DNA from: Streptomyces violaceusniger Tu 4113
GTDB taxonomy: Bacteria > Actinomycetota > Actinomycetes > Streptomycetales > Streptomycetaceae
NCBI RefSeq assembly: GCF_000147815.2
Contig: NC_015957.1
Coordinates: 3,410,001-3,474,000, forward strand
Length of the DNA: 64,000 nucleotides
Reading direction: 5' to 3'
Shown here: positions 1 to 64,000 of the stretch, piece by piece
Layout of the letters: every line of letters starts with the position of its first letter
How positions within the stretch are numbered: position 1 is the stretch's first letter
Program-made: the position numbers and the translations under genes
The notes under the pieces: model-generated
What the model saw: only the letters and a program-made list of their open reading frames with translations
What the model was told of the DNA's origin: nothing
Databases searched by the model: none

Positions 1-714
1 GCCTACTGGCCACTGGTGGGCTGGGAGGGCAGCGACGACTGGGCGCTGCTGCGCTACGACTCCGCGGGCCACCGCACCGGAATCCTCGACCAGGGCGACT
101 GGCGCGCCACGCCGTGGCAGCGGCTGATGACGGCGCCCGAGCACACCGGGCCCGTCGACCCCGTCCCCACCTGGCGCATGCTCGCCACCGACCACGGCGA
201 CCAGGTGCAGTCGCTGATCGAGCGGACGCACGGCGACTGGGATCCGGGCGCCTACAAGGCCGCCTGCCCCGACGGGTTGCGGCTGATCGGCCTCGGCCAC
301 GCCGCCGGGCGCGGACTGTGCACCGACACCGGCGCCGACGACCCGCGCGCCCCCGGCACCGCCCATACGGTCGTCACGGACGAGCGGTATGTGCCCGCCG
401 GTGGCGACTGGGCCTCCGGCTACACCAAGTTCCAGTGCCCCTCGGACCAGTTCCTGATCGGCTACAGCCGCCGCGGCGGCCGGGTGTCCGCCGCGCTGTG
501 CGCCCCGGCCCGCACCCCGCTCGGCACCACGGGACGCACCGTGTGGTTCGACCGGTCCGACAACCGGCCCGCCGACGCCGCCGGGGGCGACTTCGCCCAC
601 GGCGCCTACAAGGGCCAGTGCGCGGCCGACGAGTACGCCGCCGGGATCGCCTTCACCACGCGGGTGGGCAGCGCCGGGGGCCCGGACGCGCTGCTGTGCC
701 GCCGGCTGTCCTGA
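1..714 (+). CDS. Partial cysteine-repeat protein, probably secreted (3' end)
   Basis: The frame is open from the first base, so the gene starts before the window and only about 237 C-terminal residues are seen. Three related segments follow one another, each with a GDW or GDF start, an aromatic/Gly-Tyr core and two cysteines: HGDWDPGAYKAACPDG, GDWASGYTKFQCPSD and GDFAHGAYKGQCAADEY, each followed about 20 residues later by a second Cys (GLC, ALC, LLC). The regular Cys pairs suggest three small disulfide-closed modules and therefore an extracellular protein, perhaps carbohydrate-binding. No catalytic motif is visible and I do not recognise the family. It ends about 110 bp before an ABC transporter operon and need not be related to it. 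Confidence 0.75.
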   Translation, partial: AYWPLVGWEGSDDWALLRYDSAGHRTGILDQGDWRATPWQRLMTAPEHTGPVDPVPTWRMLATDHGDQVQSLIERTHGDWDPGAYKAACPDGLRLIGLGHAAGRGLCTDTGADDPRAPGTAHTVVTDERYVPAGGDWASGYTKFQCPSDQFLIGYSRRGGRVSAALCAPARTPLGTTGRTVWFDRSDNRPADAAGGDFAHGAYKGQCAADEYAAGIAFTTRVGSAGGPDALLCRRLS

Positions 715-748
715 GTCCGCCAGTCGTTCCGCGACCCTTGCCCGAATC

Positions 749-761
749 TGACGGTCCGTCA
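749..761. promoter_or_regulatory. 13-bp palindrome, candidate operator of the ABC operon
   Basis: TGACGGTCCGTCA is a perfect palindrome with 6-bp arms around a central T. It lies 65 bp upstream of the GTG of the ATPase gene, inside the only intergenic gap before that operon. A regulator site or promoter element is inferred from position and symmetry only. Confidence 0.35.
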
Positions 762-826
762 TATCGTGAGGTGGTGCGCGCAGCCGTCGTCGCACGACAC
801 CCGCCGAACCGGATCAGGAGTTACGG

Positions 827-1654
827 GTGGAGCCGCACACCACACCCGGGACCGCGCCGAAAGTACGTGCCCGCGCGGTGACCCGCACCTTCGGGCACGG
901 AACCCGGCAGGTGCACGCCCTCGGACCACTCGACATGGACATCCAGCACGGGGAGTTCTGCTGCATCGTCGGCCCGTCCGGATGCGGCAAGTCCACGTTC
1001 CTGCGCATCGTCGCCGGACTCGTCCGCCCCAGCGGCGGTGAGGTCGAGCTGCGTGCGGGCCGGCGCCATCCGGCCGCGATGATCCCGCAGGACTACGGGA
1101 TCTACGACTGGAAGACCGTGCTGGCCAACGTCCGCTTCGGCCTCGATGTGCAGCGCGTGCCACGCAAGGCCGCCGACGCGCGGGCCAGGGACTGGCTCCA
1201 CCGGCTCGGTCTGGCCGACTTCGCCGACGCCTACCCCGCCACCCTGTCGGGCGGGATGCGGCAGCGGGTGGCGATCGCTCGCGCGCTCGCGGTGGAGCCG
1301 GAGGTGCTGCTGCTGGACGAACCGTTCGCCGCGCTCGACGCCCAGTTGCGCACCATCCTCCAGGACGAGCTGCTCGCGGTCTGCCAGGCGACCCGTACCA
1401 CCGCGCTGTTCGTCACCCACAGCCTGGAGGAGGCGATCGTGCTCGGGGACCGGGTGGTGGTGATGTCGGCCAGGCCCGGCAGGGTGATCGCCGAACGCCA
1501 CCCGCCGTTCGACCGCCCGCGCACCGGGGCGATGCGCCGCGCTCCCCGGTTCGCCGCGCTGCAGTCCGAGTTGTGGGAGCTGCTGCGCGATGAGGTCCAG
1601 CGGGCCGGGGCCGGTGCCGCCGCCCCGGCGGACCCGGTGGGGAAGCCCTCATGA
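827..1654 (+). CDS. ABC transporter ATP-binding protein, nitrate/sulfonate/taurine type
   Basis: A 275-residue ATPase that would energise import from the cytoplasmic face. Walker A is GPSGCGKST (about residues 48-56), the ABC signature is LSGGMRQR (about 140), Walker B is LLLLDEPFAAL (about 160) and the H-loop is VTHSLEEA. The short length and overall form match the SsuB/TauB/NrtD group, which imports small anionic or sulfur/nitrogen compounds together with an NMT1/THI5-like binding protein. The GTG start is preceded by CAGGAG. The stop overlaps the permease start as ATGA, so the two are translationally coupled. The substrate cannot be read from the sequence; the neighbouring secreted amidase may hint at an amide-type nitrogen source, but that is inference. 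Confidence 0.9.
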   Translation: MEPHTTPGTAPKVRARAVTRTFGHGTRQVHALGPLDMDIQHGEFCCIVGPSGCGKSTFLRIVAGLVRPSGGEVELRAGRRHPAAMIPQDYGIYDWKTVLANVRFGLDVQRVPRKAADARARDWLHRLGLADFADAYPATLSGGMRQRVAIARALAVEPEVLLLDEPFAALDAQLRTILQDELLAVCQATRTTALFVTHSLEEAIVLGDRVVVMSARPGRVIAERHPPFDRPRTGAMRRAPRFAALQSELWELLRDEVQRAGAGAAAPADPVGKPS

Positions 1655-2556
1655 AGGGCGAGAGCACGGCCGCCTCGACCCGGACCGCCCGGCCCGGTGC
1701 GGCGGACGGCGGGCCCGCCGAGACCGTGCTGGTGAGGCGCCCCGGACCGGGGGAGCGCGATCCCGTCCGCGCCCACCGGCGGCGCCGCGGCATCGAGCTG
1801 GCCCTCGCCCTCGCCGTCCCCTCCGCGCTGATCCTGCTGTGGCAGCTCGCCGCGGATCAGCACTGGATCGACTCGCGCATCTACCCCGCGCCGTCCACCA
1901 TCGCGGCGGACGGCTGGCGGCGCGCCGCCGACGGCAAGCTGTGGCCGGACGTATGGGCCACGCTCCAGCGGGTGGTCGCCGGGTATGCGCTCGGCACGGC
2001 CGCGGGCTATCTCTTCGGGCTGGTGATGGGCGCGCTGCGGATGGTCCGCGCCGCGCTGGAACCGCTGCTCGACGCCCTGTACGTGGTGCCCAAGCTCGCG
2101 CTGCTCCCCGTGTTCCTCAATATGTTCGGCCTCGGTGAGGGCCCTCAGATCGCGCTCGTCGCGACCACCGTCTTCTTCTTCGTATGGATCTCCACGATGG
2201 CCGCCGTGATGGGCGTCGCCGAGGGCTACCGGGAGGCCGGGCAGGTGTTCGGCGCCGGTCCCTGGCAGATGTTCCGCCACGTCCTGCTGCCCGCCTCGCT
2301 GCCGCAGGTCCTGGTCGGCATGCGGGTCGCGTCCGGAGTGGCGGTGCTGGTCATCGTCGCCTCCGAGCAGATCGCCGCGAACGACGGCCTCGGCCATCTG
2401 ATCTTCGACTCGCGGACGCTGTTCCAGAACGACGTGATGTTCGTCGGCATCGTCTGCGTGGCCGTGCTCGGCGTGGTCTTCTCCGAACTCGTCCGCTTCA
2501 TCGGCCGTCGGCTCACTCCCTGGGCGCCACGGGACCGCGGCCGGCCCCGGCCCTGA
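1651..2556 (+). CDS. ABC transporter permease, SsuC/TauC/NrtB type
   Basis: A 301-residue inner-membrane permease that should pair as a homodimer with the preceding ATPase. About six hydrophobic segments are visible after a roughly 60-residue charged N-terminus (LALALAVPSALILLWQLAA is the first). The cytoplasmic EAA loop that contacts the ATPase reads EGYREAGQVFGAGPWQMF and is followed by a conserved LPASLPQVLVGMR stretch, as in the BPD_transp_1 family. The start codon lies inside the end of the ATPase gene (ATGA overlap). The binding-protein gene begins 43 bp downstream, giving the usual ATPase-permease-binding protein order. Confidence 0.9.
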   Translation: MKGESTAASTRTARPGAADGGPAETVLVRRPGPGERDPVRAHRRRRGIELALALAVPSALILLWQLAADQHWIDSRIYPAPSTIAADGWRRAADGKLWPDVWATLQRVVAGYALGTAAGYLFGLVMGALRMVRAALEPLLDALYVVPKLALLPVFLNMFGLGEGPQIALVATTVFFFVWISTMAAVMGVAEGYREAGQVFGAGPWQMFRHVLLPASLPQVLVGMRVASGVAVLVIVASEQIAANDGLGHLIFDSRTLFQNDVMFVGIVCVAVLGVVFSELVRFIGRRLTPWAPRDRGRPRP

Positions 2557-2599
2557 CCCTCACCCCGGCTCCGACCCCCAGCCCCGGAAGGCGACACCC

Positions 2600-3747
2600 A
2601 TGGCCCGGAGACCCTCCCTCGCCCGCGCCCTGATCACGGGCGTGACCCTGTTCGGCGTCCTCGGCTCCCTCGCCGCCTGCGACGCCCAGACCTCGGGGTC
2701 GGCGCGCTCCGGCACACCGGGCAAGCCCCGCCCCATCACCCCCGTCGCGGGCTGCGCCAAGGGCTGGACCGACCCCGCCGACGCCTCCGCCGCCCGCGCG
2801 CCCGCCCGGTGCGCGCCCGGCGCGCCCGCGCCGAAGCCGCTGAAGAAGAAGACGAAGATCGTCGTCTCCGCCAGCACGCTGACCGCCGAGTACCTCGCGC
2901 CCCTGCGGATCGGCATGGAGAAGGGCGAGTTCGGCAAGGAGAAGCTCGACGTCGAACTGAAGCTGCTGCCCACCCCGGACGCGCTGCCGCTGCTCGCCAA
3001 GGGCGATATCGACGTCCAGTACGCGGCGCCGGAGGCCGCCGTGCTCAACGGCATCCGCCAGGGGTTCGCCATTCGCTGGGTCGCCGGCAACTTCACCCCC
3101 GCGCCCGGCTCCAAGAGCGGATTCTGGGCCAGGCTGAAACCGGGGGAGACGGCGGGCGAGGTCAGCCTCAAGGACCGCACGGTCGGCACGCTCATCGGCA
3201 AGGGCTCGGTCATCATGTACCCGATGGAGAAGGTGCTCGCCGCGCATCAGGCCGACGTGGACAGCGTCCGCTTCCAGCAGCTCGGCCCGGCCGAGGTCCT
3301 CACCTCGCTGAAGAACGGCGGAGTGGACGCGGCATGGCTGCTCGACCCGGTGTGGCGCCAGGTGGACGGCGCTACGCCTTCCTCGGTGGCCAGCCGCGCG
3401 GCGAACCGCTCGGCGGGCTGCTGTTCGGCCCCGATCTGCTGACCGGGGACCCGGACGCGGGGGTGGCGTTCCTGCGCGCCTACATCCGCACCGTCAACAC
3501 CTACTTCGCCGGGGACTACAAGAAGGACAAGGCGTTCCTCGACGACCTCGGCGAAGCGCTCAAGACCGAGCCGGACACACTGGCCGCCGTGCCGTCGCTG
3601 CGCATGGACTGGGAGATCCGCGCGGGCACGGTGGACCGGCTGCAGAAGGCGTACGCCACCGCCGGGGTGGTCGAGGGCGACTCCCTGCCCGAGGACGAGG
3701 TCGTGGACCGCTCGTTCTACGCGGAGGCGGTCGGCCACAAGCCCTAG
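2600..3747 (+). pseudogene. ABC transporter substrate-binding lipoprotein, frameshifted
   Basis: This should be the extracellular binding protein of the importer (NMT1/THI5-like SsuA/TauA fold). The N-terminus is a lipoprotein signal with lipobox LAAC near residue 26, followed by a Pro-rich linker and then KTKIVVSASTLTAEYLAP, typical of the first lobe. The reading frame breaks at about 3370: up to WRQVDG it is in one frame, and from RYAFLGGQPRGEPLGG to the stop at 3747 it continues in the -1 frame. Adding one C in the GGCGCTACG stretch restores D-G-R-Y-A-F-L and a full-length protein of about 382 residues. This is either a real single-base deletion or a sequencing error; nothing else in the gene is decayed. 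Confidence 0.8.
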
Positions 3748-3768
3748 GCCCTCCTTTCCGGCCCGGCG

Positions 3769-3788
3769 GCGCGGGCACGCGCCCGCGC
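3769..3788 (+). terminator. Hairpin after the ABC importer operon
   Basis: GCGCGGGC and GCCCGCGC form a perfect 8-bp stem with a 4-base loop, 22 bp after the binding-protein stop. There is no T-run, which is usual for Streptomyces terminators. Confidence 0.45.
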
Positions 3789-3891
3789 GGCGGGAGAGGA
3801 AACGGGGAACGGCGACGCGAAAGGCCCTTGCGCCGGGCCGCCGGCCTATAGTGCGCTGACCTCCATGAGGAGCATGAGGGGCATGAGGGGC

Positions 3892-5466
3892 ATGAGCGTC
3901 ATGAGGAAGCGGAGCCTGGCCACGCTGAGCGCCACCCTGGTCGTGGGCTCGCTCTGCGCGGGCGCGCCGCAACCGCGGGCGGAGGCCGCCGACTCCGGCG
4001 GCGGCGCCGATTCGTCCACCGGACTCGGGGTCGATCTCGACACGGTGACGATCCCCGAACTCCAGGCGCGCATGGCGGACGGCTCGCTGACCTCGTCGGC
4101 GCTGACCAGCACCTACCTGCGGCGGATCAGGGCCATCGACCCCACGATCCACGCGGTGCTGCGCACCGACCCGACCGCCCCGCGGCAGGCGGCCGCCAGC
4201 GACGCCAGGCACCGGCACGGCGCCACCCGTGGCCCGCTCGACGGCATCCCCGTCCTGCTCAAGGACAACGTGAACACCCGCGGCCTGCCCACGACCGCCG
4301 GATCGCTGGCACTGGCCGGCAGCCCGCCGGACACGGATGCCGCCCTGGTGACGCGACTGCGTGACGCGGGGGCGGTGATCCTCGGCAAGACCAACCTGTC
4401 CGAGTGGGCCAACTTCCGCGCCGCGAAGCCGACATCGGGGTGGTCGGCCGTGGGCGGGCAGACCAACAACCCCTACGTACTGGACCGGAACCCATGCGGA
4501 TCGTCCGCCGGTTCGGGCGCCGCGCTCGCCGCGTCGCTGGCACAGGTGGCGATCGGTACCGAGACGGACGGCTCCATCGTGTGCCCGGCCGGGATGAACG
4601 GGGTGGTGGGCCACAAGCCCAGCCTCGGCCTCGTCAGCCAGGCCGGCGTGGTCCCGATCTCCGCCGAGCAGGACACCGCCGGGCCCATGGCGCGCAATGT
4701 GATCGACACCGCGCTCACCTTCTCGGTGCTCAGCGGCGGCCGCACCGCGGAGGGGCTGACCAACCCCGGCGCGCTGCGCGGCAAACGGATCGGTCTGTGG
4801 CGGCTGCCCTCGCTCGGCCCGGAGGTGGACGCCGTGATGACCCGGACCGCGAAGCGACTGCGTACCGCGGGAGCCGAGGTCGTCGAGGTGACGCCGCCGT
4901 ATCAGCGGCGGCTGGCCGAGCTCGAATTCCCCGCGCTGCTCAGCGAGTTCCACCGGGACATCGACGCCTACCTCGCCACCCGCGAGGGGCCGCGCAACCT
5001 CGCCGAACTGATCGAATTCAACCGCACCCACCCGGCGGAGCAGACCTGCTTCGCAGGCCAGGAGCTGTTCGAGCAGGCCCTCGCCGCGCCTGCCACCACC
5101 GACCCGGAATACCGGGCCATGCGCGCCGAGTTGAAGGATCTCTCCCGGCGTTCCATCGACGAGACCATGGCCACCCACCACCTGGACGCCATCGCCTCGC
5201 CGACCAACCCGCCCGCCTGGACGACCGACTGCGCGCGGGGCGACAACGACGTGATCCCGTCCTCGACGCCCGCGGCGGTGGCCGGATATCCCTCCCTGTC
5301 GGTGCCCGCCGGGTTCGTGGACGAGCTGCCCGTGGGCCTGCTCCTGATGGCCGGTGACCACGAGGACACCGAGCTTCTCTCGCTGGGCGCCGCGGCTGAG
5401 CGGCGACTTCACGCCTGGCGGGCGCCGCGCTACCTGCCGTCGGTGGGAACCGGCGCCTCCCGCTGA
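3892..5466 (+). CDS. Secreted amidase (amidase signature family)
   Basis: An amide-hydrolysing enzyme of the Ser-Ser-Lys amidase-signature family. The catalytic Lys is in PVLLKDNVNTRG, the cis-Ser in the glycine-rich PCGSSAGSGAALAASL and the nucleophile Ser in TETDGSIVCPAG, so the triad is complete. A signal peptide (MRKRSLATLSATLVVGSLCAG, cleavage likely near AEA) sends it outside the cell. The start is ambiguous: five in-frame ATGs occur between 3865 and 3901, spaced 9 bp apart with GAGG repeats between them. I chose 3892; 3901 would place the positive signal-peptide end directly at the N-terminus. The length of about 525 residues is normal. The substrate is unknown; homologues act on peptide amides, aryl amides or aminoacyl compounds. 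Confidence 0.88.
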   Translation: MSVMRKRSLATLSATLVVGSLCAGAPQPRAEAADSGGGADSSTGLGVDLDTVTIPELQARMADGSLTSSALTSTYLRRIRAIDPTIHAVLRTDPTAPRQAAASDARHRHGATRGPLDGIPVLLKDNVNTRGLPTTAGSLALAGSPPDTDAALVTRLRDAGAVILGKTNLSEWANFRAAKPTSGWSAVGGQTNNPYVLDRNPCGSSAGSGAALAASLAQVAIGTETDGSIVCPAGMNGVVGHKPSLGLVSQAGVVPISAEQDTAGPMARNVIDTALTFSVLSGGRTAEGLTNPGALRGKRIGLWRLPSLGPEVDAVMTRTAKRLRTAGAEVVEVTPPYQRRLAELEFPALLSEFHRDIDAYLATREGPRNLAELIEFNRTHPAEQTCFAGQELFEQALAAPATTDPEYRAMRAELKDLSRRSIDETMATHHLDAIASPTNPPAWTTDCARGDNDVIPSSTPAAVAGYPSLSVPAGFVDELPVGLLLMAGDHEDTELLSLGAAAERRLHAWRAPRYLPSVGTGASR

Positions 5467-5481
5467 GCGGTCCGGCCATGA

Positions 5482-5510
5482 CGTCCGGCCCCCGGGACAT
5501 GGGCCGGACG
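5482..5510 (+). terminator. Strong hairpin after the amidase gene
   Basis: A perfect 10-bp GC stem (CGTCCGGCCC / GGGCCGGACG) with a 9-base loop begins 16 bp after the amidase stop. It probably ends that transcript. Confidence 0.6.
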
Positions 5511-5610
5511 CCACCGTTCACCGACGAGATCGCGACATCTTCCGCCGCATCCGAACGCGCGTCGGAAAGTCTGTCCCAATGGCCATGGATTCTCGCGCTA
5601 GTGTGCGCGC

Positions 5611-6552
5611 GTGAGCCTTCATGTCGTCATAGGATTCGGGCCCGCCGGAGCGGCCACCGCTCGGCTGCTGGCCGAAAAGGGCCATTCGGTACGGGTCGTC
5701 ACCACATCGGGCCGAAGCCCGGAGCCGGGCATCGAGCATGTCGCGCTGGACGCGACGGACAGCGCACGACTGACCGAGGCCGCGCAGGGCGCGGCCGCCA
5801 TCTATAGCTGCGCCGCACCGCCCTACCACCGCTGGGCGAGCGACTGGCCGCCGCTGGCCTCGTCGCTCTGCGCGGCGGCCGAGGCGACCGGGGCCGTCCT
5901 GGTCGTCCTGGGCAACCTCTACGGGTACGGCCCGGTCGACGGCCCCATGACCGAGGAGCTGCCGCTCGCGGCGACCGGCACCAAGGGGCGGGTACGCGCC
6001 GCCGGGTGGGAGCAGGCGCGGGACCTCCATGAGCAAGGCCGGATCAAGGCGGTCGAGGTACGGGCGTCGGACTTCTTCGGGCCCGGAGTGACCGACGGCG
6101 GGCACCTGGCCGCGCGGGTCATGCCAAAGGTGCTGCGCGGCAAGCCGGTCTCCTCGCTCGGGGACCCGGACACCCCGCACAGTTGGAGCTATATCCCCGA
6201 CGTGGCCGCCGCCCTGGCCGAGGTCGCGGGCGAGGAGCGGGCCTGGGGTCGGGCCTGGCACGTACCGACCGCGCCCGCGCGGTCCACCCGGGAGATGGTC
6301 GACCGCCTCGCCACACAGGCGGAAACCGGGCCGGTCGCGGTGCGCAGGCTGCCGTCCGCCGTGCTCGGTCTCGCCTCGCTGGTCTCCCCGCTGCTGCGTG
6401 AACTGAAGGAGGTCCGCTACCAGTTCGACCGTCCCTTCGTCGTGGACGCGAGCGCCTACGAAGCCGCGTTCGCGGTGCGCGCCACCCCCGTCGACGAGCA
6501 GGTCGAGGCGACGGTCGAGTGGTGGCGTGAGCGTCTGTCCACCGCCGGGTGA
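5611..6552 (+). CDS. NAD(P)-binding epimerase/reductase-like protein (extended SDR)
   Basis: A 313-residue Rossmann protein. The N-terminus HVVIGFGPAGAATARLL is the glycine-rich nucleotide-binding turn, and the body matches NAD-dependent epimerase/dehydratase-like proteins (VVLGNLYGYGPVDG, then EVRASDFFGPGV). The classical catalytic YxxxK is not evident, so it may be atypical or non-catalytic. The GTG start lies 145 bp after the amidase. Its stop codon overlaps the GTG of the ketosynthase-AONS fusion (GTGA), so the two are translationally coupled and probably act in one pathway, perhaps reducing or rearranging the amino-ketone that the fusion should release. That role is inferred from the overlap. 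Confidence 0.8.
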   Translation: MSLHVVIGFGPAGAATARLLAEKGHSVRVVTTSGRSPEPGIEHVALDATDSARLTEAAQGAAAIYSCAAPPYHRWASDWPPLASSLCAAAEATGAVLVVLGNLYGYGPVDGPMTEELPLAATGTKGRVRAAGWEQARDLHEQGRIKAVEVRASDFFGPGVTDGGHLAARVMPKVLRGKPVSSLGDPDTPHSWSYIPDVAAALAEVAGEERAWGRAWHVPTAPARSTREMVDRLATQAETGPVAVRRLPSAVLGLASLVSPLLRELKEVRYQFDRPFVVDASAYEAAFAVRATPVDEQVEATVEWWRERLSTAG

Positions 6553-9500
6553 CATCTGTGACAGCGAAGGGATCCCAAGTGGGTTCAGCGGGAACGCGGC
6601 GTGATGACGTCGCGATCGTGGGAATGGCCTGCCGGTTCCCGGGGGCACGTAACGTCAACCAGTACTGGCGGCTCCTCAACGAGCCGCGGGCGCAGTTCAC
6701 AGCCGTCCCCGACTCGCGGTGGCGCACCGCCACCTTCCTCAGCGACAACTTACGCGACTCGTCCTCGGCCTATACGGACACCATGGCCCTGCTGCCGGAT
6801 GTGGGCCACTTCGACGCGGCGCACTACGGCATCCCGCCACGGCGGGCCAGATCGATGGATCCGCAGGGCCGACTGCTGATCGACCTGGCCCGGGAGGCCA
6901 TCCAGGACGCCGGATGGGAAGCCGAGGGCTTCGACCGCGAGGAGACCTCGGTGATCACGGCGCTCACCGAGAGCGGCTACCGCCAACTCAGCACCATGCA
7001 GATCCGGATGCGCCAGCTCACCGGCGGCGAGTTCGGGGCGCGGGCGAGCGACCCCCGGTGGCCGGAGGCGGTCCGCGCGGTGGACGGGCTGCACGGCTCC
7101 TCGGTGGCCGGGCTGCTGCTCAACATGGGGCCGAACACGGTCAGTTCGGTCTTCGATCTGCACGGCGAGAGCTATGCGCTGGACTCGGCGTGCTCCGGTG
7201 GACTCATGGCCGTGGCCAACGCCGTGTTCGCGCTGCGCGCGGGCCGGTGCCGGATCGCGCTCGCGGGCGGCGCCCAGTTGATCCTCGCCCCGGACCTGCT
7301 GGTGGGGCTGTGCCGGATCGGCGCCATCTCGCGCAGCGGCAGATGCCTGCCGTTCGGCGCGGAGGCCGACGGCTTCGTCCTGGGGGAGGGCGCCGGGGTC
7401 CTGGCGCTGCGCCCGCTGGCCGACGCGCTGGCCGCCGGTGACCGGGTCTACGCGGTGATCCGGGGCGTGGGCACGGCCAACGACGGGACCGTGCAGGGCG
7501 GCATGCACCCCCAGGCGGCCGGTCAGCTCAGGGCCCTGCGCCGGGCCTACCGCGACGCGGACCTGGCCCCGGACACGGTGGGATACCTCGAGGCGCACGG
7601 CACCGGGACCACGGTCGGCGATCCGGTCGAGGTCGGTGTTCTGCGGGAACTGCGGGGCGAGCGGGGCGCACCGGCCTTCCTCGGCGCGGTGAAGGCGGTG
7701 GTCGGGCACGCGCTCAACGCCGCGGGGATCGCCGGACTCGTCAAGACGGTGCTGGCCGTGCACCGGGGGGTGATACCGCCGCAGCCGGACTTCGACCTGG
7801 CCGACCGCTCCGGACTCGACGCCGCGCGGCTGACCATCCCGACGAAGCCGACCGGCTGGCCCGAGCCCGGGCAGCCGCGCCGGGCAGGCGTGAGCGCCTT
7901 CGGCTTCGGCGGCACCGGTGTCCATCTGGTGGTGGAGGAGTACGCCACGGCACCGGCCGGCCCCGCACCGGACGGCGGGCCGCGTCTGCTGGTGCTCAGC
8001 GCCCGCGACCGGGCCGGGCTGGCCCGTTACGCCCGGGAGCTGGCACACACCCTCGCCGAGGACCGGCCGCCGCTGGCCGGGGTGGCGGACACCCTGGCCC
8101 GCCGGGCTCCCCTCGCCGAACGCCTCGCCCTGGTGGCGGAGGACGCCGCCGACGCCGCCACCAGGCTGACCGCGGCGGCCGAGGCCGTGGCGGCCGGCCG
8201 CACCGGAGATCTCGGGGCCGGGCTGGTGGCCGGTACGGTGCCACCCGGTGAGCTGCCGGAGGCCGCCGTACCGGAGCCGGGCTCGCTGCCCGCCGACGCG
8301 CACTCGGCCGCACTGGCCCAGCTCGCACAGCGCGCGGTCACCGGCGCGGCGCTTCGCCCGCTGAGGGAGCGCATACCCCCCATCACCCTGCCGCCGAGCC
8401 CGCTCGCCCCGCGCCACCACTGGGTGGTGGACGAGTCGGCACGCGCTCCCGAGGAAGAGGACACCGCCCACGCCCTCGGGGCCGTGGGGGAGGGCCGGAC
8501 CGGGCCGGTGGGCTCGCCCGCGGCGGGGCGGGGCGGCGGGGCGTCCGCCGGGTCCATCGTGCTCGAAGAGCTGTCGCGGACCGGCGTCTTCCCGCTCGCC
8601 GATCTGACCGAGCGGATGCGGTTGGTGACCGACCTCGGCTTCGACTCCCTGATGCTGCAGGAGCTGGAGGTCAACATCGGCAAGCGGATACCGGGATTCC
8701 GCACCGAGGAGATCTTCTCGCCCGACCTCACCGTGGAACGGCTCGTCGCGCTGGTCGATCCGCACCTCGCGCACGAGCCGGCCGCCGGTGCGCCGCTGCC
8801 CCAGCAGACGCCGGCGGACTGGGACGCGGCGAGTGCCTGCGCCGATGACTTCCCCGAGGTGCGGCAGTTCGAGGAGCGCTTGAGCGCGATCGTCGGCAGT
8901 GGCGCGGACTTCCCCTATTTCCGGGTCCATCAGGGCAACATCCGCGACACGACCGTGATCGACGGACGGCCGTATCTGTCCTTCGGCAGCTACAACTACC
9001 TGGGGCTCTCCGGCCATCCGGCGGTCAACGAGGCCGTGCACCGGGCGGTGGACCGGTACGGCACCTCGGTCTCCGCGAGCCGGGTGCTCTCCGGCGAACG
9101 GGAGCTGACCGTACGGCTGGAGCGGGCGCTCGCCGATTTCCTCGGCGTCCCGGACTGCCTGGCGCTGGTCAGCGGCCACGCCACCAATGTCACCGCGATA
9201 GGGCATCTCGTCGGCGCGCGGGACCTCGTGGTGCACGACGCGCTCGCCCACGACAGCATCCTCCAGGGCTGCGCCTTGTCCGGGGCGGCGCGGCGCCCGT
9301 TCCCGCACAACGACATCGACGGGCTGGAGGACGCGCTGCGGCGCAACCGGTCCCGCTTCAGACGGGTGCTGATCGCCGTCGAGGGCGCCTACAGCATGGA
9401 CGGCGATCTGGTCGACCTGCCCGCCGTGATCGAGCTGAAGCGGCGCTACGGCGCGCTGCTGATGGTCGATGAGGCGCACAGCATCGGCACCGTGGGCGAA

Positions 9501-10034
9501 CGCGGCCGTGGCGTGGGCGAGTTCTTCGGTGTCGACCGGTCCGGTGTGGATCTGTGGATGGGCACGCTCTCCAAGACGTTCGCCAGTTGCGGCGGCTATC
9601 TCGGCGGTTCGGCCCGGATGGTGCGGTGGCTGCGGCATACGCTGCCCGGCTTCGTCTACAGCGTCGGCCTGACCCCCGCCAACGCGGCCGCGGCGCTGGC
9701 CGCCACCGAGCTGATCCTCGCGGAACCGCACCGGGTGGCCGCCCTGCGGCGCAATGCGGAGCTCTTCCTGGGCCTGGCCGCCGCGGCCGGTCTGACGACC
9801 GGCTCCAGCGCCCACACGCCGATCGTGCCGTGTGTCCTCGGCGACTCGGCGCGGACCCTGCGCATCGCGGACCGGCTGTTCGACCGCGGTGTCATCGCCG
9901 ATCCGATCTTCCACCCGGCCGTCGAGGAGGGGCTCGCCAGGCTGCGGTTCTTCGTCACCAGCGAGCACCGCGAGGACGACATCCGGCGCACCGTGGCGAT
10001 CCTGGCCGAGGAGGTGGCAGCCACCGGGGGATGA
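6549..10034 (+). CDS. Ketosynthase-ACP-AONS fusion (PKS fused to PLP alpha-oxoamine synthase)
   Basis: An 1161-residue fusion. Residues about 22-467 are a beta-ketoacyl synthase with the full triad: Cys215 in LDSACSGG, His350 in EAHGTGT and His387 in VVGHALNAAG. Residues 470-650 resemble KS-flanking linkers and end in a post-AT-like PPSPLAPRHHW; there is no acyltransferase GHS motif. Residues about 670-737 are a carrier protein (DLGFDSLM, Ser700). Residues about 795-1160 are an alpha-oxoamine synthase of the BioF/KBL/SPT group, with PLP Lys1009 in TLSKTFASCGGYLGG and the Asp of LLMVDEAHSIG. Known family chemistry is decarboxylative condensation of an acyl thioester with an amino acid, giving an alpha-amino ketone. 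Codon 68 is TTA (6750-6752), so expression should depend on bldA tRNA. The acyl loader and the amino acid are unknown. Confidence 0.92.
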   Translation: MTSVTAKGSQVGSAGTRRDDVAIVGMACRFPGARNVNQYWRLLNEPRAQFTAVPDSRWRTATFLSDNLRDSSSAYTDTMALLPDVGHFDAAHYGIPPRRARSMDPQGRLLIDLAREAIQDAGWEAEGFDREETSVITALTESGYRQLSTMQIRMRQLTGGEFGARASDPRWPEAVRAVDGLHGSSVAGLLLNMGPNTVSSVFDLHGESYALDSACSGGLMAVANAVFALRAGRCRIALAGGAQLILAPDLLVGLCRIGAISRSGRCLPFGAEADGFVLGEGAGVLALRPLADALAAGDRVYAVIRGVGTANDGTVQGGMHPQAAGQLRALRRAYRDADLAPDTVGYLEAHGTGTTVGDPVEVGVLRELRGERGAPAFLGAVKAVVGHALNAAGIAGLVKTVLAVHRGVIPPQPDFDLADRSGLDAARLTIPTKPTGWPEPGQPRRAGVSAFGFGGTGVHLVVEEYATAPAGPAPDGGPRLLVLSARDRAGLARYARELAHTLAEDRPPLAGVADTLARRAPLAERLALVAEDAADAATRLTAAAEAVAAGRTGDLGAGLVAGTVPPGELPEAAVPEPGSLPADAHSAALAQLAQRAVTGAALRPLRERIPPITLPPSPLAPRHHWVVDESARAPEEEDTAHALGAVGEGRTGPVGSPAAGRGGGASAGSIVLEELSRTGVFPLADLTERMRLVTDLGFDSLMLQELEVNIGKRIPGFRTEEIFSPDLTVERLVALVDPHLAHEPAAGAPLPQQTPADWDAASACADDFPEVRQFEERLSAIVGSGADFPYFRVHQGNIRDTTVIDGRPYLSFGSYNYLGLSGHPAVNEAVHRAVDRYGTSVSASRVLSGERELTVRLERALADFLGVPDCLALVSGHATNVTAIGHLVGARDLVVHDALAHDSILQGCALSGAARRPFPHNDIDGLEDALRRNRSRFRRVLIAVEGAYSMDGDLVDLPAVIELKRRYGALLMVDEAHSIGTVGERGRGVGEFFGVDRSGVDLWMGTLSKTFASCGGYLGGSARMVRWLRHTLPGFVYSVGLTPANAAAALAATELILAEPHRVAALRRNAELFLGLAAAAGLTTGSSAHTPIVPCVLGDSARTLRIADRLFDRGVIADPIFHPAVEEGLARLRFFVTSEHREDDIRRTVAILAEEVAATGG

Positions 10035-10056
10035 GGGGGACACCGTCGGATCCACG

Positions 10057-10626
10057 TCAGATCAGGGTGCGTTCGATCCGGCTGAGCATGGCCTCCTGCC
10101 CGGATTCCCCGGAGTTCTCGGCCGGGGCGGTGCCGTGCCGCTCCTCGGTGCCGCCCACCCGCTGGGAGAGCAGATAGGCGATGATCTCCGCCTCCTGCTC
10201 CTGGACGTCGTCGTAGGTCGCGCGCAGGAGCATGTCACGCACGAGGTCGGGGTCGAGGTTGGGGAAGAGGAGGCGGGCGCTCGCCTCGTCCAGCCAACCC
10301 GCCCCGCGATGGCAGCAGATGATGTGGCCCAGCTCATGCAAGATGATGTGCTCCTGATGCGCGCTGGTCGTGTTGGCGTCGTAGAAGATGAGGTCCTCGT
10401 CGTGGGCGGCGACCCACATGCCGCACGGGTGCGTCGCGGGCATCTGCATCGGGACCAGCGTGATGGGGCGGCCGCGGACCTCACCGAGATAGCGGCAGAG
10501 CTCGGCCACATCGGCCATCTCCGGCAGGTCGAGGTCGGCGATCCGCCGCGCGCCGGCCTTCCGGAGCTTCTTGAGCTGACTGCGCCGGTCGTGGTCGGCC
10601 GACCGTCTCTTGTTGGCGCCTCTCAC
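10057..10626 (-). CDS. ImmA/IrrE-type metallopeptidase
   Basis: A 189-residue cytoplasmic protein with the zinc-peptidase signature HELGHI (HExxH) in the stretch IILHELGHIICCHRG, and a possible third ligand in the helix that follows. ImmA/IrrE peptidases usually cleave or inactivate a partner XRE repressor, releasing its regulon. Here an XRE gene lies directly upstream on the same strand, 13 bp away (10640-11080), which fits that pairing. The gene converges on the KS-AONS fusion with a gap of 22 bp. A toxin-like role is possible but the peptidase-repressor relation is better supported. Confidence 0.85.
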   Translation of the reverse strand: MRGANKRRSADHDRRSQLKKLRKAGARRIADLDLPEMADVAELCRYLGEVRGRPITLVPMQMPATHPCGMWVAAHDEDLIFYDANTTSAHQEHIILHELGHIICCHRGAGWLDEASARLLFPNLDPDLVRDMLLRATYDDVQEQEAEIIAYLLSQRVGGTEERHGTAPAENSGESGQEAMLSRIERTLI

Positions 10627-10639
10627 TCAGCCGCACCCC

Positions 10640-11080
10640 TCATTCCTGGTCCGAGGTGTCGGTGACGGGCGGAAGGCCCTGCAACTGCCGGTACTGGTCC
10701 ATGATGGTCGTGATGGCCTCGAGGTTCTCCTTCTTCATCCCCGCCGCGCGCATCGCCACGGCGCGCACCCCGGCCTGCCGGAGCGCCTCGATGGCGGCGA
10801 CCTCGCTGAGCACCGACTCGGCGACCTGGTCGTCGAAGAAGTAGGCCACCGACACGCCGAAGAAGCGCGCCAGGGCGGCCAGCAGGTCCGGTGAGGGATT
10901 GGAGCGCTTGCCCGTCCGCAACTGCGACAGATACACACCCCCGACCTTGAGCTCGGGGTTGGCCCGCTTCAGCTCCTCCGCCACCTCGGCGTTGGTCCAG
11001 TGCTTGCCCTTGGGACGAACCGTCTTGAAGAGGTTGTCCAGACGCACTGCCAGCGTGGGCCGGTCGTCGGTCTCGGACAT
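10640..11080 (-). CDS. XRE-family helix-turn-helix regulator
   Basis: A 146-residue protein with an N-terminal helix-turn-helix (about residues 25-75: WTNAEVAEELKRANPEL through VYLSQLRTGKRSNPSPDLL, then ALARFFGVSVAYFFDD). The insertion before the recognition helix and the helical C-terminal tail resemble the EspR-like group of actinobacterial regulators rather than short phage repressors. The C-terminal half (EALRQAGVRAVAMRAAGM, MDQYRQLQGL) probably dimerises. It is followed after 13 bp by the ImmA/IrrE peptidase and preceded, across a 308-bp gap holding palindromes, by a 7-TM protein gene. Confidence 0.85.
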   Translation of the reverse strand: MSETDDRPTLAVRLDNLFKTVRPKGKHWTNAEVAEELKRANPELKVGGVYLSQLRTGKRSNPSPDLLAALARFFGVSVAYFFDDQVAESVLSEVAAIEALRQAGVRAVAMRAAGMKKENLEAITTIMDQYRQLQGLPPVTDTSDQE

Positions 11081-11191
11081 GCGAATCTCCCTCCCTCACC
11101 TCCTCGGCTTTGCCCCCGGCTAATCGTCAGTTTCGCAGATTAGCGGTCAGTTGACAATCTGGCCCAACTCCGCCAACGTAGACCTCGTCGA

Positions 11192-11204
11192 TAGCTGCCA
11201 GCTA
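11192..11204. promoter_or_regulatory. Perfect palindrome, candidate XRE operator
   Basis: TAGCTG and CAGCTA flank a single C, about 110 bp upstream of the XRE start. The symmetry suits a dimeric repressor; which protein binds is not shown by the sequence. Confidence 0.4.
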
Positions 11205-11245
11205 ACTCCGCTCACGGGGGTGGCCGAGTAGGTTGTCAGTCCTAT

Positions 11246-11290
11246 CGGCCCGGCTCGGCCCGGCTTTCAGGGCTGTGCCGAGCTGGGCCG
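11246..11290 (-). terminator. Hairpin downstream of the 7-TM protein gene
   Basis: CGGCCCGGCTCGGC pairs with GCCGAGCTGGGCCG (13 of 14 positions) around a 17-base loop, about 100 bp past the stop of the minus-strand 7-TM gene. It probably separates that transcript from the XRE promoter. Confidence 0.4.
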
Positions 11291-11388
11291 GGCGGGGGCC
11301 ACCCGCTCGGCCCGGAAGAGGAAAACGGGGGAATCACGGGGGAAATCCCGCTCGGCCTGACGGGGGCAGACCGGGCGGGATCCCTCTC

Positions 11389-12543
11389 TCAGCGCGCTTT
11401 GGCGAGCCGCCGGTAGGCGGATGCCACCTTGGTGAGCCAGACGACCTCGGCGGTGAAGTTGTCCGTGTCGCGGTCCTCGAAGTCGCCGGTGTCCGCGTTG
11501 TCATCGGGAATGGTGCCGGTGCGCTTGGCGTGCAGGGCCTGCCTGATCTGCGCCGCTTCGGCGAACGCCTGCCGGGACTCCTCGCTCCCCTTGGGGCCCG
11601 CCTGCCCGTCGCCGCCCGAGGTGCGGTCGATGTAGGGGCGCAACTCCCGTCGGCCGTCCCGTATTTCGATCACCCGCCGGTGGAGCCGGTAGTTGAGGTC
11701 GGAGACCGCGGCCCCCGGCGGCTCCAGGACGATGTCCGGGGAGGACTCGTACAGATCCCGCCACAGCGGATACAGGGCCCGGTAGGACCGGTAACCGCGC
11801 GCCCACTCCAGCAGTTTGGTGGCCGAGGGCCCCCAGGAGGAGATCGTCAGGGCGAGCGAGAGGGTGACGATGCCCAGCGCGCTGAAGACGGAGGCGGCCA
11901 GCGTCCAGCCGCCGATGTCGAGCCCGCCCGCGGCCGTGAGGATGTTGACCACCCTGGCCAGGCAGTAGAGGAAGAGGATCAGCGCGGCGACGGAGAGCAT
12001 CCGCAGCGCCTGCCCCAGCGAGGTCCTGCCCGCCATCCGGGCGTAGGGCACGCACTGGCGCAGGATGGTCACACACGGAACCGCCTGGGAGACCATGAAG
12101 ACCAGGAGGTAGGTGAGGATCAGCGGCCGGCCGCTGCCGGTGTTGAAGTCCTCGGCCGGCCGCCCGGGGCCGTCGGCGATGAAGAACAGCGCCGTCAGCA
12201 GCGCGTCGAGGGCGATGCCGGTGAGCAGCCAGTAGCGGGCCCTGCGCCCCGACTCCTCGGTGGCGGACGCCCAGTGCAGCAGGATGATCTGCGCGCTGAC
12301 GCAGAAGGCGACCGCCGACAGATGCATCACCAGGATCGCGAGGTTGCCGACGCCCAGGAAGCGCTCGCTCCCCATGGCGAAGGCACCCATCGTGAAGGTG
12401 AGGCACTGCAGCAGCAGGGTGATCACGAGGGTGCGGTAGGCGGTGTCCCGCCAGCTACGCCTGATCTGGAACAGTCGGTAGATCAGCGCGGCATACGACG
12501 AGAGCGCCGCGATGACGAAGCAGAGAGTCTTGATGGTGGTCAC
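11389..12543 (-). CDS. Seven-TM membrane protein, MAB_1171c-like
   Basis: A 384-residue protein whose first about 250 residues hold roughly seven hydrophobic segments (TLCFVIAALSSYAALIY, LVITLLLQCLTFTMGAF, LAILVMHLSAVAFCVSA, YWLLTGIALDALLTALFF, ILTYLLVFMVSQAVPC and others). A soluble cytoplasmic tail of about 130 residues follows. This layout, next to XRE and ImmA/IrrE genes, matches the actinobacterial MAB_1171c family, whose function is unknown despite a common transporter label. A sensor that signals to the XRE/ImmA pair is an equally good guess. I chose the GTG at 12543 because GGGGGAAAGG precedes it; an in-frame GTG at 12558 lacks a site. The TetR gene ends 29 bp upstream. Confidence 0.75.
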   Translation of the reverse strand: MTTIKTLCFVIAALSSYAALIYRLFQIRRSWRDTAYRTLVITLLLQCLTFTMGAFAMGSERFLGVGNLAILVMHLSAVAFCVSAQIILLHWASATEESGRRARYWLLTGIALDALLTALFFIADGPGRPAEDFNTGSGRPLILTYLLVFMVSQAVPCVTILRQCVPYARMAGRTSLGQALRMLSVAALILFLYCLARVVNILTAAGGLDIGGWTLAASVFSALGIVTLSLALTISSWGPSATKLLEWARGYRSYRALYPLWRDLYESSPDIVLEPPGAAVSDLNYRLHRRVIEIRDGRRELRPYIDRTSGGDGQAGPKGSEESRQAFAEAAQIRQALHAKRTGTIPDDNADTGDFEDRDTDNFTAEVVWLTKVASAYRRLAKAR

Positions 12544-12572
12544 GGCCCTTTCCCCCACAGGTGCCGAACGGT

Positions 12573-13301
12573 TCAGTCGGTGTGCTCGCCCAAGGGAACC
12601 ACGAGTCCGATTCCTTCGGCCGCCACCGCGACGGCGTAGTCGAAGAACGCGGTCTCGTCCCGGACGCTGTCATGGGTACGGCTGAAGACCTGGAAGACCA
12701 GGAGCCCGACCAGGCTGCTCCACAGCACGATGCCGCGCTCGATGAGGTCCGAGAACGGAGCCTCGGGCACCCCGCCGAACAGCGCCTCGGCGTCCGGCAG
12801 AAGCAGCGGCGGCCCCGGCACCTGCCGCCGGGGCGCGGTGAGCTCACCGGCCTCCAGCGCCGAACGCACGATGCCGGCCAGCACCGCGGGGGTGCGTGAG
12901 GCGGGCGGGACCGTGTCCTGCGGGGCGTGGAAGTCGGGCACGGGCGAGCCGTAGACCAGCGTGAACTCGGCGGGGTTGGCGAACGACCACCGGCGCAGCG
13001 CGCGGGTGGCCGCGAGGAGCCGCGCGCCCGCCGGCGCGCCGGCCTCCCTGGCGGCCTGATCGGCCTGCTCCATCGCGGCGCCGGAGTCGTTGTAGGCGTC
13101 GATGAGCAGCGCGGTCAGCAGGTCGTCCCGATGCGGAAAGACGGCTTCCACATCGCTGACGGCGAGTCCGCCCTCACGGGCGACGGCGTCCAGGGTCAGC
13201 CCTCCGGCCCCCAGTTTCACCAGCAGTTGGCGTGCGGCGGTCTTGATGACCGCCCGCGGCCTGGTGTTTTCATCGGCGGAAGCTGTTCTGGAAACATCCA
13301 T
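12573..13301 (-). CDS. TetR-family transcriptional regulator
   Basis: A 242-residue repressor-type protein. The N-terminal HTH spans about residues 14-62 (VIKTAARQLLVKLG, then LTLDAVAREGGLAVSDVEAVFPHRDDLLTALL), with the TetR pattern of an F/Y-x-H/N-K/R-ish end. The C-terminal ligand domain contains RALRRWSFANPAEFTLVYGSPVPD, typical of the subgroup with a WHG-type C-terminal domain. The ligand is unknown. It lies just upstream of the 7-TM gene on the same strand and diverges from the NACHT gene, so either could be its target. Confidence 0.88.
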   Translation of the reverse strand: MDVSRTASADENTRPRAVIKTAARQLLVKLGAGGLTLDAVAREGGLAVSDVEAVFPHRDDLLTALLIDAYNDSGAAMEQADQAAREAGAPAGARLLAATRALRRWSFANPAEFTLVYGSPVPDFHAPQDTVPPASRTPAVLAGIVRSALEAGELTAPRRQVPGPPLLLPDAEALFGGVPEAPFSDLIERGIVLWSSLVGLLVFQVFSRTHDSVRDETAFFDYAVAVAAEGIGLVVPLGEHTD

Positions 13302-13447
13302 GGGCCAAACCGTACCGGTGCGACCGTGCTTCGCGCCCTGTGGACCCTCACCCTTCAGGGGTCTTCGCGGCTATGGTGAGCGGGAGGTGAGGGGTTGCAC
13401 GGGGCTCGGCGGGGAACGCGCGCCGATGCCGCGAGGGAGGGGCTGCT

Positions 13448-16400
13448 GTGGACGGCGGCACGGTGGGGCTGCGGATCGCATCGGCAGTGGTCGTGCCGGT
13501 GGTCAAACGGCTGCTGCTGCCGCCCGCGAGCGCGCCGGGGGCGGAGTACGGCGAGCGGCCCGTGCCGATCCGCCGGCTGGTGTCCTTCGCCCGGGAGCAC
13601 CGCACCCTCACCGAGGACGATCTGCACAAGCTCGCCCGGGAGTTGGTCCGCCGCGCCGTGCGGGCCGCCGGGCCGCACGATCCGCCGATCGGCGCCGACG
13701 AGCACGACTCCGTCGGGCAGGCGCTGACCCGCACCCTGCATGCCCTCGGCGATCTCGACATGGACGACGTCCACGCCTTCGCGCTCGGCCCCGAGCGGCT
13801 GGCCGCGGAGCTGTCCCGGCGCGCGGGCCCCGACACGCGCAGGCTGCTGAGCGACGACGCCGCCCGCTTCCACGACCGGCTCCTGGAGACGGCCTGCCTC
13901 CATCTCATGCGCTTCTTCAGCCAGCGGCCCGGATTCGCGGCCCGAGCCCAGATCGAGCAGAGCCGCGAGATCCGGGAGCAGAGCGAGAAATTGGACTCAA
14001 TCCTGCGGCGGCTGCCGGACATCAGCCACCAGGACATCCAGTTCGAGGAGGAGTACGCGCGCTACGTCGTCGAGTGCCACGGCAGGCTCACGATCTACGG
14101 CGTCGACCTCCGCGAACCGGACGGCCAGGACTGGCCGCTGGAGACCGCCTATCTGAGCCTGGAGGCCAGGCCGTACCGCGACGGCACCGACCGGGTCCCG
14201 GTGGTGAACGGCGAGCCGGGCGCCGACCGGGACACCGAGGCCGAGCGGGCCGCGGGCCCGGCCGAGGCGGTCTTCGCCAGCCATGAGCGCGTCCTGCTGC
14301 GCGGCGTCGCCGGCACCGGCAAGACCACCCTCGTCCAGTGGCTGGCCCTCTCCACGGCGCAGCAGGAGCGGGTCCCGGGCGGGCTCTCGCAGCTCTTCGG
14401 GCGCGTCCCCTTCGTCCTGCCGCTGCGCACCCTGGCGCGCAGGGACGCCGAGCTGCCCATGCCCGATGACTTCCTGCGCTGGATCGGCTGCCCGCTGGTG
14501 GGCACCGAGCCCGACGGCTGGGCCGCGCGGGTGCTGCGGCACGGGCGCGGCGTGCTCCTGATCGACGGGGCCGACGAGATCCCGAAGGACGACCGGACCC
14601 GCGTGCGGGCCTGGCTGAAGAAGCTGCTCGCCGTCTTCCCCGGCAATCTGTGGCTGCTCACCTCCCGCCCCTCGGCCCTCGAACGGGGCTGGCTGGCCCG
14701 CGAGGGCTTCCAGGAGTTCGCGCTCGCCGCGATGCGGCCCGCCGACATGAAGCAGTTCATCCGGCGCTGGCACACCGCGGCCGGAGCCTCGCAGGAGCTC
14801 GGCGAGTCGCTCTCGCTGTCGCTGCGCAGCAGCCCCGAGCTGAGCCGCCTGGCGACCAATCCGCTGATGTGCGGCCTGATCTGCGCCCTGCACCGGGAGC
14901 GGCGCGGCTTCCTGCCCCAGGGCCGCGCCTCCCTCTACGAGGCGGCGCTCTCCATGCTCCTGGAGCGGCGCGACCTGGAGCGCGAGGTCTACGGCCGCGG
15001 CCGTCCGGCCCTGGACCAGAAGTCGGCCACCGAGCCGCTCCAGAGGCTCGCCTACTGGCTGATCCGCAACGAGCGGACGCAACTGGACCGTCCCGACGCG
15101 GTGAACGTGGTGCGGCGGCTGCAGCCCTCCGTCCCCCGCCTCGCGGACGTCGGAACGGCGGAGGAGGCCCTGCAGCATCTGCTGGAGCGCTCCGGTCTGC
15201 TGCGCGAACCGGCCCCGGGCGCGGTCGACTTCATCCACCGCACCTTCCAGGACTTCCTGGGCGCCAGGGCCGTGCTGGAAGAGCGCGATATGGGCATGCT
15301 GGTGAACAACGCACACCTGGACCAGTGGGAGGACGTGGTGCAGATGGCCGTCGCACAGGCTCGCCACCAAGAGCGTGCCGACCTGCTGACCCGCCTGCGC
15401 GAGCGGGGTGACCGGGAGCAGGACACCACGGTCCAGGCGCGGCTGCGGCTCCTCGCCCTCGCCTCCCTCGAACAGGCCACCCGCCTGGAGCCGACGGTGC
15501 GCGAGGCCATCGAGGACCGGGCCGCCCGGCTGCTGCCGCCGCGCAGCCTGCGGGAGGCCAGGTCACTGGCGCAGACGGGCCCGCTGCTCCTCGGCCTGCT
15601 GCCCGACGCCAAGGACCTGGAGGGCGACGAGGAACTGGCCACCGTCCACGCGATCTGTCAGATCGGCGGGGACGCCGCCATCCCCAGGCTCCGGGAGTTC
15701 CTGGGCACCGGCCAGCCCGCGGTGCGCGCCCAACTCCTCGCCCACTGGGACCGGTTCGACACCGAGGTGTACGCGGAGGAGATCGTACGGCCACTCCTCG
15801 ACACCGCCCCCCAGGAGATCGTCACGGTGCGCTCGCCCGCCGAGCTGGAGGCGCTGCGCACCATCTCCGGCTATCAACGCGTGGGCCTGCACGGCGACTT
15901 CGCCCCGGAGGACATCCGCGCCTCGCTCGACCCGCGCCACCTGCGCGAGCTGCGCCTGCGCAACACCCTGCAGCTCGAGGACCTCACCCTGCTCTCCGCC
16001 TACCCCGAGCTGGAGACGGTCGCCCTGCAGGGATGCCGGAACGTCAAGGACCCCACGCCGCTGACCCGGCTGCCCCGGCTGCGGAGGCTGGAGCTGCGGG
16101 ACCTCCCGCAGTTCGAGCCCCTGCTGAAGCTGGCCGACTGTCCTCGGCTGGAGGGGCTGCTCGTCGGGCCGGAGGTGCCCTGGCGGGGTCTGCCCGACCT
16201 CCCGCGCCCCGCCGAGCTGCGGCTGCTCTCCCTGCCGTCGTCGGCGGCGCAGCTCGCGGGGATCGTGGAGTGCCGGGGGCTGGAGGAGCTGCGTCTGCAG
16301 GACGCCAGCGAGCGCCTGGCGCCGGACGAATGGGGCTCCCTCGTCGCCGAGTTGCCGAAGCTGCGCAAGCTGACGCTCTCCCCGCAGCAGTTGAGCATGC

Positions 16401-16666
16401 TGCTGTTCGCCCCCCGCACCGAGATCCCGCAGGTCACGCACCTGGATGTATGGGCCAGGGCCGGTGCCGCGGTTCCGCTGCGGCGGATAGCCCGGCGCCT
16501 TCCCGGGCTCGAGGAGATCCATCTGTCGCAGGTCGCGGAGCTCGATCTCGCCTCCCTCGCCGGACTGCCCCGGCTGCGCCGGGTGCGGCTCGTCTACCCG
16601 GGCGAGATCCGCGGCGCGGACTCGCTCCCCGACAGCGTGGAACTCGACATCTACCCGCACCCCTGA
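13448..16666 (+). CDS. NACHT-domain ATPase with LRR-like C-terminus
   Basis: A 1072-residue STAND ATPase. Residues 1-240 are a helical N-terminal region of the kind found before bacterial NACHT domains. The NACHT core has Walker A GVAGTGKTT (about 286-294), Walker B VLLIDGADEI (about 370) and LWLLTSRPSAL as sensor 1, then the winged-helix part with VDFIHRTFQDFLGARAV. Residues about 650-780 look like helical repeats, and residues about 810-1060 are leucine-rich (LRELRLRNTLQLEDLTLL, LPRLRRLELRDLPQFEPL), a likely ligand sensor. Related bacterial NACHT proteins can be antiphage, while Streptomyces has many of unknown role. No separate effector domain is recognised. The GTG start follows GGGAGGGGCTGCT. 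TetR is divergent. Confidence 0.88.
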   Translation: MDGGTVGLRIASAVVVPVVKRLLLPPASAPGAEYGERPVPIRRLVSFAREHRTLTEDDLHKLARELVRRAVRAAGPHDPPIGADEHDSVGQALTRTLHALGDLDMDDVHAFALGPERLAAELSRRAGPDTRRLLSDDAARFHDRLLETACLHLMRFFSQRPGFAARAQIEQSREIREQSEKLDSILRRLPDISHQDIQFEEEYARYVVECHGRLTIYGVDLREPDGQDWPLETAYLSLEARPYRDGTDRVPVVNGEPGADRDTEAERAAGPAEAVFASHERVLLRGVAGTGKTTLVQWLALSTAQQERVPGGLSQLFGRVPFVLPLRTLARRDAELPMPDDFLRWIGCPLVGTEPDGWAARVLRHGRGVLLIDGADEIPKDDRTRVRAWLKKLLAVFPGNLWLLTSRPSALERGWLAREGFQEFALAAMRPADMKQFIRRWHTAAGASQELGESLSLSLRSSPELSRLATNPLMCGLICALHRERRGFLPQGRASLYEAALSMLLERRDLEREVYGRGRPALDQKSATEPLQRLAYWLIRNERTQLDRPDAVNVVRRLQPSVPRLADVGTAEEALQHLLERSGLLREPAPGAVDFIHRTFQDFLGARAVLEERDMGMLVNNAHLDQWEDVVQMAVAQARHQERADLLTRLRERGDREQDTTVQARLRLLALASLEQATRLEPTVREAIEDRAARLLPPRSLREARSLAQTGPLLLGLLPDAKDLEGDEELATVHAICQIGGDAAIPRLREFLGTGQPAVRAQLLAHWDRFDTEVYAEEIVRPLLDTAPQEIVTVRSPAELEALRTISGYQRVGLHGDFAPEDIRASLDPRHLRELRLRNTLQLEDLTLLSAYPELETVALQGCRNVKDPTPLTRLPRLRRLELRDLPQFEPLLKLADCPRLEGLLVGPEVPWRGLPDLPRPAELRLLSLPSSAAQLAGIVECRGLEELRLQDASERLAPDEWGSLVAELPKLRKLTLSPQQLSMLLFAPRTEIPQVTHLDVWARAGAAVPLRRIARRLPGLEEIHLSQVAELDLASLAGLPRLRRVRLVYPGEIRGADSLPDSVELDIYPHP

Positions 16667-16732
16667 CCGGCACCACCGCACACCCGGCACACACCCGGCT
16701 CACACCGGTGCCGCGATTACCTGGTGGGATGT

Positions 16733-16747
16733 TTACCCAACGGGTAA
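16733..16747. promoter_or_regulatory. Inverted repeat upstream of the ATPase/binding-protein pair
   Basis: TTACCC and GGGTAA are separated by 3 bp, within the 139-bp gap before the next operon and about 60 bp before its GTG. It is a candidate operator, in an unusually A/T-rich patch; the binding protein is unknown. Confidence 0.35.
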
Positions 16748-16805
16748 GTTCATGAATGTAGGCGTAGTTGGTACGGATGTCAGCGGCTGATGTCTCGGGG
16801 GAGCG

Positions 16806-18932
16806 GTGCCGCCCGTCTCCGAGGTCACGGCTGCCGGGCAGCAGAGGACGACTGAGGCGGGACGCAGCAGGATGCGCGTATCGGAAGGGTCACCGCTCTA
16901 TGGCCGGGACCCTCTGCTGCGCTCGCTCGTTCCCCGGCTGACGGGCCTGGCCTACGACGAGCGGTCCCGGGTGGGCCGGGAGCACCAGGGCGATCTGCCC
17001 GTGGTGCTGGTGACGGGATACCACGGCATGGGGCGCAGCGCGGTGCTCGAAGAGCTCGCCGCGCGCTACCGGGACCGGCTGCCGCTGGCCCACGTCCGCG
17101 CCGTGGCCACCGAATCCGAGACCTTCCCGCCCGCCCCGGCCGACGGCCGCGCCCCCACCGCCTCGACCCTCGTCGAGATCCTCGCGGAGCTGGTGTGCGG
17201 GCTCGCCCCCGATGTGCGCCGCCGCTTCCCCGTCCTGGTGCCCGGCCTGTTCGCCGTCTCCGGCTGGTACCGCGGCAACGGCGAGCAGCGGGACGTGGCG
17301 TGCCTGACGTTCGCCCGGCTGCTGCTCGCCTGCCGCCTCGCCGACGGTGATGAGAACGCGCTGAGACACGCCTGGGCCACCGCCGTCGAAAGCCGTCTGG
17401 AGACGATCGGCGCACAGACCGACGCGGAGTGGGGCCGGGATTCGGTCACCGCCGCCGTGGTGGCGGAGTACACCGACCGGTATCAGCCGGCCGCGGCACA
17501 GGAGTGGTACCGGCGGCGCTTCCCACGCGGCGCTGACGGCCAGGATCCGCTGGTGCTGCTCGGGGAGTGGTTCCAGCGCGGCGGCGACTACCGGCACGCG
17601 GCCGAGCAGTCCCTGATGGCCGCCTTCCTCCACGATGTCGCCTCCTCCTACGGCAGGCTGCAACGCTGGAACCGGGAGCCCTGGCCGCTCATCCTGCTCG
17701 ACGACGCCCACTGCCCGCCGGGGCAGGACTTCCTCGACCTGCTGCTCGAACACCGCGCGATGGCCGAACGCCACGACCACGAGGAGCTCGTCGTCGTGGC
17801 CACCCGCCTCGGCGGCTTACCGGAGAACGCGTCCGCCGCCATCCGCCGCGACCTGCCCGACCTGGTGAAGTCCTCCGGCTGGCAGCGCAAGGGCCTGGCC
17901 CCGTCCGCCGGCCTGCTCGCCGTCCCGCTCACCCCGCTGAGCCGGGACGACATCCTGCCTCTCCTGGTGCCGGACTGGCCCGCCCGGCCGCTCCACCCCT
18001 ATCTGGCCTCCGCCGTGCACTCCCTGACCGGCGGGCATCCCGCGGTGACCACCGTCCTGTGCGCGGCGGTCCTGGACGCCACCAAGCGGGGCCGCGGCGT
18101 GGGCCCGCGCGACCTCCTCGAACTCCACGCGAAGGACGGCCGCGCCGTCACCGAAGCACTCCTGGAGCGGCTGCTTCCCAACCGGCGCCAGCGCGACCGG
18201 CTGACCCTGCTCTCGCTCGCCCGCGACAGCACCGCCGCGGAGGCGCTGGCCGAGAATCTGCGCCTCCAGGGCCCGGACCAGTTGCCCGCCAACTCCGCCA
18301 CCGACTACCTCGAAGAGCAGCAGTGGCAGCAACTCACCCCGCCCGACCAGCCGTTGGTTACCGACGCACTGCTGCGGACGCTGCTCGTGCACGAGGCGCG
18401 CCGCACCTCGTCACGGGCCGAGGACGGCCGTAGCTGGCAGGACATCCACCGCTTCCTGCGGATGCACCACGCCCAGCGCGGGGAGAGCGGCGAGGCGGAC
18501 GCCCTGCGGCACACCCTCGCGGCCGGAAACGCGGAGACGGTGGTGGCCATGCTGACGGAGGAGTTCCAGTCCGAGAAGGACGCCCACGCCGCCGCCCACT
18601 GGCTGCTGTGCCTGCGGTACGCCGCCACCGCGCCCACCCCACCGGCCGCGGAGTGGACCGACGAACGGATGCAGATCGCCCTCGGCGCGCACGACGGCCG
18701 GTACGCCGAACTGCATGAGATCGAGCGCTGTGTGAACCGGCTGCTGCACGCCCTGTGGCATGTGTCCGAGCCGCACGCCGAGCCGGACCCCGATATGTGC
18801 AAGGCGGTCGGCGAAGAGCTGGCCTACCTCTCCCCGCGCCACCCGTCCTGGCACGCCGTCCTGGGTCAGGCCGCCCGCAGTTGGCCTGCGGCGGCACGGA
18901 AGAAGCGCCCCTTCCCTATCTCCGGTCAGTGA
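16806..18932 (+). CDS. STAND-like ATPase with degenerate P-loop
   Basis: A 708-residue cytoplasmic protein. The N-terminal part has a P-loop-like VVLVTGYHGMGRSAVLEEL (about residues 64-82) in which the invariant Lys is replaced by Arg, and a good Walker B with LILLDDAH (about 297), as in AAA/STAND ATPases. The rest is helical and leucine-rich with no recognised domain. The Lys-to-Arg change suggests reduced or absent hydrolysis. Codon 338 is TTA (17817-17819), so translation should need bldA tRNA. The GTG start has GGGGGAG 5 bases before it; ATG at 16872 is an alternative. The gene is 6 bp upstream of a membrane-anchored binding-type protein and almost certainly co-transcribed with it. Confidence 0.72.
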   Translation: MPPVSEVTAAGQQRTTEAGRSRMRVSEGSPLYGRDPLLRSLVPRLTGLAYDERSRVGREHQGDLPVVLVTGYHGMGRSAVLEELAARYRDRLPLAHVRAVATESETFPPAPADGRAPTASTLVEILAELVCGLAPDVRRRFPVLVPGLFAVSGWYRGNGEQRDVACLTFARLLLACRLADGDENALRHAWATAVESRLETIGAQTDAEWGRDSVTAAVVAEYTDRYQPAAAQEWYRRRFPRGADGQDPLVLLGEWFQRGGDYRHAAEQSLMAAFLHDVASSYGRLQRWNREPWPLILLDDAHCPPGQDFLDLLLEHRAMAERHDHEELVVVATRLGGLPENASAAIRRDLPDLVKSSGWQRKGLAPSAGLLAVPLTPLSRDDILPLLVPDWPARPLHPYLASAVHSLTGGHPAVTTVLCAAVLDATKRGRGVGPRDLLELHAKDGRAVTEALLERLLPNRRQRDRLTLLSLARDSTAAEALAENLRLQGPDQLPANSATDYLEEQQWQQLTPPDQPLVTDALLRTLLVHEARRTSSRAEDGRSWQDIHRFLRMHHAQRGESGEADALRHTLAAGNAETVVAMLTEEFQSEKDAHAAAHWLLCLRYAATAPTPPAAEWTDERMQIALGAHDGRYAELHEIERCVNRLLHALWHVSEPHAEPDPDMCKAVGEELAYLSPRHPSWHAVLGQAARSWPAAARKKRPFPISGQ

Positions 18933-18938
18933 GGAAGC

Positions 18939-20528
18939 ATGCTGTTCCGTCTCTTCCGCCGTCACCCTCGCGAGTGGGGGCCGCTCGAATGGCTGGCCGT
19001 CGTCGGACTCGGCGCCCTGGTCGCCGCCGCGATCACCGTCGTCGTCAACGTGGTGCAGGGCCCCGGCAGGTGCGGTGACGATCTGCGGGACATCGACGGC
19101 GACTGCGTGGGCGTCACCGCGGAAGCCTTCGAGGCGGACCCGGGCATCGAAAGCCTCATCGGGGCGGTGGCGGACGAGAACGCGCGGGTGCGGCGGGACT
19201 GGGAGGATCCGCCCAGCGGCCCCAAGATCCCGTACGTGCGGATCGCGCTGATGATGCCCTTCACCGCGGATGACCACAGCGCCATGACGGTGGACATGAT
19301 CCGCCGCGGACTCGCCGGTGCCCTGGCCGCCCAACGGCAGGCCAACCGCTTCGGCGGACCGCACTACCAACTGCTGCTCGCCCCCGACGGCCGGAACCTC
19401 GACCGCTGGGAGCCCGTCGTCGACCGCCTCGCCGAACTGTCCAAGGACACCCGGGCGCCGCTGGTCGGCGTGACCGGCATCCCGAGCAGCACCCCGGAGA
19501 CCCGCAGAGCCATCGCCGCGCTCAGCAAGCACAGCATCCCCACCGTCGGCCCGGTCATCACCGCGGCCAACATGAACTCCCCGTACTTCTTCAAGACCTC
19601 GCCCAACAACGACCAGTTCGCCCGCGCCCTGGGGCTCTACCTGGACAAGAAGCCGGCCGGGCACCGGGGCTTCCTGGTCTGGGACAACCGCAGCGAGGAC
19701 GTCTACTCCCAGAATCTGCGCAGCGTCTTCGAGCGGCACTTCGGCACGGCGTACGACCTCACCAACCACAACTCGAACTTCACCGGCACCTCCGGAACCG
19801 ACAAGGGCATCCCCCAGCGGTTCACCGACGCCGTGCAGAAGATCTGCAACGAGAAGTCCGACACCGTCTTCTTCGCGGGCCGCGACCAGGACCTGCCCGC
19901 GTTCATGGAGCGCATGGCCCAGGAGGGCAGCTGCGGGCGCACCACGACGCTGCGCATCCTGAAGGTCGGCATCGGTCTGGAGCCCACCCTCACCGTGGAC
20001 GCGCCCAAGCGATGGCTGGACGAGGCACGGGCCACGATCGTGGACGCGTCCTCCGTCGACCCCGCCTGGTGGGCGGGGAAGGGCAACCCCAAGAAGGCGC
20101 TCGGCCGCTTCCTCGACAGCTTCGAGGAGATAGAGAAGCAGCACAAGCTGGGCATCAAGCCGCTGGATGACGGCTACGCCGTGATGTACCACGACGCCTT
20201 CGCGCTGCTCGCGGGCGCCGTGGACCGTACCTTCGCCGAGATCAACGAGGGCGGCAAGAAGGCCCCGGAGGCGATGAGCATCCCGACCAAGAACGATGTG
20301 TACAACACCCTCATCATCCCGAGCATCGCCGGCAACTCGTGCAAGTCCTGCCTGGTCGGCGCCGGAGGCACCTACGGCTTCGAGGGCCCGGACAAAAACG
20401 ACCAATGGGCCGTCTGCAAGCCCGTACCCGTCGTCGAGTACCCGTCGAGCACCCGCTCCGGCGCCCCGGGCGCGGCCGCCCTCTACCGCACCTACCGCGG
20501 CGGCTCCAAGAGCGCCTGCCCCTCCTGA
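18939..20528 (+). CDS. Membrane-anchored periplasmic-binding-type (ABC SBP-like) protein
   Basis: A 529-residue protein with one N-terminal transmembrane helix (about 18-40, LAVVGLGALVAAAITVVVNVV) instead of a lipobox, followed by an extracytoplasmic type 1 periplasmic-binding fold (IRIALMMPFTADD, GVTGIPSSTPETR, KHSIPTVGPVITAANMNS, SPYFFKTSPNNDQFA). This is the Leu/Ile/Val-binding family form, used both for import and as ligand sensors. No permease or normal ABC ATPase is nearby; its only partner is the odd ATPase 6 bp upstream. A surface sensor paired with a cytoplasmic ATPase is the simplest reading, which is inference. Two Cys near residues 47-56 and two in NSCKSC may form disulfides. Confidence 0.78.
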   Translation: MLFRLFRRHPREWGPLEWLAVVGLGALVAAAITVVVNVVQGPGRCGDDLRDIDGDCVGVTAEAFEADPGIESLIGAVADENARVRRDWEDPPSGPKIPYVRIALMMPFTADDHSAMTVDMIRRGLAGALAAQRQANRFGGPHYQLLLAPDGRNLDRWEPVVDRLAELSKDTRAPLVGVTGIPSSTPETRRAIAALSKHSIPTVGPVITAANMNSPYFFKTSPNNDQFARALGLYLDKKPAGHRGFLVWDNRSEDVYSQNLRSVFERHFGTAYDLTNHNSNFTGTSGTDKGIPQRFTDAVQKICNEKSDTVFFAGRDQDLPAFMERMAQEGSCGRTTTLRILKVGIGLEPTLTVDAPKRWLDEARATIVDASSVDPAWWAGKGNPKKALGRFLDSFEEIEKQHKLGIKPLDDGYAVMYHDAFALLAGAVDRTFAEINEGGKKAPEAMSIPTKNDVYNTLIIPSIAGNSCKSCLVGAGGTYGFEGPDKNDQWAVCKPVPVVEYPSSTRSGAPGAAALYRTYRGGSKSACPS

Positions 20529-20543
20529 CGCGACAGCGTTGTC

Positions 20544-21341
20544 TCAGCCCGTCTTGCGGGCCACGCCCCCGTAGTAGCCGATCTCGCCGGGCCTGGTCGG
20601 CGGCGGGGCGTCCGGGCGCCAGAACGGGACCTCGGCCAGACCGGGCTCGACCAGGGTGAAGCCGCCGAAGAACCCCTCGACCTCGGCGCGGGACCGCAGG
20701 TTGAGGGTGGCGGTGGCGTTGTCGTACACGGCCTGGGCCGCGCTGCGGTCGGCGAAGTCGCCCGTGGCATGGGAGAGCACCAGGAAGCTCCCGGTCGGCA
20801 GCCCGTCGCGCAGGGTGGCGAGGACCCGCTCGGGCTCCTCCGCCTCCGTGAGGAAGTGGACGATGGCGACGAGAAGCAACGCCACCGGCTCGTCGAAGTC
20901 GATGACCTGGCGGACCTCGGGGTGGTCCAGGACGGCCCGCGGGTCGCGCAGGTCGGCCAGCGCGATGCTGGTGGCGGAGGAGCCGCGGAGGAGCACATTG
21001 GCGTAGGTGTTGACGATCGGGTCGTTGTCCACGTACGCGACGCGCACGTCCGGCGCCAACTCCCGGGCGATCTCATGCACGTTGGGGGAGCTGGGCAGCC
21101 CGGTGCCGATGTCGAGGATCTGCCGGATGCCGCTGCCGACCACGTAGCGCACGGCGCGCCGCAGGAAGTCGCGGTTGGCCCGTACGCCGGTCCACACCTC
21201 GGGCGCCGCGGCGGCGAGCCGGTCACCCGCCTCGCGGTCCACCTCGTAGTTGTTCTTGCCGCCCAGGAGGTAGTCGTAGATCCGGGCAGGGTGCGGCCTG
21301 CTGGTATCGATCTCCTCGGCGCGGAAGCCGTTCTCCGTCAC
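20544..21341 (-). CDS. SAM-dependent methyltransferase (DUF574/Methyltransf_19 type)
   Basis: A 265-residue protein of a family very abundant in Streptomyces. Marks are the N-terminal PARIYDYLLGGKNNYEVDREA, the SAM-binding loop QILDIGTGLPSSPNVHEIA, and the acidic strand VAYVDNDPIVNTYA that would hold the ribose. It probably transfers methyl groups in the cytoplasm, but the acceptor is unknown for most of the family. I placed the start at the GTG at 21341 because GAGAGGAG lies 7 bases before it; in-frame codons further upstream look non-conserved. It converges on the binding-type protein gene and is likely a stand-alone transcript. Confidence 0.85.
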   Translation of the reverse strand: MTENGFRAEEIDTSRPHPARIYDYLLGGKNNYEVDREAGDRLAAAAPEVWTGVRANRDFLRRAVRYVVGSGIRQILDIGTGLPSSPNVHEIARELAPDVRVAYVDNDPIVNTYANVLLRGSSATSIALADLRDPRAVLDHPEVRQVIDFDEPVALLLVAIVHFLTEAEEPERVLATLRDGLPTGSFLVLSHATGDFADRSAAQAVYDNATATLNLRSRAEVEGFFGGFTLVEPGLAEVPFWRPDAPPPTRPGEIGYYGGVARKTG

Positions 21342-21466
21342 GCTGTTGCTCCTCTCGACGGCCGTCACGGCCCCCGCATGCGTGTCCGGCTGTCGAACAG
21401 CTTCCCATATCGACCATCGACGCCGCGCCCGGCCGCCGGAGTTCACCCGCGGCCGGCTACGCGGTG

Positions 21467-21730
21467 TCAGGCGGGCTCGGCCGCCTTTGCCTCGGCCGGC
21501 GTTGCTTCGGCGGGCGTTGCCTCGGCTGCTGCTGCCTCGGTCTCGGCCTCAGCCTCGGCCACCGCGGCAGTCTCTGCCTCAGCCTCAGCCTCGGCCACCA
21601 CCGCTGCCTCTGCCTCGGTCTCAGCCCCGGTCTTGGCCACCGTCTCTGCCTCTGCCTCTGCCTCTGCCTCAGCCCCGGCCACCGTCGCAGCCTCAGCCTC
21701 TGCCTCGGCCGCAGCCGCCGCGGCGGCGTG
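21467..21730. repeat. Ala/Glu-coding minisatellite (GCCTCx-type repeats)
   Basis: Short degenerate repeats of the type GCCTCGGCC / GCCTCTGCC run for about 260 bp through the 3' end of the VC0807-like gene, keeping its frame. They begin the repeat-rich stretch that continues to 38.4 kb. Confidence 0.8.
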
Positions 21731-22444
21731 CGCCTGGCCCTTGCGGCGCGACCGCTTGCCGTACACGCTGGTCCACACGCCGAGGGAGGCGAGCACGGCG
21801 TAGATCAGGACCGGGCTCAGGATCACCATGGTGTCGGTTCTCAGCGTGTAGGACAGCACGATCCGGACCGCGGACTCCATGCAGTAGGCCACGCCCCAGA
21901 CGGTCGTCATCGTCAGCATGGCCTTGCGGAAGCCATCGACGTTCCACAGGCCGTTCCACCAGGCGGTGCTCGCCTCGGTGCCGTCAGTGGCGAACTTGCG
22001 CCCCAAGTAGAACATCAGCGGGCGCGGCGTCAGCAGCGTCGCCAGGCACAGCAGCCCGAAGAGCCCGGTGACAGCCGAGTCCTTGATCAGCAGGGCGCGG
22101 GCCGAGTGTGCGCCGAGGGTCGACACCACGGCGGTGATCGCGATGAACACCAGGGTGACGATGGCGAGTTCATCCAGGCGGCGGCGCCAGACGATGTGGA
22201 CGGCGCCGTCGACCACCGGCCAGGCGCTGCTGAGCAGCAGCGCGGCGAATTCGCTCCAGCCGTGGTCGCGCAGCGCGTTGTAGGTGAGGATCGGTGCGGC
22301 GACGTTGAGGGTGAGAGTGACGACCCAGCCGAGAATGGCGGCGCCCCTGGACCGGGCGGGCGCGGCCGGCCGGTCGCTGATCGGTGGTGCTTGTGGCTCC
22401 GGTGCGCTCGAAGCGCCTTGCGTGGTGGTGTCCTGAGTGAGCAC
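21467..22444 (-). CDS. VC0807-like membrane protein with long Ala/Glu repeat tail
   Basis: A 325-residue protein. The first about 235 residues hold five to six hydrophobic segments (ILGWVVTLTLNVAAPILTY, IVTLVFIAITAVVSTLGA, TMVILSPVLIYAVLASLGVW) and resemble the VC0807 family of unknown function. The last about 85 residues are almost only Ala and Glu with some Val and Thr (AEAEAEAATVAGAEAEAEAE and similar), coded by a GCC/GAG-type minisatellite at 21467-21730. Such a tail would be helical, strongly acidic and cytoplasmic. The GTG start follows AGGGGAACC. A 7-bp inverted repeat sits just upstream. The role is unknown. Confidence 0.7.
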   Translation of the reverse strand: MLTQDTTTQGASSAPEPQAPPISDRPAAPARSRGAAILGWVVTLTLNVAAPILTYNALRDHGWSEFAALLLSSAWPVVDGAVHIVWRRRLDELAIVTLVFIAITAVVSTLGAHSARALLIKDSAVTGLFGLLCLATLLTPRPLMFYLGRKFATDGTEASTAWWNGLWNVDGFRKAMLTMTTVWGVAYCMESAVRIVLSYTLRTDTMVILSPVLIYAVLASLGVWTSVYGKRSRRKGQAHAAAAAAAEAEAEAATVAGAEAEAEAEAETVAKTGAETEAEAAVVAEAEAEAETAAVAEAEAETEAAAAEATPAEATPAEAKAAEPA

Positions 22445-22864
22445 GGTTCCCCTGTAAGCGTTTCTGGTGGTGCGAGAAAAGAGAAACGTAAATCAGCCAT
22501 GTCGTAAGGGGACAGTGCCGGGACATCAAATGTCGCCAAAATCTCCGCAGAAGGTTGTTTCAAGGGGCCGGTATCGGTCAAGTGGCTGCTCGGAGCGGTA
22601 TTCCGTGGCCCTCTCCGGCGTTTTGGGGCGTCAAAGCTCATTGTGGTGAGAGGCCCTGAGAAAAGCCCTTTGCGAACACGATCCGGTAAACGACAGTTTC
22701 CGTTGTGTAAGGGCGCACCCGGAAAATCCGGCCGCTACACCTGATAGCGGGTCATTGTGGGGCTTCTCCGCACACCTGGGTGACCTGGAGGAGTGTCGTT
22801 CGTTGGGCGTCCTGCGCGGGCCGTCCCACCGTGGGCGCCGGCGCGGTGAACCAGGGAGGGTGGC
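22445..22864. promoter_or_regulatory. Divergent intergenic region before the MMPL exporter
   Basis: These 420 bp separate the VC0807-like gene from the MMPL gene. No gene is evident. The DNA is less G/C-rich than its surroundings and holds an inverted repeat CGTTTCT/AGAAACG (22459-22465 and 22482-22488) just upstream of the minus-strand GTG. Promoters for both genes must lie here; I could not assign them with confidence. Confidence 0.45.
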
Positions 22865-25159
22865 ATGTTCGTCCGGCTGGGGCGTTTCGACGTCGCGCGC
22901 AGGGTCTGGGTGCTCGCCGGGGCGGTGCTGGTGCTGGTGGTCTCCTGCTGGGCGTGTTCCGGGCTGTCCGGGCGGCTCAGCTACGGCGGCTTCATGGCAC
23001 CGGCCGCCGAGGCGACCCGGGCGGCGGACGCGATCCGGACCGAGGTGGGGGAGGGCGGCGCGGATGTCCTGGTCACCTTCCGCAGCAAGGAGTTGACCGC
23101 CGCCCGGCCAGCCTTCCGGGAAGCGGTGGAGGACGCGCTGCGCCGGGCGCCCGAGGGCACCGTGGACCGGGCGACGACGGCCTGGTCCTCGGCCAATCCG
23201 CTGCTGGTCTCCCTCGACCAGCACGCGACCGTGGTGCCCATCCTGCTGCAGGGCGACGGGGAGACCGGCCGCACCCAGAGCTATCTGGTGCTGCGGGACA
23301 CCCTGCGCGCACCGGGGTTCGAGGTCACCTGGACCGGGCCGAGCGCCATCATCTCGGAGATCGTCCAGCGCTCCCAACGTGACCTGGTGCGCACCGAGTT
23401 GATGGTGCTGCCGTTGATGACGCTGCTGATGGTGTTCGTCTTCCGGGGCGTGGTCGCCGCACTCCTGCCGGTGGTCACCGGAGTCCTGGCGACGGCCGCG
23501 GCCCTCGCCGCGCTGCGCGCGGTGGCCGATGTCATCGAGGTCCCGTATGTGACGGTCAACCTCGTGGTGGCCATCGGCCTCGCGGCGGGCGTCGACGCCG
23601 GTCTGCTCATCGTCAGCAGATTCCGGGAGGAGCTGCGGGCGGGACGCACTCCGGCGCAGGCCGTCGCCATCACCGTCGACACCGCCGGGCGGACGGTGGC
23701 GCTGTCCGGCGTCGTCATGACCTTCATCGCCGTGGGCCTCGCCTTCTTCCCGCTCGGGTTCGTCCGCGCGCTGGGCATCGGCGCGGCGGCCGGGCTGCTG
23801 GTGGGGGCCCTGGTGACGGTGACGGTGCTGCCCGCGCTGCTGTTCTGCCTGGGCGAGCGGGTGGACGCGCTCTCACCGGCCTGGCTGCGGCGCCAGGGCG
23901 GTCGCCGGGACGGCGCGCTGTGGGGCCGCGTGGCCCGCGCGGTGATGCAGAAGCCCATCGCCTACACCTGCGCCGTCTCCGCGCTGCTGCTCGCCCTCGC
24001 GGTGCCGTTCCTGCACACCGTCATCGGCTTTCCCGACCAGCGCATGCTGCCCGCCGGGGCGCCGGCCCGGGTGGCGGCCGAACGCATGGAACACGACTTC
24101 GCCGTCTCCGGCCTCGGCACGCTGCAGGCCATCGCCACCTTCGACCACCCCGTGGACCGCGGCCGGGGCCACGCCGACCTGCTGACCTGGACGCGGAACG
24201 TCTCCGAACTGCCCGGCGCCCGGGGCGTGCTGGTGGCCGGGACCACCGGGAACAAGGCCGTCATCTACGTCGGCCAGGACCACCGGGTGGAGAGCGACTC
24301 GGCCAAGTCACTGGTACGGGCGGTGCGCGCGCTGCCCGTACCCGGCGGCGGCGGTGTGCTGGTGGGCGGCGCGTCGGCCCTCGCCGTGGACACCATGGAC
24401 ACCTTCTACCGGCTGCTGCCCCGGGTGCTCGCCTTCATGGTGGTCACGAGCTTCGTGCTGCTCACCGTCGCCCTGCGCTCGCTCGTGCTTCCCCTCAAGG
24501 CGCTGGTGATGAACGGCCTGTCCATCGGCGCCTCCTTCGGCGCCCTCACCTGGATCTTCCAGGACGGACACGCCAGCAGGCTGCTCGGAGCCGAACCGAC
24601 GGGCTACGTGGACGCGCTGGCACCCATCGTCATGCTGTTCCTCCTCATCGCCGTGTCCATGGACTACGAGCTGTTCCTGCTGCTGCGCATCCGCGAGCAG
24701 TACCGCCTGCTCGGAGACGACCGGGAGTCGGTGGCGGCGGGGATCGAGCGCTCGGGACGGGTGATCAGCGCCGCCGCGGCGGCCGTTCTGGTGGTGACGG
24801 CCTGCTTCGCGACCAGCAGCGTGGTCATGGTGAAGGAGATCTGCGTCGGTGTCTTCCTGGCGGTGCTGATCGACGCGGTGCTCGTACGGGCGGTGCTGGT
24901 ACCCGCCGTCATGCGGCTGCTCGGCGCGGCGAACTGGTGGTGGCCCGGCTTCTCCTGGGCCTCCGGCAAGTCCGGGAAGTCCCGCTCGGGCAAGGGCGGG
25001 CGGAACTCCAGCGCAGGCAAGGGCGGGCGGAACTCCAGCACAGGCAAGGGCGGGCGGAAATCGCGTACCGGCAAGGGCGGGCGACCGGAGGCCGCCCCGG
25101 AACACGCGGCACGGCTTCCGGCCCCCGCCGAGGCGTCAGCCGAACGTCAGCCGCGCTGA
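22865..25159 (+). CDS. MMPL-family RND exporter with Gly-Lys repeat tail
   Basis: A 764-residue inner-membrane protein of the MmpL/RND class, which exports lipids and lipid-linked metabolites using the proton gradient. Two halves are visible, each with a TM helix, an extracytoplasmic domain and a bundle of TM helices. The conserved segments IGLAAGVDAGLLIVSRFREE and LFLLIAVSMDYELFLLLRIRE carry the intramembrane Asp/Tyr proton-relay residues. The last about 60 residues contain four 9-residue units GKGGRNSSx (27-bp DNA repeats), very basic and probably cytoplasmic. ATG follows AGGGAGGGTGGC. It lies just before a lipid-type PKS cluster, so exporting its product is a natural but unproven role. Confidence 0.9.
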   Translation: MFVRLGRFDVARRVWVLAGAVLVLVVSCWACSGLSGRLSYGGFMAPAAEATRAADAIRTEVGEGGADVLVTFRSKELTAARPAFREAVEDALRRAPEGTVDRATTAWSSANPLLVSLDQHATVVPILLQGDGETGRTQSYLVLRDTLRAPGFEVTWTGPSAIISEIVQRSQRDLVRTELMVLPLMTLLMVFVFRGVVAALLPVVTGVLATAAALAALRAVADVIEVPYVTVNLVVAIGLAAGVDAGLLIVSRFREELRAGRTPAQAVAITVDTAGRTVALSGVVMTFIAVGLAFFPLGFVRALGIGAAAGLLVGALVTVTVLPALLFCLGERVDALSPAWLRRQGGRRDGALWGRVARAVMQKPIAYTCAVSALLLALAVPFLHTVIGFPDQRMLPAGAPARVAAERMEHDFAVSGLGTLQAIATFDHPVDRGRGHADLLTWTRNVSELPGARGVLVAGTTGNKAVIYVGQDHRVESDSAKSLVRAVRALPVPGGGGVLVGGASALAVDTMDTFYRLLPRVLAFMVVTSFVLLTVALRSLVLPLKALVMNGLSIGASFGALTWIFQDGHASRLLGAEPTGYVDALAPIVMLFLLIAVSMDYELFLLLRIREQYRLLGDDRESVAAGIERSGRVISAAAAAVLVVTACFATSSVVMVKEICVGVFLAVLIDAVLVRAVLVPAVMRLLGAANWWWPGFSWASGKSGKSRSGKGGRNSSAGKGGRNSSTGKGGRKSRTGKGGRPEAAPEHAARLPAPAEASAERQPR
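24989..25090. repeat. 27-bp tandem repeat, four copies, in the MMPL gene
   Basis: Units begin GGCAAGGGCGGGCGG at 24989, 25016, 25043 and 25070. They code for GKGGRNSSA, GKGGRNSST, GKGGRKSRT and GKGGRP. The period is an exact multiple of three, so copy number can change without loss of frame. Confidence 0.9.
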
Positions 25160-25732
25160 GCCGCTGCCCGAGCCACCGGCGAGCCTGCCCTGCGTCCAGC
25201 AGTCCCGGCCCACACCGCGGTCGTCCACCGTGATGTCGACGCCCACGGAGCCCGCGAAGAGGCCCCTGGCGATCTGCACGTTCTCGGCCCTGAAGGTGAC
25301 GTTGCCGTCGGCGTCGTTGGTGAAGCGGAGCTTGCCGCCGCCGGTGCTGGTGCCGACCCGCGCACCGCCCGGCCCGATCCACTCCGCCGTGCCCGTGCCG
25401 GTGCCGACGGCCGCGCCGCAGGTGCCCTCGGCCATGCCCTCCAGGGTGACCCGCACCTTGGAGACCACGGCGGAGCCGAGGCAGTTTCCGGTGATGGTGG
25501 CCCGGTAGCCCGCGACACCGCTTTGGTCGCGTACGAGCACCAGGTCGGGGTTGGTGGGTTCCACCGTGGCCGTGCCCTTGCACGTCAACGGCAGCGGAAC
25601 CGCTGGTGCTTCGGCGGCCGCGCGGGCCGGGGGCTGCTGCCCCAGTAAGGCCACGGCGGCCGCCGTGGCCGCCAGCAGCCCCAGGGCCGCCGTATGGACG
25701 AGGGCGCGCCTGCGCCCATTCGCTGAAGTCAC
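25136..25732 (-). CDS. Secreted protein of unknown function
   Basis: A 198-residue protein with a clear signal peptide (RRRALVHTAALGLLAATAAAVALLG, cleavage likely after ARA near residue 39). The mature part is rich in Gly, Thr and Val and has three cysteines (LTCKG, GNCLGS, GTCGAA) plus one in RDCWTQG, suggesting two disulfides and a beta-sandwich-like fold. I do not recognise the family. Codon 29 is TTA (25646-25648), predicting bldA dependence. The last 24 bp overlap the end of the convergent MMPL gene. Confidence 0.75.
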   Translation of the reverse strand: MTSANGRRRALVHTAALGLLAATAAAVALLGQQPPARAAAEAPAVPLPLTCKGTATVEPTNPDLVLVRDQSGVAGYRATITGNCLGSAVVSKVRVTLEGMAEGTCGAAVGTGTGTAEWIGPGGARVGTSTGGGKLRFTNDADGNVTFRAENVQIARGLFAGSVGVDITVDDRGVGRDCWTQGRLAGGSGSGSARLTFG

Positions 25733-25981
25733 GCACTTCTCCCAGGTCGGGCCACACGAAGGGTGGCCGCTTCCGATGATTGATCCGTCCGATGATGGCG
25801 GCCCGGGAAGCCGTGGCCGTTGGTCCGTGCGGGTGATTCACCCGCACGGTCACCAAGGTGTACCCGTTGTCGTGAAGGCGCTCGTCGGCCGCTGACGCGA
25901 TGGCGCCGGGCGGTGACTTGGGCGCCGCCCGGGCGTTGTTCCGGCTGCCGGTCGGTGTCACCGGCGGAGGGGCGGTGGAGG

Positions 25982-27352
25982 ATGACGGGGAAGCTCGAGG
26001 AGCCGACCGGGAAGCCGGTGGGGAAACTGCCGTTTCCGGACGCGGCTCTCGTGGCGTACGGGGAGGCGCATCCCGGTACCGGACTGACCATCGGCGTGGT
26101 GCTGGAGCTGGAGGGCCCTCCTCCCGACCGGCACCAACTCGCCGCCTCGCTGAGGCCGGTGGCGGAACTGCTGGGCACCGGGCCCTCGGACGGCGGCCCG
26201 TGGAGTGGCGCGGACGAGTACGCCGAGGCCGGTCCGGAGCGGGAGCGGGGCCTGTCCGACGTGGCGCATGAGGCGCTGGCCAGACCGCTGGAGCCGCACC
26301 GTTGGTCCTGCTCCACGGTGGCGGGACTGCCGGGTGGCACGTCCGCCCTGGTGTGGCGGGCGGATCACCGGCTGCTCGACGGGGCGGGAGTGGTCGGCGT
26401 ACTGGCCGCCTGGATGGGCGCCCACGGCCCGGACGCTCATGGCCCGGGCGCTCATGGCCCGGGCGCCGATGGCCCGGACGCTCGTGGCCCGGACGCCGCC
26501 ACGGTGTCCCCCGCGCGGGCCGAACCGTGGCGGGCGCGCGGCGCCCCGCACCGTGCCGTCACCGATCCGCTGCGCGCGGCCTGGCTGTGCGGGACACCCC
26601 TGCTGGAGCGGCGCCGGGGGAGCGCGGCGAAAGCCGACGGCGGCCCGCCCGCCACCCTCTCCTACGCCTGCGCGGAGACGGACCTCGCGCTGCTGCGTGG
26701 CATCGCCCGCCGCCACGGCACGACAGTCAACGACGTATACCTGGCCGCGCTGAGCGGGGCGCTGCGCACCCGGCCCGGACTCCACGGCCCCGACGGGCAG
26801 ATGCGCGCCCTGGTCCCGGTGAACGTCCGGGGCCCGGGGGACGCGGCCGTGCTGCGGAACCGCCACATCCCGCTCCGTATCCCGCTCCCCGTGGCGGAGC
26901 CCGACGCCGGACGGCGCCTCGCCCTGGTCGCCGCCCGCACGGCGGGCCGGGCCCGCGCCCTGCGCCATCCGCTGGTGCGCGCGGTGTTCCGGTCCGTCCC
27001 CGCCGCGGCCGGGGGATGGTGTTTCGAGCGGTACTTCGACCCGGCCCGCGCCACCCTGCTCGCCAGCAATGTGCGGGGCCCCTCGTCCCCGCTGGAAGTT
27101 GCCGGGCGGCGAGTCCGGCGCATGCTGCCACTGAACTTCCTCCCGGCCGGACACCGCCTGTCCAGCGTCCTGGCCACCGCCCAGGACCAGGCCGTGGCCG
27201 GCTTCACCACCACCGACCCCCGCCGGGCCGCCGAGTCGTTCGCCGCCGCCTGGCTGGGGGAGTTGCGGGTGCTCGCCGCGACCGGGCCGTCGGGGAGGGG
27301 TCAGGCGGCCGGTGCGGGTGCGACCGCTTCTCCGGCGGCGTCGGCGAGGTAG
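25982..27352 (+). CDS. WS/DGAT-like (wax ester synthase type) acyltransferase
   Basis: A 456-residue acyltransferase of the condensation-domain superfamily. The active-site motif reads DHRLLDG (about residue 127): the catalytic second His and the Asp-Gly of HHxxxDG are kept while the first His is Asp. The C-terminal half matches WS_DGAT_C (RALVPVNVRGPGD, RNRHIPLRIPLPV, LLASNVRGPSSPLEVAGRRV). Family members transfer acyl chains from CoA or carrier to alcohols or diacylglycerol. ATG at 25982 follows GGAGG; the frame is open upstream but looks non-coding. Five AHGPG-like units (26420-26494) are inserted after the active site. The C-terminus runs into a copy of the reductase 3' end. It may esterify the PKS product. 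Confidence 0.82.
   Translation: MTGKLEEPTGKPVGKLPFPDAALVAYGEAHPGTGLTIGVVLELEGPPPDRHQLAASLRPVAELLGTGPSDGGPWSGADEYAEAGPERERGLSDVAHEALARPLEPHRWSCSTVAGLPGGTSALVWRADHRLLDGAGVVGVLAAWMGAHGPDAHGPGAHGPGADGPDARGPDAATVSPARAEPWRARGAPHRAVTDPLRAAWLCGTPLLERRRGSAAKADGGPPATLSYACAETDLALLRGIARRHGTTVNDVYLAALSGALRTRPGLHGPDGQMRALVPVNVRGPGDAAVLRNRHIPLRIPLPVAEPDAGRRLALVAARTAGRARALRHPLVRAVFRSVPAAAGGWCFERYFDPARATLLASNVRGPSSPLEVAGRRVRRMLPLNFLPAGHRLSSVLATAQDQAVAGFTTTDPRRAAESFAAAWLGELRVLAATGPSGRGQAAGAGATASPAASAR
26420..26494. repeat. 15-bp tandem repeat, five copies, in the acyltransferase gene
   Basis: Five 15-bp units code for AHGPD, AHGPG, AHGPG, ADGPD and ARGPD. The insert falls in a loop after the active-site His motif and keeps the reading frame. 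Confidence 0.9.
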
Positions 27353-27780
27353 GTGGCGTCCAGGGGCTTGGGGTCGGGCAGGCCCGCCGTGTCGTGGAGC
27401 AAGTTGCTCCGGTGGTACGTCCCGGGCTTGGCTTCACCGCCTCCGCGCCCCGGCGGGCTGCCGGGTCGTGGGGGACTGGTCAGGCTGCCGGGACGAGTGC
27501 CACTGCCTCTCCGGCCGCGTCGGCGGGGTAGGTGGCGTCCAGGAGTTTGGGGTCGGGGGTCAGTCGGTATCGTGGAGCAGCGTTGGCTTCACCGCCCCCG
27601 CCCCCGCCCCCGCGCCCCGCCGGGCCGCCGAGTTGTGGGGGTGGGTTCAGGCGGCCGGTGCGGGTGCGACCGCCTCTCCAGTCGCGTCGGCGAGGTAGGC
27701 GGCGTCAAGGGGTTTGGGGTCCGGCAGGTCCGCCGCGTCCTGGAGCAGGTTGCTCCGGTCATACGTCCTGCGTTGTGCGG
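27199..27780. repeat. Triplicated junction of convergent genes (about 170-bp units)
   Basis: The 3' end of the reductase gene occurs three times. Minus-strand stops lie at 27301, 27480 and 27647, each preceded by codons for a version of PLDATYLADAAGEAV. The copy at 27301 keeps about 40 residues in frame (from TYHRSNLLHD), the middle copy about 27 with an internal deletion, and the copy at 27647 is the live gene. Between them lie degraded copies of the acyltransferase 3' end (GGCTTCACC...GGGCCGCCGAG, as at 27200-27240). So the whole tail-to-tail junction was tandemly triplicated. No other gene is seen at 27353-27646. Confidence 0.85.
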
Positions 27781-28804
27781 TGAAGACCAGCAGCGAGGCC
27801 AGGTGGTGCGCGAACAGCGACTCGTATGAATCCGGGTCGTCCAGGTCGTCCACGAGGTCCAGGGACAGCCCCGGGTACAGCCGCTCCAGGACCTTCACGG
27901 CCGTCGCGAAGGGCGTGTTGTGCGGATGGGTCAGGTGCACCGTGCGCACCCCCGCTGTGGCGCCCGGACGGGCCGCCGCCGCCCGCGCGGCGCACACCGC
28001 CGCGTGGGCCGCGTACTCCACCGGGACCAGGTTGAGCGCCCCGCCGCCCCCCGCGCGGACCCGCACCCGCAGACCGCTGCCGTGGGCGTCGCCACCGTCG
28101 AGGAGGGAGGCGAGCGCCGGGTCGTCCTCGGCCCTGCGGCGCAGCGCCTCGTGGAGGAGGAACGCCAGCACCGCCAGCGGCTGGCGTTGCCCGCTGCCGT
28201 GGACGGGCCGGTCGGAGACGAGCAGCGACGGCCGCAGGATCGTGGCGCCCCGGCCGGTGCGGGCGCTCCAGGCGTGCACCGCGCGTTCGGCGGTGTACTT
28301 GCTCTCCTCGTACGGCGTCAGGAAGCCGTGGCCGCCGTCCAGGTCGACCTCGCGGATATGCCCCTCGGCGCGTCCCCCGGCGACGTACGCCGTGCTCAGG
28401 TGGACGACCCGCGCCCCGGCCGCCTCGGTGGCCAGGTCGAGGACGCGTCGGGTGCCGAGGACGTTCGCCTTGAAGAGCGGCACCGGGTCGTCGTGCAGTG
28501 CGAGGTGCGCGGCACAGTGCCAGACCACCGAGCACGCGTCGGTGAGGGCGCGGCGGTCGTCGTCGGTCAGGCCGAGGCCGGGCAGGGTGAGGTCGGCGGA
28601 CACGTACCGCAGGCGCCCGCGCGGCGTCGCGGCGCCCGCCAGGCCGTCGAGCCCGTCGAGGGCCGTCTCGATCCGCGCCCGCAGACTCTCTTCCCCGCCC
28701 CGGCCGAGGACGGTGACGGGCCGGTCGTCGCCGTCCTCGGCGAGCAGGTGGCGCAGGATGCGGCTGCCGAGGAAACCGGTCGCGCCGGTGAAGAGTACGG
28801 CCAT
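27647..28804 (-). CDS. Thioester-reductase-like SDR (NAD(P)-dependent)
   Basis: A 385-residue extended SDR of the kind that forms reductase (R) domains of NRPS/PKS and carboxylic acid reductases. The nucleotide loop is TGATGFLGSRILRHLL at the N-terminus and the catalytic YxxxK is in TPYEESKYTAERA (about residue 163). STAYVAGG supplies the Ser/Thr. Free-standing relatives reduce carrier- or CoA-bound acyl chains to aldehyde or alcohol. Because the adjacent PKS lacks a thioesterase, this is the likeliest release enzyme, and an alcohol product would suit the WS/DGAT-like acyltransferase. The ATG at 28804 follows CTGGAG. The C-terminal 40 codons are duplicated downstream. It diverges from the PKS gene. 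Confidence 0.85.
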   Translation of the reverse strand: MAVLFTGATGFLGSRILRHLLAEDGDDRPVTVLGRGGEESLRARIETALDGLDGLAGAATPRGRLRYVSADLTLPGLGLTDDDRRALTDACSVVWHCAAHLALHDDPVPLFKANVLGTRRVLDLATEAAGARVVHLSTAYVAGGRAEGHIREVDLDGGHGFLTPYEESKYTAERAVHAWSARTGRGATILRPSLLVSDRPVHGSGQRQPLAVLAFLLHEALRRRAEDDPALASLLDGGDAHGSGLRVRVRAGGGGALNLVPVEYAAHAAVCAARAAAARPGATAGVRTVHLTHPHNTPFATAVKVLERLYPGLSLDLVDDLDDPDSYESLFAHHLASLLVFTAQRRTYDRSNLLQDAADLPDPKPLDAAYLADATGEAVAPAPAA

Positions 28805-29278
28805 GGCGGGCTCCAGACGTCGAAGGGCGGGTGAGCGGGTGAGCGGGTGAGGGGCATGGGGATCCGGCGGCGCGAACCGGCAGCGGATCCGAGGGCCAGG
28901 CGATCCGGTGGCGAATCCCACCGCGCCGGGACCGCACGGGGACCGCGCCGGGTCCGCGCCGGGACCGCCGCCGGGGCGCGTGCCGAGGACACCACACCGA
29001 CCGCACCCCGCCGCGCCGCCCGGCCCGCCGTACGCACGCTCTGTACACGCGCTCTGTACACGCGCTCTGTACGGGCCCCGTCGACGCACATCACCCGAAT
29101 GGGCTAAGCGGCCCGGGCCGGCTCCGTTCACCTCACCGAGTGCACTTCGCCGCCGTTCCCTCCAACGGGTGTACAGGCGGCCTCGGCGGTGGCCCGTCTG
29201 GCCTAGTGTGCGTCGCTGCCGAGAGCGTGACGCGGGCTTCCCGCCGGTGTCGCGAAGTGACTGGAGAAAGGCCCCGGT
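28805..29278. promoter_or_regulatory. Divergent promoter region of the reductase and PKS genes
   Basis: No gene is seen in these 474 bp. An 8-bp GGGTGAGC repeat (28828-28853) lies next to the reductase start. Three 13-bp repeats lie in the middle (29037-29075). A Shine-Dalgarno GGAGAAAGG precedes the PKS ATG. The region should hold promoters in both directions and probably a shared regulator site. Confidence 0.55.
29037..29075. promoter_or_regulatory. Three 13-bp direct repeats, candidate activator/repressor sites
   Basis: CGCTCTGTACACG occurs at 29037 and 29050 and in the form CGCTCTGTACGGG at 29063. Each copy contains a TGTAC core; two contain the palindrome TGTACA. The array is about 200 bp upstream of the PKS start, between divergent genes, which suits a cluster-specific regulator. 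Confidence 0.5.
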
Positions 29279-32200
29279 ATGCGTCAGGACGAGGCCGAAC
29301 CGATCGCGGTGGTGGGGGCGGCCTGCCGGCTTCCCGGCGGCATCCGGGACCTGGACGGGCTCTGGGAGGCCCTGGAGCAGGGCAGGGACCTGGTGGGGGA
29401 GGTGCCCGCGGACCGGTTCGACGCCCGCCTGTTCACCGACCCCGCCGTGCCGCGCCGGGGCAAGTCGTACACCGCGGCCGGTGGGTTCCTCGACGACGTG
29501 GCCGGGTTCGACGCCGCCTACTTCGGGATCTCCCCCAAGGAAGCGGCCCACATGGACCCCCAGCACCGGCTGCTGCTGGAGATGACCGCCGAGGCGCTGG
29601 ACGACGCCGCCGTGGACCCCGCCACGCTGGCCGGTTCGGACACCGCGGTCTTCGTCGGCATCTCCGACGCCTCCTACGGCGCGCTCCAGATGTCCGCGCT
29701 GCGCACGGTGGGCGCCTACACCATGTCGGGCGCCGCCTCGTCGATCGCCGCCAACCGGGTCTCGCACGCCTTCGATCTGCGTGGCCCCAGCATGGCGATC
29801 GACACCGCGTGCTCCTCCTCCCTCGTGGCCCTGGACCGCGCCTGCCGCACCCTGTGGGAGGGCGGTGGCCGGGCCGCCGTCTGCGGCGGGGTCAATGTGC
29901 TGCTCAGCCCGTTCCACTACGTGGGGTTCTCGCAGGCGTCGATGCTCTCCCGGCGGGGCCGGTGCGCCTCCTTCTCGGCACAGGCGGACGGGTTCGTACG
30001 GGCCGAGGGTGGCGGCGTGGTGCTGCTGAAACGGCTGTCGGACGCCGTGGCCGACGGCGACCGGATCCACGGACTCGTCCTGGGCACCGGCAGCAACAGC
30101 GACGGCAGGACCATGGGTCTTGCGCTGCCCAGCCCCGAGGCGCAGGAACGGCTGCTGCGCGAGGTCTACGACCGCGCCCGGGTGCACCCCGACGAGCTGG
30201 TGTACTTCGAGGCGCACGGCACCGGCACCCCGGTCGGCGACCCGCTGGAGGCCCTCGCCATCGGCCGGGCTCTCGGCGTACGCCGGATCTCCGGCGCCCT
30301 CCCGCTCGGCTCGGTGAAGACCAACCTCGGCCATCTGGAGCCGGCGTCCGGCATGGCCGGTCTGCTCAAGGCCCTCCTGGTGCTGCGGCACCGCACCGCA
30401 CCGGCCTCCCTCCACGCCGAACCGCCGCACCCCGACATCGACTTCGAGGGCCTCGGACTGCGGCTCACCACCCGGTCCACGGCCCTCGCCCCCGCCACGA
30501 CCGGCGGGCGCGCCGTCGCCGGGGTCAACTCCTTCGGCTTCGGCGGCGCCAACGCCCACGCCATCGTGGCCGACCCCCCGCCCGCGCCGGACCGCCCGCG
30601 CCCCCCGCGCTCACCGGTGCCCCTGCTCGTCTCGGCCCGCACCGCCAAGGCCCTGTCGGAGGCGGCCGAGGCCACGGCCGCCCACCTGGACGAAACGACC
30701 CCCGCCGACTTCTACGACCTGGCCCACACCTCCTGCCTCCGCCGTGGCCGCCACGAACACCGCGCCGTCGTCTGGGCCACCACGCCTGAGGAAGCGGCAC
30801 ACGCACTGCGCGCCTTGACGGCACCGGAGCCCGAGCCGGGGCCGCATGGTGTCGGCGGTTCCGGTGGTGAGGTGGCCGCGCCCACTGGGGAGTCGGCCTC
30901 GCCGACCGCGGAGCCGTCCGCGCCCGCCGGAGAATCGGCCGCGCCCGGCGGGGAGCCGTCCGCGCCCGGCGGGGAGTTGGCCGTGCACGCCGGGGAGTCG
31001 GTCGCATCCGGCGGGGTGCCGATTGCCCTCGCGGGGGAGCCGGTCGTGCCGATCGGTGAGTCGGTCACGCCCGGCGGGGAGTCGGCAGTGCCGATCGGTG
31101 GGACTGTCGCGTCCATCGGGGAGTCGGTTGCGCCCGGCGGGAAGCGGATGGCGCCCACCGGCGAGCCGACCGCGCCCGGCGGCAAACCCACCGCCCGCAC
31201 CCCCGCGCCGGCCGCCCCCGGTGCGGTGAGCGCGGCCGCCGAAAGTGGGCGGGTCGCCTTCGTGTTCTGTGGGAACGGCTCGCAGTGGGCGGGCATGGGG
31301 GCGGACCTCTTCGACGCCGATGCCGTCTTTCGGCGCGCGGTGTGCGAGGCCGACACCGAGCTCGCGCCCCGTCTGGGCTGGTCGGTGGCCGATCGCCTCA
31401 CCGCGCACGCCGGGGAGGCGGACCTGGCCGCGACGGAGGTGGCCCAGCCCCTCCTGTTCGCCGTGCAGTTGGGCATCACCGCGGTGCTGCGCGCCCGGGG
31501 CATCGAGCCCGCCATGGTCGTCGGCCACAGCGTCGGGGAGGTGGCCGCCGCCCACACGTGCGGAGCGCTGTCCCTGCCGGACGCGGCGCGGGTGATCGCC
31601 GAACGCGGCCGGGTGCAGGGGACCACGGCCGGCAGTGGCCGGATGGCCGCCGTCGGGCTGTCCGCCGACCGGGCCGCGAAGGCCCTCGCCGGGTACGGGG
31701 AGAAGCTGGAGCTCGCCGGTGTCAACAGCGCCGAGGACGTCACGGTGGCCGGTGAGACCGAGGCCCTCAACCTGCTCGGCGCGGAACTCGCCGCCGAGGG
31801 CGTCTTCTTCCGCGATCTGGGCCTCGACTACGCCTTCCACAGTCGCCACATGGACCCCACGGAGGACGAACTCCGTGCTGGCTTGGCCGACATGACGCCG
31901 TCGCCGGTCCGGGTGCCGTTCTACTCGACGGTCACCGGCTTCCGCGCCCGTGGCACCGATCTGGACGCGGCGTACTGGTGGCAGAACGTGCGCCGCCCGG
32001 TGCTCTTCGCGGACGCGGTGCGGCGCGCCCTCGCGGACGGGGCCGGCGTCCTCCTGGAGATCGGGCCCCATCCCGTCCTGCGCGCCTACCTCCGGCGCGT
32101 CGCGTCCCGGCGCGGAAAGACCGGCATCGGGAGGGGCATTGGAACCGGTATCGGCACCGGCACCGGCACCGGCAACACTGTCGTTCTGCCCACCCTGCGC

Positions 32201-35200
32201 CGCGGGGCGGACGGCCCCGCCGCTCTCGGCGCGGCGGTGGCCGGTGCGCTCGCGGCCGGGGCCGCGGCCGATCTCACCCGGCACTTCCCGGTGCCGGGCC
32301 GGGTCACCCGGCTCCCCGCCTACCCATGGCAGTACGAGCGCCACTGGTCCGGCACCCCCCGCTCCTGGGCCAACTCCAGCGGGGACGGCGTCATCGTCCA
32401 CCCCCTGCTCGGCGAGCGCATGCCCACCGCCGTCCCCAGTTGGGAGGGCGCGATCGAGCCCGTCCTCGTGCCCTGGCTCGCCGACCACCGGCTGGGCGGA
32501 TCGGTCGTCATGCCGGCCACCGGATACGCCGAAGCGCTTCTCGCCGCGGGGCGCGCCGTGCACGGACGGCCGGTGGAGGTGGCACACCTCGACGTCAGCG
32601 CCAGCCTCGTGGTGCCGTGGGCGGACGCCTCCGCCGTACGGCTGCGGGTCGGCCTCGACCCCGACACCACGCTCGCCACGGTCACCAGCACCGACGAGCG
32701 CGGCCCGGAGCCACGGGCGCACGCGCGGGCCCGGGTGCGCCCGCTGCTGAGCCCCCGGCCCGAGCCGGTCGACCCGGAGCGTCTGCGCGCCCGGTGCGCG
32801 ACGCGCGTCAGCGGCGAGGAACACTACGCCGCCTGCGCCGAGGTGGGGCTCGTCTACGGGCCCGCGTTCCGGATGCTCGACGAGGTGCGCCTGGGGGCGC
32901 GGACCTCGGTCGCCACCTACCGGCACGAGACCCCCGGCAGCGCCCCGTACACCGCGCATCCGGCGCTGCTCGACGGAGCCCTCCAGACCGGTGTCGCCCT
33001 CCTCTACGACCGGCTGCGGGAGCGGGGCGCCTATCTGCCCGCGTCCATCGGCGCGGTGCGGGTGTGGTCGGCGCCGTCGCCCACCGGGATCATGTGGGTC
33101 ACCGAACGCGACGCCACCGACAGCGAGGTCTGCTGGGACATCACCGTCGCGGACGCCGACGGCACCGTCACGGCCCGCCTGGAGGAGTGCCGGCTGCGCC
33201 TCTTCCCGATCGCCCGCACCACCCCCGTCACCCTCCACCACACCGTTCCGCGGGCCGCTCCCCGCGCCCACCTCCCGGCCGCGCCCTCACCCCTGCCGCC
33301 CCCCGAGGCCATCCTCCGGGACGCCGCCCCGCGCCTGGACGCCGTACGGGAGCGGTGGCGCGAAGCCCGGTACGACCTGACCTCGCGTCATGACGAGGAG
33401 CTGACCGCGCGCTCGGCCGCCGCCGCGCTGGCCCGGCTGCTGCCCGACCCCGCCGCGCCGTTCACCGCCGACGCCCTCGTGGCGGCCGGTATGGAGGAGC
33501 GGCACCGCCCCCTGATCGCCCTGCTCGAACCCCTGCTGCTGCGCCGCGGTCTGCTCACCGAGACCCCCGGCGGCCGGTGCCTGACGCCCGACGCCCGCCA
33601 CACCCCGCCGCCGGTGCGCGAGGCCCTCGTCCGGGCACCCGGGGATGTGCACCGGATCGCCCTGGCGACACACCTGACCCGGCACCTGGCGGACGTCCTC
33701 ACCGGCCGCGCGAGCGCCCTGGCACTGCTCAGCGCCGAATCGGCCGGGCACCTCCTGGAGCAGTACTACGACACCGCGCCGATCTCCGGCTTCCACAACC
33801 GCCTCGCGCAGGCCCTGCTCCGCGCCCTGCTGGCCCACTGGCCCGCCGACCGCGCCCTGCGCGTCCTGGAGATCGGCGCCGGCACCGGCGGCATGACCGC
33901 GGCGCTGCTGCCCCTGCTGCCCGCCGACCGCACCCGCTACCGCTACACCGATGTCTCACCGGCCTGTCCGGCCCGCGCCCGCAACCGCTTCGGCGACTAC
34001 GACTTCGTCGAGTACGGCACCTTCGACCTGGACCGGGACCTCGCCGAACAGGGCTACCACCCACAGGGCTTCGACCTCGTCGTCGCCGCCAACGCGCTGC
34101 ACACGGCCAAGGACCTGGAGCCCGCCCTCGGCCGCGTGGCCTCGCTCCTCGCGCCCGGCGGACACCTGCTGGCCTTCGAATGCCACGAGCCGGAGATCCT
34201 GCTCCCCGTCTTCGGCGCCCTCGACAGTTTCCACCACCGCACCGACACCGGCCTGCGGCCCGGCTCCCCGCTGCTGGCCCGTGAGCAGTGGCCCGCGCTC
34301 CTGCGCCGGTGCGGCTTCACCTCCTGCGCCCGCACCGGCGACACCGCGCCGCCCGGACGCGACCACGCCTCCGTCTTCCTCGCCGCGGCCGGTGGCGCCC
34401 CCGCCCCCGCCGCCGCACCGCCACCCCCCGCCCCGTCCGCCGCGTACATCGTCTGCGGCGACACGGCCGACGACCCACTGCCCCACGCCGTCACCGAGGC
34501 GCTGACCGCACACGGCGCCGGGCACAGCGTCGTCACCGACGCCCACACCGACGCCGCCGCGTGGACCCGGGCGCTGACCGGGGCGGGCACCGGCGAGACG
34601 ACCGTCGTCCTGATCCTGGGCGGCGCCGAACCCGACGACGCCGAGGAGGCCGTCGCCCGCGCCACCCACGCCGGCCAGACGCTGCGGGCCGTCGCGGAGG
34701 CACACCGGTCCCTCGCTTCGCCCGCCGGGGTCCGGCTGTGGCTCGTCACCCGGCCGCACGGCGCCGAGGCCACCCCCGGACCGATCACCCACCCGACCGA
34801 CGCCGCCGCCTGGGGCGTGGCACGCTGCCTGGCCAACGAGGAACCCGATCTGCGCGGGCGCCGCCTGAGCCTGTGCCGGGGCGACGACCCGGCCGCGGAC
34901 GCCGCCCGGCTGGTCCGCGAACTGCTCGACACCGAGGCCCCCGACGCCCCCGATACCGCCGACGACGAGGACGAGATCGTGCTCACCGCACACGACCGCT
35001 TCGTCCCGCGCGAGCACGCCCTGCCGCCCGCCGTCCCCCTCGCCAACGGCGCGGCCCCGCCGCCGTTCGCCCTGCGGGTGCGGAGGCCCGGCCTCTCCTA
35101 CCGCCTCGCCTGGCAGGAGATCCCCCCACCGGTCGCGGGTCCCGGGGAGGTGGTCGTCGAGGTGCGCGCGGCTTCCCTGAACTACCGGGACATCATGCAG

Positions 35201-37405
35201 ACGGTCGGGCTGCTGCCCACGGAGGCGCTGGCCGGCAGCCCCCGCGAGGAGAACCTCGGCCTCGAATGCGCGGGCGTGGTCACCGCCTGCGGGCCCGGCG
35301 TGGACCGCTTCGCGCCCGGGGACCGGGTCGTCGGGCTGCTGACCGGGGCGCTCTCGTCCCAGGTGGTCAGCCCGGCCCGCAACCTGTGGCCGATGCCCGC
35401 GGGAGTCACCTTCGCGGAGGCCGCGAGCGTGCCCGTCGCCCTGTGCACCGTCCACTACAGCCTGCTGTACACCGCCCGGATGCGGGCGGGGGAGACCGTG
35501 CTCGTGCACGGCGCGGCCGGTGGCGTCGGTCTCGCGGCCCTCCATTACGCACGGGCGCACGGCGCCACGGTCATCGCCACGGCGGGCAGCGAGCCCAAAC
35601 GCGACCTGCTGCGCGCACTCGGTGTGGCACACGTCCTCGACTCACGCTCGCTGGACTTCACCGTCCAGGTCATGGATCTCACCGGGGGCAGGGGAGTGGA
35701 CATCGTCCTCAACTCCCTCTCCGGACAGGCCCTGGCGCGGGGCCTGGAGGTGCTTCGCCCCGGCGGCCGCTTCATCGAACTCGGCAAGCGCGACTTCTAC
35801 GAGGACCGGACCCTGCCGCTGCGCCCCTTCGGCTCCCATATCTCCTTCCACGGCGTGGATCTGACCACCGTGCTGCGCGACCCCCGGCTGCTGGGAGACC
35901 TCCTGGAGGACGTGGGACGGACCCTGGGGGACGGCCAGGCGTCGGAGAAGGGCCCGGAGTTCCAGCCGCTGCCGCACACCGTCTTCCCCGCCGCACGCGT
36001 GGCGGACGCCTTCGTGCTGATGCGCCACTCACGTCACATCGGCAAGGTCGTCGTCACGTTCGACCCGCTGGACGAGCCCTGCGCCGTCGAACCAGCCTCC
36101 TGGTCCGCTTCTCCACCCGCGCGTAGGACGCCCAACGCGCCCCGCGCACCCCGCCTCGACCCGGACGCCTCCTATCTGGTCACGGGCGGCACCAGCGGCT
36201 TCGGCGCGGCCACCGCACAGTGGCTCGCCGGGCTCGGCGCCCGGCATCTCGCCCTCGTGAGCCGCAGCGGGGACCGCGGTCCGGAGGCCGCCGCCGTACG
36301 CGACGCGCTCGCCCCGGACGGGGTGCGGGTCACCGCGTACGCCGCGGACGCCGCCGACGCGGAGGCGATGCGCCGGGTGCTGAAGGACGTCGAGGAGAAC
36401 GGGCATCCGCTGCGGGGTGTGGTCCACGCGGCCATGGCACTGGACGACGCGCCCCTCGCCGAGCTGACCGCCGAGCGGATGAGCGCCGTCCTGCGGCCCA
36501 AGATCGCCGGGGCCCACGTTCTGGACACCCTGACCCGCGGGCGTCCGCTGGACTTCTTCCTGTGCTACTCCTCCACGACCGCCATGGTGGGCAACTTCAA
36601 GCAGTCGGCCTATACGGCGGGCAACCTCTACCTGGAGGGCCTGGCCCGGCTGCGCCGCAGGCACGGCGAAGCGGCGCTCACCCTCGCCTGGGGAGCCATC
36701 GACGAGATCGGCTACGCGGCCCGCAACGACCTGCTCGACTCCCTCCACGGCCTGGGCATCGAGCCCCTCGCCCCCCACACCGCCCTCGACCACGGCCGAC
36801 GGCTGCTCGGCGACGACCGGCCGGACGCCCCCGCGGTGGTGGGCGTCTCCCGGACGGACTGGTCGCGCGCCGCCGTTCTGCTGCCCCTGCTGCGCGCCCC
36901 GCGCCTCGGCGACCTCGTACCGCCCCAGGTGGGGGACGGGGAGGCCACCCGCGAGGAACTCCTGCGCCGGCTCTCCCTCATGGACGAGGAGACCGCCCTC
37001 GCCCACCTCGTGGACCAGCTCACCCGCCTGCTCGCGCAGGTCCTGCAGATGGACCACGAGGCACTCGACCCGCACCGGCGCCTGGACTCCTACGGCATGG
37101 ACTCCCTGATGGCCGCTCAGGTGCTCGTCTCGCTCAACCAGCGCTACGAAATCGACATCCCGCCCATGGAACTGCTGCGCAGCAACGGCACCATCGCCGA
37201 ATTCGCCAGGATCGTGCAGCTCCGGCTGGGACTGCAGGTCACCGCTCCCCCCGACGCCCCACCGGGTCCCGGGAGCACCGGCCCCGGCATCCCCGGCCCC
37301 GGCATCCCCGGCCCCGCAACGGCATCCCCCGTGCTGCCCGGGCCGCTGCCCGTCCCGGCCCAGGCCGGACCGGACCGCTCGCCCACGGCAGGCGAGGCGC
37401 GGTGA
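29279..37405 (+). CDS. Highly reducing type I PKS: KS-AT-DH-cMT-ER-KR-ACP
   Basis: A complete 2708-residue single-module synthase. KS about 6-430 (DTACSSS, EAHGTGT, KTNLGHLEPASG); AT about 657-944 (GHSVGE; YAFHS, a malonyl-like variant); DH about 1039-1310 (HRLGGSVVMP, HPALLDGALQT); C-methyltransferase about 1364-1705 (LEIGAGTGGMTAALLP); ER about 1929-2262 (VLVHGAAGGVGLAALHYA); KR about 2297-2534 (VTGGTSGFGAA, Tyr in SAYTAGN); ACP about 2572-2650 (GMDSLM). All expected active-site residues are present. The domain order is that of fungal highly reducing PKSs and suggests an iterative enzyme making a methyl-branched, saturated chain. There is no thioesterase. Three low-complexity inserts lie at 30866-31201, about 32123-32178 and 37274-37316. 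ATG follows GGAGAAAGG. The diiron oxygenase gene overlaps its stop. Confidence 0.95.
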   Translation: MRQDEAEPIAVVGAACRLPGGIRDLDGLWEALEQGRDLVGEVPADRFDARLFTDPAVPRRGKSYTAAGGFLDDVAGFDAAYFGISPKEAAHMDPQHRLLLEMTAEALDDAAVDPATLAGSDTAVFVGISDASYGALQMSALRTVGAYTMSGAASSIAANRVSHAFDLRGPSMAIDTACSSSLVALDRACRTLWEGGGRAAVCGGVNVLLSPFHYVGFSQASMLSRRGRCASFSAQADGFVRAEGGGVVLLKRLSDAVADGDRIHGLVLGTGSNSDGRTMGLALPSPEAQERLLREVYDRARVHPDELVYFEAHGTGTPVGDPLEALAIGRALGVRRISGALPLGSVKTNLGHLEPASGMAGLLKALLVLRHRTAPASLHAEPPHPDIDFEGLGLRLTTRSTALAPATTGGRAVAGVNSFGFGGANAHAIVADPPPAPDRPRPPRSPVPLLVSARTAKALSEAAEATAAHLDETTPADFYDLAHTSCLRRGRHEHRAVVWATTPEEAAHALRALTAPEPEPGPHGVGGSGGEVAAPTGESASPTAEPSAPAGESAAPGGEPSAPGGELAVHAGESVASGGVPIALAGEPVVPIGESVTPGGESAVPIGGTVASIGESVAPGGKRMAPTGEPTAPGGKPTARTPAPAAPGAVSAAAESGRVAFVFCGNGSQWAGMGADLFDADAVFRRAVCEADTELAPRLGWSVADRLTAHAGEADLAATEVAQPLLFAVQLGITAVLRARGIEPAMVVGHSVGEVAAAHTCGALSLPDAARVIAERGRVQGTTAGSGRMAAVGLSADRAAKALAGYGEKLELAGVNSAEDVTVAGETEALNLLGAELAAEGVFFRDLGLDYAFHSRHMDPTEDELRAGLADMTPSPVRVPFYSTVTGFRARGTDLDAAYWWQNVRRPVLFADAVRRALADGAGVLLEIGPHPVLRAYLRRVASRRGKTGIGRGIGTGIGTGTGTGNTVVLPTLRRGADGPAALGAAVAGALAAGAAADLTRHFPVPGRVTRLPAYPWQYERHWSGTPRSWANSSGDGVIVHPLLGERMPTAVPSWEGAIEPVLVPWLADHRLGGSVVMPATGYAEALLAAGRAVHGRPVEVAHLDVSASLVVPWADASAVRLRVGLDPDTTLATVTSTDERGPEPRAHARARVRPLLSPRPEPVDPERLRARCATRVSGEEHYAACAEVGLVYGPAFRMLDEVRLGARTSVATYRHETPGSAPYTAHPALLDGALQTGVALLYDRLRERGAYLPASIGAVRVWSAPSPTGIMWVTERDATDSEVCWDITVADADGTVTARLEECRLRLFPIARTTPVTLHHTVPRAAPRAHLPAAPSPLPPPEAILRDAAPRLDAVRERWREARYDLTSRHDEELTARSAAAALARLLPDPAAPFTADALVAAGMEERHRPLIALLEPLLLRRGLLTETPGGRCLTPDARHTPPPVREALVRAPGDVHRIALATHLTRHLADVLTGRASALALLSAESAGHLLEQYYDTAPISGFHNRLAQALLRALLAHWPADRALRVLEIGAGTGGMTAALLPLLPADRTRYRYTDVSPACPARARNRFGDYDFVEYGTFDLDRDLAEQGYHPQGFDLVVAANALHTAKDLEPALGRVASLLAPGGHLLAFECHEPEILLPVFGALDSFHHRTDTGLRPGSPLLAREQWPALLRRCGFTSCARTGDTAPPGRDHASVFLAAAGGAPAPAAAPPPPAPSAAYIVCGDTADDPLPHAVTEALTAHGAGHSVVTDAHTDAAAWTRALTGAGTGETTVVLILGGAEPDDAEEAVARATHAGQTLRAVAEAHRSLASPAGVRLWLVTRPHGAEATPGPITHPTDAAAWGVARCLANEEPDLRGRRLSLCRGDDPAADAARLVRELLDTEAPDAPDTADDEDEIVLTAHDRFVPREHALPPAVPLANGAAPPPFALRVRRPGLSYRLAWQEIPPPVAGPGEVVVEVRAASLNYRDIMQTVGLLPTEALAGSPREENLGLECAGVVTACGPGVDRFAPGDRVVGLLTGALSSQVVSPARNLWPMPAGVTFAEAASVPVALCTVHYSLLYTARMRAGETVLVHGAAGGVGLAALHYARAHGATVIATAGSEPKRDLLRALGVAHVLDSRSLDFTVQVMDLTGGRGVDIVLNSLSGQALARGLEVLRPGGRFIELGKRDFYEDRTLPLRPFGSHISFHGVDLTTVLRDPRLLGDLLEDVGRTLGDGQASEKGPEFQPLPHTVFPAARVADAFVLMRHSRHIGKVVVTFDPLDEPCAVEPASWSASPPARRTPNAPRAPRLDPDASYLVTGGTSGFGAATAQWLAGLGARHLALVSRSGDRGPEAAAVRDALAPDGVRVTAYAADAADAEAMRRVLKDVEENGHPLRGVVHAAMALDDAPLAELTAERMSAVLRPKIAGAHVLDTLTRGRPLDFFLCYSSTTAMVGNFKQSAYTAGNLYLEGLARLRRRHGEAALTLAWGAIDEIGYAARNDLLDSLHGLGIEPLAPHTALDHGRRLLGDDRPDAPAVVGVSRTDWSRAAVLLPLLRAPRLGDLVPPQVGDGEATREELLRRLSLMDEETALAHLVDQLTRLLAQVLQMDHEALDPHRRLDSYGMDSLMAAQVLVSLNQRYEIDIPPMELLRSNGTIAEFARIVQLRLGLQVTAPPDAPPGPGSTGPGIPGPGIPGPATASPVLPGPLPVPAQAGPDRSPTAGEAR
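30866..31201. repeat. 21-bp minisatellite, 16 copies, in the PKS KS-AT linker
   Basis: Exactly 336 bp code for sixteen 7-residue units of the type GESVAPG, GEPSAPG, GESVTPG or GKPTART (residues 530-641). The units differ in 1 to 5 residues, so the array is old and still in frame. It sits between the KS-AT linker and the acyltransferase and should form a flexible acidic Pro/Gly spacer. Confidence 0.92.
32123..32178. repeat. Gly-Ile/Gly-Thr coding repeat after the PKS acyltransferase
   Basis: Short GGCATCGG/GGCACC-type repeats code for GIGRGIGTGIGTGTGTG, inserted in the linker right after the acyltransferase. It is in frame and probably an unstructured loop. Confidence 0.8.
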
Positions 37406-38337
37406 GCGCACCACAGCCGCCGGGTCGGTCCGCGCCCGCCCCGACGGGCACGCCACGCCAGACACCGGCCGAGGTGGCCGGACGCCTGCTGCGCACCGCG
37501 GCCAAGCACACCTACGACCCGGCCCTCGCCATCGACTGGAACGCCCCGCCCGAGCCCGGTCACTGGTATCTCCAGCCGGAGCGGATGTCGCTGTACGCCA
37601 CCCCCACCTGGCACCGGCTGAGCGAGGAGCGGCGCCTCGCGCTCTCCCGCAGCGAGTGGGCCAACATGATCAGCATGGCCACCTGGTTCGAGCTGACCTT
37701 GATGCAGATGCTCACCGGCTATCTGACCGCCCGCGACCCGGCGTCGCCACGCACCCACTACGCGCTGAGCGAAGTGGCCGACGAGACGCGCCACGTCGCC
37801 ATGTTCGGCCGGGCCCTCGGCACCCTCGGCTGCCCGGTCCACCGACCGCCCGCCCTCGTCCGGCATCTGGGCCGGGCGGTGCTCCCGCGGTTGCGCGGCG
37901 CGAGCCTGTTCGCGGCCGCCCTGCTGATCGAGGAGGTCTACGACCGCTTCCAGCGGGAGGCCATGGGCGACGAGCGGGTGCAGCCCCTCGTACGGCAGGT
38001 GTCGCGCCTGCACGTGATGGAGGAGTCACGGCACATCCGCTTCGCCCACTCCGAACTCCTGGACGCCCGGCGCGGCAGGTCGGGTGCCGTCCTGGAGTTC
38101 CACCGGCAACTGACCGCCTGGTGCGCGATGCTGGCCATGACCACGTACACCAACGCCCCGATCTACCGCGCCGTGGGCCTCGACCCGCGCCGCGCCGCCC
38201 GCGAGGCCCGCGCGAATCCGCACTTCCGGCGGACCATGCGCTGGGCGGGCGAGCGCCTCGTCGCCTTCCTCACCGACGCCGGAATGATCACCGGGCTCCA
38301 GCGCCCGCTATGGCGCCGGAGCCTGCTGCTGGGCTGA
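37402..38337 (+). CDS. AurF-like diiron oxygenase
   Basis: A 311-residue helical protein of the p-aminobenzoate N-oxygenase (AurF, PF11583-type) family. Carboxylate/His ligands occur in the expected order: MATWFELTLMQ, ADETRHVAMF, LIEEVYDRFQRE and MEESRHIRFAHSE. AurF and CmlI oxidise arylamines to nitro groups, but PKS- and lipid-associated relatives have other or unknown oxidations. Here the gene starts with GTG overlapping the PKS stop (GTGA), so it is translationally coupled and should oxidise the PKS product or its carrier-bound intermediate. An N-terminal Pro-rich stretch of about 20 residues precedes the domain. Its stop codon is the first base triplet of a 21-bp tandem repeat. Confidence 0.85.
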   Translation: MSAPQPPGRSAPAPTGTPRQTPAEVAGRLLRTAAKHTYDPALAIDWNAPPEPGHWYLQPERMSLYATPTWHRLSEERRLALSRSEWANMISMATWFELTLMQMLTGYLTARDPASPRTHYALSEVADETRHVAMFGRALGTLGCPVHRPPALVRHLGRAVLPRLRGASLFAAALLIEEVYDRFQREAMGDERVQPLVRQVSRLHVMEESRHIRFAHSELLDARRGRSGAVLEFHRQLTAWCAMLAMTTYTNAPIYRAVGLDPRRAAREARANPHFRRTMRWAGERLVAFLTDAGMITGLQRPLWRRSLLLG

Positions 38338-38394
38338 ACGCCCCCCGGGAGGCTCTGAACGCCCCCCGGGAGGCTGTGAACACCCCCCGGACGC
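38335..38394. repeat. 21-bp tandem repeat, three copies, starting at the oxygenase stop codon
   Basis: TGAACGCCCCCCGGGAGGCT-type units start at 38335, 38356 and 38377. Each begins with TGA and the period is seven codons, giving three in-frame stops. The CCCCCCGGG cores may also form weak hairpins. Confidence 0.85.
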
Positions 38395-38402
38395 ACGGCA
38401 CG

Positions 38403-38738
38403 TCAACTGAAGATCGCGATGGCCTCGATGGTCAGCTCACCGGTCCCCGGGTTCCAGTCCCGCACCTTGCCCAGACAGCGCGCCGGGAACGTGCCCTCGT
38501 GGCTGTCGTCGTTGCGCAGCCCGTCCGTGGTGCACAGGACACGGACCTGCGGCCCCTCGGCCGGATCCTCCGGGTCGCCGTACGGGGCGAGGAAGTCGGT
38601 GCGCTCGGGGGTCTGCCCGGCCTTGCGGAACCGGCCCCGGATGGAGACGAAGTCCTCGATGTCGCGCAGCCGGACGCTGTCCGCCACCCCCGGACCGGGG
38701 CGGTCGATCGTGTCCAGCGCCCGGGCCTCGCGCCGCAC
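38403..38738 (-). CDS. Small hypothetical protein, possibly truncated
   Basis: A frame of 111 residues with plausible protein composition (TIDRPGPGVADSVRLRDIED, RTDFLAPYGDPEDPAEGP, VRDWNPGTGELTIEAIAIF). No signal peptide, TM helix or known motif is seen. The GTG start has no good ribosome site, and the first residues look non-conserved, so it may be the remains of a longer gene. It converges on the diiron oxygenase and is the only minus-strand candidate in this gap. Confidence 0.45.
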   Translation of the reverse strand: MRREARALDTIDRPGPGVADSVRLRDIEDFVSIRGRFRKAGQTPERTDFLAPYGDPEDPAEGPQVRVLCTTDGLRNDDSHEGTFPARCLGKVRDWNPGTGELTIEAIAIFS

Positions 38739-38920
38739 TGGGCATGCTCGGTTAACGCCTCAATGGGGCGCTTTTCGGCCACCTCTGGTCCGTACCTGGC
38801 CGCGAGCTCTTCCGATGGCGAACCTGTGGGGCGTAAGAGTGCCCACTGATCGTGGCCATTGATCGCCCGTCATGTTCCTCGACCGTCACGTTGACCCGCC
38901 GTCAAGGAAGGATCCGCCTC

Positions 38921-41167
38921 ATGTGGTATCGACGGATCAGAAAGACCGCAGTGCACCGCGCCGGAGCGCGCGGCGCCCGCGCCCTCGCGTCCGGCTGTGT
39001 CCTGACCGCCCTCGGGCTGGCGGCGGGCCCCGCGCCCGGCGCCCTGGCCGCCCCCGCCCCGGTGCCGGGCACCGCCACGGCCGCGTCCGCCGTGCCGGTC
39101 GTACCCGAGACGACAGCCCACACCGTCACCCTGGTCACCGGCGAGCGCGTCACGCTCCGCGCGGACGGGAGCGTTGTGGTGGCGCCGCGGCCGGGTGCCG
39201 AGGCGGACTATGTGACCCGGCGGTTGGACAACGATGTCTTCGTCATTCCGCTGACCGCGCTGCCGTACCTGGGCCGCACCCTGGACCCCGCGCTGTTCAA
39301 CGTCTCCGCCCTCGCCAAGGCCGGTGTCACCACCACCCCGGTGCGGGTCGAGGCCACCACGGGCGCCACAGCACCGCCCTCGGGCCCCGCCTTCGGCGCG
39401 GCGCTGGCCAAGCAGGTCGGCGCCGAGGCGGCGAAGGGATCCGTGGGCGAGGGACCGCTGTTCGGCGGCGTCACCTCCGTCGCACCGACGGTCGCCACGG
39501 ACGGTGTGCGGGCCGCCCCGCGTCCATCGGCGCGGGCGGACCACCCGGTGAAGATCACCGTGCTCGGCACGGACGGCAAGCCCCTCCCGGGCATCACGTC
39601 CTTCGCCCTGGCCAACGCCGACGACGCCACCCGCTACCGGGAGCCGTTCCTCGATGCCGTCGACGGCGAGGCGCGGGTCGAGGTCCCCGCGGGCCACTAC
39701 ACCGCCATGGTCTCCGCCCCGGCCTTCGACGGCGCCGGTGAGCCGGCCGGTGTGCGCATGGCCACCGCCGAGTTCACCGTCCCCGACGGCGGCACCGGCA
39801 CCGAAGCGGTGCTCGACCTGCGCAAGGCGACCGAGCGGGTCACCTTCTCGACTCCGAGGCCGGCGGAGGAACACCAACTCATCCTCCGCTATCTGCGCCA
39901 GGACACGAAGGGCGCGGCGGCGGTCAACGGCGGCGTCGGCGTCTCCGGCGGCCCGCCCGTCCAGGTGCAGCCCTCCAGCCGCCCCGTCACCACCGGCGAC
40001 CTGCGCTTCAACGTGTACACCCACCGCAAGGCGCCCGCGGACGCGGCCACGCCCTACTCCTACGACCTCAAGCTGGCCAACCCCGCCGGCACGATCGCGA
40101 AGAACCAGCACTACAAGGTCACCGGACGCCAACTGGCCACGGTGCGCACCAATTATCACAGCGATACGCCGGGCCGCGCCGAAGAGGTCGCGCGCCTGAT
40201 GTACCTGCCGTACGAGGCCGGCGGCGAGGCGCTGTCCGAGCCGTTCAAGACACCGGCGCGGCGGACCGAGTACGTCGGCGGCTCCGCCGGTGCCTCCTAC
40301 GCGGACTGGCTCAAGGCCGGGGAGCGGCGCTTCGTGTCCCAGGAGCAGCCCCTCGTGCCCGGCCGGACCAGTACGGTCGACTGGCTGCGCGGCCCACTGG
40401 TCCCGGGCTTCACCGAGCCCGCTCGGGGCGCCGCCGCGGACGAGACGTGGTACTGCGCGGCCTGCCGCAAGGGCGACGCCCTCACCTTCTCCCTGGGCAC
40501 GGCCACGGTCATGGACTCCGCCGGACACCACGTCCTCGCGGTCCCGTCCGACATCACCTCCTCGCACTTCGCGGTGGTCTCCGGTGACACGACCCTGTAC
40601 GAGGGCGACGGCGTCCCCGGCGGTGTGCTGACCGTGCCGCCCAAGGAGGCGCCGTACACGGTGGTGTACGACCAGACCAGGACGAACGGCGAGTTCCGCC
40701 AATCGCTGACCACGCACACCGAGTGGACCTTCGCCTCGGGGCACTCGGGCGGCCAGACCGTGCCGGACAACTGGACGTGTGTGTCGGAGGCGGGCGAGTA
40801 CGACGGGCCCGCCGAATGCTCGGCGCTGCCGGTCGTCGTCCCGCACTACCAGCTCGACACCGGGCTGGACGGCACGAGCCCGGCCGGTGACGGCCATCTC
40901 GTCGTCGGCTTCGGGCATGTGCCGGGCGTGGTGGCCCCGCCCGCGGTCACCAAGGCCAAGGTCGAGGTGTCCTTCGACGACGGCGAGCGATGGACCGCGG
41001 CGTCCACCACCGCGCTCGGCAAGGGCCGGTTCCGCGCGGACTGGACCACTCCGGAATCGGCGGCGGGCCGGGACGCGTCCCTGCGCGTCACCGGGACCGA
41101 CGCGGACGGCAACACCGTGGCGCAGACGGTGAAGAGCGCGTTCACGGTGGCCGCGGCCCGCGGTTAG
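38921..41167 (+). CDS. Secreted S8-peptidase-like protein lacking the catalytic domain
   Basis: A 748-residue exported protein with a long twin-Arg-like signal region (RRIRKTAVHRAGARGARALA, then a hydrophobic stretch ending near ALA-APA). The next about 90 residues (HTVTLVTGERVTLRADG, VIPLTALPYLGRTLDPALFNVSAL) match the propeptide of large Streptomyces subtilisin-like proteases, and the last about 450 residues resemble their beta-sandwich tails. The subtilase Asp, His and Ser blocks are absent, including any GTSMAxP. It therefore looks like a protease shell without its enzyme, perhaps an inhibitor, binding protein or decoy. AAGGAAGGA precedes the ATG. It is not obviously linked to either neighbour operon. 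Confidence 0.75.
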   Translation: MWYRRIRKTAVHRAGARGARALASGCVLTALGLAAGPAPGALAAPAPVPGTATAASAVPVVPETTAHTVTLVTGERVTLRADGSVVVAPRPGAEADYVTRRLDNDVFVIPLTALPYLGRTLDPALFNVSALAKAGVTTTPVRVEATTGATAPPSGPAFGAALAKQVGAEAAKGSVGEGPLFGGVTSVAPTVATDGVRAAPRPSARADHPVKITVLGTDGKPLPGITSFALANADDATRYREPFLDAVDGEARVEVPAGHYTAMVSAPAFDGAGEPAGVRMATAEFTVPDGGTGTEAVLDLRKATERVTFSTPRPAEEHQLILRYLRQDTKGAAAVNGGVGVSGGPPVQVQPSSRPVTTGDLRFNVYTHRKAPADAATPYSYDLKLANPAGTIAKNQHYKVTGRQLATVRTNYHSDTPGRAEEVARLMYLPYEAGGEALSEPFKTPARRTEYVGGSAGASYADWLKAGERRFVSQEQPLVPGRTSTVDWLRGPLVPGFTEPARGAAADETWYCAACRKGDALTFSLGTATVMDSAGHHVLAVPSDITSSHFAVVSGDTTLYEGDGVPGGVLTVPPKEAPYTVVYDQTRTNGEFRQSLTTHTEWTFASGHSGGQTVPDNWTCVSEAGEYDGPAECSALPVVVPHYQLDTGLDGTSPAGDGHLVVGFGHVPGVVAPPAVTKAKVEVSFDDGERWTAASTTALGKGRFRADWTTPESAAGRDASLRVTGTDADGNTVAQTVKSAFTVAAARG

Positions 41168-41228
41168 CCCGTGTCCGGCGGGTCGTGACGCCCGCGGCGG
41201 GCTGTTCCCCTCCCGCCCCTTCCCTCAA

Positions 41229-41246
41229 CTGGGGCTCCGCCCCCAG
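41229..41246 (+). terminator. Hairpin of the common Streptomyces intergenic type
   Basis: CTGGGG and CCCCAG flank CTCCGC, about 60 bp after the S8-like gene and before the convergent gene. GGGGCTCCGCCCC-type elements like this recur between genes in many Streptomyces genomes. It probably terminates both transcripts. Confidence 0.5.
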
Positions 41247-41340
41247 ACCCCGGGGCCTGGGGGCGAGGTCCCTGCACAAGGCGCAGCCGCATATCGATGC
41301 CGTGGAAAGCCGCGAGATCACCGCGGGATGGCCGGATTGG

Positions 41341-42303
41341 TCAGTCCGCGTCGTCCTTCGCCCACCGGGCGGTCACCGTGCCGATGGCCGCCGCCGCATG
41401 CCGGATCCCCGTGTCGCTCGCGCGCACCGACCGCGCGAACTCGACATGCAGGAACGGCACATGATCGGCGGCGGCCCTGCGGCCCTGGACGTTGTCGCGG
41501 CCCTCCAGCGGGCAGTCGCGGACCCAGGCCCGGCAGACGGAGAAGTGCCGTGCGGTCAGCGCGGCCGCGAGACGGCGGGCGTCCGCGCGGCCCGTCGAGC
41601 CCTTGCCGGTGGAGGCGACGGCGTCCCGGCCCGGCGCCGAGTCGTCGGCGAAACCGTGGACCTGGACGCCGGGCAGACCGCGCCGGGCCAGCTCGTCGCA
41701 GACCGCGTCGAAGACGGAGTCCGTACGGTGGGCGGCGTCCGCGGCATCGCCCTCCCCGGCTCTGCGGTGGGCGCCCGCGAGCACCAGGACGCCGCCGGGG
41801 GAGTCCAGGAGTACGCGTGCGCCGAGCCGTTCGGTGTCCGCGTCGGAGACCGGGTGCGGCACCTGGACCGACCAGCGGGCGGGTGCGGACAGGTCCACGT
41901 AGACGCGGCCCCAGCCGCGCGGGGCGGGTCCGTCCTCGGTGCGGTCGGAGAGTTCGGCGTAGCGGCGGCCGGTGCCGGTGTCGGTGAGGGTACGGAGCCG
42001 GAAGCCGGCGTCGGCGAGCGGCGGACGGGCGCGGTCCGGGTGTCCGTCGAGGATCAGGCCCACCGCGTCGGCGACGGCGCGGCGTTCGGCGCGGCGCGGC
42101 TCCCGGTAGCCGGAGCCGGGGGCGAATCCGGCCGTGAAGTCGGTGATCCTGCGCTCCAGCGGGACCTCGGGGGCATCCGCACCGTCCGAGGCGGGCCCCC
42201 CGCCCGACCGGCCGATCGTATACGCGCTCAATCCCGCCAGGAGCAGACCGAACGCGACCGTGACGGCCGCCGCGATGATCGACTTCGCTCGTGTCTCCGC
42301 CAT
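41341..42303 (-). CDS. Membrane-anchored protein of unknown function
   Basis: A 320-residue protein with one N-terminal TM helix (IIAAAVTVAFGLLLAGLSAYTI) and an extracytoplasmic domain. Two conserved-looking blocks are VLVLAGAHRRAGEGD with AHRTDSVFDAVCDEL, and VQVHGFADDSAPGRDAV; the His/Arg/Asp residues suggest a hydrolase or binding pocket. Three Cys (DAVCDEL, SVCRAW, RDCPLE) may form a disulfide. I do not recognise the family. It diverges from the poly-gamma-glutamate operon with a 247-bp gap and could act on the same polymer, but only position supports this. Confidence 0.7.
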   Translation of the reverse strand: MAETRAKSIIAAAVTVAFGLLLAGLSAYTIGRSGGGPASDGADAPEVPLERRITDFTAGFAPGSGYREPRRAERRAVADAVGLILDGHPDRARPPLADAGFRLRTLTDTGTGRRYAELSDRTEDGPAPRGWGRVYVDLSAPARWSVQVPHPVSDADTERLGARVLLDSPGGVLVLAGAHRRAGEGDAADAAHRTDSVFDAVCDELARRGLPGVQVHGFADDSAPGRDAVASTGKGSTGRADARRLAAALTARHFSVCRAWVRDCPLEGRDNVQGRRAAADHVPFLHVEFARSVRASDTGIRHAAAAIGTVTARWAKDDAD

Positions 42304-42470
42304 GACCGTCTCATCGTAACGACCCTTTTTACGGGGGCATACCGGGAGGATGCTGGCGAAGAATGACGTCCAGATGAACGCCCGGCAAAGGGCGGGGGAT
42401 CGTCGTTTGCCCGGTCTTGGTCAATGACAAACGCGTTTTCTCGTTTTTTCTTTACGATGTGCAACCCTTT

Positions 42471-42512
42471 GATCCGTCTGACTGTCTGACGGTCCGGATC
42501 GCACTCGAGTGC
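42471..42512. promoter_or_regulatory. Stacked inverted repeats before the poly-gamma-glutamate operon
   Basis: GATCCG (42471-42476) and CGGATC (42495-42500) bracket a TCTGACTGTCTGAC direct repeat. Directly after them lies the perfect 12-bp palindrome GCACTCGAGTGC (42501-42512). They lie 39 bp before the start of the first gene and follow an A/T-rich patch (about 42436-42456), so an operator overlapping a promoter or leader is likely. Confidence 0.45.
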
Positions 42513-42550
42513 GCTCTGTGTGGTGTGAGTTGCATGAGAGGAGCCCATCC

Positions 42551-44773
42551 GTGGCCGCTTCGCGCTCGAAGCGGCGGCACAAGGTCCGCCGAAGGGCCGA
42601 CATGTCGCTTCTGGGGGGTATTCGGCCCCCCATAGCGGTGCTGTCGGTTCTGCTCCTCTCCCTCGCGGGAATCACCGCCCTCACCTTGGGCAAACCGGAC
42701 AACGCCCTGGTCCCCAAGGCGGTCCTGACCTCGCAGCAGTACGTCGCCGAAGACGGCGCCATCGCGCTGCGGGCGTCACTGGACGAGTCGGTCACCGATC
42801 TCACCAGCACCGCGACCCTCTTCAACGAGGGCCGACCGGTCTCCGCCGACACCGTCCTCGACAAGGTCGGCAAGGTCTACCAGAAGTGGCGCGGCACCGC
42901 CGTCATCGAGATCAAATCGGGCAAGATGCTCGCCGCCCGCGGCGAGAACGTCCCGCTGACCGCGATCGATCTCACCAAGCTCTCCCGCAGCGACGGGCTG
43001 GACCCGCGCATGGTGCGCCTGGAGAACGGCCAGACCCGGCTGATCATCGTCGCCCTGCTGTCCTGGAAGGGCCAGCCGCAGCAACTGCTCGTCGCCTCCA
43101 GCACCCTCAGCTTCCCCGGCGTCGACCTCGGCCCGGGCCGTGCCATCGGCGTCGTCGACTCCACCGGCCATCTGCTCTCCAGCCACGGCGCCCTGGAGAG
43201 CGAGCGGGCGCGGAAGCAGCTCACCTCGTTCGCCAAGACCGCCGCGCGCAAGGGCCGGCAGCACCCCGTCAAGGCCAAGGAGCCCGGCGCGGGCGGCTAC
43301 ACCGGCGTCAGCGGCCACCTCGCCGGGGGCGCCGCCAAGGAGGTCCGCACCGTCGGCGGCTACGCCACGCTCGCAGCCCCCCAGGCCGGTGGTGCCACCA
43401 CCGCCAGCAGCCTCGGCCTGACCGTCGTCACCGAGGTCGACGTCTCCGCCAAGGTCTCCCAGATCACCCGCCCCGCCTTCGGCGTGGCCGCCGCCGGCGC
43501 CCTGCTGGTCATCGGCGGGCTCGCGGTGGTCGTGCTGCTGGGCACCGTGCAGCGCCCGCTGATCCGGCTGTTCCTGGAGAGCCGCCGCCTCACCCGCGGC
43601 GACCTGGCCCGCCCGGTGAGCGTGCCGAGGGCCGGGGAGGCCGCCCGGGTGGGCGCCGCCCTGGAGCGGCTGCGCGGGCAACTCCAGGGCGAGCCCGCGG
43701 ACGTCGAGGGCCCGGCCGTGCGCAAGGGCCTGGGCGCCCGCGCCCTGCTCGCCGTCTGCGCCGTCCTGCTGCTCGTCTGGTCGGTCCCGCTGATGCTGCT
43801 GCTCAACCGCGCCGACTCCGCCGTCAAGGTCCCGGTCCAGATCGTTCACGACCAGAACTCCCGCACCATCACCCTCAGCGACCGGGTCCGCCGCGCGCTC
43901 AACGAGGGCCATGCGGATCTGTCCGCGGTCGCGGCCCTGATCGGGGACCGCACCACGCCCGAGGACATGAAGCAGGTGCTGGAGCGCACCATGCAGGACC
44001 ACGACCGCTATGAGTCGGTGTACGTCCTCGGCGCCGACGGCGAGATCCTCGCGCGGGCCGGCCACTCCCCGCACCACGCGGACGGCAAGGGCCCCTCGAA
44101 GCAGGCCCTCGAGGTGACCGGCGAGGGGCGCAAGAAGCCCGTCGTCACCGCCACCGCCCAGGCACCCGGCCGGGGCGGCGCCGCCGTCGTCGGCGAGTTC
44201 CGCATCGAGTTCGTCAACGCGCTGCTGGGCCGCCAGGGCATGGGAGAGGTCCGTGTCGTGGACACCAAGGGCCGGGTCATCGGCGGCGACTCCGGCTATA
44301 TCGCCTTCGAGAAGGCGCCCTCGCACCTGAGCTCGCTGCTCGCCACCAAGCGGGCGCACGCCACCGTCCAGCGCGGCGGCACGGTGCGGGTCGCGGCCGT
44401 CGCGCCGTTCAGCGGCGGCGGTGCGGCCAAGTCGCTCCAGTGGTCCCTGGCGAGCTGGCAGCCCGCCGCCGGCCTGGCGATCCCCGAGTACAGCCTGCAG
44501 AACCGGACCGTACTGGCCGGACTGCTCGGGCTGACCGCCGCGGCCGCCTGCCTAGGCTGGCTGCACATCGTCGTCGTACGGCCGCTGCGCGCCCTGGCCC
44601 AGCTGGCCGAGGCGCTCGCCGCCGGAGACCGCAAGACCGTGCTGTTCCCGCGCCACCACGACGAGGTCGGCGCCGTCGTCCGCAGCCTGGAGCTGATCCG
44701 GCAGCAGCTCCAGGAGCAGCCCCGCAAACGGGACGGCGGCAGCCGGACCCCCGCCGGAGTCGGAAGGAACTGA
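42551..44773 (+). CDS. Double-HAMP membrane sensor-like protein of the Pgs operon
   Basis: A 740-residue protein with four TM helices arranged twice as helix, extracytoplasmic domain, helix, HAMP: TM near residues 25-45, domain, TM (AAGALLVIGGLAVVVLLG), HAMP (RPLIRLFLESRRLTRGDLAR), then TM (LLAVCAVLLLVWSVPLMLLL), domain, TM (LAGLLGLTAAAACLGWL), HAMP (RPLRALAQLAEALAAGD with PRHHDEVGAVVRSLELI). It has no kinase, cyclase or methyl-accepting output domain. In canonical poly-gamma-glutamate systems this position is not filled by such a protein. It could sense the envelope or act as a scaffold for PgsB/PgsC. GTG follows GAGAGGAG. PgsB begins 10 bp after its stop. Confidence 0.78.
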   Translation: MAASRSKRRHKVRRRADMSLLGGIRPPIAVLSVLLLSLAGITALTLGKPDNALVPKAVLTSQQYVAEDGAIALRASLDESVTDLTSTATLFNEGRPVSADTVLDKVGKVYQKWRGTAVIEIKSGKMLAARGENVPLTAIDLTKLSRSDGLDPRMVRLENGQTRLIIVALLSWKGQPQQLLVASSTLSFPGVDLGPGRAIGVVDSTGHLLSSHGALESERARKQLTSFAKTAARKGRQHPVKAKEPGAGGYTGVSGHLAGGAAKEVRTVGGYATLAAPQAGGATTASSLGLTVVTEVDVSAKVSQITRPAFGVAAAGALLVIGGLAVVVLLGTVQRPLIRLFLESRRLTRGDLARPVSVPRAGEAARVGAALERLRGQLQGEPADVEGPAVRKGLGARALLAVCAVLLLVWSVPLMLLLNRADSAVKVPVQIVHDQNSRTITLSDRVRRALNEGHADLSAVAALIGDRTTPEDMKQVLERTMQDHDRYESVYVLGADGEILARAGHSPHHADGKGPSKQALEVTGEGRKKPVVTATAQAPGRGGAAVVGEFRIEFVNALLGRQGMGEVRVVDTKGRVIGGDSGYIAFEKAPSHLSSLLATKRAHATVQRGGTVRVAAVAPFSGGGAAKSLQWSLASWQPAAGLAIPEYSLQNRTVLAGLLGLTAAAACLGWLHIVVVRPLRALAQLAEALAAGDRKTVLFPRHHDEVGAVVRSLELIRQQLQEQPRKRDGGSRTPAGVGRN

Positions 44774-44783
44774 GGCCCTCACC

Positions 44784-46349
44784 GTGCTCTTCCTCTACAC
44801 CGTGCTCGTGGTGTGCGAGGCCGTCCTGCTGATCGCCGGCATCGTCGAACAGCGGCGGCACCAGACCAACCTCGACATGATCCCCACCCGGGTCCTGGTC
44901 AACGGCATCCGCGGCAAGTCCTCCATCACCCGGCTGTGCGCGGGCGCCCTGCGCGGCGGCGGGCTGACCACCGTCGCCAAGACCACCGGTACGGCGGCCC
45001 GCTTCATCCACCCGGACGCCACCGAGGAACCCGTCTACCGCAAGTTCGGCATCGCCAACGTCGTCGAGCAGATCGGCATCGTGCGCCGCGCCGCCGCCTA
45101 CAACCCGGAGGCGCTCGTCATCGAGTGCATGGCGGTCATGCCGGCGCTCCAGGAGATCAACCAGTCCAAGCTGATCCGCTCCACGATCGGCGTGCTGTGC
45201 AACGTCCGCGAGGACCACCTGGCCGAAATGGGCCCGACGCTGGACGACGTGGCGCGCTCCCTGTGCCGGTCCATGCCCGAGAACGGCATCTGCGTCACCG
45301 CCGAGCAGGACCGCTTCGACATCCTCCAGGAGGAGGCGGACGCCCGGAACTGCCAGTTGATCTACGCCGACCCCGATACGGTCAGCGACGAGGAGCTGCG
45401 CGGCTTCAGCTGGTTCACCTTCAAGGAGAACGTGGCCATCGCGCTCACCGTCGCCGAGCTGGTGGGCGTCGACCGCGAGACCGCCCTCAAGGGCATGTAC
45501 GACGCCCCGCCGGACCCCGGTGTGCTCTCCGTCGAGCGGTACGCCACCGAGGACGGCAAGAAGCTGCGGTTCGCCAACGTCTTCGCGGCCAACGACCCCG
45601 AGTCGACGCTGATGAACATCAACCAGCTTCTCGACCTCGGCGCCGTCCACCGCCCGCTCAACGTCGTCATCAACTGCCGCCCCGACCGCGTCGAGCGCAA
45701 TGGCCAGATGGGCGAGATCATCCCCGACCTCGACCCCGAGCAGGTCTTCGTCATCGGGCATCCGGCCAAGTCCGCCATCGACGCCATCCCGGCCGAGTAC
45801 CGGGGCCGGGCGGTGGACCTCGGCGGCGACCGCCGGGACCCCGAGGAGTTCATGGCCGAGCTGCTCGGCCATCTCGGCGCCGACTCCTCCCTGGTCGCCA
45901 TCGGCAACATCCACGGCCAGGGCGAGCTCCTCCTGGAGCACCTCGCCGAGCTGCCGGCCGACGACAGCGCCGACGAGGTACCGGCGGCAGCGGCGGCCCC
46001 GTCGGCCCCGGCGGCCGACGAGCGCCATGTCGAGTACGTGGACACGATGCAGCTCTACGCGCCCCGCCTGGACCCCTACCAGCGGTACCCGGAGGCGTAC
46101 GAGAGCCGGTACGCGCCCCAGGCGCAGGTGCCGCATCAGCGCACCTCCGAGCAGCCGTACCCGCGGCAGACCTACGGCCAGGACTCCCGGGAGCCCTGGC
46201 CCGCGGTGATACCCGCCCCCGGATCCCCGCCGGTGGTATCCACCCCCGAATCCCCGCAGCCCCGCGGCCTGTTCGAGCCGCGCGTCCCGCCCGCCCCGCC
46301 CGCCGACGACTCCCAGCAGGGGCAGAACCCAGGAGAGCAGCACCGTTGA
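44784..46349 (+). CDS. pgsB: Poly-gamma-glutamate synthase PgsB/CapB-like ligase
   Basis: A 521-residue ATP-dependent amide ligase of the Mur-ligase-like superfamily that polymerises glutamate through gamma-carboxyl bonds at the membrane. After an N-terminal TM helix the P-loop is NGIRGKSSITRLCAGAL (about residues 38-54). Later family blocks are VIECMAVMPALQEINQSKLI, CNVREDHLAEMGPT and FAANDPESTLMNINQLL. The C-terminal about 120 residues are an acidic and Pro/Tyr-rich tail not needed for the fold and longer than in Bacillus. GTG start. The stop overlaps the TTG start of pgsC. The polymer could be a surface or released poly-glutamate, or a related polymer; the sequence shows the family only. 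Confidence 0.9.
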   Translation: MLFLYTVLVVCEAVLLIAGIVEQRRHQTNLDMIPTRVLVNGIRGKSSITRLCAGALRGGGLTTVAKTTGTAARFIHPDATEEPVYRKFGIANVVEQIGIVRRAAAYNPEALVIECMAVMPALQEINQSKLIRSTIGVLCNVREDHLAEMGPTLDDVARSLCRSMPENGICVTAEQDRFDILQEEADARNCQLIYADPDTVSDEELRGFSWFTFKENVAIALTVAELVGVDRETALKGMYDAPPDPGVLSVERYATEDGKKLRFANVFAANDPESTLMNINQLLDLGAVHRPLNVVINCRPDRVERNGQMGEIIPDLDPEQVFVIGHPAKSAIDAIPAEYRGRAVDLGGDRRDPEEFMAELLGHLGADSSLVAIGNIHGQGELLLEHLAELPADDSADEVPAAAAAPSAPAADERHVEYVDTMQLYAPRLDPYQRYPEAYESRYAPQAQVPHQRTSEQPYPRQTYGQDSREPWPAVIPAPGSPPVVSTPESPQPRGLFEPRVPPAPPADDSQQGQNPGEQHR

Positions 46350-46828
46350 TCCCCGCCGTCCTCACCCCTGAGATCGCCGCCATCGGCATCGCGATCGGGC
46401 TGCTCTTCTCGCTGGTCTGCTATCTGACCACCAACCTCTCGCCCGGCGGCATGATCACCCCGGGCTGGCTGGCGCTGACCCTCGTCGAGGATCTGCAGCG
46501 GGCCGCGATGGTGGTCGGCGTGACCGTGCTCACCTATGTGGGCACGCTGCTGATGCAGAAGTTCGTGATCCTCTACGGCAAGCGGCTGTTCGCCGCGGTC
46601 GTGCTGCTCGGCGTGACGCTCCAGGCGACCGTGATGATCATCCTGTCGCTGGAGTTCCCGCTGATGTACGCGAACCAGACCCTCGGCTTCATCGTCCCCG
46701 GACTGATCGCCTACCAGTTGGTCCGCCAGCCCCGGGGGGCCACCCTGCTGTCCACCGGGTCGGTGACGCTGATGGCCTATGTCGTCCTCACCGCCGGAAT
46801 CCTCCTCGGCGTCATGCCGTCCGCCTGA
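46346..46828 (+). CDS. pgsC: Poly-gamma-glutamate biosynthesis protein PgsC/CapC
   Basis: A 160-residue integral membrane protein with about five TM helices (IAAIGIAIGLLFSLVCYLTT, AAMVVGVTVLTYVGTLLM, LFAAVVLLGVTLQATVMIIL, TLGFIVPGLIAYQLV, LMAYVVLTAGILLGV) and the typical N-terminal TTNLSPGGMITPGWLAL. PgsC is the membrane partner of PgsB in the polymerase. The start is an unusual TTG at 46346 that overlaps the PgsB stop by two bases and is preceded by AGGAGAG at 8 bases; the next candidates leave no ribosome site. Tight coupling fits a 1:1 complex. Confidence 0.88.
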   Translation: MIPAVLTPEIAAIGIAIGLLFSLVCYLTTNLSPGGMITPGWLALTLVEDLQRAAMVVGVTVLTYVGTLLMQKFVILYGKRLFAAVVLLGVTLQATVMIILSLEFPLMYANQTLGFIVPGLIAYQLVRQPRGATLLSTGSVTLMAYVVLTAGILLGVMPSA

Positions 46829-46849
46829 CCCACCACTGGAGCCGATCCC

Positions 46850-47911
46850 ATGCCACCCAAGAAGAAACGCCCCGTCCTGCACGCCGCCACCGTGCTCGCG
46901 CTGCTCGGCGCCAGCGGCTATCTGACCGTGGAGCTCAGAAAGGACGAGCAGGCCAAGACGCCCGCCACCCAGGCGGTCATCGACGAGCTGAACCTGGAAG
47001 GCGGCACCGGCCGGCCGGGCGGCAAGCAGACCTGGGAGCGGCTGAAGAACCCCGAGCGCACCATCCTGCGCGGTGAGAACGGCCAGATCCTCGCCACCTT
47101 CACCGACCGCGCCCGCACCGCCACCCTGCGTGGCCCCTCCCGTACCTTCAGCGAGCCCGTCAACACCAAGTCCAAGGTGATCACCGAGGACTGGGTGCGG
47201 CTGATGCCGGAGGCGTGGACCGCGGGCGCCGAGAAGGAGCAGTGGTTCAAGAGCTGGTTCAAGGAGAACTACGGCAGCGAGAAGGAGGACCTCTTCGCGA
47301 TCGCCTTCCAGTATGTGCAGGGCGCGCCGGTCAAGAAGGACGCCCAGGGCATCCCGTACGCGGGCGACGCGGTCTTCGGACCGTTCAAGCCGGACGGCGT
47401 GGACCGTCTGGAGCAGAACGACTTCTACGACTACCTCGGCATCTCCTACACCTTCCGCAACGGCACCACGCTGGCCCCGCGCCAGGACCGCTACCGGGCG
47501 CTGGACTGCTCCGGCTTCATCCGCATGGTGATGGGCTACCGCGCCCGCTTCCCCCTGATGGCGACCAACGCCCTCGGCGACGGCCTGCCGCGCACCGCCG
47601 ACGGCATGGCCCGCTCCAAGACCGGCGTCGACGTCATCAAGATGCAGGGCCCCGCCCCCTGGTACACCCGGCCCACCAACATCGACCTTCTGCAACCTGG
47701 TGACCTGTTGTTCTTCAAGATGGATCACCGCACCGGCAACCATATGGACCATGTCGCGTTGTACCTGGGGCTGGACACCGACGGCCACCGGGTCTTCGTC
47801 TCCAGCCGCAAGGAGCAGAACGGCCCCACCATCGGCGACAACGGCGGTGTCTCCCGGATCGACGGCAACGGCTTCTACGCCGGGCTCTTCCGCAGCGCCA
47901 AGCGCCTCTGA
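46850..47911 (+). CDS. NlpC/P60 cysteine hydrolase of the Pgs operon
   Basis: A 353-residue exported protein anchored or cleaved at an N-terminal hydrophobic helix (LHAATVLALLGASGYLTVEL). The C-terminal domain is NlpC/P60: nucleophile Cys in RALDCSGFIRMVMGYR and His in GNHMDHVALYLG with LLQPGDLLFFK between them. NlpC/P60 enzymes cut gamma-D-glutamyl bonds in peptidoglycan, and the Bacillus PgdS relative cuts poly-gamma-glutamate. As the last gene of this operon (21 bp after pgsC) it most probably trims or releases the polymer. The middle about 150 residues are specific to this group. PgsA/CapA is absent. Confidence 0.85.
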   Translation: MPPKKKRPVLHAATVLALLGASGYLTVELRKDEQAKTPATQAVIDELNLEGGTGRPGGKQTWERLKNPERTILRGENGQILATFTDRARTATLRGPSRTFSEPVNTKSKVITEDWVRLMPEAWTAGAEKEQWFKSWFKENYGSEKEDLFAIAFQYVQGAPVKKDAQGIPYAGDAVFGPFKPDGVDRLEQNDFYDYLGISYTFRNGTTLAPRQDRYRALDCSGFIRMVMGYRARFPLMATNALGDGLPRTADGMARSKTGVDVIKMQGPAPWYTRPTNIDLLQPGDLLFFKMDHRTGNHMDHVALYLGLDTDGHRVFVSSRKEQNGPTIGDNGGVSRIDGNGFYAGLFRSAKRL

Positions 47912-48025
47912 GGGCTCGGGAGGGGAAAACACCCGAAAATCGGGCAAAACTTTTCCGCGTTGCGGCAGACTTTAACGCCTCGTTTCCTTGTAGCGTTCGC
48001 GTTTATGCGGGTAGGTTCAAGCGCC
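47912..48025. promoter_or_regulatory. Promoter region of furA-katG
   Basis: The 114 bp before furA are unusually A/T-rich. They include a small CCCGA/TCGGG hairpin (about 47931-47943) that may end the Pgs transcript and a TTGCGGCAGACTTTAACG stretch where FurA autoregulation would be expected. FurA proteins in Streptomyces are known to repress their own furA-katG operon and to release it on oxidation. Confidence 0.5.
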
Positions 48026-48463
48026 ATGACCGCATCCCAGACTCCGACCACTGCCGAGGAGCTGCGCGGTGCCGGCCTGCGGGTGACGGCCGCCCGTGTC
48101 GCGCTGCTCGAAACCGTCCGGGACGGCGACCACCTCGGCGTCGAGGCGATCGCCTCCGGGGTACGCGATCGCGTCGGCCACATCTCCCTGCAGGCCGTGT
48201 ACGAGGCCCTCCACGCGATGACCGCGGCGGGCCTCGTACGCCGCATCGAACCGGCCGGCAACCCCGTCCGGTTCGAAGGACGCGTCGGGGACAACCACCA
48301 CCACGTCGTGTGCCGGTCGTGTGATGCCGTCGCCGATGTCGACTGTGCCGCCGGTGAGGCGCCCTGCCTGACCGCGTCCGACGACCACGGCTTCTCGATC
48401 GACGAGGCCGAGGTCATCTACTGGGGCCTGTGCTCCGACTGTTCCACCGCCACGAGTTCCTGA
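48026..48463 (+). CDS. furA: Fur-family redox regulator FurA/CatR
   Basis: A 145-residue metal- and redox-sensing repressor. The winged helix contains LRVTAARVALLETVRDGDHL and ISLQAVYEALHAMTAAGLVRRIE, and the metal site HHHVVCRSCDAVADVD holds the CxxC pair. A second Cys pair, LCSDC, is near the end. The gene precedes katG by 33 bp, the standard actinobacterial arrangement in which FurA represses katG until peroxide oxidises its thiols. ATG at 48026 was chosen because the conserved part begins shortly after; ATG at 48005 is an alternative. Confidence 0.92.
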   Translation: MTASQTPTTAEELRGAGLRVTAARVALLETVRDGDHLGVEAIASGVRDRVGHISLQAVYEALHAMTAAGLVRRIEPAGNPVRFEGRVGDNHHHVVCRSCDAVADVDCAAGEAPCLTASDDHGFSIDEAEVIYWGLCSDCSTATSS

Positions 48464-48472
48464 GCACCATGA

Positions 48473-50725
<2,253 letters not shown>

Positions 50726-50740
50726 CACACCTGAGCACGA

Positions 50741-50774
50741 CGTCCAGGCCGGCCCGCACGGGCCGGCCTGGACG
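50741..50774 (+). terminator. katG terminator
   Basis: A perfect 15-bp stem (CGTCCAGGCCGGCCC and its complement) with a 4-base loop is followed by CTTTTC, 15 bp after the katG stop. This is the best intrinsic-type terminator in the window. Confidence 0.85.
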
Positions 50775-50902
50775 CTTTTCCGCCCGGCGTTCACTCCGGC
50801 GTTCAGCCCGAACTCCGGCTAGAACAGGGCCGACCGACATACTTTGCCTGCTCTTTACAACGCACCGCGCCGCTGCCTCGTCTCTCCGCTCGATCCGTAA
50901 CC

Positions 50903-50922
50903 CGCCCGCCGCATAGCGGGCG
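50903..50922 (+). promoter_or_regulatory. Leader hairpin before the sortase substrate gene
   Basis: CGCCCGC and GCGGGCG pair around a 6-base loop, ending 23 bp before the ATG at 50946. It may influence translation; no known riboswitch is recognised. Confidence 0.3.
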
Positions 50923-50945
50923 GACCGACGAAAGAGAGCGATTCC

Positions 50946-51356
50946 ATGCGCCGAACCGTCCTCAGCGCGATGACACTCGCGTGTACCGCCGTCCTGGTGA
51001 GCACCGCGCCCGCGTTCGCCGACGAGAAGTCTCCGGCCCCCCGCGCCCCCTCGTCCGCCGCGGCCCCCGCCCAGAGCGCGGAACCCACCCGCGGCCCGGC
51101 CGCCAGCCCGGTCCCGAGCCGGCAGCCGAGCCGGCCGGGCGCCGCCACCCCGGCCCCGAAGGAGAAGCCGACCAAGACGCGGGACCGCGGCCAGGTCGGC
51201 GTCGTCCCGAGGGGCGCGCCGAACACCGGCGTGACGGCCAAGTCCTCCGGCTCCGACGCCCAGGGCCAACTGATCGGCGGGGGCGCCGCCGCGGCGCTCG
51301 TCGCGGGCGGCGCGGCGGTCTTCGTCGTCCGTCGCCGGCGGGCGACCGGGGCATGA
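50946..51356 (+). CDS. Secreted Ala/Pro-rich protein with sortase-type C-terminus
   Basis: A 136-residue cell-surface protein. It has a signal peptide (RRTVLSAMTLACTAVLVSTAPAFA), a disordered Pro/Ala/Ser middle, then RGAPNTGVTAKS as a sorting-like motif, a hydrophobic helix (LIGGGAAAALVAGGAAVFVV) and an RRRR tail. The order motif-helix-positive tail is that of a sortase substrate, although APNTG departs from LPxTG. The stop overlaps the start of the class F sortase gene (ATGA), so this is very likely its dedicated substrate. The core is too short and plain to hold an enzyme and may act as a wall-anchored stalk or regulator. Confidence 0.8.
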   Translation: MRRTVLSAMTLACTAVLVSTAPAFADEKSPAPRAPSSAAAPAQSAEPTRGPAASPVPSRQPSRPGAATPAPKEKPTKTRDRGQVGVVPRGAPNTGVTAKSSGSDAQGQLIGGGAAAALVAGGAAVFVVRRRRATGA

Positions 51357-51967
51357 CCCCGTTCTCCAGGCGCGCGTTCACCACGGCGGCGATGGCCTCG
51401 CTGCTCGTGGGCTGCGGCGGCCATCCGGCCCGGCAGGCCACGGCCGGACCAGGTTCCGGGAGGACCTCACCGCCTTCCCCGACCCCCGTGAAGGCGGCGC
51501 GTCCCCTGGGGCGTTCGGTCCCGGTCCGGCTGCTGATCCCGGCCATCGACGTCGACACCCCGGTCATGCGGCTGGGGCTGGCGCGGGACGGAAGTGTGCG
51601 GGTGCCGCCGGTCACGGAGCACGACCAGGCGGGCTGGTACCGGCACTCGCCGACACCGGGACAGGTCGGCCCGTCGGTCATCCTCGGCCATGTGACGGTC
51701 GGCGACTACGGTGACGGGGTCTTCCGCCACCTCGCCCGGCTGCGCCGGGGCGACCGGGTCGTGGCGCGCCTGGAGAACGGCACGGCGGCGGTGTTCGCCA
51801 TCACCGCCGTACGGACGGTGGCCAAGGCGGACTTCCCGGCGGACGACGTCTACGGGGACGTGGACCGTCCGGAGCTGCGGCTGATCACCTGTGGTGGCCC
51901 GCGCTCCGGCGACGGCTACCTCGACAACGTGATCGTCTTCGCCGCGCTGACCTCCGCCGGCTCCTGA
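51353..51967 (+). CDS. Class F sortase
   Basis: A 204-residue transpeptidase that should attach the upstream protein to the cell wall. It has an N-terminal signal with Cys in VGCGGHP (lipobox-like, about residue 21), then the sortase barrel: VRLLIPAIDVDTPVMRLGL, catalytic His in VILGHVTVGD, catalytic Cys in LRLITCGGPR and Arg in the GPRSGDGYLDNVIVFA region. The short size and the tight HVT/TCGG motifs are class F, the main actinobacterial class of uncertain role. The ATG overlaps the substrate gene stop. A hairpin follows the gene. Confidence 0.88.
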   Translation: MTPFSRRAFTTAAMASLLVGCGGHPARQATAGPGSGRTSPPSPTPVKAARPLGRSVPVRLLIPAIDVDTPVMRLGLARDGSVRVPPVTEHDQAGWYRHSPTPGQVGPSVILGHVTVGDYGDGVFRHLARLRRGDRVVARLENGTAAVFAITAVRTVAKADFPADDVYGDVDRPELRLITCGGPRSGDGYLDNVIVFAALTSAGS

Positions 51968-51980
51968 CCCACCCCTGGAT

Positions 51981-52014
51981 CCCGGGCCGACGGAACCCAC
52001 ACCGGCGGCCCGGG
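51981..52014 (+). terminator. Hairpin after the sortase gene
   Basis: CCCGGGCCG and CGGCCCGGG pair over 9 bp around a 16-base loop, 14 bp after the sortase stop, followed by GTCTTCCCC. Confidence 0.55.
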
Positions 52015-52052
52015 GTCTTCCCCTCCGAGTGCCATCACGACCATGGAGTGCG

Positions 52053-52544
52053 TTGAAACGGTCCCGTGACAGGGCGGCGTCCGAGCTGTTCGCCGCCCTC
52101 TACCCACGCCTCGCCGGCTGGTGCCGCCGGCTCGTCGACGACGACGAGACAGCCCATGAGATCGCCTCCGAGGCGTTCACCCGGCTCTGGGCCCGCTGGA
52201 CGTCCGTGGAGGAGCCGCGTGGCTTCCTCTACGTCACCGCGGCCAATCTCGTCCGGGACCACTGGCGCAAGATGGAGCGCGAGCGCAAGGCCATGCGCCG
52301 GGCCACCTCCGAAGCCGCCCTCCGCCCCCACGCCGAACAGTCCGACCCGTCGGTACGTCTGCTCGTACAGTCGCTGCCGGAACGACTGCGCGTGCCGATC
52401 CTGCTGCACTACTACGCTGATATGCCGATCCGGGAGGTGTCCGTACTGACCGGGCGCAAGGAAGGAACCGTCAAGGCCGACCTCCACGCGGCCAGAGAAC
52501 TGCTCCGCGTCCATCTGAGGAGAAGCCTTGACCCCACACTTTGA
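52053..52544 (+). CDS. RNA polymerase ECF-type sigma factor
   Basis: A 163-residue sigma-70 family protein. Region 2 is present (SELFAALYPRLAGWCRRLVD, EIASEAFTRLWARW, FLYVTAANLVRDHWRK) and region 4 (LPERLRVPILLHYYADMPIR, VLTGRKEGTVKADLHAAREL) for -35 binding. The start is best placed at TTG 52053 (LKRSRDRAA), with GGAG 5 bases upstream; an in-frame GTG at 52029 is the alternative. It overlaps the next gene by 17 bp, whose product has a TM helix and is likely its anti-sigma partner. Target genes are unknown. Confidence 0.87.
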   Translation: MKRSRDRAASELFAALYPRLAGWCRRLVDDDETAHEIASEAFTRLWARWTSVEEPRGFLYVTAANLVRDHWRKMERERKAMRRATSEAALRPHAEQSDPSVRLLVQSLPERLRVPILLHYYADMPIREVSVLTGRKEGTVKADLHAARELLRVHLRRSLDPTL

Positions 52545-53046
52545 CGACGGCCCGGAGCTGGAACCCGACGACCCCCTCGCGGTGATCCTGCGGCCCACCT
52601 CCGACTACCTCGGCCCGCCCCCCGGCCGGTACGAGGCGATCCGCCGCGCCGCGGCCCGCCGCCGGCTGCTGCGCGCCGCGGCCGGGGTCGGCGTGTCCTG
52701 CGCCGTCGCCGCCCTCATCGCGCTGCCGCTCCGTCTGACTGCGCCCGAGACGCCCGCGCGCCCGACGGTGCCGCTCGCCCCGCCGCCCGCGACGGGCCGT
52801 ACGACGCCCCCGCTCCCGTCGGCGCCCCCCGGTCGTCCCTCGGCGTCGCCCACCCCGTCGGCGCCGTCCAAGACCGCCGGCCGGCGCGTCACCCGCGGGC
52901 CCCGGAACGAGACCGCCGGCCCCCGGGACAGCAGGAACGTCCCCCTCCCCGGGCGGTCGACGGCACCGAGCTCCTCGGCGCGGGCCGAGCCGTCGGAGCT
53001 CCGGAGGGGACCCCTCACGGCCCCCGGCACCATCCGCCGGCCGTAG
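52528..53046 (+). CDS. Membrane protein, putative anti-sigma partner
   Basis: A 172-residue protein with a cytoplasmic N-terminus of about 45 residues (ELEPDDPLAVILRPTSDYLG, GRYEAIRRAAARRRLLRA), one TM helix (AAAGVGVSCAVAALIALPL) and a long outer Pro/Ser/Arg-rich tail. That layout and the overlap with the sigma gene suggest an anti-sigma factor, but no ZAS zinc motif is seen. The start is TTG at 52528, supported by GAGGAGAAG upstream and by overlap coupling. The stop codon touches the left end of a MITE-like repeat, so the C-terminus may have been altered by its insertion. Confidence 0.6.
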   Translation: MTPHFDDGPELEPDDPLAVILRPTSDYLGPPPGRYEAIRRAAARRRLLRAAAGVGVSCAVAALIALPLRLTAPETPARPTVPLAPPPATGRTTPPLPSAPPGRPSASPTPSAPSKTAGRRVTRGPRNETAGPRDSRNVPLPGRSTAPSSSARAEPSELRRGPLTAPGTIRRP

Positions 53047-53192
53047 GGCCTGTCCGGCGGACCTTCGCGGGCCCGCGACGCCTGGCACCGCGCCCCCGGC
53101 TACCGCTGGGAGGTGCCCCCTGCACCAGACGCCGCGGGCCCCGCGGCGCCGGCCGCTGATGTCACAGGCGCGAAGATCCGCCGGACAGGCCC
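53046..53192. mobile_element. MITE-like element with 24-bp terminal inverted repeats
   Basis: GGGCCTGTCCGGCGGA at 53046-53061 is repeated in inverted orientation at 53177-53192. Extended to 24 bp (53046-53069 and 53169-53192) the arms differ at one position. The about 147-bp inside has no gene. Ends of this GGGCCTGTCCGGC type are, to my knowledge, common in Streptomyces intergenic repeats and insertion-sequence ends. It lies at the stop codon of the anti-sigma-like gene. No transposase is present, so it would need one in trans. Confidence 0.55.
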
Positions 53193-53193
53193 T

Positions 53194-53217
53194 GGGCGGC
53201 CCCGAGCGGGGCCGCCC
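53194..53217 (-). terminator. actP terminator hairpin
   Basis: GGGCGGCCCC and GGGGCCGCCC form a perfect 10-bp stem with a GAGC loop, 19 bp after the end of the minus-strand actP gene. It directly abuts the MITE-like element. Confidence 0.7.
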
Positions 53218-53235
53218 AGGAGCGGTCCGTCCGGC

Positions 53236-54831
53236 TTACGCCTTCGAACCGATGCCGGTCAGCGACCGGACCTCCATCTCCGCCTGCTTCTTGGAGTCCG
53301 AGGAATCCTTGCTGAAGATCGTGCCGAGGAATCCGCAGAGGAAGGAGAGCGGAATCGACACCAGGCCGGGGTTGGTGAGGGGGAACCAGTGGAAGTCCAC
53401 GCCCTTGATGATCGACGTGGAACTGCCCGAGATCGCTGGCGAGAAGATGATGAGCACCAGGCCGGACCCCAGGCCGCCGTAGATGCTCCACAGCGTCCCG
53501 GTCGTATTGAACCGCTTCCAGAACAGCGTGTAGAGGATCGTCGGCAGATTGGCGGACGCGGCGAGCGCCAGGGCCAACGACACCAGGAACGCCACGTTCT
53601 GGCCGTTGGTGACGATGCCGCCGAGGATGGCCATGAAACCGATCACGAGCGCCGTCAGCCGCGCGACCCGGATCTCGGAGCGCGGGTCGGCCTTGCCGTC
53701 GCGGATCACGTTGGCGTACACGTCATGGGCGAACGAGGCCGAGGCGGCCAGGGTCAGCCCGGCCACCACCGCGAGGATCGTCGCGAAGGCCACCGCGGAG
53801 ACGACGCCCAGCAGCATCGCGCCGCCGATCTCGAAGGCGAGCAGGGGAGCGGCGGAGTTCTCGCCGCCGGGGGCGTTGACGATCCGGTCCGAGCCGACCA
53901 GCGCGGTGGCGCCGTACCCGACGATCAGGATCGACAGGTAGAAGATGAACATCGACCAGGAGCACCAGACCACCGAACGCCGGGCCTCCTTGGCGTCGGG
54001 CACGGTGTAGAAGCGCATCAGCACGTGCGGCAGGCTGGAGATGCCGAGGACCAGCGACAGCGACAGCGAGACGAAGTCGAGCTTGGTCATTGAGTTCTCG
54101 CCGTACCAGCCACCAGGATTGAGCAGATCCGCGCCCAGCGAGCTGTTCTGCGCCGCCTGGTCGAGGATCGCCGAGAAGCTGAACCCGAACTTGCCGAGCA
54201 GGAACACGCTCATGAAGGTCACGCAGATCAGCAGCAGGCCCGCCTTGATGATCTGCACCCAGGTCGTGCCCTTCATGCCGCCCACCAGGACGTAGAAGAC
54301 CATGACGAGGCCGACGCCGGTGATGATGAGGGCCTGCCCGCCCTTGCTGTGCACATTGAGCAGCAGGGCGATCAGACCACCCGCACCGGCCATCTGGGCG
54401 AGCATGTAGAAGAACGTGATGACCAGGGTGGAGTTGGCCGCCGCCGCGCGCACCGGGCGCTGCTTCATGCGGTAGGCCATCACATCGCCGACCGTGAACC
54501 GCCCGGTGTTGCGCAGCCGCTCCCCGACGAGCAGGAGGGCCACCAGCCACGCCACGAGCCACCCCACGGAGTAGAGGAACCCGTCGTAGCCATGGACGGC
54601 GATCGCCCCCGAGATGCCGAGGAACGAGGCCGCGGAGAGGAAGTCGCCGGACAGGGCGATGCCGTTCTGGACGCCGGTGAAGGCGCTGCCCGCGGCGTAG
54701 TAGTCGGAGGTCGTCGAATTTCTGTTGGTGGCCTTGTAGACGACGAACAGCGTGATGAGGACGAAAGCGAAGAAGACGCTCAGGTTGATTATCGGGCTGC
54801 CGGTCGTGCGGGCTGCGATCTGCAATGTCAT
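53236..54831 (-). CDS. actP: Cation/acetate symporter ActP-like (sodium:solute symporter)
   Basis: A 531-residue transporter of the SSS family with about 13 TM helices. It starts at IINLSVFFAFVLITLFVVY and contains SDYYAAGSAFTGVQNGIALSGDF, typical of ActP/DhlC-like monocarboxylate symporters, and the late conserved ALAASANLPTILYTLFWKRF. It likely imports acetate or similar short carboxylates with sodium or protons. The ATG overlaps the stop of the DUF485 gene (ATGA), the usual yjcH-actP arrangement. The stop is followed by a strong hairpin. Confidence 0.9.
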   Translation of the reverse strand: MTLQIAARTTGSPIINLSVFFAFVLITLFVVYKATNRNSTTSDYYAAGSAFTGVQNGIALSGDFLSAASFLGISGAIAVHGYDGFLYSVGWLVAWLVALLLVGERLRNTGRFTVGDVMAYRMKQRPVRAAAANSTLVITFFYMLAQMAGAGGLIALLLNVHSKGGQALIITGVGLVMVFYVLVGGMKGTTWVQIIKAGLLLICVTFMSVFLLGKFGFSFSAILDQAAQNSSLGADLLNPGGWYGENSMTKLDFVSLSLSLVLGISSLPHVLMRFYTVPDAKEARRSVVWCSWSMFIFYLSILIVGYGATALVGSDRIVNAPGGENSAAPLLAFEIGGAMLLGVVSAVAFATILAVVAGLTLAASASFAHDVYANVIRDGKADPRSEIRVARLTALVIGFMAILGGIVTNGQNVAFLVSLALALAASANLPTILYTLFWKRFNTTGTLWSIYGGLGSGLVLIIFSPAISGSSTSIIKGVDFHWFPLTNPGLVSIPLSFLCGFLGTIFSKDSSDSKKQAEMEVRSLTGIGSKA

Positions 54832-55223
54832 TCCTTGCCGACTCCCGCCAGCTCGTGGACCGTGTCCACCTGCGGGTCAAGTTTCTTGCGCGCGAAGCGC
54901 CGGTACGTCAGGACGATCGCCATCGTCGATACGAACTGCAGCAGGCCGAAGACGGTGCCGGTGTTGACCGCGCCGAACAGCTTGCGGCTCATGAACTCGT
55001 GGTCATACGCCGAGAAGAGCACGAAGGTCATGTACCAGCACAAGAAGAAGGCGCTCATCGGGAAGATGAACCAGAGCAGTCTCTTGCGGAGAAGTTTGAA
55101 CTCCGGGCTCTGCTGAATCGCCTCGAAATCGGGCTCCCCGATGTCGTCACCGCGATCGGCGAACCCCGTTCCGGTGGCCCGCTCGGATGGCAAGGAAGCG
55201 GGCGGTCGCACCGATTTATTCAT
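54828..55223 (-). CDS. DUF485 (YjcH-like) membrane protein
   Basis: A 131-residue membrane protein with two TM helices (LLWFIFPMSAFFLCWYMTFV, GTVFGLLQFVSTMAIVLTY) around VLFSAYDHEFMSRKLFGAVN. This is the DUF485 pattern, found almost always just before ActP-type symporters; its role there is unknown. The start is placed at ATG 55223 (MNKSVRPP) after GGAGAAG; the open frame upstream is probably non-coding. Its stop overlaps the actP start. Confidence 0.9.
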   Translation of the reverse strand: MNKSVRPPASLPSERATGTGFADRGDDIGEPDFEAIQQSPEFKLLRKRLLWFIFPMSAFFLCWYMTFVLFSAYDHEFMSRKLFGAVNTGTVFGLLQFVSTMAIVLTYRRFARKKLDPQVDTVHELAGVGKE

Positions 55224-55760
55224 GGTCTTCTCCGGGGTGTTTCTGACGAGGCGTCGGTTCGGAGCGCCCGCGCTCGAGCGGTGGAGGGAGGGGCGACCGG
55301 CGGGCCCTTGACGCCGCAAGTGTAGTGAGGCGCCGGATACAGTCAACGCCGCCCCCGGCTCTCACCGGTGCAGGTGGGCGGGTGTCATGGTAGACATCGG
55401 GCGTCGGCGACCTCTCGAATATGGCGGGAGTGGCCGCTGAACCAATACTTTGTCTCTCCTTCCCGTGTTGTCCATTTTGACTTGATGTCAGGTTGACGAT
55501 GGCCGCTGAGGGTTGCGCCTTGAGGACATTTCGGGACCCGGCGTTGTGTCCCAAGTGTCGCCACTGGTAGAACCTCACCTCGGGCAGAACGTCCCGTCGT
55601 GCGTGAGCATGAGTGCTGTGAGCGTGCCGCTGTGCAGTGAGTCTGCCACTGGCATATGACGGCAGCCCCGTGCTCGCCACTGCCTCCCCCGAGGTGTTTG
55701 TATAGGTCCAGGAACGCAGTCTGCGGGGGTGCTCTCAAGAAGCCGGAGGTAGGTTGATCC
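55224..55760. other. 537-bp divergent intergenic region, no gene seen
   Basis: This region separates the minus-strand DUF485/actP operon from the plus-strand OFA transporter. It is A/T-richer than coding DNA around it and shows neither convincing codon bias nor a clear hairpin. It must hold two promoters and leaves room for a leader or small RNA, which I cannot support from sequence. Confidence 0.5.
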
Positions 55761-57146
55761 GTGGGTTTCCTCGATCGCTCTCGCATCATCGCAGGGGCGG
55801 GGTGGAATCGTTGGCTGATTCCACCGGCGGCGCTTGCGATCCACTTCTCCATCGGCCAGGCGTACGCCTGGAGCGTCTTTAAGATACCTCTGGAGGATTC
55901 CCTAGACATTTCGGGGACGGCTAGCGCCCTCCCCTTCCAGATCGGCATTCTGGTGCTCGGGCTCTCCGCCGCGTTCGGGGGAACGCTGGTCGAGAGAAAA
56001 GGCCCGCGCTGGGCCATGTTCGTCTCGCTCGTGGCCTTCTCCATCGGCTTCCTGGTCGCCGCCCTCGGCGTCGCCACGCGCAATTACTGGCTGGTCGTTC
56101 TCGGATACGGCGGCATCGGCGGGGTCGGGCTCGGCATCGGCTACATCGCGCCGGTGTCCACCTTGATGAAGTGGTTCCCGGACCGGCCGGGAATGGCCAC
56201 CGGTACGGCGATCATGGGGTTCGGCGGCGGCGCGCTGATCGCCTCGCCCTGGTCGACGGAGATGCTCAAGGCGTTCGGCAGCGACACCAGCGGCATCGCG
56301 AAGACCTTCCTGGTGCATGGCCTGGCCTACGCCGCCTTCATGTCGCTGGGCGTGGTGCTGGTGCGGGTGCCGCCCGAGGGCTGGCGGCCGGCCGGCTGGA
56401 CGCCCCGCGACGACTCGGGCAAGCGGCTCGTCACCACCGCGAACGTATCGGCGAAGAACGCGGTGCGCACGCCCCAGTTCTGGCTGCTCTGGGTCGTGCT
56501 GTGCATGAACGTTACTGCTGGTATCGGGATCCTGGAGAAGGCCGCCCCGATGATCCAGGACTTCTTCCAGGACACGGCCAGTCCGGTGAGTGCGAGCGCC
56601 GCCACCGGCTTCGTCGCGCTGCTGTCCCTGGCCAACATGGCCGGTCGCTTCGTATGGTCCTCGGTCTCCGACGTGGTCGGCCGGAAGAACATCTACCGCC
56701 TGTACCTGGGCGCCGGTGCCCTGCTCTACCTCACGATCATGCTCGAAAAGGACAGCAGCACCGCGTTGTTCGTCGCCTCGACCATGGTGATCCTGTCGTT
56801 CTACGGCGGTGGGTTCGCCACCGTTCCGGCCTACCTCAAGGATCTGTTCGGCACCTACCAGGTCGGCGCGATCCACGGCCGGCTGCTGACCGCGTGGTCG
56901 GTCGCCGGAGTCGCCGGACCGCTCATCGTGGACTCCATCGCGGATTCCGCGCATGAGTCCGGGGACACCGGCCCGGCCCTCTACACCTTTTCGTTCACTC
57001 TCATGATGGGGTTGCTTGTCGTCGGCTTCATCGCGAACGAACTGGTGCGTCCGGTGAATCCGAAGTTCCATGAACCGGAGTCGGCCCAGGCGGAGTCGGC
57101 GTCCCCGGAGGAAACCCCCGACCCCCTTCCGGCAGAGAGGCGGTAA
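55761..57146 (+). CDS. OFA-family MFS transporter (oxalate/formate antiporter-like)
   Basis: A 461-residue transporter with 12 TM helices. It begins NRWLIPPAALAIHFSIGQAYAWSVF, the OFA signature, and shows the MFS loop GGTLVERKGPRWAMF after TM2 and YIAPVSTLMKWFPDRPGMATG in TM4-TM5. Family members exchange or co-transport monocarboxylates and oxalate. GTG start, with GGAGGT 11 bases upstream. A 47-residue one-TM protein follows 4 bp later and is its standard companion in actinobacteria. The nearby actP operon points to carboxylate uptake in this region. Confidence 0.88.
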   Translation: MGFLDRSRIIAGAGWNRWLIPPAALAIHFSIGQAYAWSVFKIPLEDSLDISGTASALPFQIGILVLGLSAAFGGTLVERKGPRWAMFVSLVAFSIGFLVAALGVATRNYWLVVLGYGGIGGVGLGIGYIAPVSTLMKWFPDRPGMATGTAIMGFGGGALIASPWSTEMLKAFGSDTSGIAKTFLVHGLAYAAFMSLGVVLVRVPPEGWRPAGWTPRDDSGKRLVTTANVSAKNAVRTPQFWLLWVVLCMNVTAGIGILEKAAPMIQDFFQDTASPVSASAATGFVALLSLANMAGRFVWSSVSDVVGRKNIYRLYLGAGALLYLTIMLEKDSSTALFVASTMVILSFYGGGFATVPAYLKDLFGTYQVGAIHGRLLTAWSVAGVAGPLIVDSIADSAHESGDTGPALYTFSFTLMMGLLVVGFIANELVRPVNPKFHEPESAQAESASPEETPDPLPAERR

Positions 57147-57150
57147 GCCG

Positions 57151-57294
57151 GTGACTGACGCAGACAGCCCTTCGCCGGACGTGGCCAAGACGGGTTCTCC
57201 CGTGGTCATGGTCGTGGCATGGCTGTGGGTAGCTGTGCCGTTTCTGTACGGTCTTTACCAACTGGCCGAGAAGAGCAGCAAGTTGTTCGAGTAG
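57151..57294 (+). CDS. MFS transporter small subunit
   Basis: A 47-residue protein with one TM helix (VVMVVAWLWVAVPFLYGLYQL) and a short polar tail. Such proteins are known as the small companion of OFA-type MFS transporters in actinobacteria. The GTG start lies 4 bp after the MFS stop, so the pair is translationally linked. A role in stability or membrane insertion is likely but unproven. Confidence 0.8.
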   Translation: MTDADSPSPDVAKTGSPVVMVVAWLWVAVPFLYGLYQLAEKSSKLFE

Positions 57295-57438
57295 AGCCAG
57301 GCGCGCCGACGCATCGCCGAAAGCGATGTGCCGGCGCGCTGCCGGGCGTTCGACTTTCCCCAGCCGGGGAAATCCCAGGAGAAACGGCATCGTGATACAT
57401 CCCTGTGGGCAAGCCGGTCCGAGCGCGGAGCGCGCCTC

Positions 57439-60288
57439 ATGACCCCGGGCAGGCATGCGGCCGCGCGCGATCGCTCACCGTCGTGGTGGGCCGGCGTCGT
57501 GGAATGGCGCAACTGGCGGCTGCCCGTGAAGCTGGGTGCCGTTCTGGTGGTGCCCGCTCTGCTCGCCGTCGCCTTGGGCGTCGTGCAGATCCAACGCGAC
57601 GTCGCGCGCGCGAACACCTACGCGGACGTGCAGCGGCTGGTCAGACTGCGCGGTGGGCTGATGCCGTTGATCAGCGATCTGCAGATGGAACGGACGATGT
57701 CGGCCGAGCGGCTGAGAGACAGCGCGTCCGCCGATCCGGCCATGCTCCGGCAGCAGAGCCGGCGCGTCGACCGCGCGCAGGCCGCCGTCACGCGCACCAC
57801 CAAGCGGGCACACGGTCTCGGAGGCGTTTCGGCGAACCGCTATCGCGACGCGTTCAAGCTGCTGGACGGGCTGCCCGCGCTGCGCAAGCAGGTGACGTCC
57901 ACGGACATCGGCTCGTGGACCGCGGTGACCGAGTACAGCAAGATCATCAACGGTCTGCTCGACCTGGACCAGGCACTGGGCAGCCGGTTCGGTGAACCCC
58001 AGCTCTCCGGACCGGCCACCGCGCTGTACGACCTGGAGCTGGTCCAGGAACAGGTCCACCTCCAGCACGTGATCGTCATGGACGCGCCCGACCCCGCCAC
58101 ACTGAAGGACCCCAAGCTCATCAGGGCGCTCCAGGAGTCCGACATCCGCCTGCGGGACAAGCTGAGCGACTTCCGCGCCGTGGCCACCAAGGGGGACCAG
58201 CGCGCCTACCAGCGGACGGTCACCGGCCCGGAGGTCGAGCGGCGCACCCGGCTGCTGGATACCGTGCTGTCCCAGGCGGGTTCGCAGAGCTCCGGACAGA
58301 ACTCCGCCGATGCCGCGTCGTTCTCCGTCCGCGACTGGAACCGCAGTTCGGAGGCGACCGGAACCCTCATCAACACGGTCGAGAAGCGGCTTGCCGACCG
58401 GCTCCGCGTGACCTCCGCCAAGCTGCAGGACGAGACGAGCGACCGGGCCGGTGCGGAGTCCGTGCTGCTCTTCGCCGTACTCCTGCTCGCCTTCGCCATC
58501 GGTATCGCCATCGCCCGGCATCTGCTGCGGTCCCTGACCGTGCTGCGCTCCACCGCGCTCGACGTGGCCGAGCGCCGGCTGCCCGAAGCGGTGTCGAGCA
58601 TCCGCGAGGGCGAGATGGCGACCACGTCGATCAGCGCCGTGCCCGTCCACACCACCGAGGAGTTCGGCCAGCTCGCGCGGGCGTTCGACGCGGTGCACGG
58701 CCAGGCCGTGCGGCTGGCCGCCGAACAGGCCGCGCTCCGCGGCGACCTGCGGGACACCCTGGTCAACCTCTCCCGGCGCAGCCAGAGCCTGGTGGACCGG
58801 CTGCTGCGCCTGATGGAACAGCTCGAACTGCACGAAGAGGACCCGGACCAGTTGGCCAGCTTCTTCAAGCTGGACCACCTGGCGACCCGGATGCGGCGCA
58901 ATAACGAGAACCTGATGGTCCTGTGCGGCAGCACCCCGGTCCGCCCGTCCGAGCAGCGCGTGCCGCTCGACAATGTGCTGCGGGCCTCGGTCTCCGAGAT
59001 CGAGCACTACCGGCGGGTGGTGGTGGAGCCCGTTCCGGCCGCCGAAGTGATCGGGTACGCTGCCGGTGACCTGGCGCGAATGATCGCTGAGCTGCTGGAC
59101 AACGCCACCGCGTTCTCCCCGCCGGAGACCCAAGTGGTGGTCAGCAATACACTGCGCCTGGACGGTTCCGCACTGATCGAGGTCCGCGACGAGGGATTCG
59201 GGATGAGCGGGGCCGAATTGGCCAAGGCTCATCGGCGCGTAGCGGGGGACGTATCCGTGGAGGTACCTACGTCCCGGCAGATGGGCTTGACCGTCGTCGG
59301 CCATCTGGCCCGTCGCCACGGCGTCACCGTGGAGCTGATCTCTGAGCGCGACACCGGCGGTGGGCTGCGCGCTGGTGTGCTGGTCCCTGCCAGGCTGATG
59401 CTCGCGGACAAGCCCGCGCTCGCGGGCGGGCAGAGCTCCCTGCCCGTCCGGCAGACCTCCGCCAGGACGGCCGAGCCGGTGGGCACCCGCCGGGAGACCG
59501 GCGCGGCCCCGGCGGCGCCGCTGCCGCGCCGCGCGACCGACGGCGCCCGCTCGCTGCGCGCCGGGGATTCCCCGGCCGACTCCGCGGCCACGGGCCGCTC
59601 CCTGCCGACCCGCTCCAGCGGCTCGCGGGCGTTCGTGGACGCCTTGCAGCCCGGCGGACTGCCGCGCCGGATACCTCCCGCCAAGGCCGGCCGGCCCGCC
59701 CCGGTCGGCGAGGACGCACCGGGGAAGGCCGCCGCCCCCGGGAACGGCAACGGCAAGGGGAACGGCAACGCCCCCCTGGACCGCCGTGCCGCACAGCCGC
59801 CGGGACAGCCTCCGCTGCCACCGCGGCGTTCACATCCGGCCGCTGGCGACGACGCCCCCTCGCCGTGGTTCGCCTCCGCCGAGGCCGAGACGGCCCCGGC
59901 GGGCTCCCCTGCCGAGGAGACGGCCGAGAGCCGTAAGCCGGCGGACCTCCCGGCCTCCGAGCTCCCCCGGCGGCCCGTCCCCGCCGCGCCCGCGTCCCCC
60001 GGCGAGAGCCGGCCGGATGCCGCCGATGACCCCGGCCAGATCGTCCACGAGCGGCCGGGCGCCGCGGACGCGGGCGGAATCACGCAGGCCGGGCTGCCCC
60101 GGCGGGTGCCGCGCCAGGACCCGGGTACGGACCGGGCCAAGCCGCGCGCCACCGAGGAGCGCCCCAAGCCGCGTGGAGCCGCGGACGAGGAAACCGCGCG
60201 GCGGAACGCCGGCCGCACCCATTCATTCCTCAGCAATTACCAGTCGGGCATCCGCCGGGGTCAGCCCGACGGACGCGACGAGACATAA
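57439..60288 (+). CDS. Conservon sensor kinase-like protein (CvnA type, nitrate-sensing domain)
   Basis: A 949-residue membrane protein. After one TM helix (LPVKLGAVLVVPALLAVALG) comes an outer NIT-like helical domain (about 50-310, LRGGLMPLISDLQMERTMSA), a second TM (VLLFAVLLLAFAIGIAIARH), a HAMP-like segment and a histidine-kinase-type ATPase (about 520-660) with NATAFSPPETQVVV, EVRDEGFGMSG and MGLTVVGHLARRHG as N, G1 and G2 boxes. The phospho-His helix is not typical (LVNLSRRSQSLVDRLL). The last about 290 residues are Pro/Ala/Arg-rich and disordered. ATG at 57439 follows GGAG. This is the A component of a conservon and is followed by B and C. Confidence 0.87.
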   Translation: MTPGRHAAARDRSPSWWAGVVEWRNWRLPVKLGAVLVVPALLAVALGVVQIQRDVARANTYADVQRLVRLRGGLMPLISDLQMERTMSAERLRDSASADPAMLRQQSRRVDRAQAAVTRTTKRAHGLGGVSANRYRDAFKLLDGLPALRKQVTSTDIGSWTAVTEYSKIINGLLDLDQALGSRFGEPQLSGPATALYDLELVQEQVHLQHVIVMDAPDPATLKDPKLIRALQESDIRLRDKLSDFRAVATKGDQRAYQRTVTGPEVERRTRLLDTVLSQAGSQSSGQNSADAASFSVRDWNRSSEATGTLINTVEKRLADRLRVTSAKLQDETSDRAGAESVLLFAVLLLAFAIGIAIARHLLRSLTVLRSTALDVAERRLPEAVSSIREGEMATTSISAVPVHTTEEFGQLARAFDAVHGQAVRLAAEQAALRGDLRDTLVNLSRRSQSLVDRLLRLMEQLELHEEDPDQLASFFKLDHLATRMRRNNENLMVLCGSTPVRPSEQRVPLDNVLRASVSEIEHYRRVVVEPVPAAEVIGYAAGDLARMIAELLDNATAFSPPETQVVVSNTLRLDGSALIEVRDEGFGMSGAELAKAHRRVAGDVSVEVPTSRQMGLTVVGHLARRHGVTVELISERDTGGGLRAGVLVPARLMLADKPALAGGQSSLPVRQTSARTAEPVGTRRETGAAPAAPLPRRATDGARSLRAGDSPADSAATGRSLPTRSSGSRAFVDALQPGGLPRRIPPAKAGRPAPVGEDAPGKAAAPGNGNGKGNGNAPLDRRAAQPPGQPPLPPRRSHPAAGDDAPSPWFASAEAETAPAGSPAEETAESRKPADLPASELPRRPVPAAPASPGESRPDAADDPGQIVHERPGAADAGGITQAGLPRRVPRQDPGTDRAKPRATEERPKPRGAADEETARRNAGRTHSFLSNYQSGIRRGQPDGRDET

Positions 60289-60318
60289 GGTCTCAGCGAA
60301 GATGGACAGGAAGAACCA

Positions 60319-60768
60319 ATGACCTCACCCCAGCTACGGGAGGTGAGCCAGTTCGGATGGCTGGTCACCAATTTTACCGAGCGTGTGCCCAATGTGGCGC
60401 ACGCCGTGGTGGTCTCGGCCGACGGACTGTTGCTCACCGCGTCGGACGGGCTGGCGGCCGACCGGGCCGAGCAGGTCGCCACCATTGCCGCGGGGGCCAT
60501 CAGTCTGATCCAGGGCGCCGCCCGGTGCCTGATGACCGGTGATGTGCGGTCCTCGGTCATCCAGATGGAGCTCGGCAACATGCTCCTGATGTCGATCAAG
60601 GACGGCTCATGCCTCGTGGTGCTGGCGGCGCCGGACTGCGAGATCGGTCAGGTGGCCTACGAGATGACCGTACTGGTCGACCAGGTCGGCGAGATGCTGA
60701 CCCCCGAGCTCCGCGCTGAGCTGCAGGAGCTCAACCTGCAGGGCGTGAAGCGGACATCAGCCCAATAG
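60319..60768 (+). CDS. Roadblock/LC7 protein (CvnB type)
   Basis: A 149-residue cytoplasmic protein of the Roadblock/LC7 fold that regulates small GTPases. Marks are FGWLVTNFTERVPNVAHAVVVSADGLLLTASDGL and GNMLLMSIKDGSCLVVLAAPDCEIGQVAYEM. In conservons it sits at the membrane with CvnA, CvnC and the GTPase CvnD. AGGAAG precedes the ATG. It lies 30 bp after the sensor gene and 13 bp before the DUF742 gene. Confidence 0.9.
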   Translation: MTSPQLREVSQFGWLVTNFTERVPNVAHAVVVSADGLLLTASDGLAADRAEQVATIAAGAISLIQGAARCLMTGDVRSSVIQMELGNMLLMSIKDGSCLVVLAAPDCEIGQVAYEMTVLVDQVGEMLTPELRAELQELNLQGVKRTSAQ

Positions 60769-60781
60769 GCCGGACGGGGAG

Positions 60782-61396
60782 ATGATGAGCACCGGTGAAG
60801 GCCCTTCCGGGCAGGGACCTGGGAGAGAACAGGGGGCGGAGGACGAACAGACCTTCGCCGACGTGCTCAACGCCTTCAGCTTCGGCAAAGGGCGACGCGG
60901 GCGGAAGGCATCTCGCTCCGACGGCACGCCGGAGGCCCCGTCCCGCCGTGAGGGCGGGGACGGCCGTCCCGAGGAGCCCGGGGGATCCTTCCCGAGGGCG
61001 TCGTCGGAGGCCGAGGGGCCGGCCGCCTGGGAGTCCGAGCACGACGAGAGCCAGGGCCCGGCCGCGCTCGTGCGCGCCTACTCATGGACGGGCGGCCGGA
61101 CCAGATCCCACCATCACTTCGAGGTCGAGACCCTGGTGACCACCACCGAGCTGGGTCACCGCTCCACCGACGTCCTGCAGGCCGACCACCGCCCGGTGAT
61201 CGCGCTGTGTCAGGAGCCGAGATCGGTGGCCGAGGTGGCGGCCATGCTCCTGGTGCCGCTGGGGGTGGCCAAGGTCCTGCTCGGCGACATGGCCGAGCGC
61301 GGGCTGATCGTCGTCCACCGGACGGCCTCCGAGGAGGGCGCCGCGCCGGACCGCGCCCTGATGGAGAGAGTGCTGGTGGGACTTCGGCGGATCTAG
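60782..61396 (+). CDS. DUF742 protein (CvnC type)
   Basis: A 204-residue protein. The last about 115 residues match DUF742: VRAYSWTGGRTRSHHHFEVETLV, LQADHRPVIALCQEPRSVAEVAAML and LGVAKVLLGDMAERGLIVVHR. The first about 85 residues are charged and disordered and longer than in most family members. It should couple the sensor/roadblock parts to a GTPase, yet no cvnD follows: the next gene is a secreted hydrolase 305 bp away. ATG at 60782 or 60785. The hairpin at 61415-61438 appears to end the operon. Confidence 0.88.
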   Translation: MMSTGEGPSGQGPGREQGAEDEQTFADVLNAFSFGKGRRGRKASRSDGTPEAPSRREGGDGRPEEPGGSFPRASSEAEGPAAWESEHDESQGPAALVRAYSWTGGRTRSHHHFEVETLVTTTELGHRSTDVLQADHRPVIALCQEPRSVAEVAAMLLVPLGVAKVLLGDMAERGLIVVHRTASEEGAAPDRALMERVLVGLRRI

Positions 61397-61414
61397 TGTG
61401 TCGGGCGCGCGGGG

Positions 61415-61438
61415 GCCGACGGGTTCCCGCACGTCGGC
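61415..61438 (+). terminator. Hairpin ending the conservon operon
   Basis: GCCGACG and CGTCGGC pair around a 10-base loop, 19 bp after the DUF742 stop. Confidence 0.5.
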
Positions 61439-61530
61439 ATGCCCGCATCTGTGCGTAATGTCCGCCGTGGAGCCCCCATGCGCTGATCGCTTGTGCGTGT
61501 TCCGAGCCGACACTGAGCAGTTTCACGCTC

Positions 61531-61559
61531 TTGACGTGGCTCGGTCTGATCGGTTTACT
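61531..61559 (+). promoter_or_regulatory. Candidate promoter of the GH114 gene
   Basis: TTGACG and TTTACT are separated by 17 bp, near the consensus of vegetative Streptomyces promoters. The GH114 start is about 140 bp downstream. Confidence 0.45.
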
Positions 61560-61701
61560 CCCTGGCACGCCGATGTCGAATGCTCGGCGACAGAGGTACG
61601 CCCAGCCGGTATGCGGCCCCGCCGCGAGTCCGGCCCGAGTCGCCAGGTCGCTGTCTGCGACCGAGGCGGGGCCGTGCCCACGGATCATGGAGCTCTCAGC
61701 G

Positions 61702-62541
61702 ATGAGCCTGAACCGTTCGCGCATCCGTACCACTGTGGGCGCCGCCATGGCATGCGCCGCGGCCGCCGCGGCCGGCGTTCTCGCCCCCGCCCCCGCCTCG
61801 GCCGCCTCGGCCGCCCTTCCGCCGGTCCACGCGGGCTTCGACTACCAGATCGGCGGGGCGTACACCCCGCCGTCCGGGGTGGGGGTCGTCAGCCGCGACC
61901 ACAGCGCCTCCCCGGCACCGGGTCTGTACAACATCTGTTACGTCAACGCCTTCCAGACGCAGAAGACCGGCCAGCCCGGCGGCCCGGATGACTGGCCCTC
62001 CGACCTGCTGCTCAAGAACGACGACGGTGACGTCATCATCGACACGGACTGGGACGAGGCGATCCTCGACATCACCACCGAGAAGAAGCGGGAGGGCATC
62101 GCGGAGAAGATCGACGCCCAGATCGACGAATGCGCCGCCAAGGGCTTCGACGCGCTGGAGCTGGACAACTTCGACACCTTCACCCGTGATGTCGTCGAGG
62201 GCAGGATCACCGAGGAGCACGCCCAGACCTACATCCGGATGCTGTCCGCCTACGGCCACGGCAAGGGCCTGGCGGTCGGTCAGAAGAACACCGTGGAGCT
62301 GGCCAAGAACCACGCGGCCAACGGCCTCGACTTCGCCATCGCCGAGGAATGCGGCAACCCCGAGTACAACGAGTGCGCCGACTACCTCGCGGAGTTCGGG
62401 AACAACGCCATCTTCATCGAGTACACGAACGCCGGGATGAAGAACGCCTGCGAGTACGGCGACCGGGTGAGCGTCGTCCAGCGCGACCGCGATGTCCTGC
62501 CCAAGGGCGAGGACGGTTACGTCCGCAAGACCTGCCCGTAG
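61702..62541 (+). CDS. Secreted endo-alpha-1,4-polygalactosaminidase (GH114)
   Basis: A 279-residue glycoside hydrolase outside the cell. It has a signal peptide (RSRIRTTVGAAMACAAAAAAG, cleavage near ASA-A) and the GH114 TIM-barrel blocks: FDYQIGGAYTPP, YVNAFQTQ, DTDWDEAILDITTEKKREGI, FDALELDNFDTF (acidic catalytic region), LAVGQKNTVEL and DFAIAEECG. Family enzymes cut galactosamine polymers such as those of fungal galactosaminogalactan or Pel. ATG at 61702 has GGAG at about 9 bases; ATG at 61687 is an alternative. It precedes a sugar-type ABC importer, which could take up the released sugars. Confidence 0.88.
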   Translation: MSLNRSRIRTTVGAAMACAAAAAAGVLAPAPASAASAALPPVHAGFDYQIGGAYTPPSGVGVVSRDHSASPAPGLYNICYVNAFQTQKTGQPGGPDDWPSDLLLKNDDGDVIIDTDWDEAILDITTEKKREGIAEKIDAQIDECAAKGFDALELDNFDTFTRDVVEGRITEEHAQTYIRMLSAYGHGKGLAVGQKNTVELAKNHAANGLDFAIAEECGNPEYNECADYLAEFGNNAIFIEYTNAGMKNACEYGDRVSVVQRDRDVLPKGEDGYVRKTCP

Positions 62542-62558
62542 TCCTGGCCGGGGACGGT

Positions 62559-62585
62559 GTGGCCGCCGCGGACCGCGGCGGCCAC
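62559..62585 (+). terminator. Strong hairpin between GH114 and the sugar ABC genes
   Basis: A perfect 12-bp stem (GTGGCCGCCGCG / CGCGGCGGCCAC) with a 3-base loop lies 18 bp after the GH114 stop and 28 bp before the next ATG. It may terminate or attenuate transcription into the importer genes. Confidence 0.65.
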
Positions 62586-62612
62586 GCATCCACCGAACAT
62601 CTGGAGGCAGAC

Positions 62613-63941
62613 ATGGACGCGGTCCGCAGTGGCCGTGGCGGCCCCTCGCGCCGTGGCATCCTGCGCGGCGGTGGCGCGCTGGCCCTCACCGCGGCAGCGG
62701 GTACGGCGGTGGCGGGATGCGGGACCGGCCTCGGTGTGGACTCCGACGGAACCGTCCACATCGAGGTGTGGCACGGGCAGAACGGCCCCTCGCTGAAGGC
62801 GTTCAAACGGCTCGTGGCCAACTTCCACCGAAGCCACCCCGCCATCCGGGTCGACATCGGCGGCGGGGTGCTGGCGGACGACATGCTGCAGAAGGTGATG
62901 GCCGGACTCGTCGCCCAGTCGCCACCCGACGTCGCCTACATCTTCGGCCCCGACCTGGCGAGTGTCGCCAGAAGTCCCCAGCTCGCGGACATGACGTCGG
63001 TCGTGGAATCGCAGCCGGTGCCCTGGAACCAGTACTGGCCGGCCGCCCGGGAGGGCGTCATGGTCGACGGTGTGGTCCGTGCGGTGCCCGCGGTGCTGGA
63101 CTCGCTCGCCGTGGTGTGCAACAAGAAGCTCTTCCGCGAGGCCCGGCTGGAGCTGCCCGCACCGGGCTGGACCTGGCAGGACTTCACCGAGATGGCCCGG
63201 AAGCTGACCGACCGCGGCAAGGGCACGTTCGGCACCGGCTGGCCCGGCGCGGGCGACGAGGACACGGTGTGGCGGATGTGGCCCATGATCTGGGACCTGG
63301 GCGGCGAGGTCATCGCCAAGGGCAAGCGGGAGATCGGATTCGCGGGCGAACCCGGGGCCCGCTCCCTCGATGTGCTCGCCGAACTCGCCAGGGACCGAAG
63401 CGTCTACGTCGACCCCAAGCCCGGCGGCGAGCAGATGTACCAGGCGTTCTCCACCGGCCGGCTGGGCATGGTCGGAACTGGTCCCTGGCAACTGCCCGAC
63501 ATCCGGCAGGCGAAGATCGACTATCACGTCGTCCCGCTGCCCGGCTTCCATGGCCGGTCGGTGACGATCTCCGGCCCCGACACCTGGAGCGTGTTCGACA
63601 ACGGCTCCGCGCGGCTGACGGCGGCCCGTACGTTCATCGGCTGGCTCATGGAGCCCGAACAGGCGTATCTGTGGGACTCCGAGGCGGGCAGCCTGCCGCA
63701 GAGCCGGCCCGCCGAGCGCCGTCCGAAGTGGCGGGAGCACGCGGCCGGGGTGCCCGGTCTCCCGGTGTTCACCGAGGTGCTGGAGACCGCGCGGGTACGG
63801 CCCGTCGACCGGGCCTACCCCAAGATCTCCATGCCGTTCGGCGAGGCCATCACCGCCGTCCTGCTCGGGAAGAGCACACCGGCGAAGGCGCTGCGGCGGT
63901 GCGCGGACGAGGCCAACGCCGCCATGGCCAAGGTGCGTTGA
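62613..63941 (+). CDS. Sugar ABC transporter substrate-binding lipoprotein
   Basis: A 442-residue extracellular solute-binding protein (family 1, carbohydrate type). The N-terminus has a twin-Arg motif SRRGILRGGGALALT and lipobox VAGC at about residue 33, so it is a Tat-exported lipoprotein. The body shows VHIEVWHGQNGPSLKAFKRL and later VITISGPDTWSVFDNGSAR as in the MsmE/UgpB-like group. ATG follows CTGGAGG. The permease gene begins 10 bp after its stop. With the upstream GH114 enzyme, amino-sugar or oligosaccharide uptake is a reasonable inference. Confidence 0.9.
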   Translation: MDAVRSGRGGPSRRGILRGGGALALTAAAGTAVAGCGTGLGVDSDGTVHIEVWHGQNGPSLKAFKRLVANFHRSHPAIRVDIGGGVLADDMLQKVMAGLVAQSPPDVAYIFGPDLASVARSPQLADMTSVVESQPVPWNQYWPAAREGVMVDGVVRAVPAVLDSLAVVCNKKLFREARLELPAPGWTWQDFTEMARKLTDRGKGTFGTGWPGAGDEDTVWRMWPMIWDLGGEVIAKGKREIGFAGEPGARSLDVLAELARDRSVYVDPKPGGEQMYQAFSTGRLGMVGTGPWQLPDIRQAKIDYHVVPLPGFHGRSVTISGPDTWSVFDNGSARLTAARTFIGWLMEPEQAYLWDSEAGSLPQSRPAERRPKWREHAAGVPGLPVFTEVLETARVRPVDRAYPKISMPFGEAITAVLLGKSTPAKALRRCADEANAAMAKVR

Positions 63942-63951
63942 GGAGTACCAC

Positions 63952-64000
63952 ATGTCCCGTCTGCCCACCCCCATCACCCGTCCGGCGCCGCGAACACCGG
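63952..64000 (+). CDS. Start of sugar ABC permease (cut by window end)
   Basis: ATG at 63952, preceded by GAGGAG and 10 bp after the binding-protein stop, opens a frame MSRLPTPITRPAPRTP that continues past the window. Position and the usual operon order suggest the first permease; only 16 residues are visible, so the product is inferred. Confidence 0.55.
   Translation, partial: MSRLPTPITRPAPRTP

Follow-up and report, generated by a model that had tools for sequence, protein, structure and literature searches.

Gene clusters dedicated to assembling and exporting lipids are most familiar from mycobacteria, and a 64,000-nucleotide stretch of the Streptomyces violaceusniger Tu 4113 genome (hereafter the window) raises the question of whether five neighbouring genes make up such a cluster in a Streptomyces. 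The initial annotation had reported genes for an MMPL exporter, a WS/DGAT-like acyltransferase, an SDR, a PKS and an AurF-type diiron protein in about 15 kb and had read them as a mycobacterial-style complex-lipid cluster. We found all five genes present and intact between positions 22865 and 38337, and the gene types were confirmed by family scores and by intact PKS motifs. We conclude that this block is probably one biosynthetic cluster for an exported methyl-branched lipid. PKS or KASII genes are repeatedly associated with SDR, WS/DGAT and MMPL genes, and AurF genes with MMPL genes; the reactions and product described below are predictions from the encoded families and domains.

The MMPL-family exporter (22865–25159, plus strand, 764 aa) matched PF03176 at 246.7 bits (cut-off 20.5) over two MMPL stretches and reached 311.2 bits against the MmpL3 model NF052608, short of its cut-off of 1400 bits. 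Asp-Tyr pairs in TM4 and TM10 of MMPL proteins have a functional role; here DY was retained in TM10 and replaced by DA in TM4, a loss of tyrosine found in the window-clade MMPL and in none of the 34 other aligned sequences (34/34 with tyrosine). A gene overlooked in the earlier list, with a GTG start and encoding a secreted orphan protein of 198 aa without a family match (25136–25732, minus strand), separates the exporter gene from that of the WS/DGAT-like acyltransferase (25982–27352, plus strand, 456 aa). Like bacterial WS/DGAT wax ester/TAG synthases, the acyltransferase has both Pfam domains (PF03007, 30.7 bits against a cut-off of 23.6; PF06974, 37.1 bits against 20.7) and retains the second histidine and the Asp-Gly of the active-site motif HHxxxDG; unlike them, it has Asp for the first histidine (DHRLLDG) and lies far below the TIGR02946 cut-off (131.6 versus 309.95 bits). 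The earlier family call was upheld by Pfam, but for a low-scoring and divergent member, which is the sole PF03007 or PF06974 match in its genome (E≤0.001). Given the loss of the TM4 tyrosine and the DH for HH in the window clade, both exporter and acyltransferase may work differently from their relatives.

The stand-alone thioester-reductase-like SDR is encoded on the minus strand (27647–28804, 385 aa) and is divergently transcribed from the PKS, which corrects the layout given initially; plus-strand open reading frame models for the SDR had no family match. The protein belongs to PF07993 (129.6 bits, cut-off 20.1) and carries the motifs TGATGFLG, STAY and YEESK, and its 111.2 bits against the thioester reductase model TIGR01746 fell below the cut-off of 213.35; the query sequence (27653–28804) was one residue shorter than the gene model. 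In the intergenic stretch that separates the SDR from the PKS (28805–29278, assigned to neither strand), a 13-bp unit occurs three times in tandem at 29037–29072, and the segment directly upstream of the PKS (29088–29278) is near-invariant across three genomes. Scans for sigma-70 promoters, Rfam families and tRNAs returned no matches.

The PKS (29279–37405, plus strand, 2708 aa) is a single module with the order KS-AT-DH-MT-ER-KR-ACP, in which every catalytic motif tested was intact and no thioesterase was reported by domain search, a composition that identifies it as a highly reducing methylating PKS. Overlapping its gene by 4 bp is that of the AurF-type diiron protein (37402–38337, plus strand, 311 aa), which matched PF11583 at 273.4 bits (cut-off 29.6) and contains the motifs DExxH (residues 127–131, DETRH) and HxxEExxH (residues 204–211, HVMEESRH). 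Fold comparison was used for this protein because PDB sequence searches matched neither AurF nor CmlI, returning at E≤1 one unrelated chain (E 0.39); it revealed an AurF/CmlI fold, with amine oxygenases as the nearest solved folds. Identity to the AurF/CmlI arylamine N-oxygenases is 12–16%, and the window protein differs from these in sitting with acyl-chain builders.

Comparison with two orthologous loci indicated purifying selection on all five genes (dN/dS 0.15–0.32), and the secreted orphan protein is kept in both, with no members of its family found in the other loci compared. The flanks are also conserved in the two orthologous loci, which are therefore uninformative on the limits of the cluster. 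Other Streptomyces carry relatives of the gene set in varying combinations, and homologues of the PKS occur in S. malaysiensis and S. tremellae. Our comparison set comprised 33 SDR loci outside the window clade; 22 lower SDR matches fell outside the set, an SDR hit in G257 with one internal stop was excluded before counting, and a 56-bit MMPL match (L160) where the G118 stretch ends was left uncounted. The neighbour of the SDR was a PKS of the same type in 15 loci, another PKS in nine, KASII in eight and none of these in one. An MMPL gene lay within 10 kb of the SDR in 10/33 loci and a WS/DGAT gene in 6/33 (8/33 counting weaker hits), and this co-location of MMPL and WS/DGAT with SDR loci is far above chance expectation; the WS/DGAT proteins at such loci represent at least two lineages. 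AurF was absent from all 33 loci, and no examined locus outside the window clade held all five genes together. Co-occurrence, which the initial annotation had named as the check on its reading, was borne out in divergent loci for PKS, SDR, WS/DGAT and MMPL and failed for AurF, whose presence with this PKS is confined to the window's own clade.

Seventeen cluster-linked MMPLs formed one clade, separate from 20 other MMPLs sampled from high Pfam scorers with their neighbourhoods unread, in a tree that gave long-branch warnings, the branch of the window clade included. This clade holds, in our sample, only MMPLs of such loci, in agreement with the earlier inclusion of the exporter in the cluster. 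AurF was found at E<1e-100 in three of 392 Streptomyces genomes, including that of the window. In four other Streptomyces, related AurF proteins are partnered by members of this MMPL clade within a different cassette (KASII-ACP-KASIII/MMPL-AurF). An apparent AurF-PKS fusion, P0037 (223 aa, with a PKS start and an AurF end), is likely to be an assembly artefact, and long open frames near AurF hits in other genomes contained no PKS fusion in the portion covered.

In the pathway that we propose, the PKS would be used iteratively, since it is a single complete module and the block has no other PKS, and its intact domains would yield a saturated chain with methyl branches introduced from SAM by its own MT domain. 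Release is assigned to the divergent SDR because the PKS has no thioesterase; family and conserved pairing suggest that it would free the chain as an aldehyde or a primary alcohol. The AurF-type protein, the weakest step, would oxidise the acyl chain; carbon of the carrier-bound chain is a likelier target than nitrogen because family matches among the genes of 22865–38337 revealed no aminotransferase or other amine-forming enzyme. The WS/DGAT-like enzyme could esterify the alcohol or hydroxyl, and the MMPL protein would export the product.

Could the block instead be a chance assembly, with PKS, SDR and AurF in one pathway and MMPL and WS/DGAT drawn from others? Most of the 33 SDR loci lack MMPL and most lack WS/DGAT, and the opposite-strand orphan gene intervenes between the two in the window, but their co-location with the SDR exceeds expectation by far and the linked MMPLs form a single clade. 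With purifying selection acting on all five genes and four of their types found together again at other loci, the arrangement is more than chance, and we regard a chance assembly as unlikely. We judge equally improbable a pathway in which the AurF-type protein acts on nitrogen, a KS-AONS protein linking an amino acid to the PKS chain to give an amino-ketone lipid that is N-oxidised. A candidate for this protein, with KS and BioF/serine-palmitoyltransferase-like domains (6549–10034), is encoded beside a further SDR (5611–6552) 13 kb upstream of the MMPL gene; it is kept in both orthologous loci, and the stretch between its domains looks ACP-like by eye, with no match to an ACP family. Nitrogen is also indicated by the amine oxygenases whose solved folds come closest to the AurF-type protein, and by LitN, an AurF-like protein from a different Streptomyces lipid pathway that is reported to act on an amide nitrogen (PMC10616846). 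Against this, KS-AONS and MMPL are separated by nine gene models of other types, and the other SDR loci and KAS cassettes yielded no AONS part; that count is drawn mostly from stretches of about 10 kb on each side, which would often fail to reach an AONS gene at the 19 kb seen in the window.

The SDR and the diiron protein might also be likened to the cyanobacterial pair of acyl-ACP reductase and aldehyde-deformylating oxygenase, a reductive SDR and a ferritin-like diiron enzyme, in which case an aldehyde would become a branched hydrocarbon. The window pair is of the same enzyme types, and aldehyde-deformylating oxygenase appeared as a weak Foldseek match to the AurF-type protein (rank 50, E 0.05), but its fold is nearer to CmlI/AurF. 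Moreover, this SDR is missing from the KAS cassettes that have AurF, the 33 SDR loci have the SDR without AurF, and the WS/DGAT would be left without an alcohol, all of which make this outcome very doubtful. The AurF-type gene neighbours chain builders, as might be expected of a dimetal halogenase chlorinating an ACP-bound chain. The CylC/NocO halogenases are AurF-like enzymes that act on ACP-bound fatty acyl chains, the kind of substrate we suggest for the window protein, but as far as the consulted excerpt describes them they carry QExxH/HxxDExxH motifs (PMC12101540), whereas the window protein has DExxH/HxxEExxH. Among 49 rows compared, the first motif was DExxH in 45, EExxH in four and QExxH in none, and HxxEExxH was present in 49/49; we rejected halogenation on this motif and consider it the most remote of the alternatives.

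Among the closest known systems are mycobacterial methyl-branched lipid loci such as PDIM (Mas/PapA5/MmpL7), where methyl branches are introduced by a PKS without MT and with an acyl-AMP ligase. The window resembles PDIM-type loci in encoding together a presumably iterative chain builder, an HHxxxDG-type acyltransferase and a dedicated MMPL exporter, but differs in its in-PKS methyltransferase, its AurF-type oxidase and its predicted reductive release; family searches of the block matched no acyl-AMP ligase, and with an MT in the PKS it is not a PDIM-type locus. The PKS also scored far below the cut-offs of the mycobacterial PKS models of NCBIfam, as the exporter did for MmpL3, and the related loci examined are from Streptomyces. 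The description as mycobacterial-style consequently holds for pathway logic and as an analogy, not for membership, and the initial interpretation stands in part: the PKS/SDR/WS/DGAT/MMPL association is supported, the AurF linkage and mycobacterial membership are not. Fungal highly reducing PKSs are single modules with the order DH-MT-ER-KR and no TE, a description that also fits the window PKS. The single-module iPKS for lagunapyrone of Streptomyces MP131-18 is likened to these fungal enzymes; unlike the window PKS, it contains neither ER nor MT and acts together with a type III PKS (PMC5301196). In the swf clusters of sponge symbionts, a mono-modular PKS is followed by a thioester-reductase gene, a pairing that the window shares, although, in the portion consulted, SwfA has no MT, the reductase forms a fusion with a sulphotransferase and neither MMPL nor WS/DGAT is described (PMC3908369). 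What distinguishes the window PKS from the fungal and lagunapyrone enzymes is the presence alongside it of an exporter and a stand-alone thioester-reductase-like SDR, and no description of this gene combination was found among the matches inspected in open-licence PMC papers.

More tentatively, these loci may belong to an unrecognised Streptomyces superfamily of exported-lipid clusters that is defined by one dedicated MMPL clade, with a swappable builder (either a highly reducing type I PKS or KASII plus ACP, with KASIII in some cases), swappable tailoring enzymes (SDR, divergent WS/DGAT, AurF-fold oxidase) and an AurF clade that oxidises carbon of carrier-bound acyl chains. We know of no assignment of this activity to PF11583 proteins of this type, and the AurF clade would allow the action of a diiron enzyme on acyl chains to be tested. 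If correct, a Streptomyces family that recurs with an MMPL clade of its own would imply that these soil bacteria export undescribed methyl-branched lipids, and the swappable layout would provide natural comparisons for assigning enzyme roles. We also observed a 27-bp tandem repeat at the 3′ end of the MMPL gene and a low-complexity repeat between the KS and AT domains of the PKS.

All five genes that the initial annotation had grouped as a mycobacterial-style lipid cluster, encoding an MMPL transporter, a WS/DGAT-like acyltransferase, a thioester-reductase-like SDR, a PKS and an AurF-type diiron protein, proved to be real and intact in the window (G000:C3:3410001-3474000, within an 11.1 Mb genome). 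A further gene that it had not listed (25136-25732, minus strand) lies between the MMPL and WS/DGAT genes, overlaps the MMPL 3′ end and encodes a secreted orphan protein, for which a family search returned no match. The SDR gene is on the minus strand, separated from the PKS start by a 474 bp gap in which the approximately 190 bp adjoining the PKS are nearly invariant across three genomes, and the PKS and AurF-type genes have a 4-bp overlap. Also in the gap, a 13-bp unit (CGCTCTGTACACG) is present in three tandem copies (29037-29072), of which the window's relatives have two, partly degenerate. Within the PKS gene a 21-bp repeat array (30874-31194) encodes a low-complexity linker joining the KS and AT domains. 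Among the protein matches listed, the nearest relatives of this PKS were from S. violaceusniger, S. sp. 11-1-2, S. yatensis and S. malaysiensis, which we take to be the violaceusniger group.

Across 392 Streptomyces genomes, the entire block with both flanks was present in two besides the window's own (G164 and G383). Per-protein identity to these loci was 83-97%, with dN/dS of 0.15-0.32 for the five named genes and 0.13-0.16, indicating purifying selection, for the secreted orphan protein; the block genes are therefore maintained. These two loci are uninformative about the cluster limits because their flanks are conserved too.

Relatives of the SDR were found in 55 of the 392 genomes (E≤1e-30), with 56 matches outside the window clade (the window genome, G164 and G383). 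We compared 33 of the best 34 of these, from 31 genomes, having excluded one match with an internal stop; genes were labelled by tblastn and all-against-all comparison, and contig ends shortened some stretches (G120, G212:C254 and G376). The SDR neighbour was a PKS of the same type as in the window at 15 loci, a KASII at eight and another PKS at nine (L174-L176, L178-L180 and L184-L186), which we take from its KS and AT matches (approximately 27-37% identity) to be probably modular; a single SDR adjoined neither. An MMPL gene lay within 10 kb of the SDR at 10/33 loci, leaving uncounted a 56-bit edge match in G118, and a WS/DGAT gene at 6/33 by Pfam, with two more (G036 and G154) found by BLAST only. 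Background was measured with Pfam in 22 of the 31 genomes (24 loci; the nine genomes with the other PKS type fall outside this count), where 27 WS/DGAT and 443 MMPL matches give an expected co-location of 0.07 and at most 1.2, respectively, or 0.10 and 1.65 when scaled to 33 loci. The proposed co-occurrence thus held for MMPL and WS/DGAT, which both exceed expectation beside the SDR, but not for AurF, which was present at 0/33 SDR loci.

PKSs of this type occur commonly: a query with the DH-MT-ER part of the window PKS gave 1290 proteins (E≤0.001) from 7980 scored candidates, 120 of them listed. At the 15 PKS loci, the identity of the PKS to its window counterpart tracks that of the SDR (rho 0.85), and the divergent SDR/PKS layout is found at seven of the eight closest loci and at none of the seven more distant. 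WS/DGAT, PKS and SDR genes are co-directional in G162, with a 4-bp overlap between the PKS and WS/DGAT gene models. In G061, G376 and G322 the MMPL gene adjoins KASII, SDR and WS/DGAT genes, with an ACP called in two of the three.

AurF itself was detected in 376/392 genomes (E≤1e-40), among the matches listed mostly at approximately 40-45% identity, and we take these widespread copies to be probably a common gene of the genus. Below the window clade, eight of the nine top-scoring genomes were compared (G031 was left out). Four of them (G336, G036, G048 and G264) carry a KASII-ACP-KASIII / MMPL-AurF cassette with a different SDR adjoining; the G336 contig matches Streptomyces sp. CB02923 and the G048 contig S. 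rimosus NRRL WC-3904. G025 has KASII and KASIII near AurF without MMPL, and G288, G153 and G002 showed no cassette-type AurF neighbours except an MMPL approximately 13 kb away in G153. A second sample, 80 loci of named genomes (the best 80 of 583), contained two of the cassettes already counted and one locus, in Streptosporangium canum, with KASIII adjoining AurF; the rest had AurF alone and scattered distant matches (e.g. a 29% WS/DGAT at L076). Of these four recurrent cassettes (L022, L023, L030 and L033), one is in S. rimosus and the rest are in three further Streptomyces.

Phylogenetic analysis placed 17 cluster-linked MMPLs (from the window clade, PKS-type and KASII-type loci and AurF cassettes) on one side of a branch with 100/99 support, versus 20 other MMPLs, a non-exhaustive sample of high-scoring Pfam matches away from known loci in the same genome set, seven from the window genome. 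This tree carries a long-branch warning, the window clade branch (1.42) being among the longest. The window AurF grouped with the cassette AurFs and that of G025 in a clade of 14 rows (100/98), separate from the common genus AurFs; gene context is known for all but six of these rows. Linked WS/DGAT proteins form at least two lineages, and that of the window joins the WS/DGAT of a PKS locus in G051 (93/87, flagged by the program for a possible long-branch effect). In the MMPL protein (gene at 22865-25159), the TM4 Asp-Tyr is Asp-Ala in the window clade alone, Tyr being kept in 34/34 other aligned MMPLs.

In the likeliest pathway, the PKS would iteratively assemble a saturated, SAM-methylated chain, which the AurF-type protein may oxidise and the SDR would release reductively, leaving the WS/DGAT-like enzyme to esterify and the MMPL to export the product. 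The recurrence of these genes supports a pairing of the chain builder with release, acyl transfer and export; AurF oxidation is the least certain step. The block encodes no recognised amine-forming enzyme, and the sole nearby candidate, a KS-AONS (BioF/serine-palmitoyltransferase-like) protein without AT (6549-10034, plus strand), is kept in two relatives and was not found at other loci, where stretches often reached only 10 kb. A role as halogenase was rejected, the halogenase motif being absent. For these reasons we prefer action on carbon. Somewhat against this reading, PMC10616846 describes an AurF-like protein of lipothrenin biosynthesis, LitN, that acts on an amide nitrogen, and so indicates that AurF-like proteins can serve Streptomyces lipid pathways. 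No description of the block's gene combination was found among the open-licence papers searched, including passages of PMC12101540, PMC8406957, PMC10616846, PMC3908369 and PMC5301196.

The flanking genes, modelled with a simple coding-score script, are of kinds unlike those of the block. One flank holds amidase, NACHT, AAA and methyltransferase genes; the other encodes a HAMP/Cache sensor, a Mur-ligase-like protein, a peroxidase and a symporter. The KS-AONS gene overlaps by 4 bp a further SDR gene (5611-6552, plus strand), and its product has, as judged by eye, an ACP-like stretch separating the KS and AONS domains. A NACHT protein with an N-terminal NNH1 domain and weak matches to leucine-rich repeats (13448-16666, plus strand) is followed by genes for an AAA protein (16806-18932) and a periplasmic-binding-like one (18939-20528), an arrangement that resembles NLR-type defence genes.
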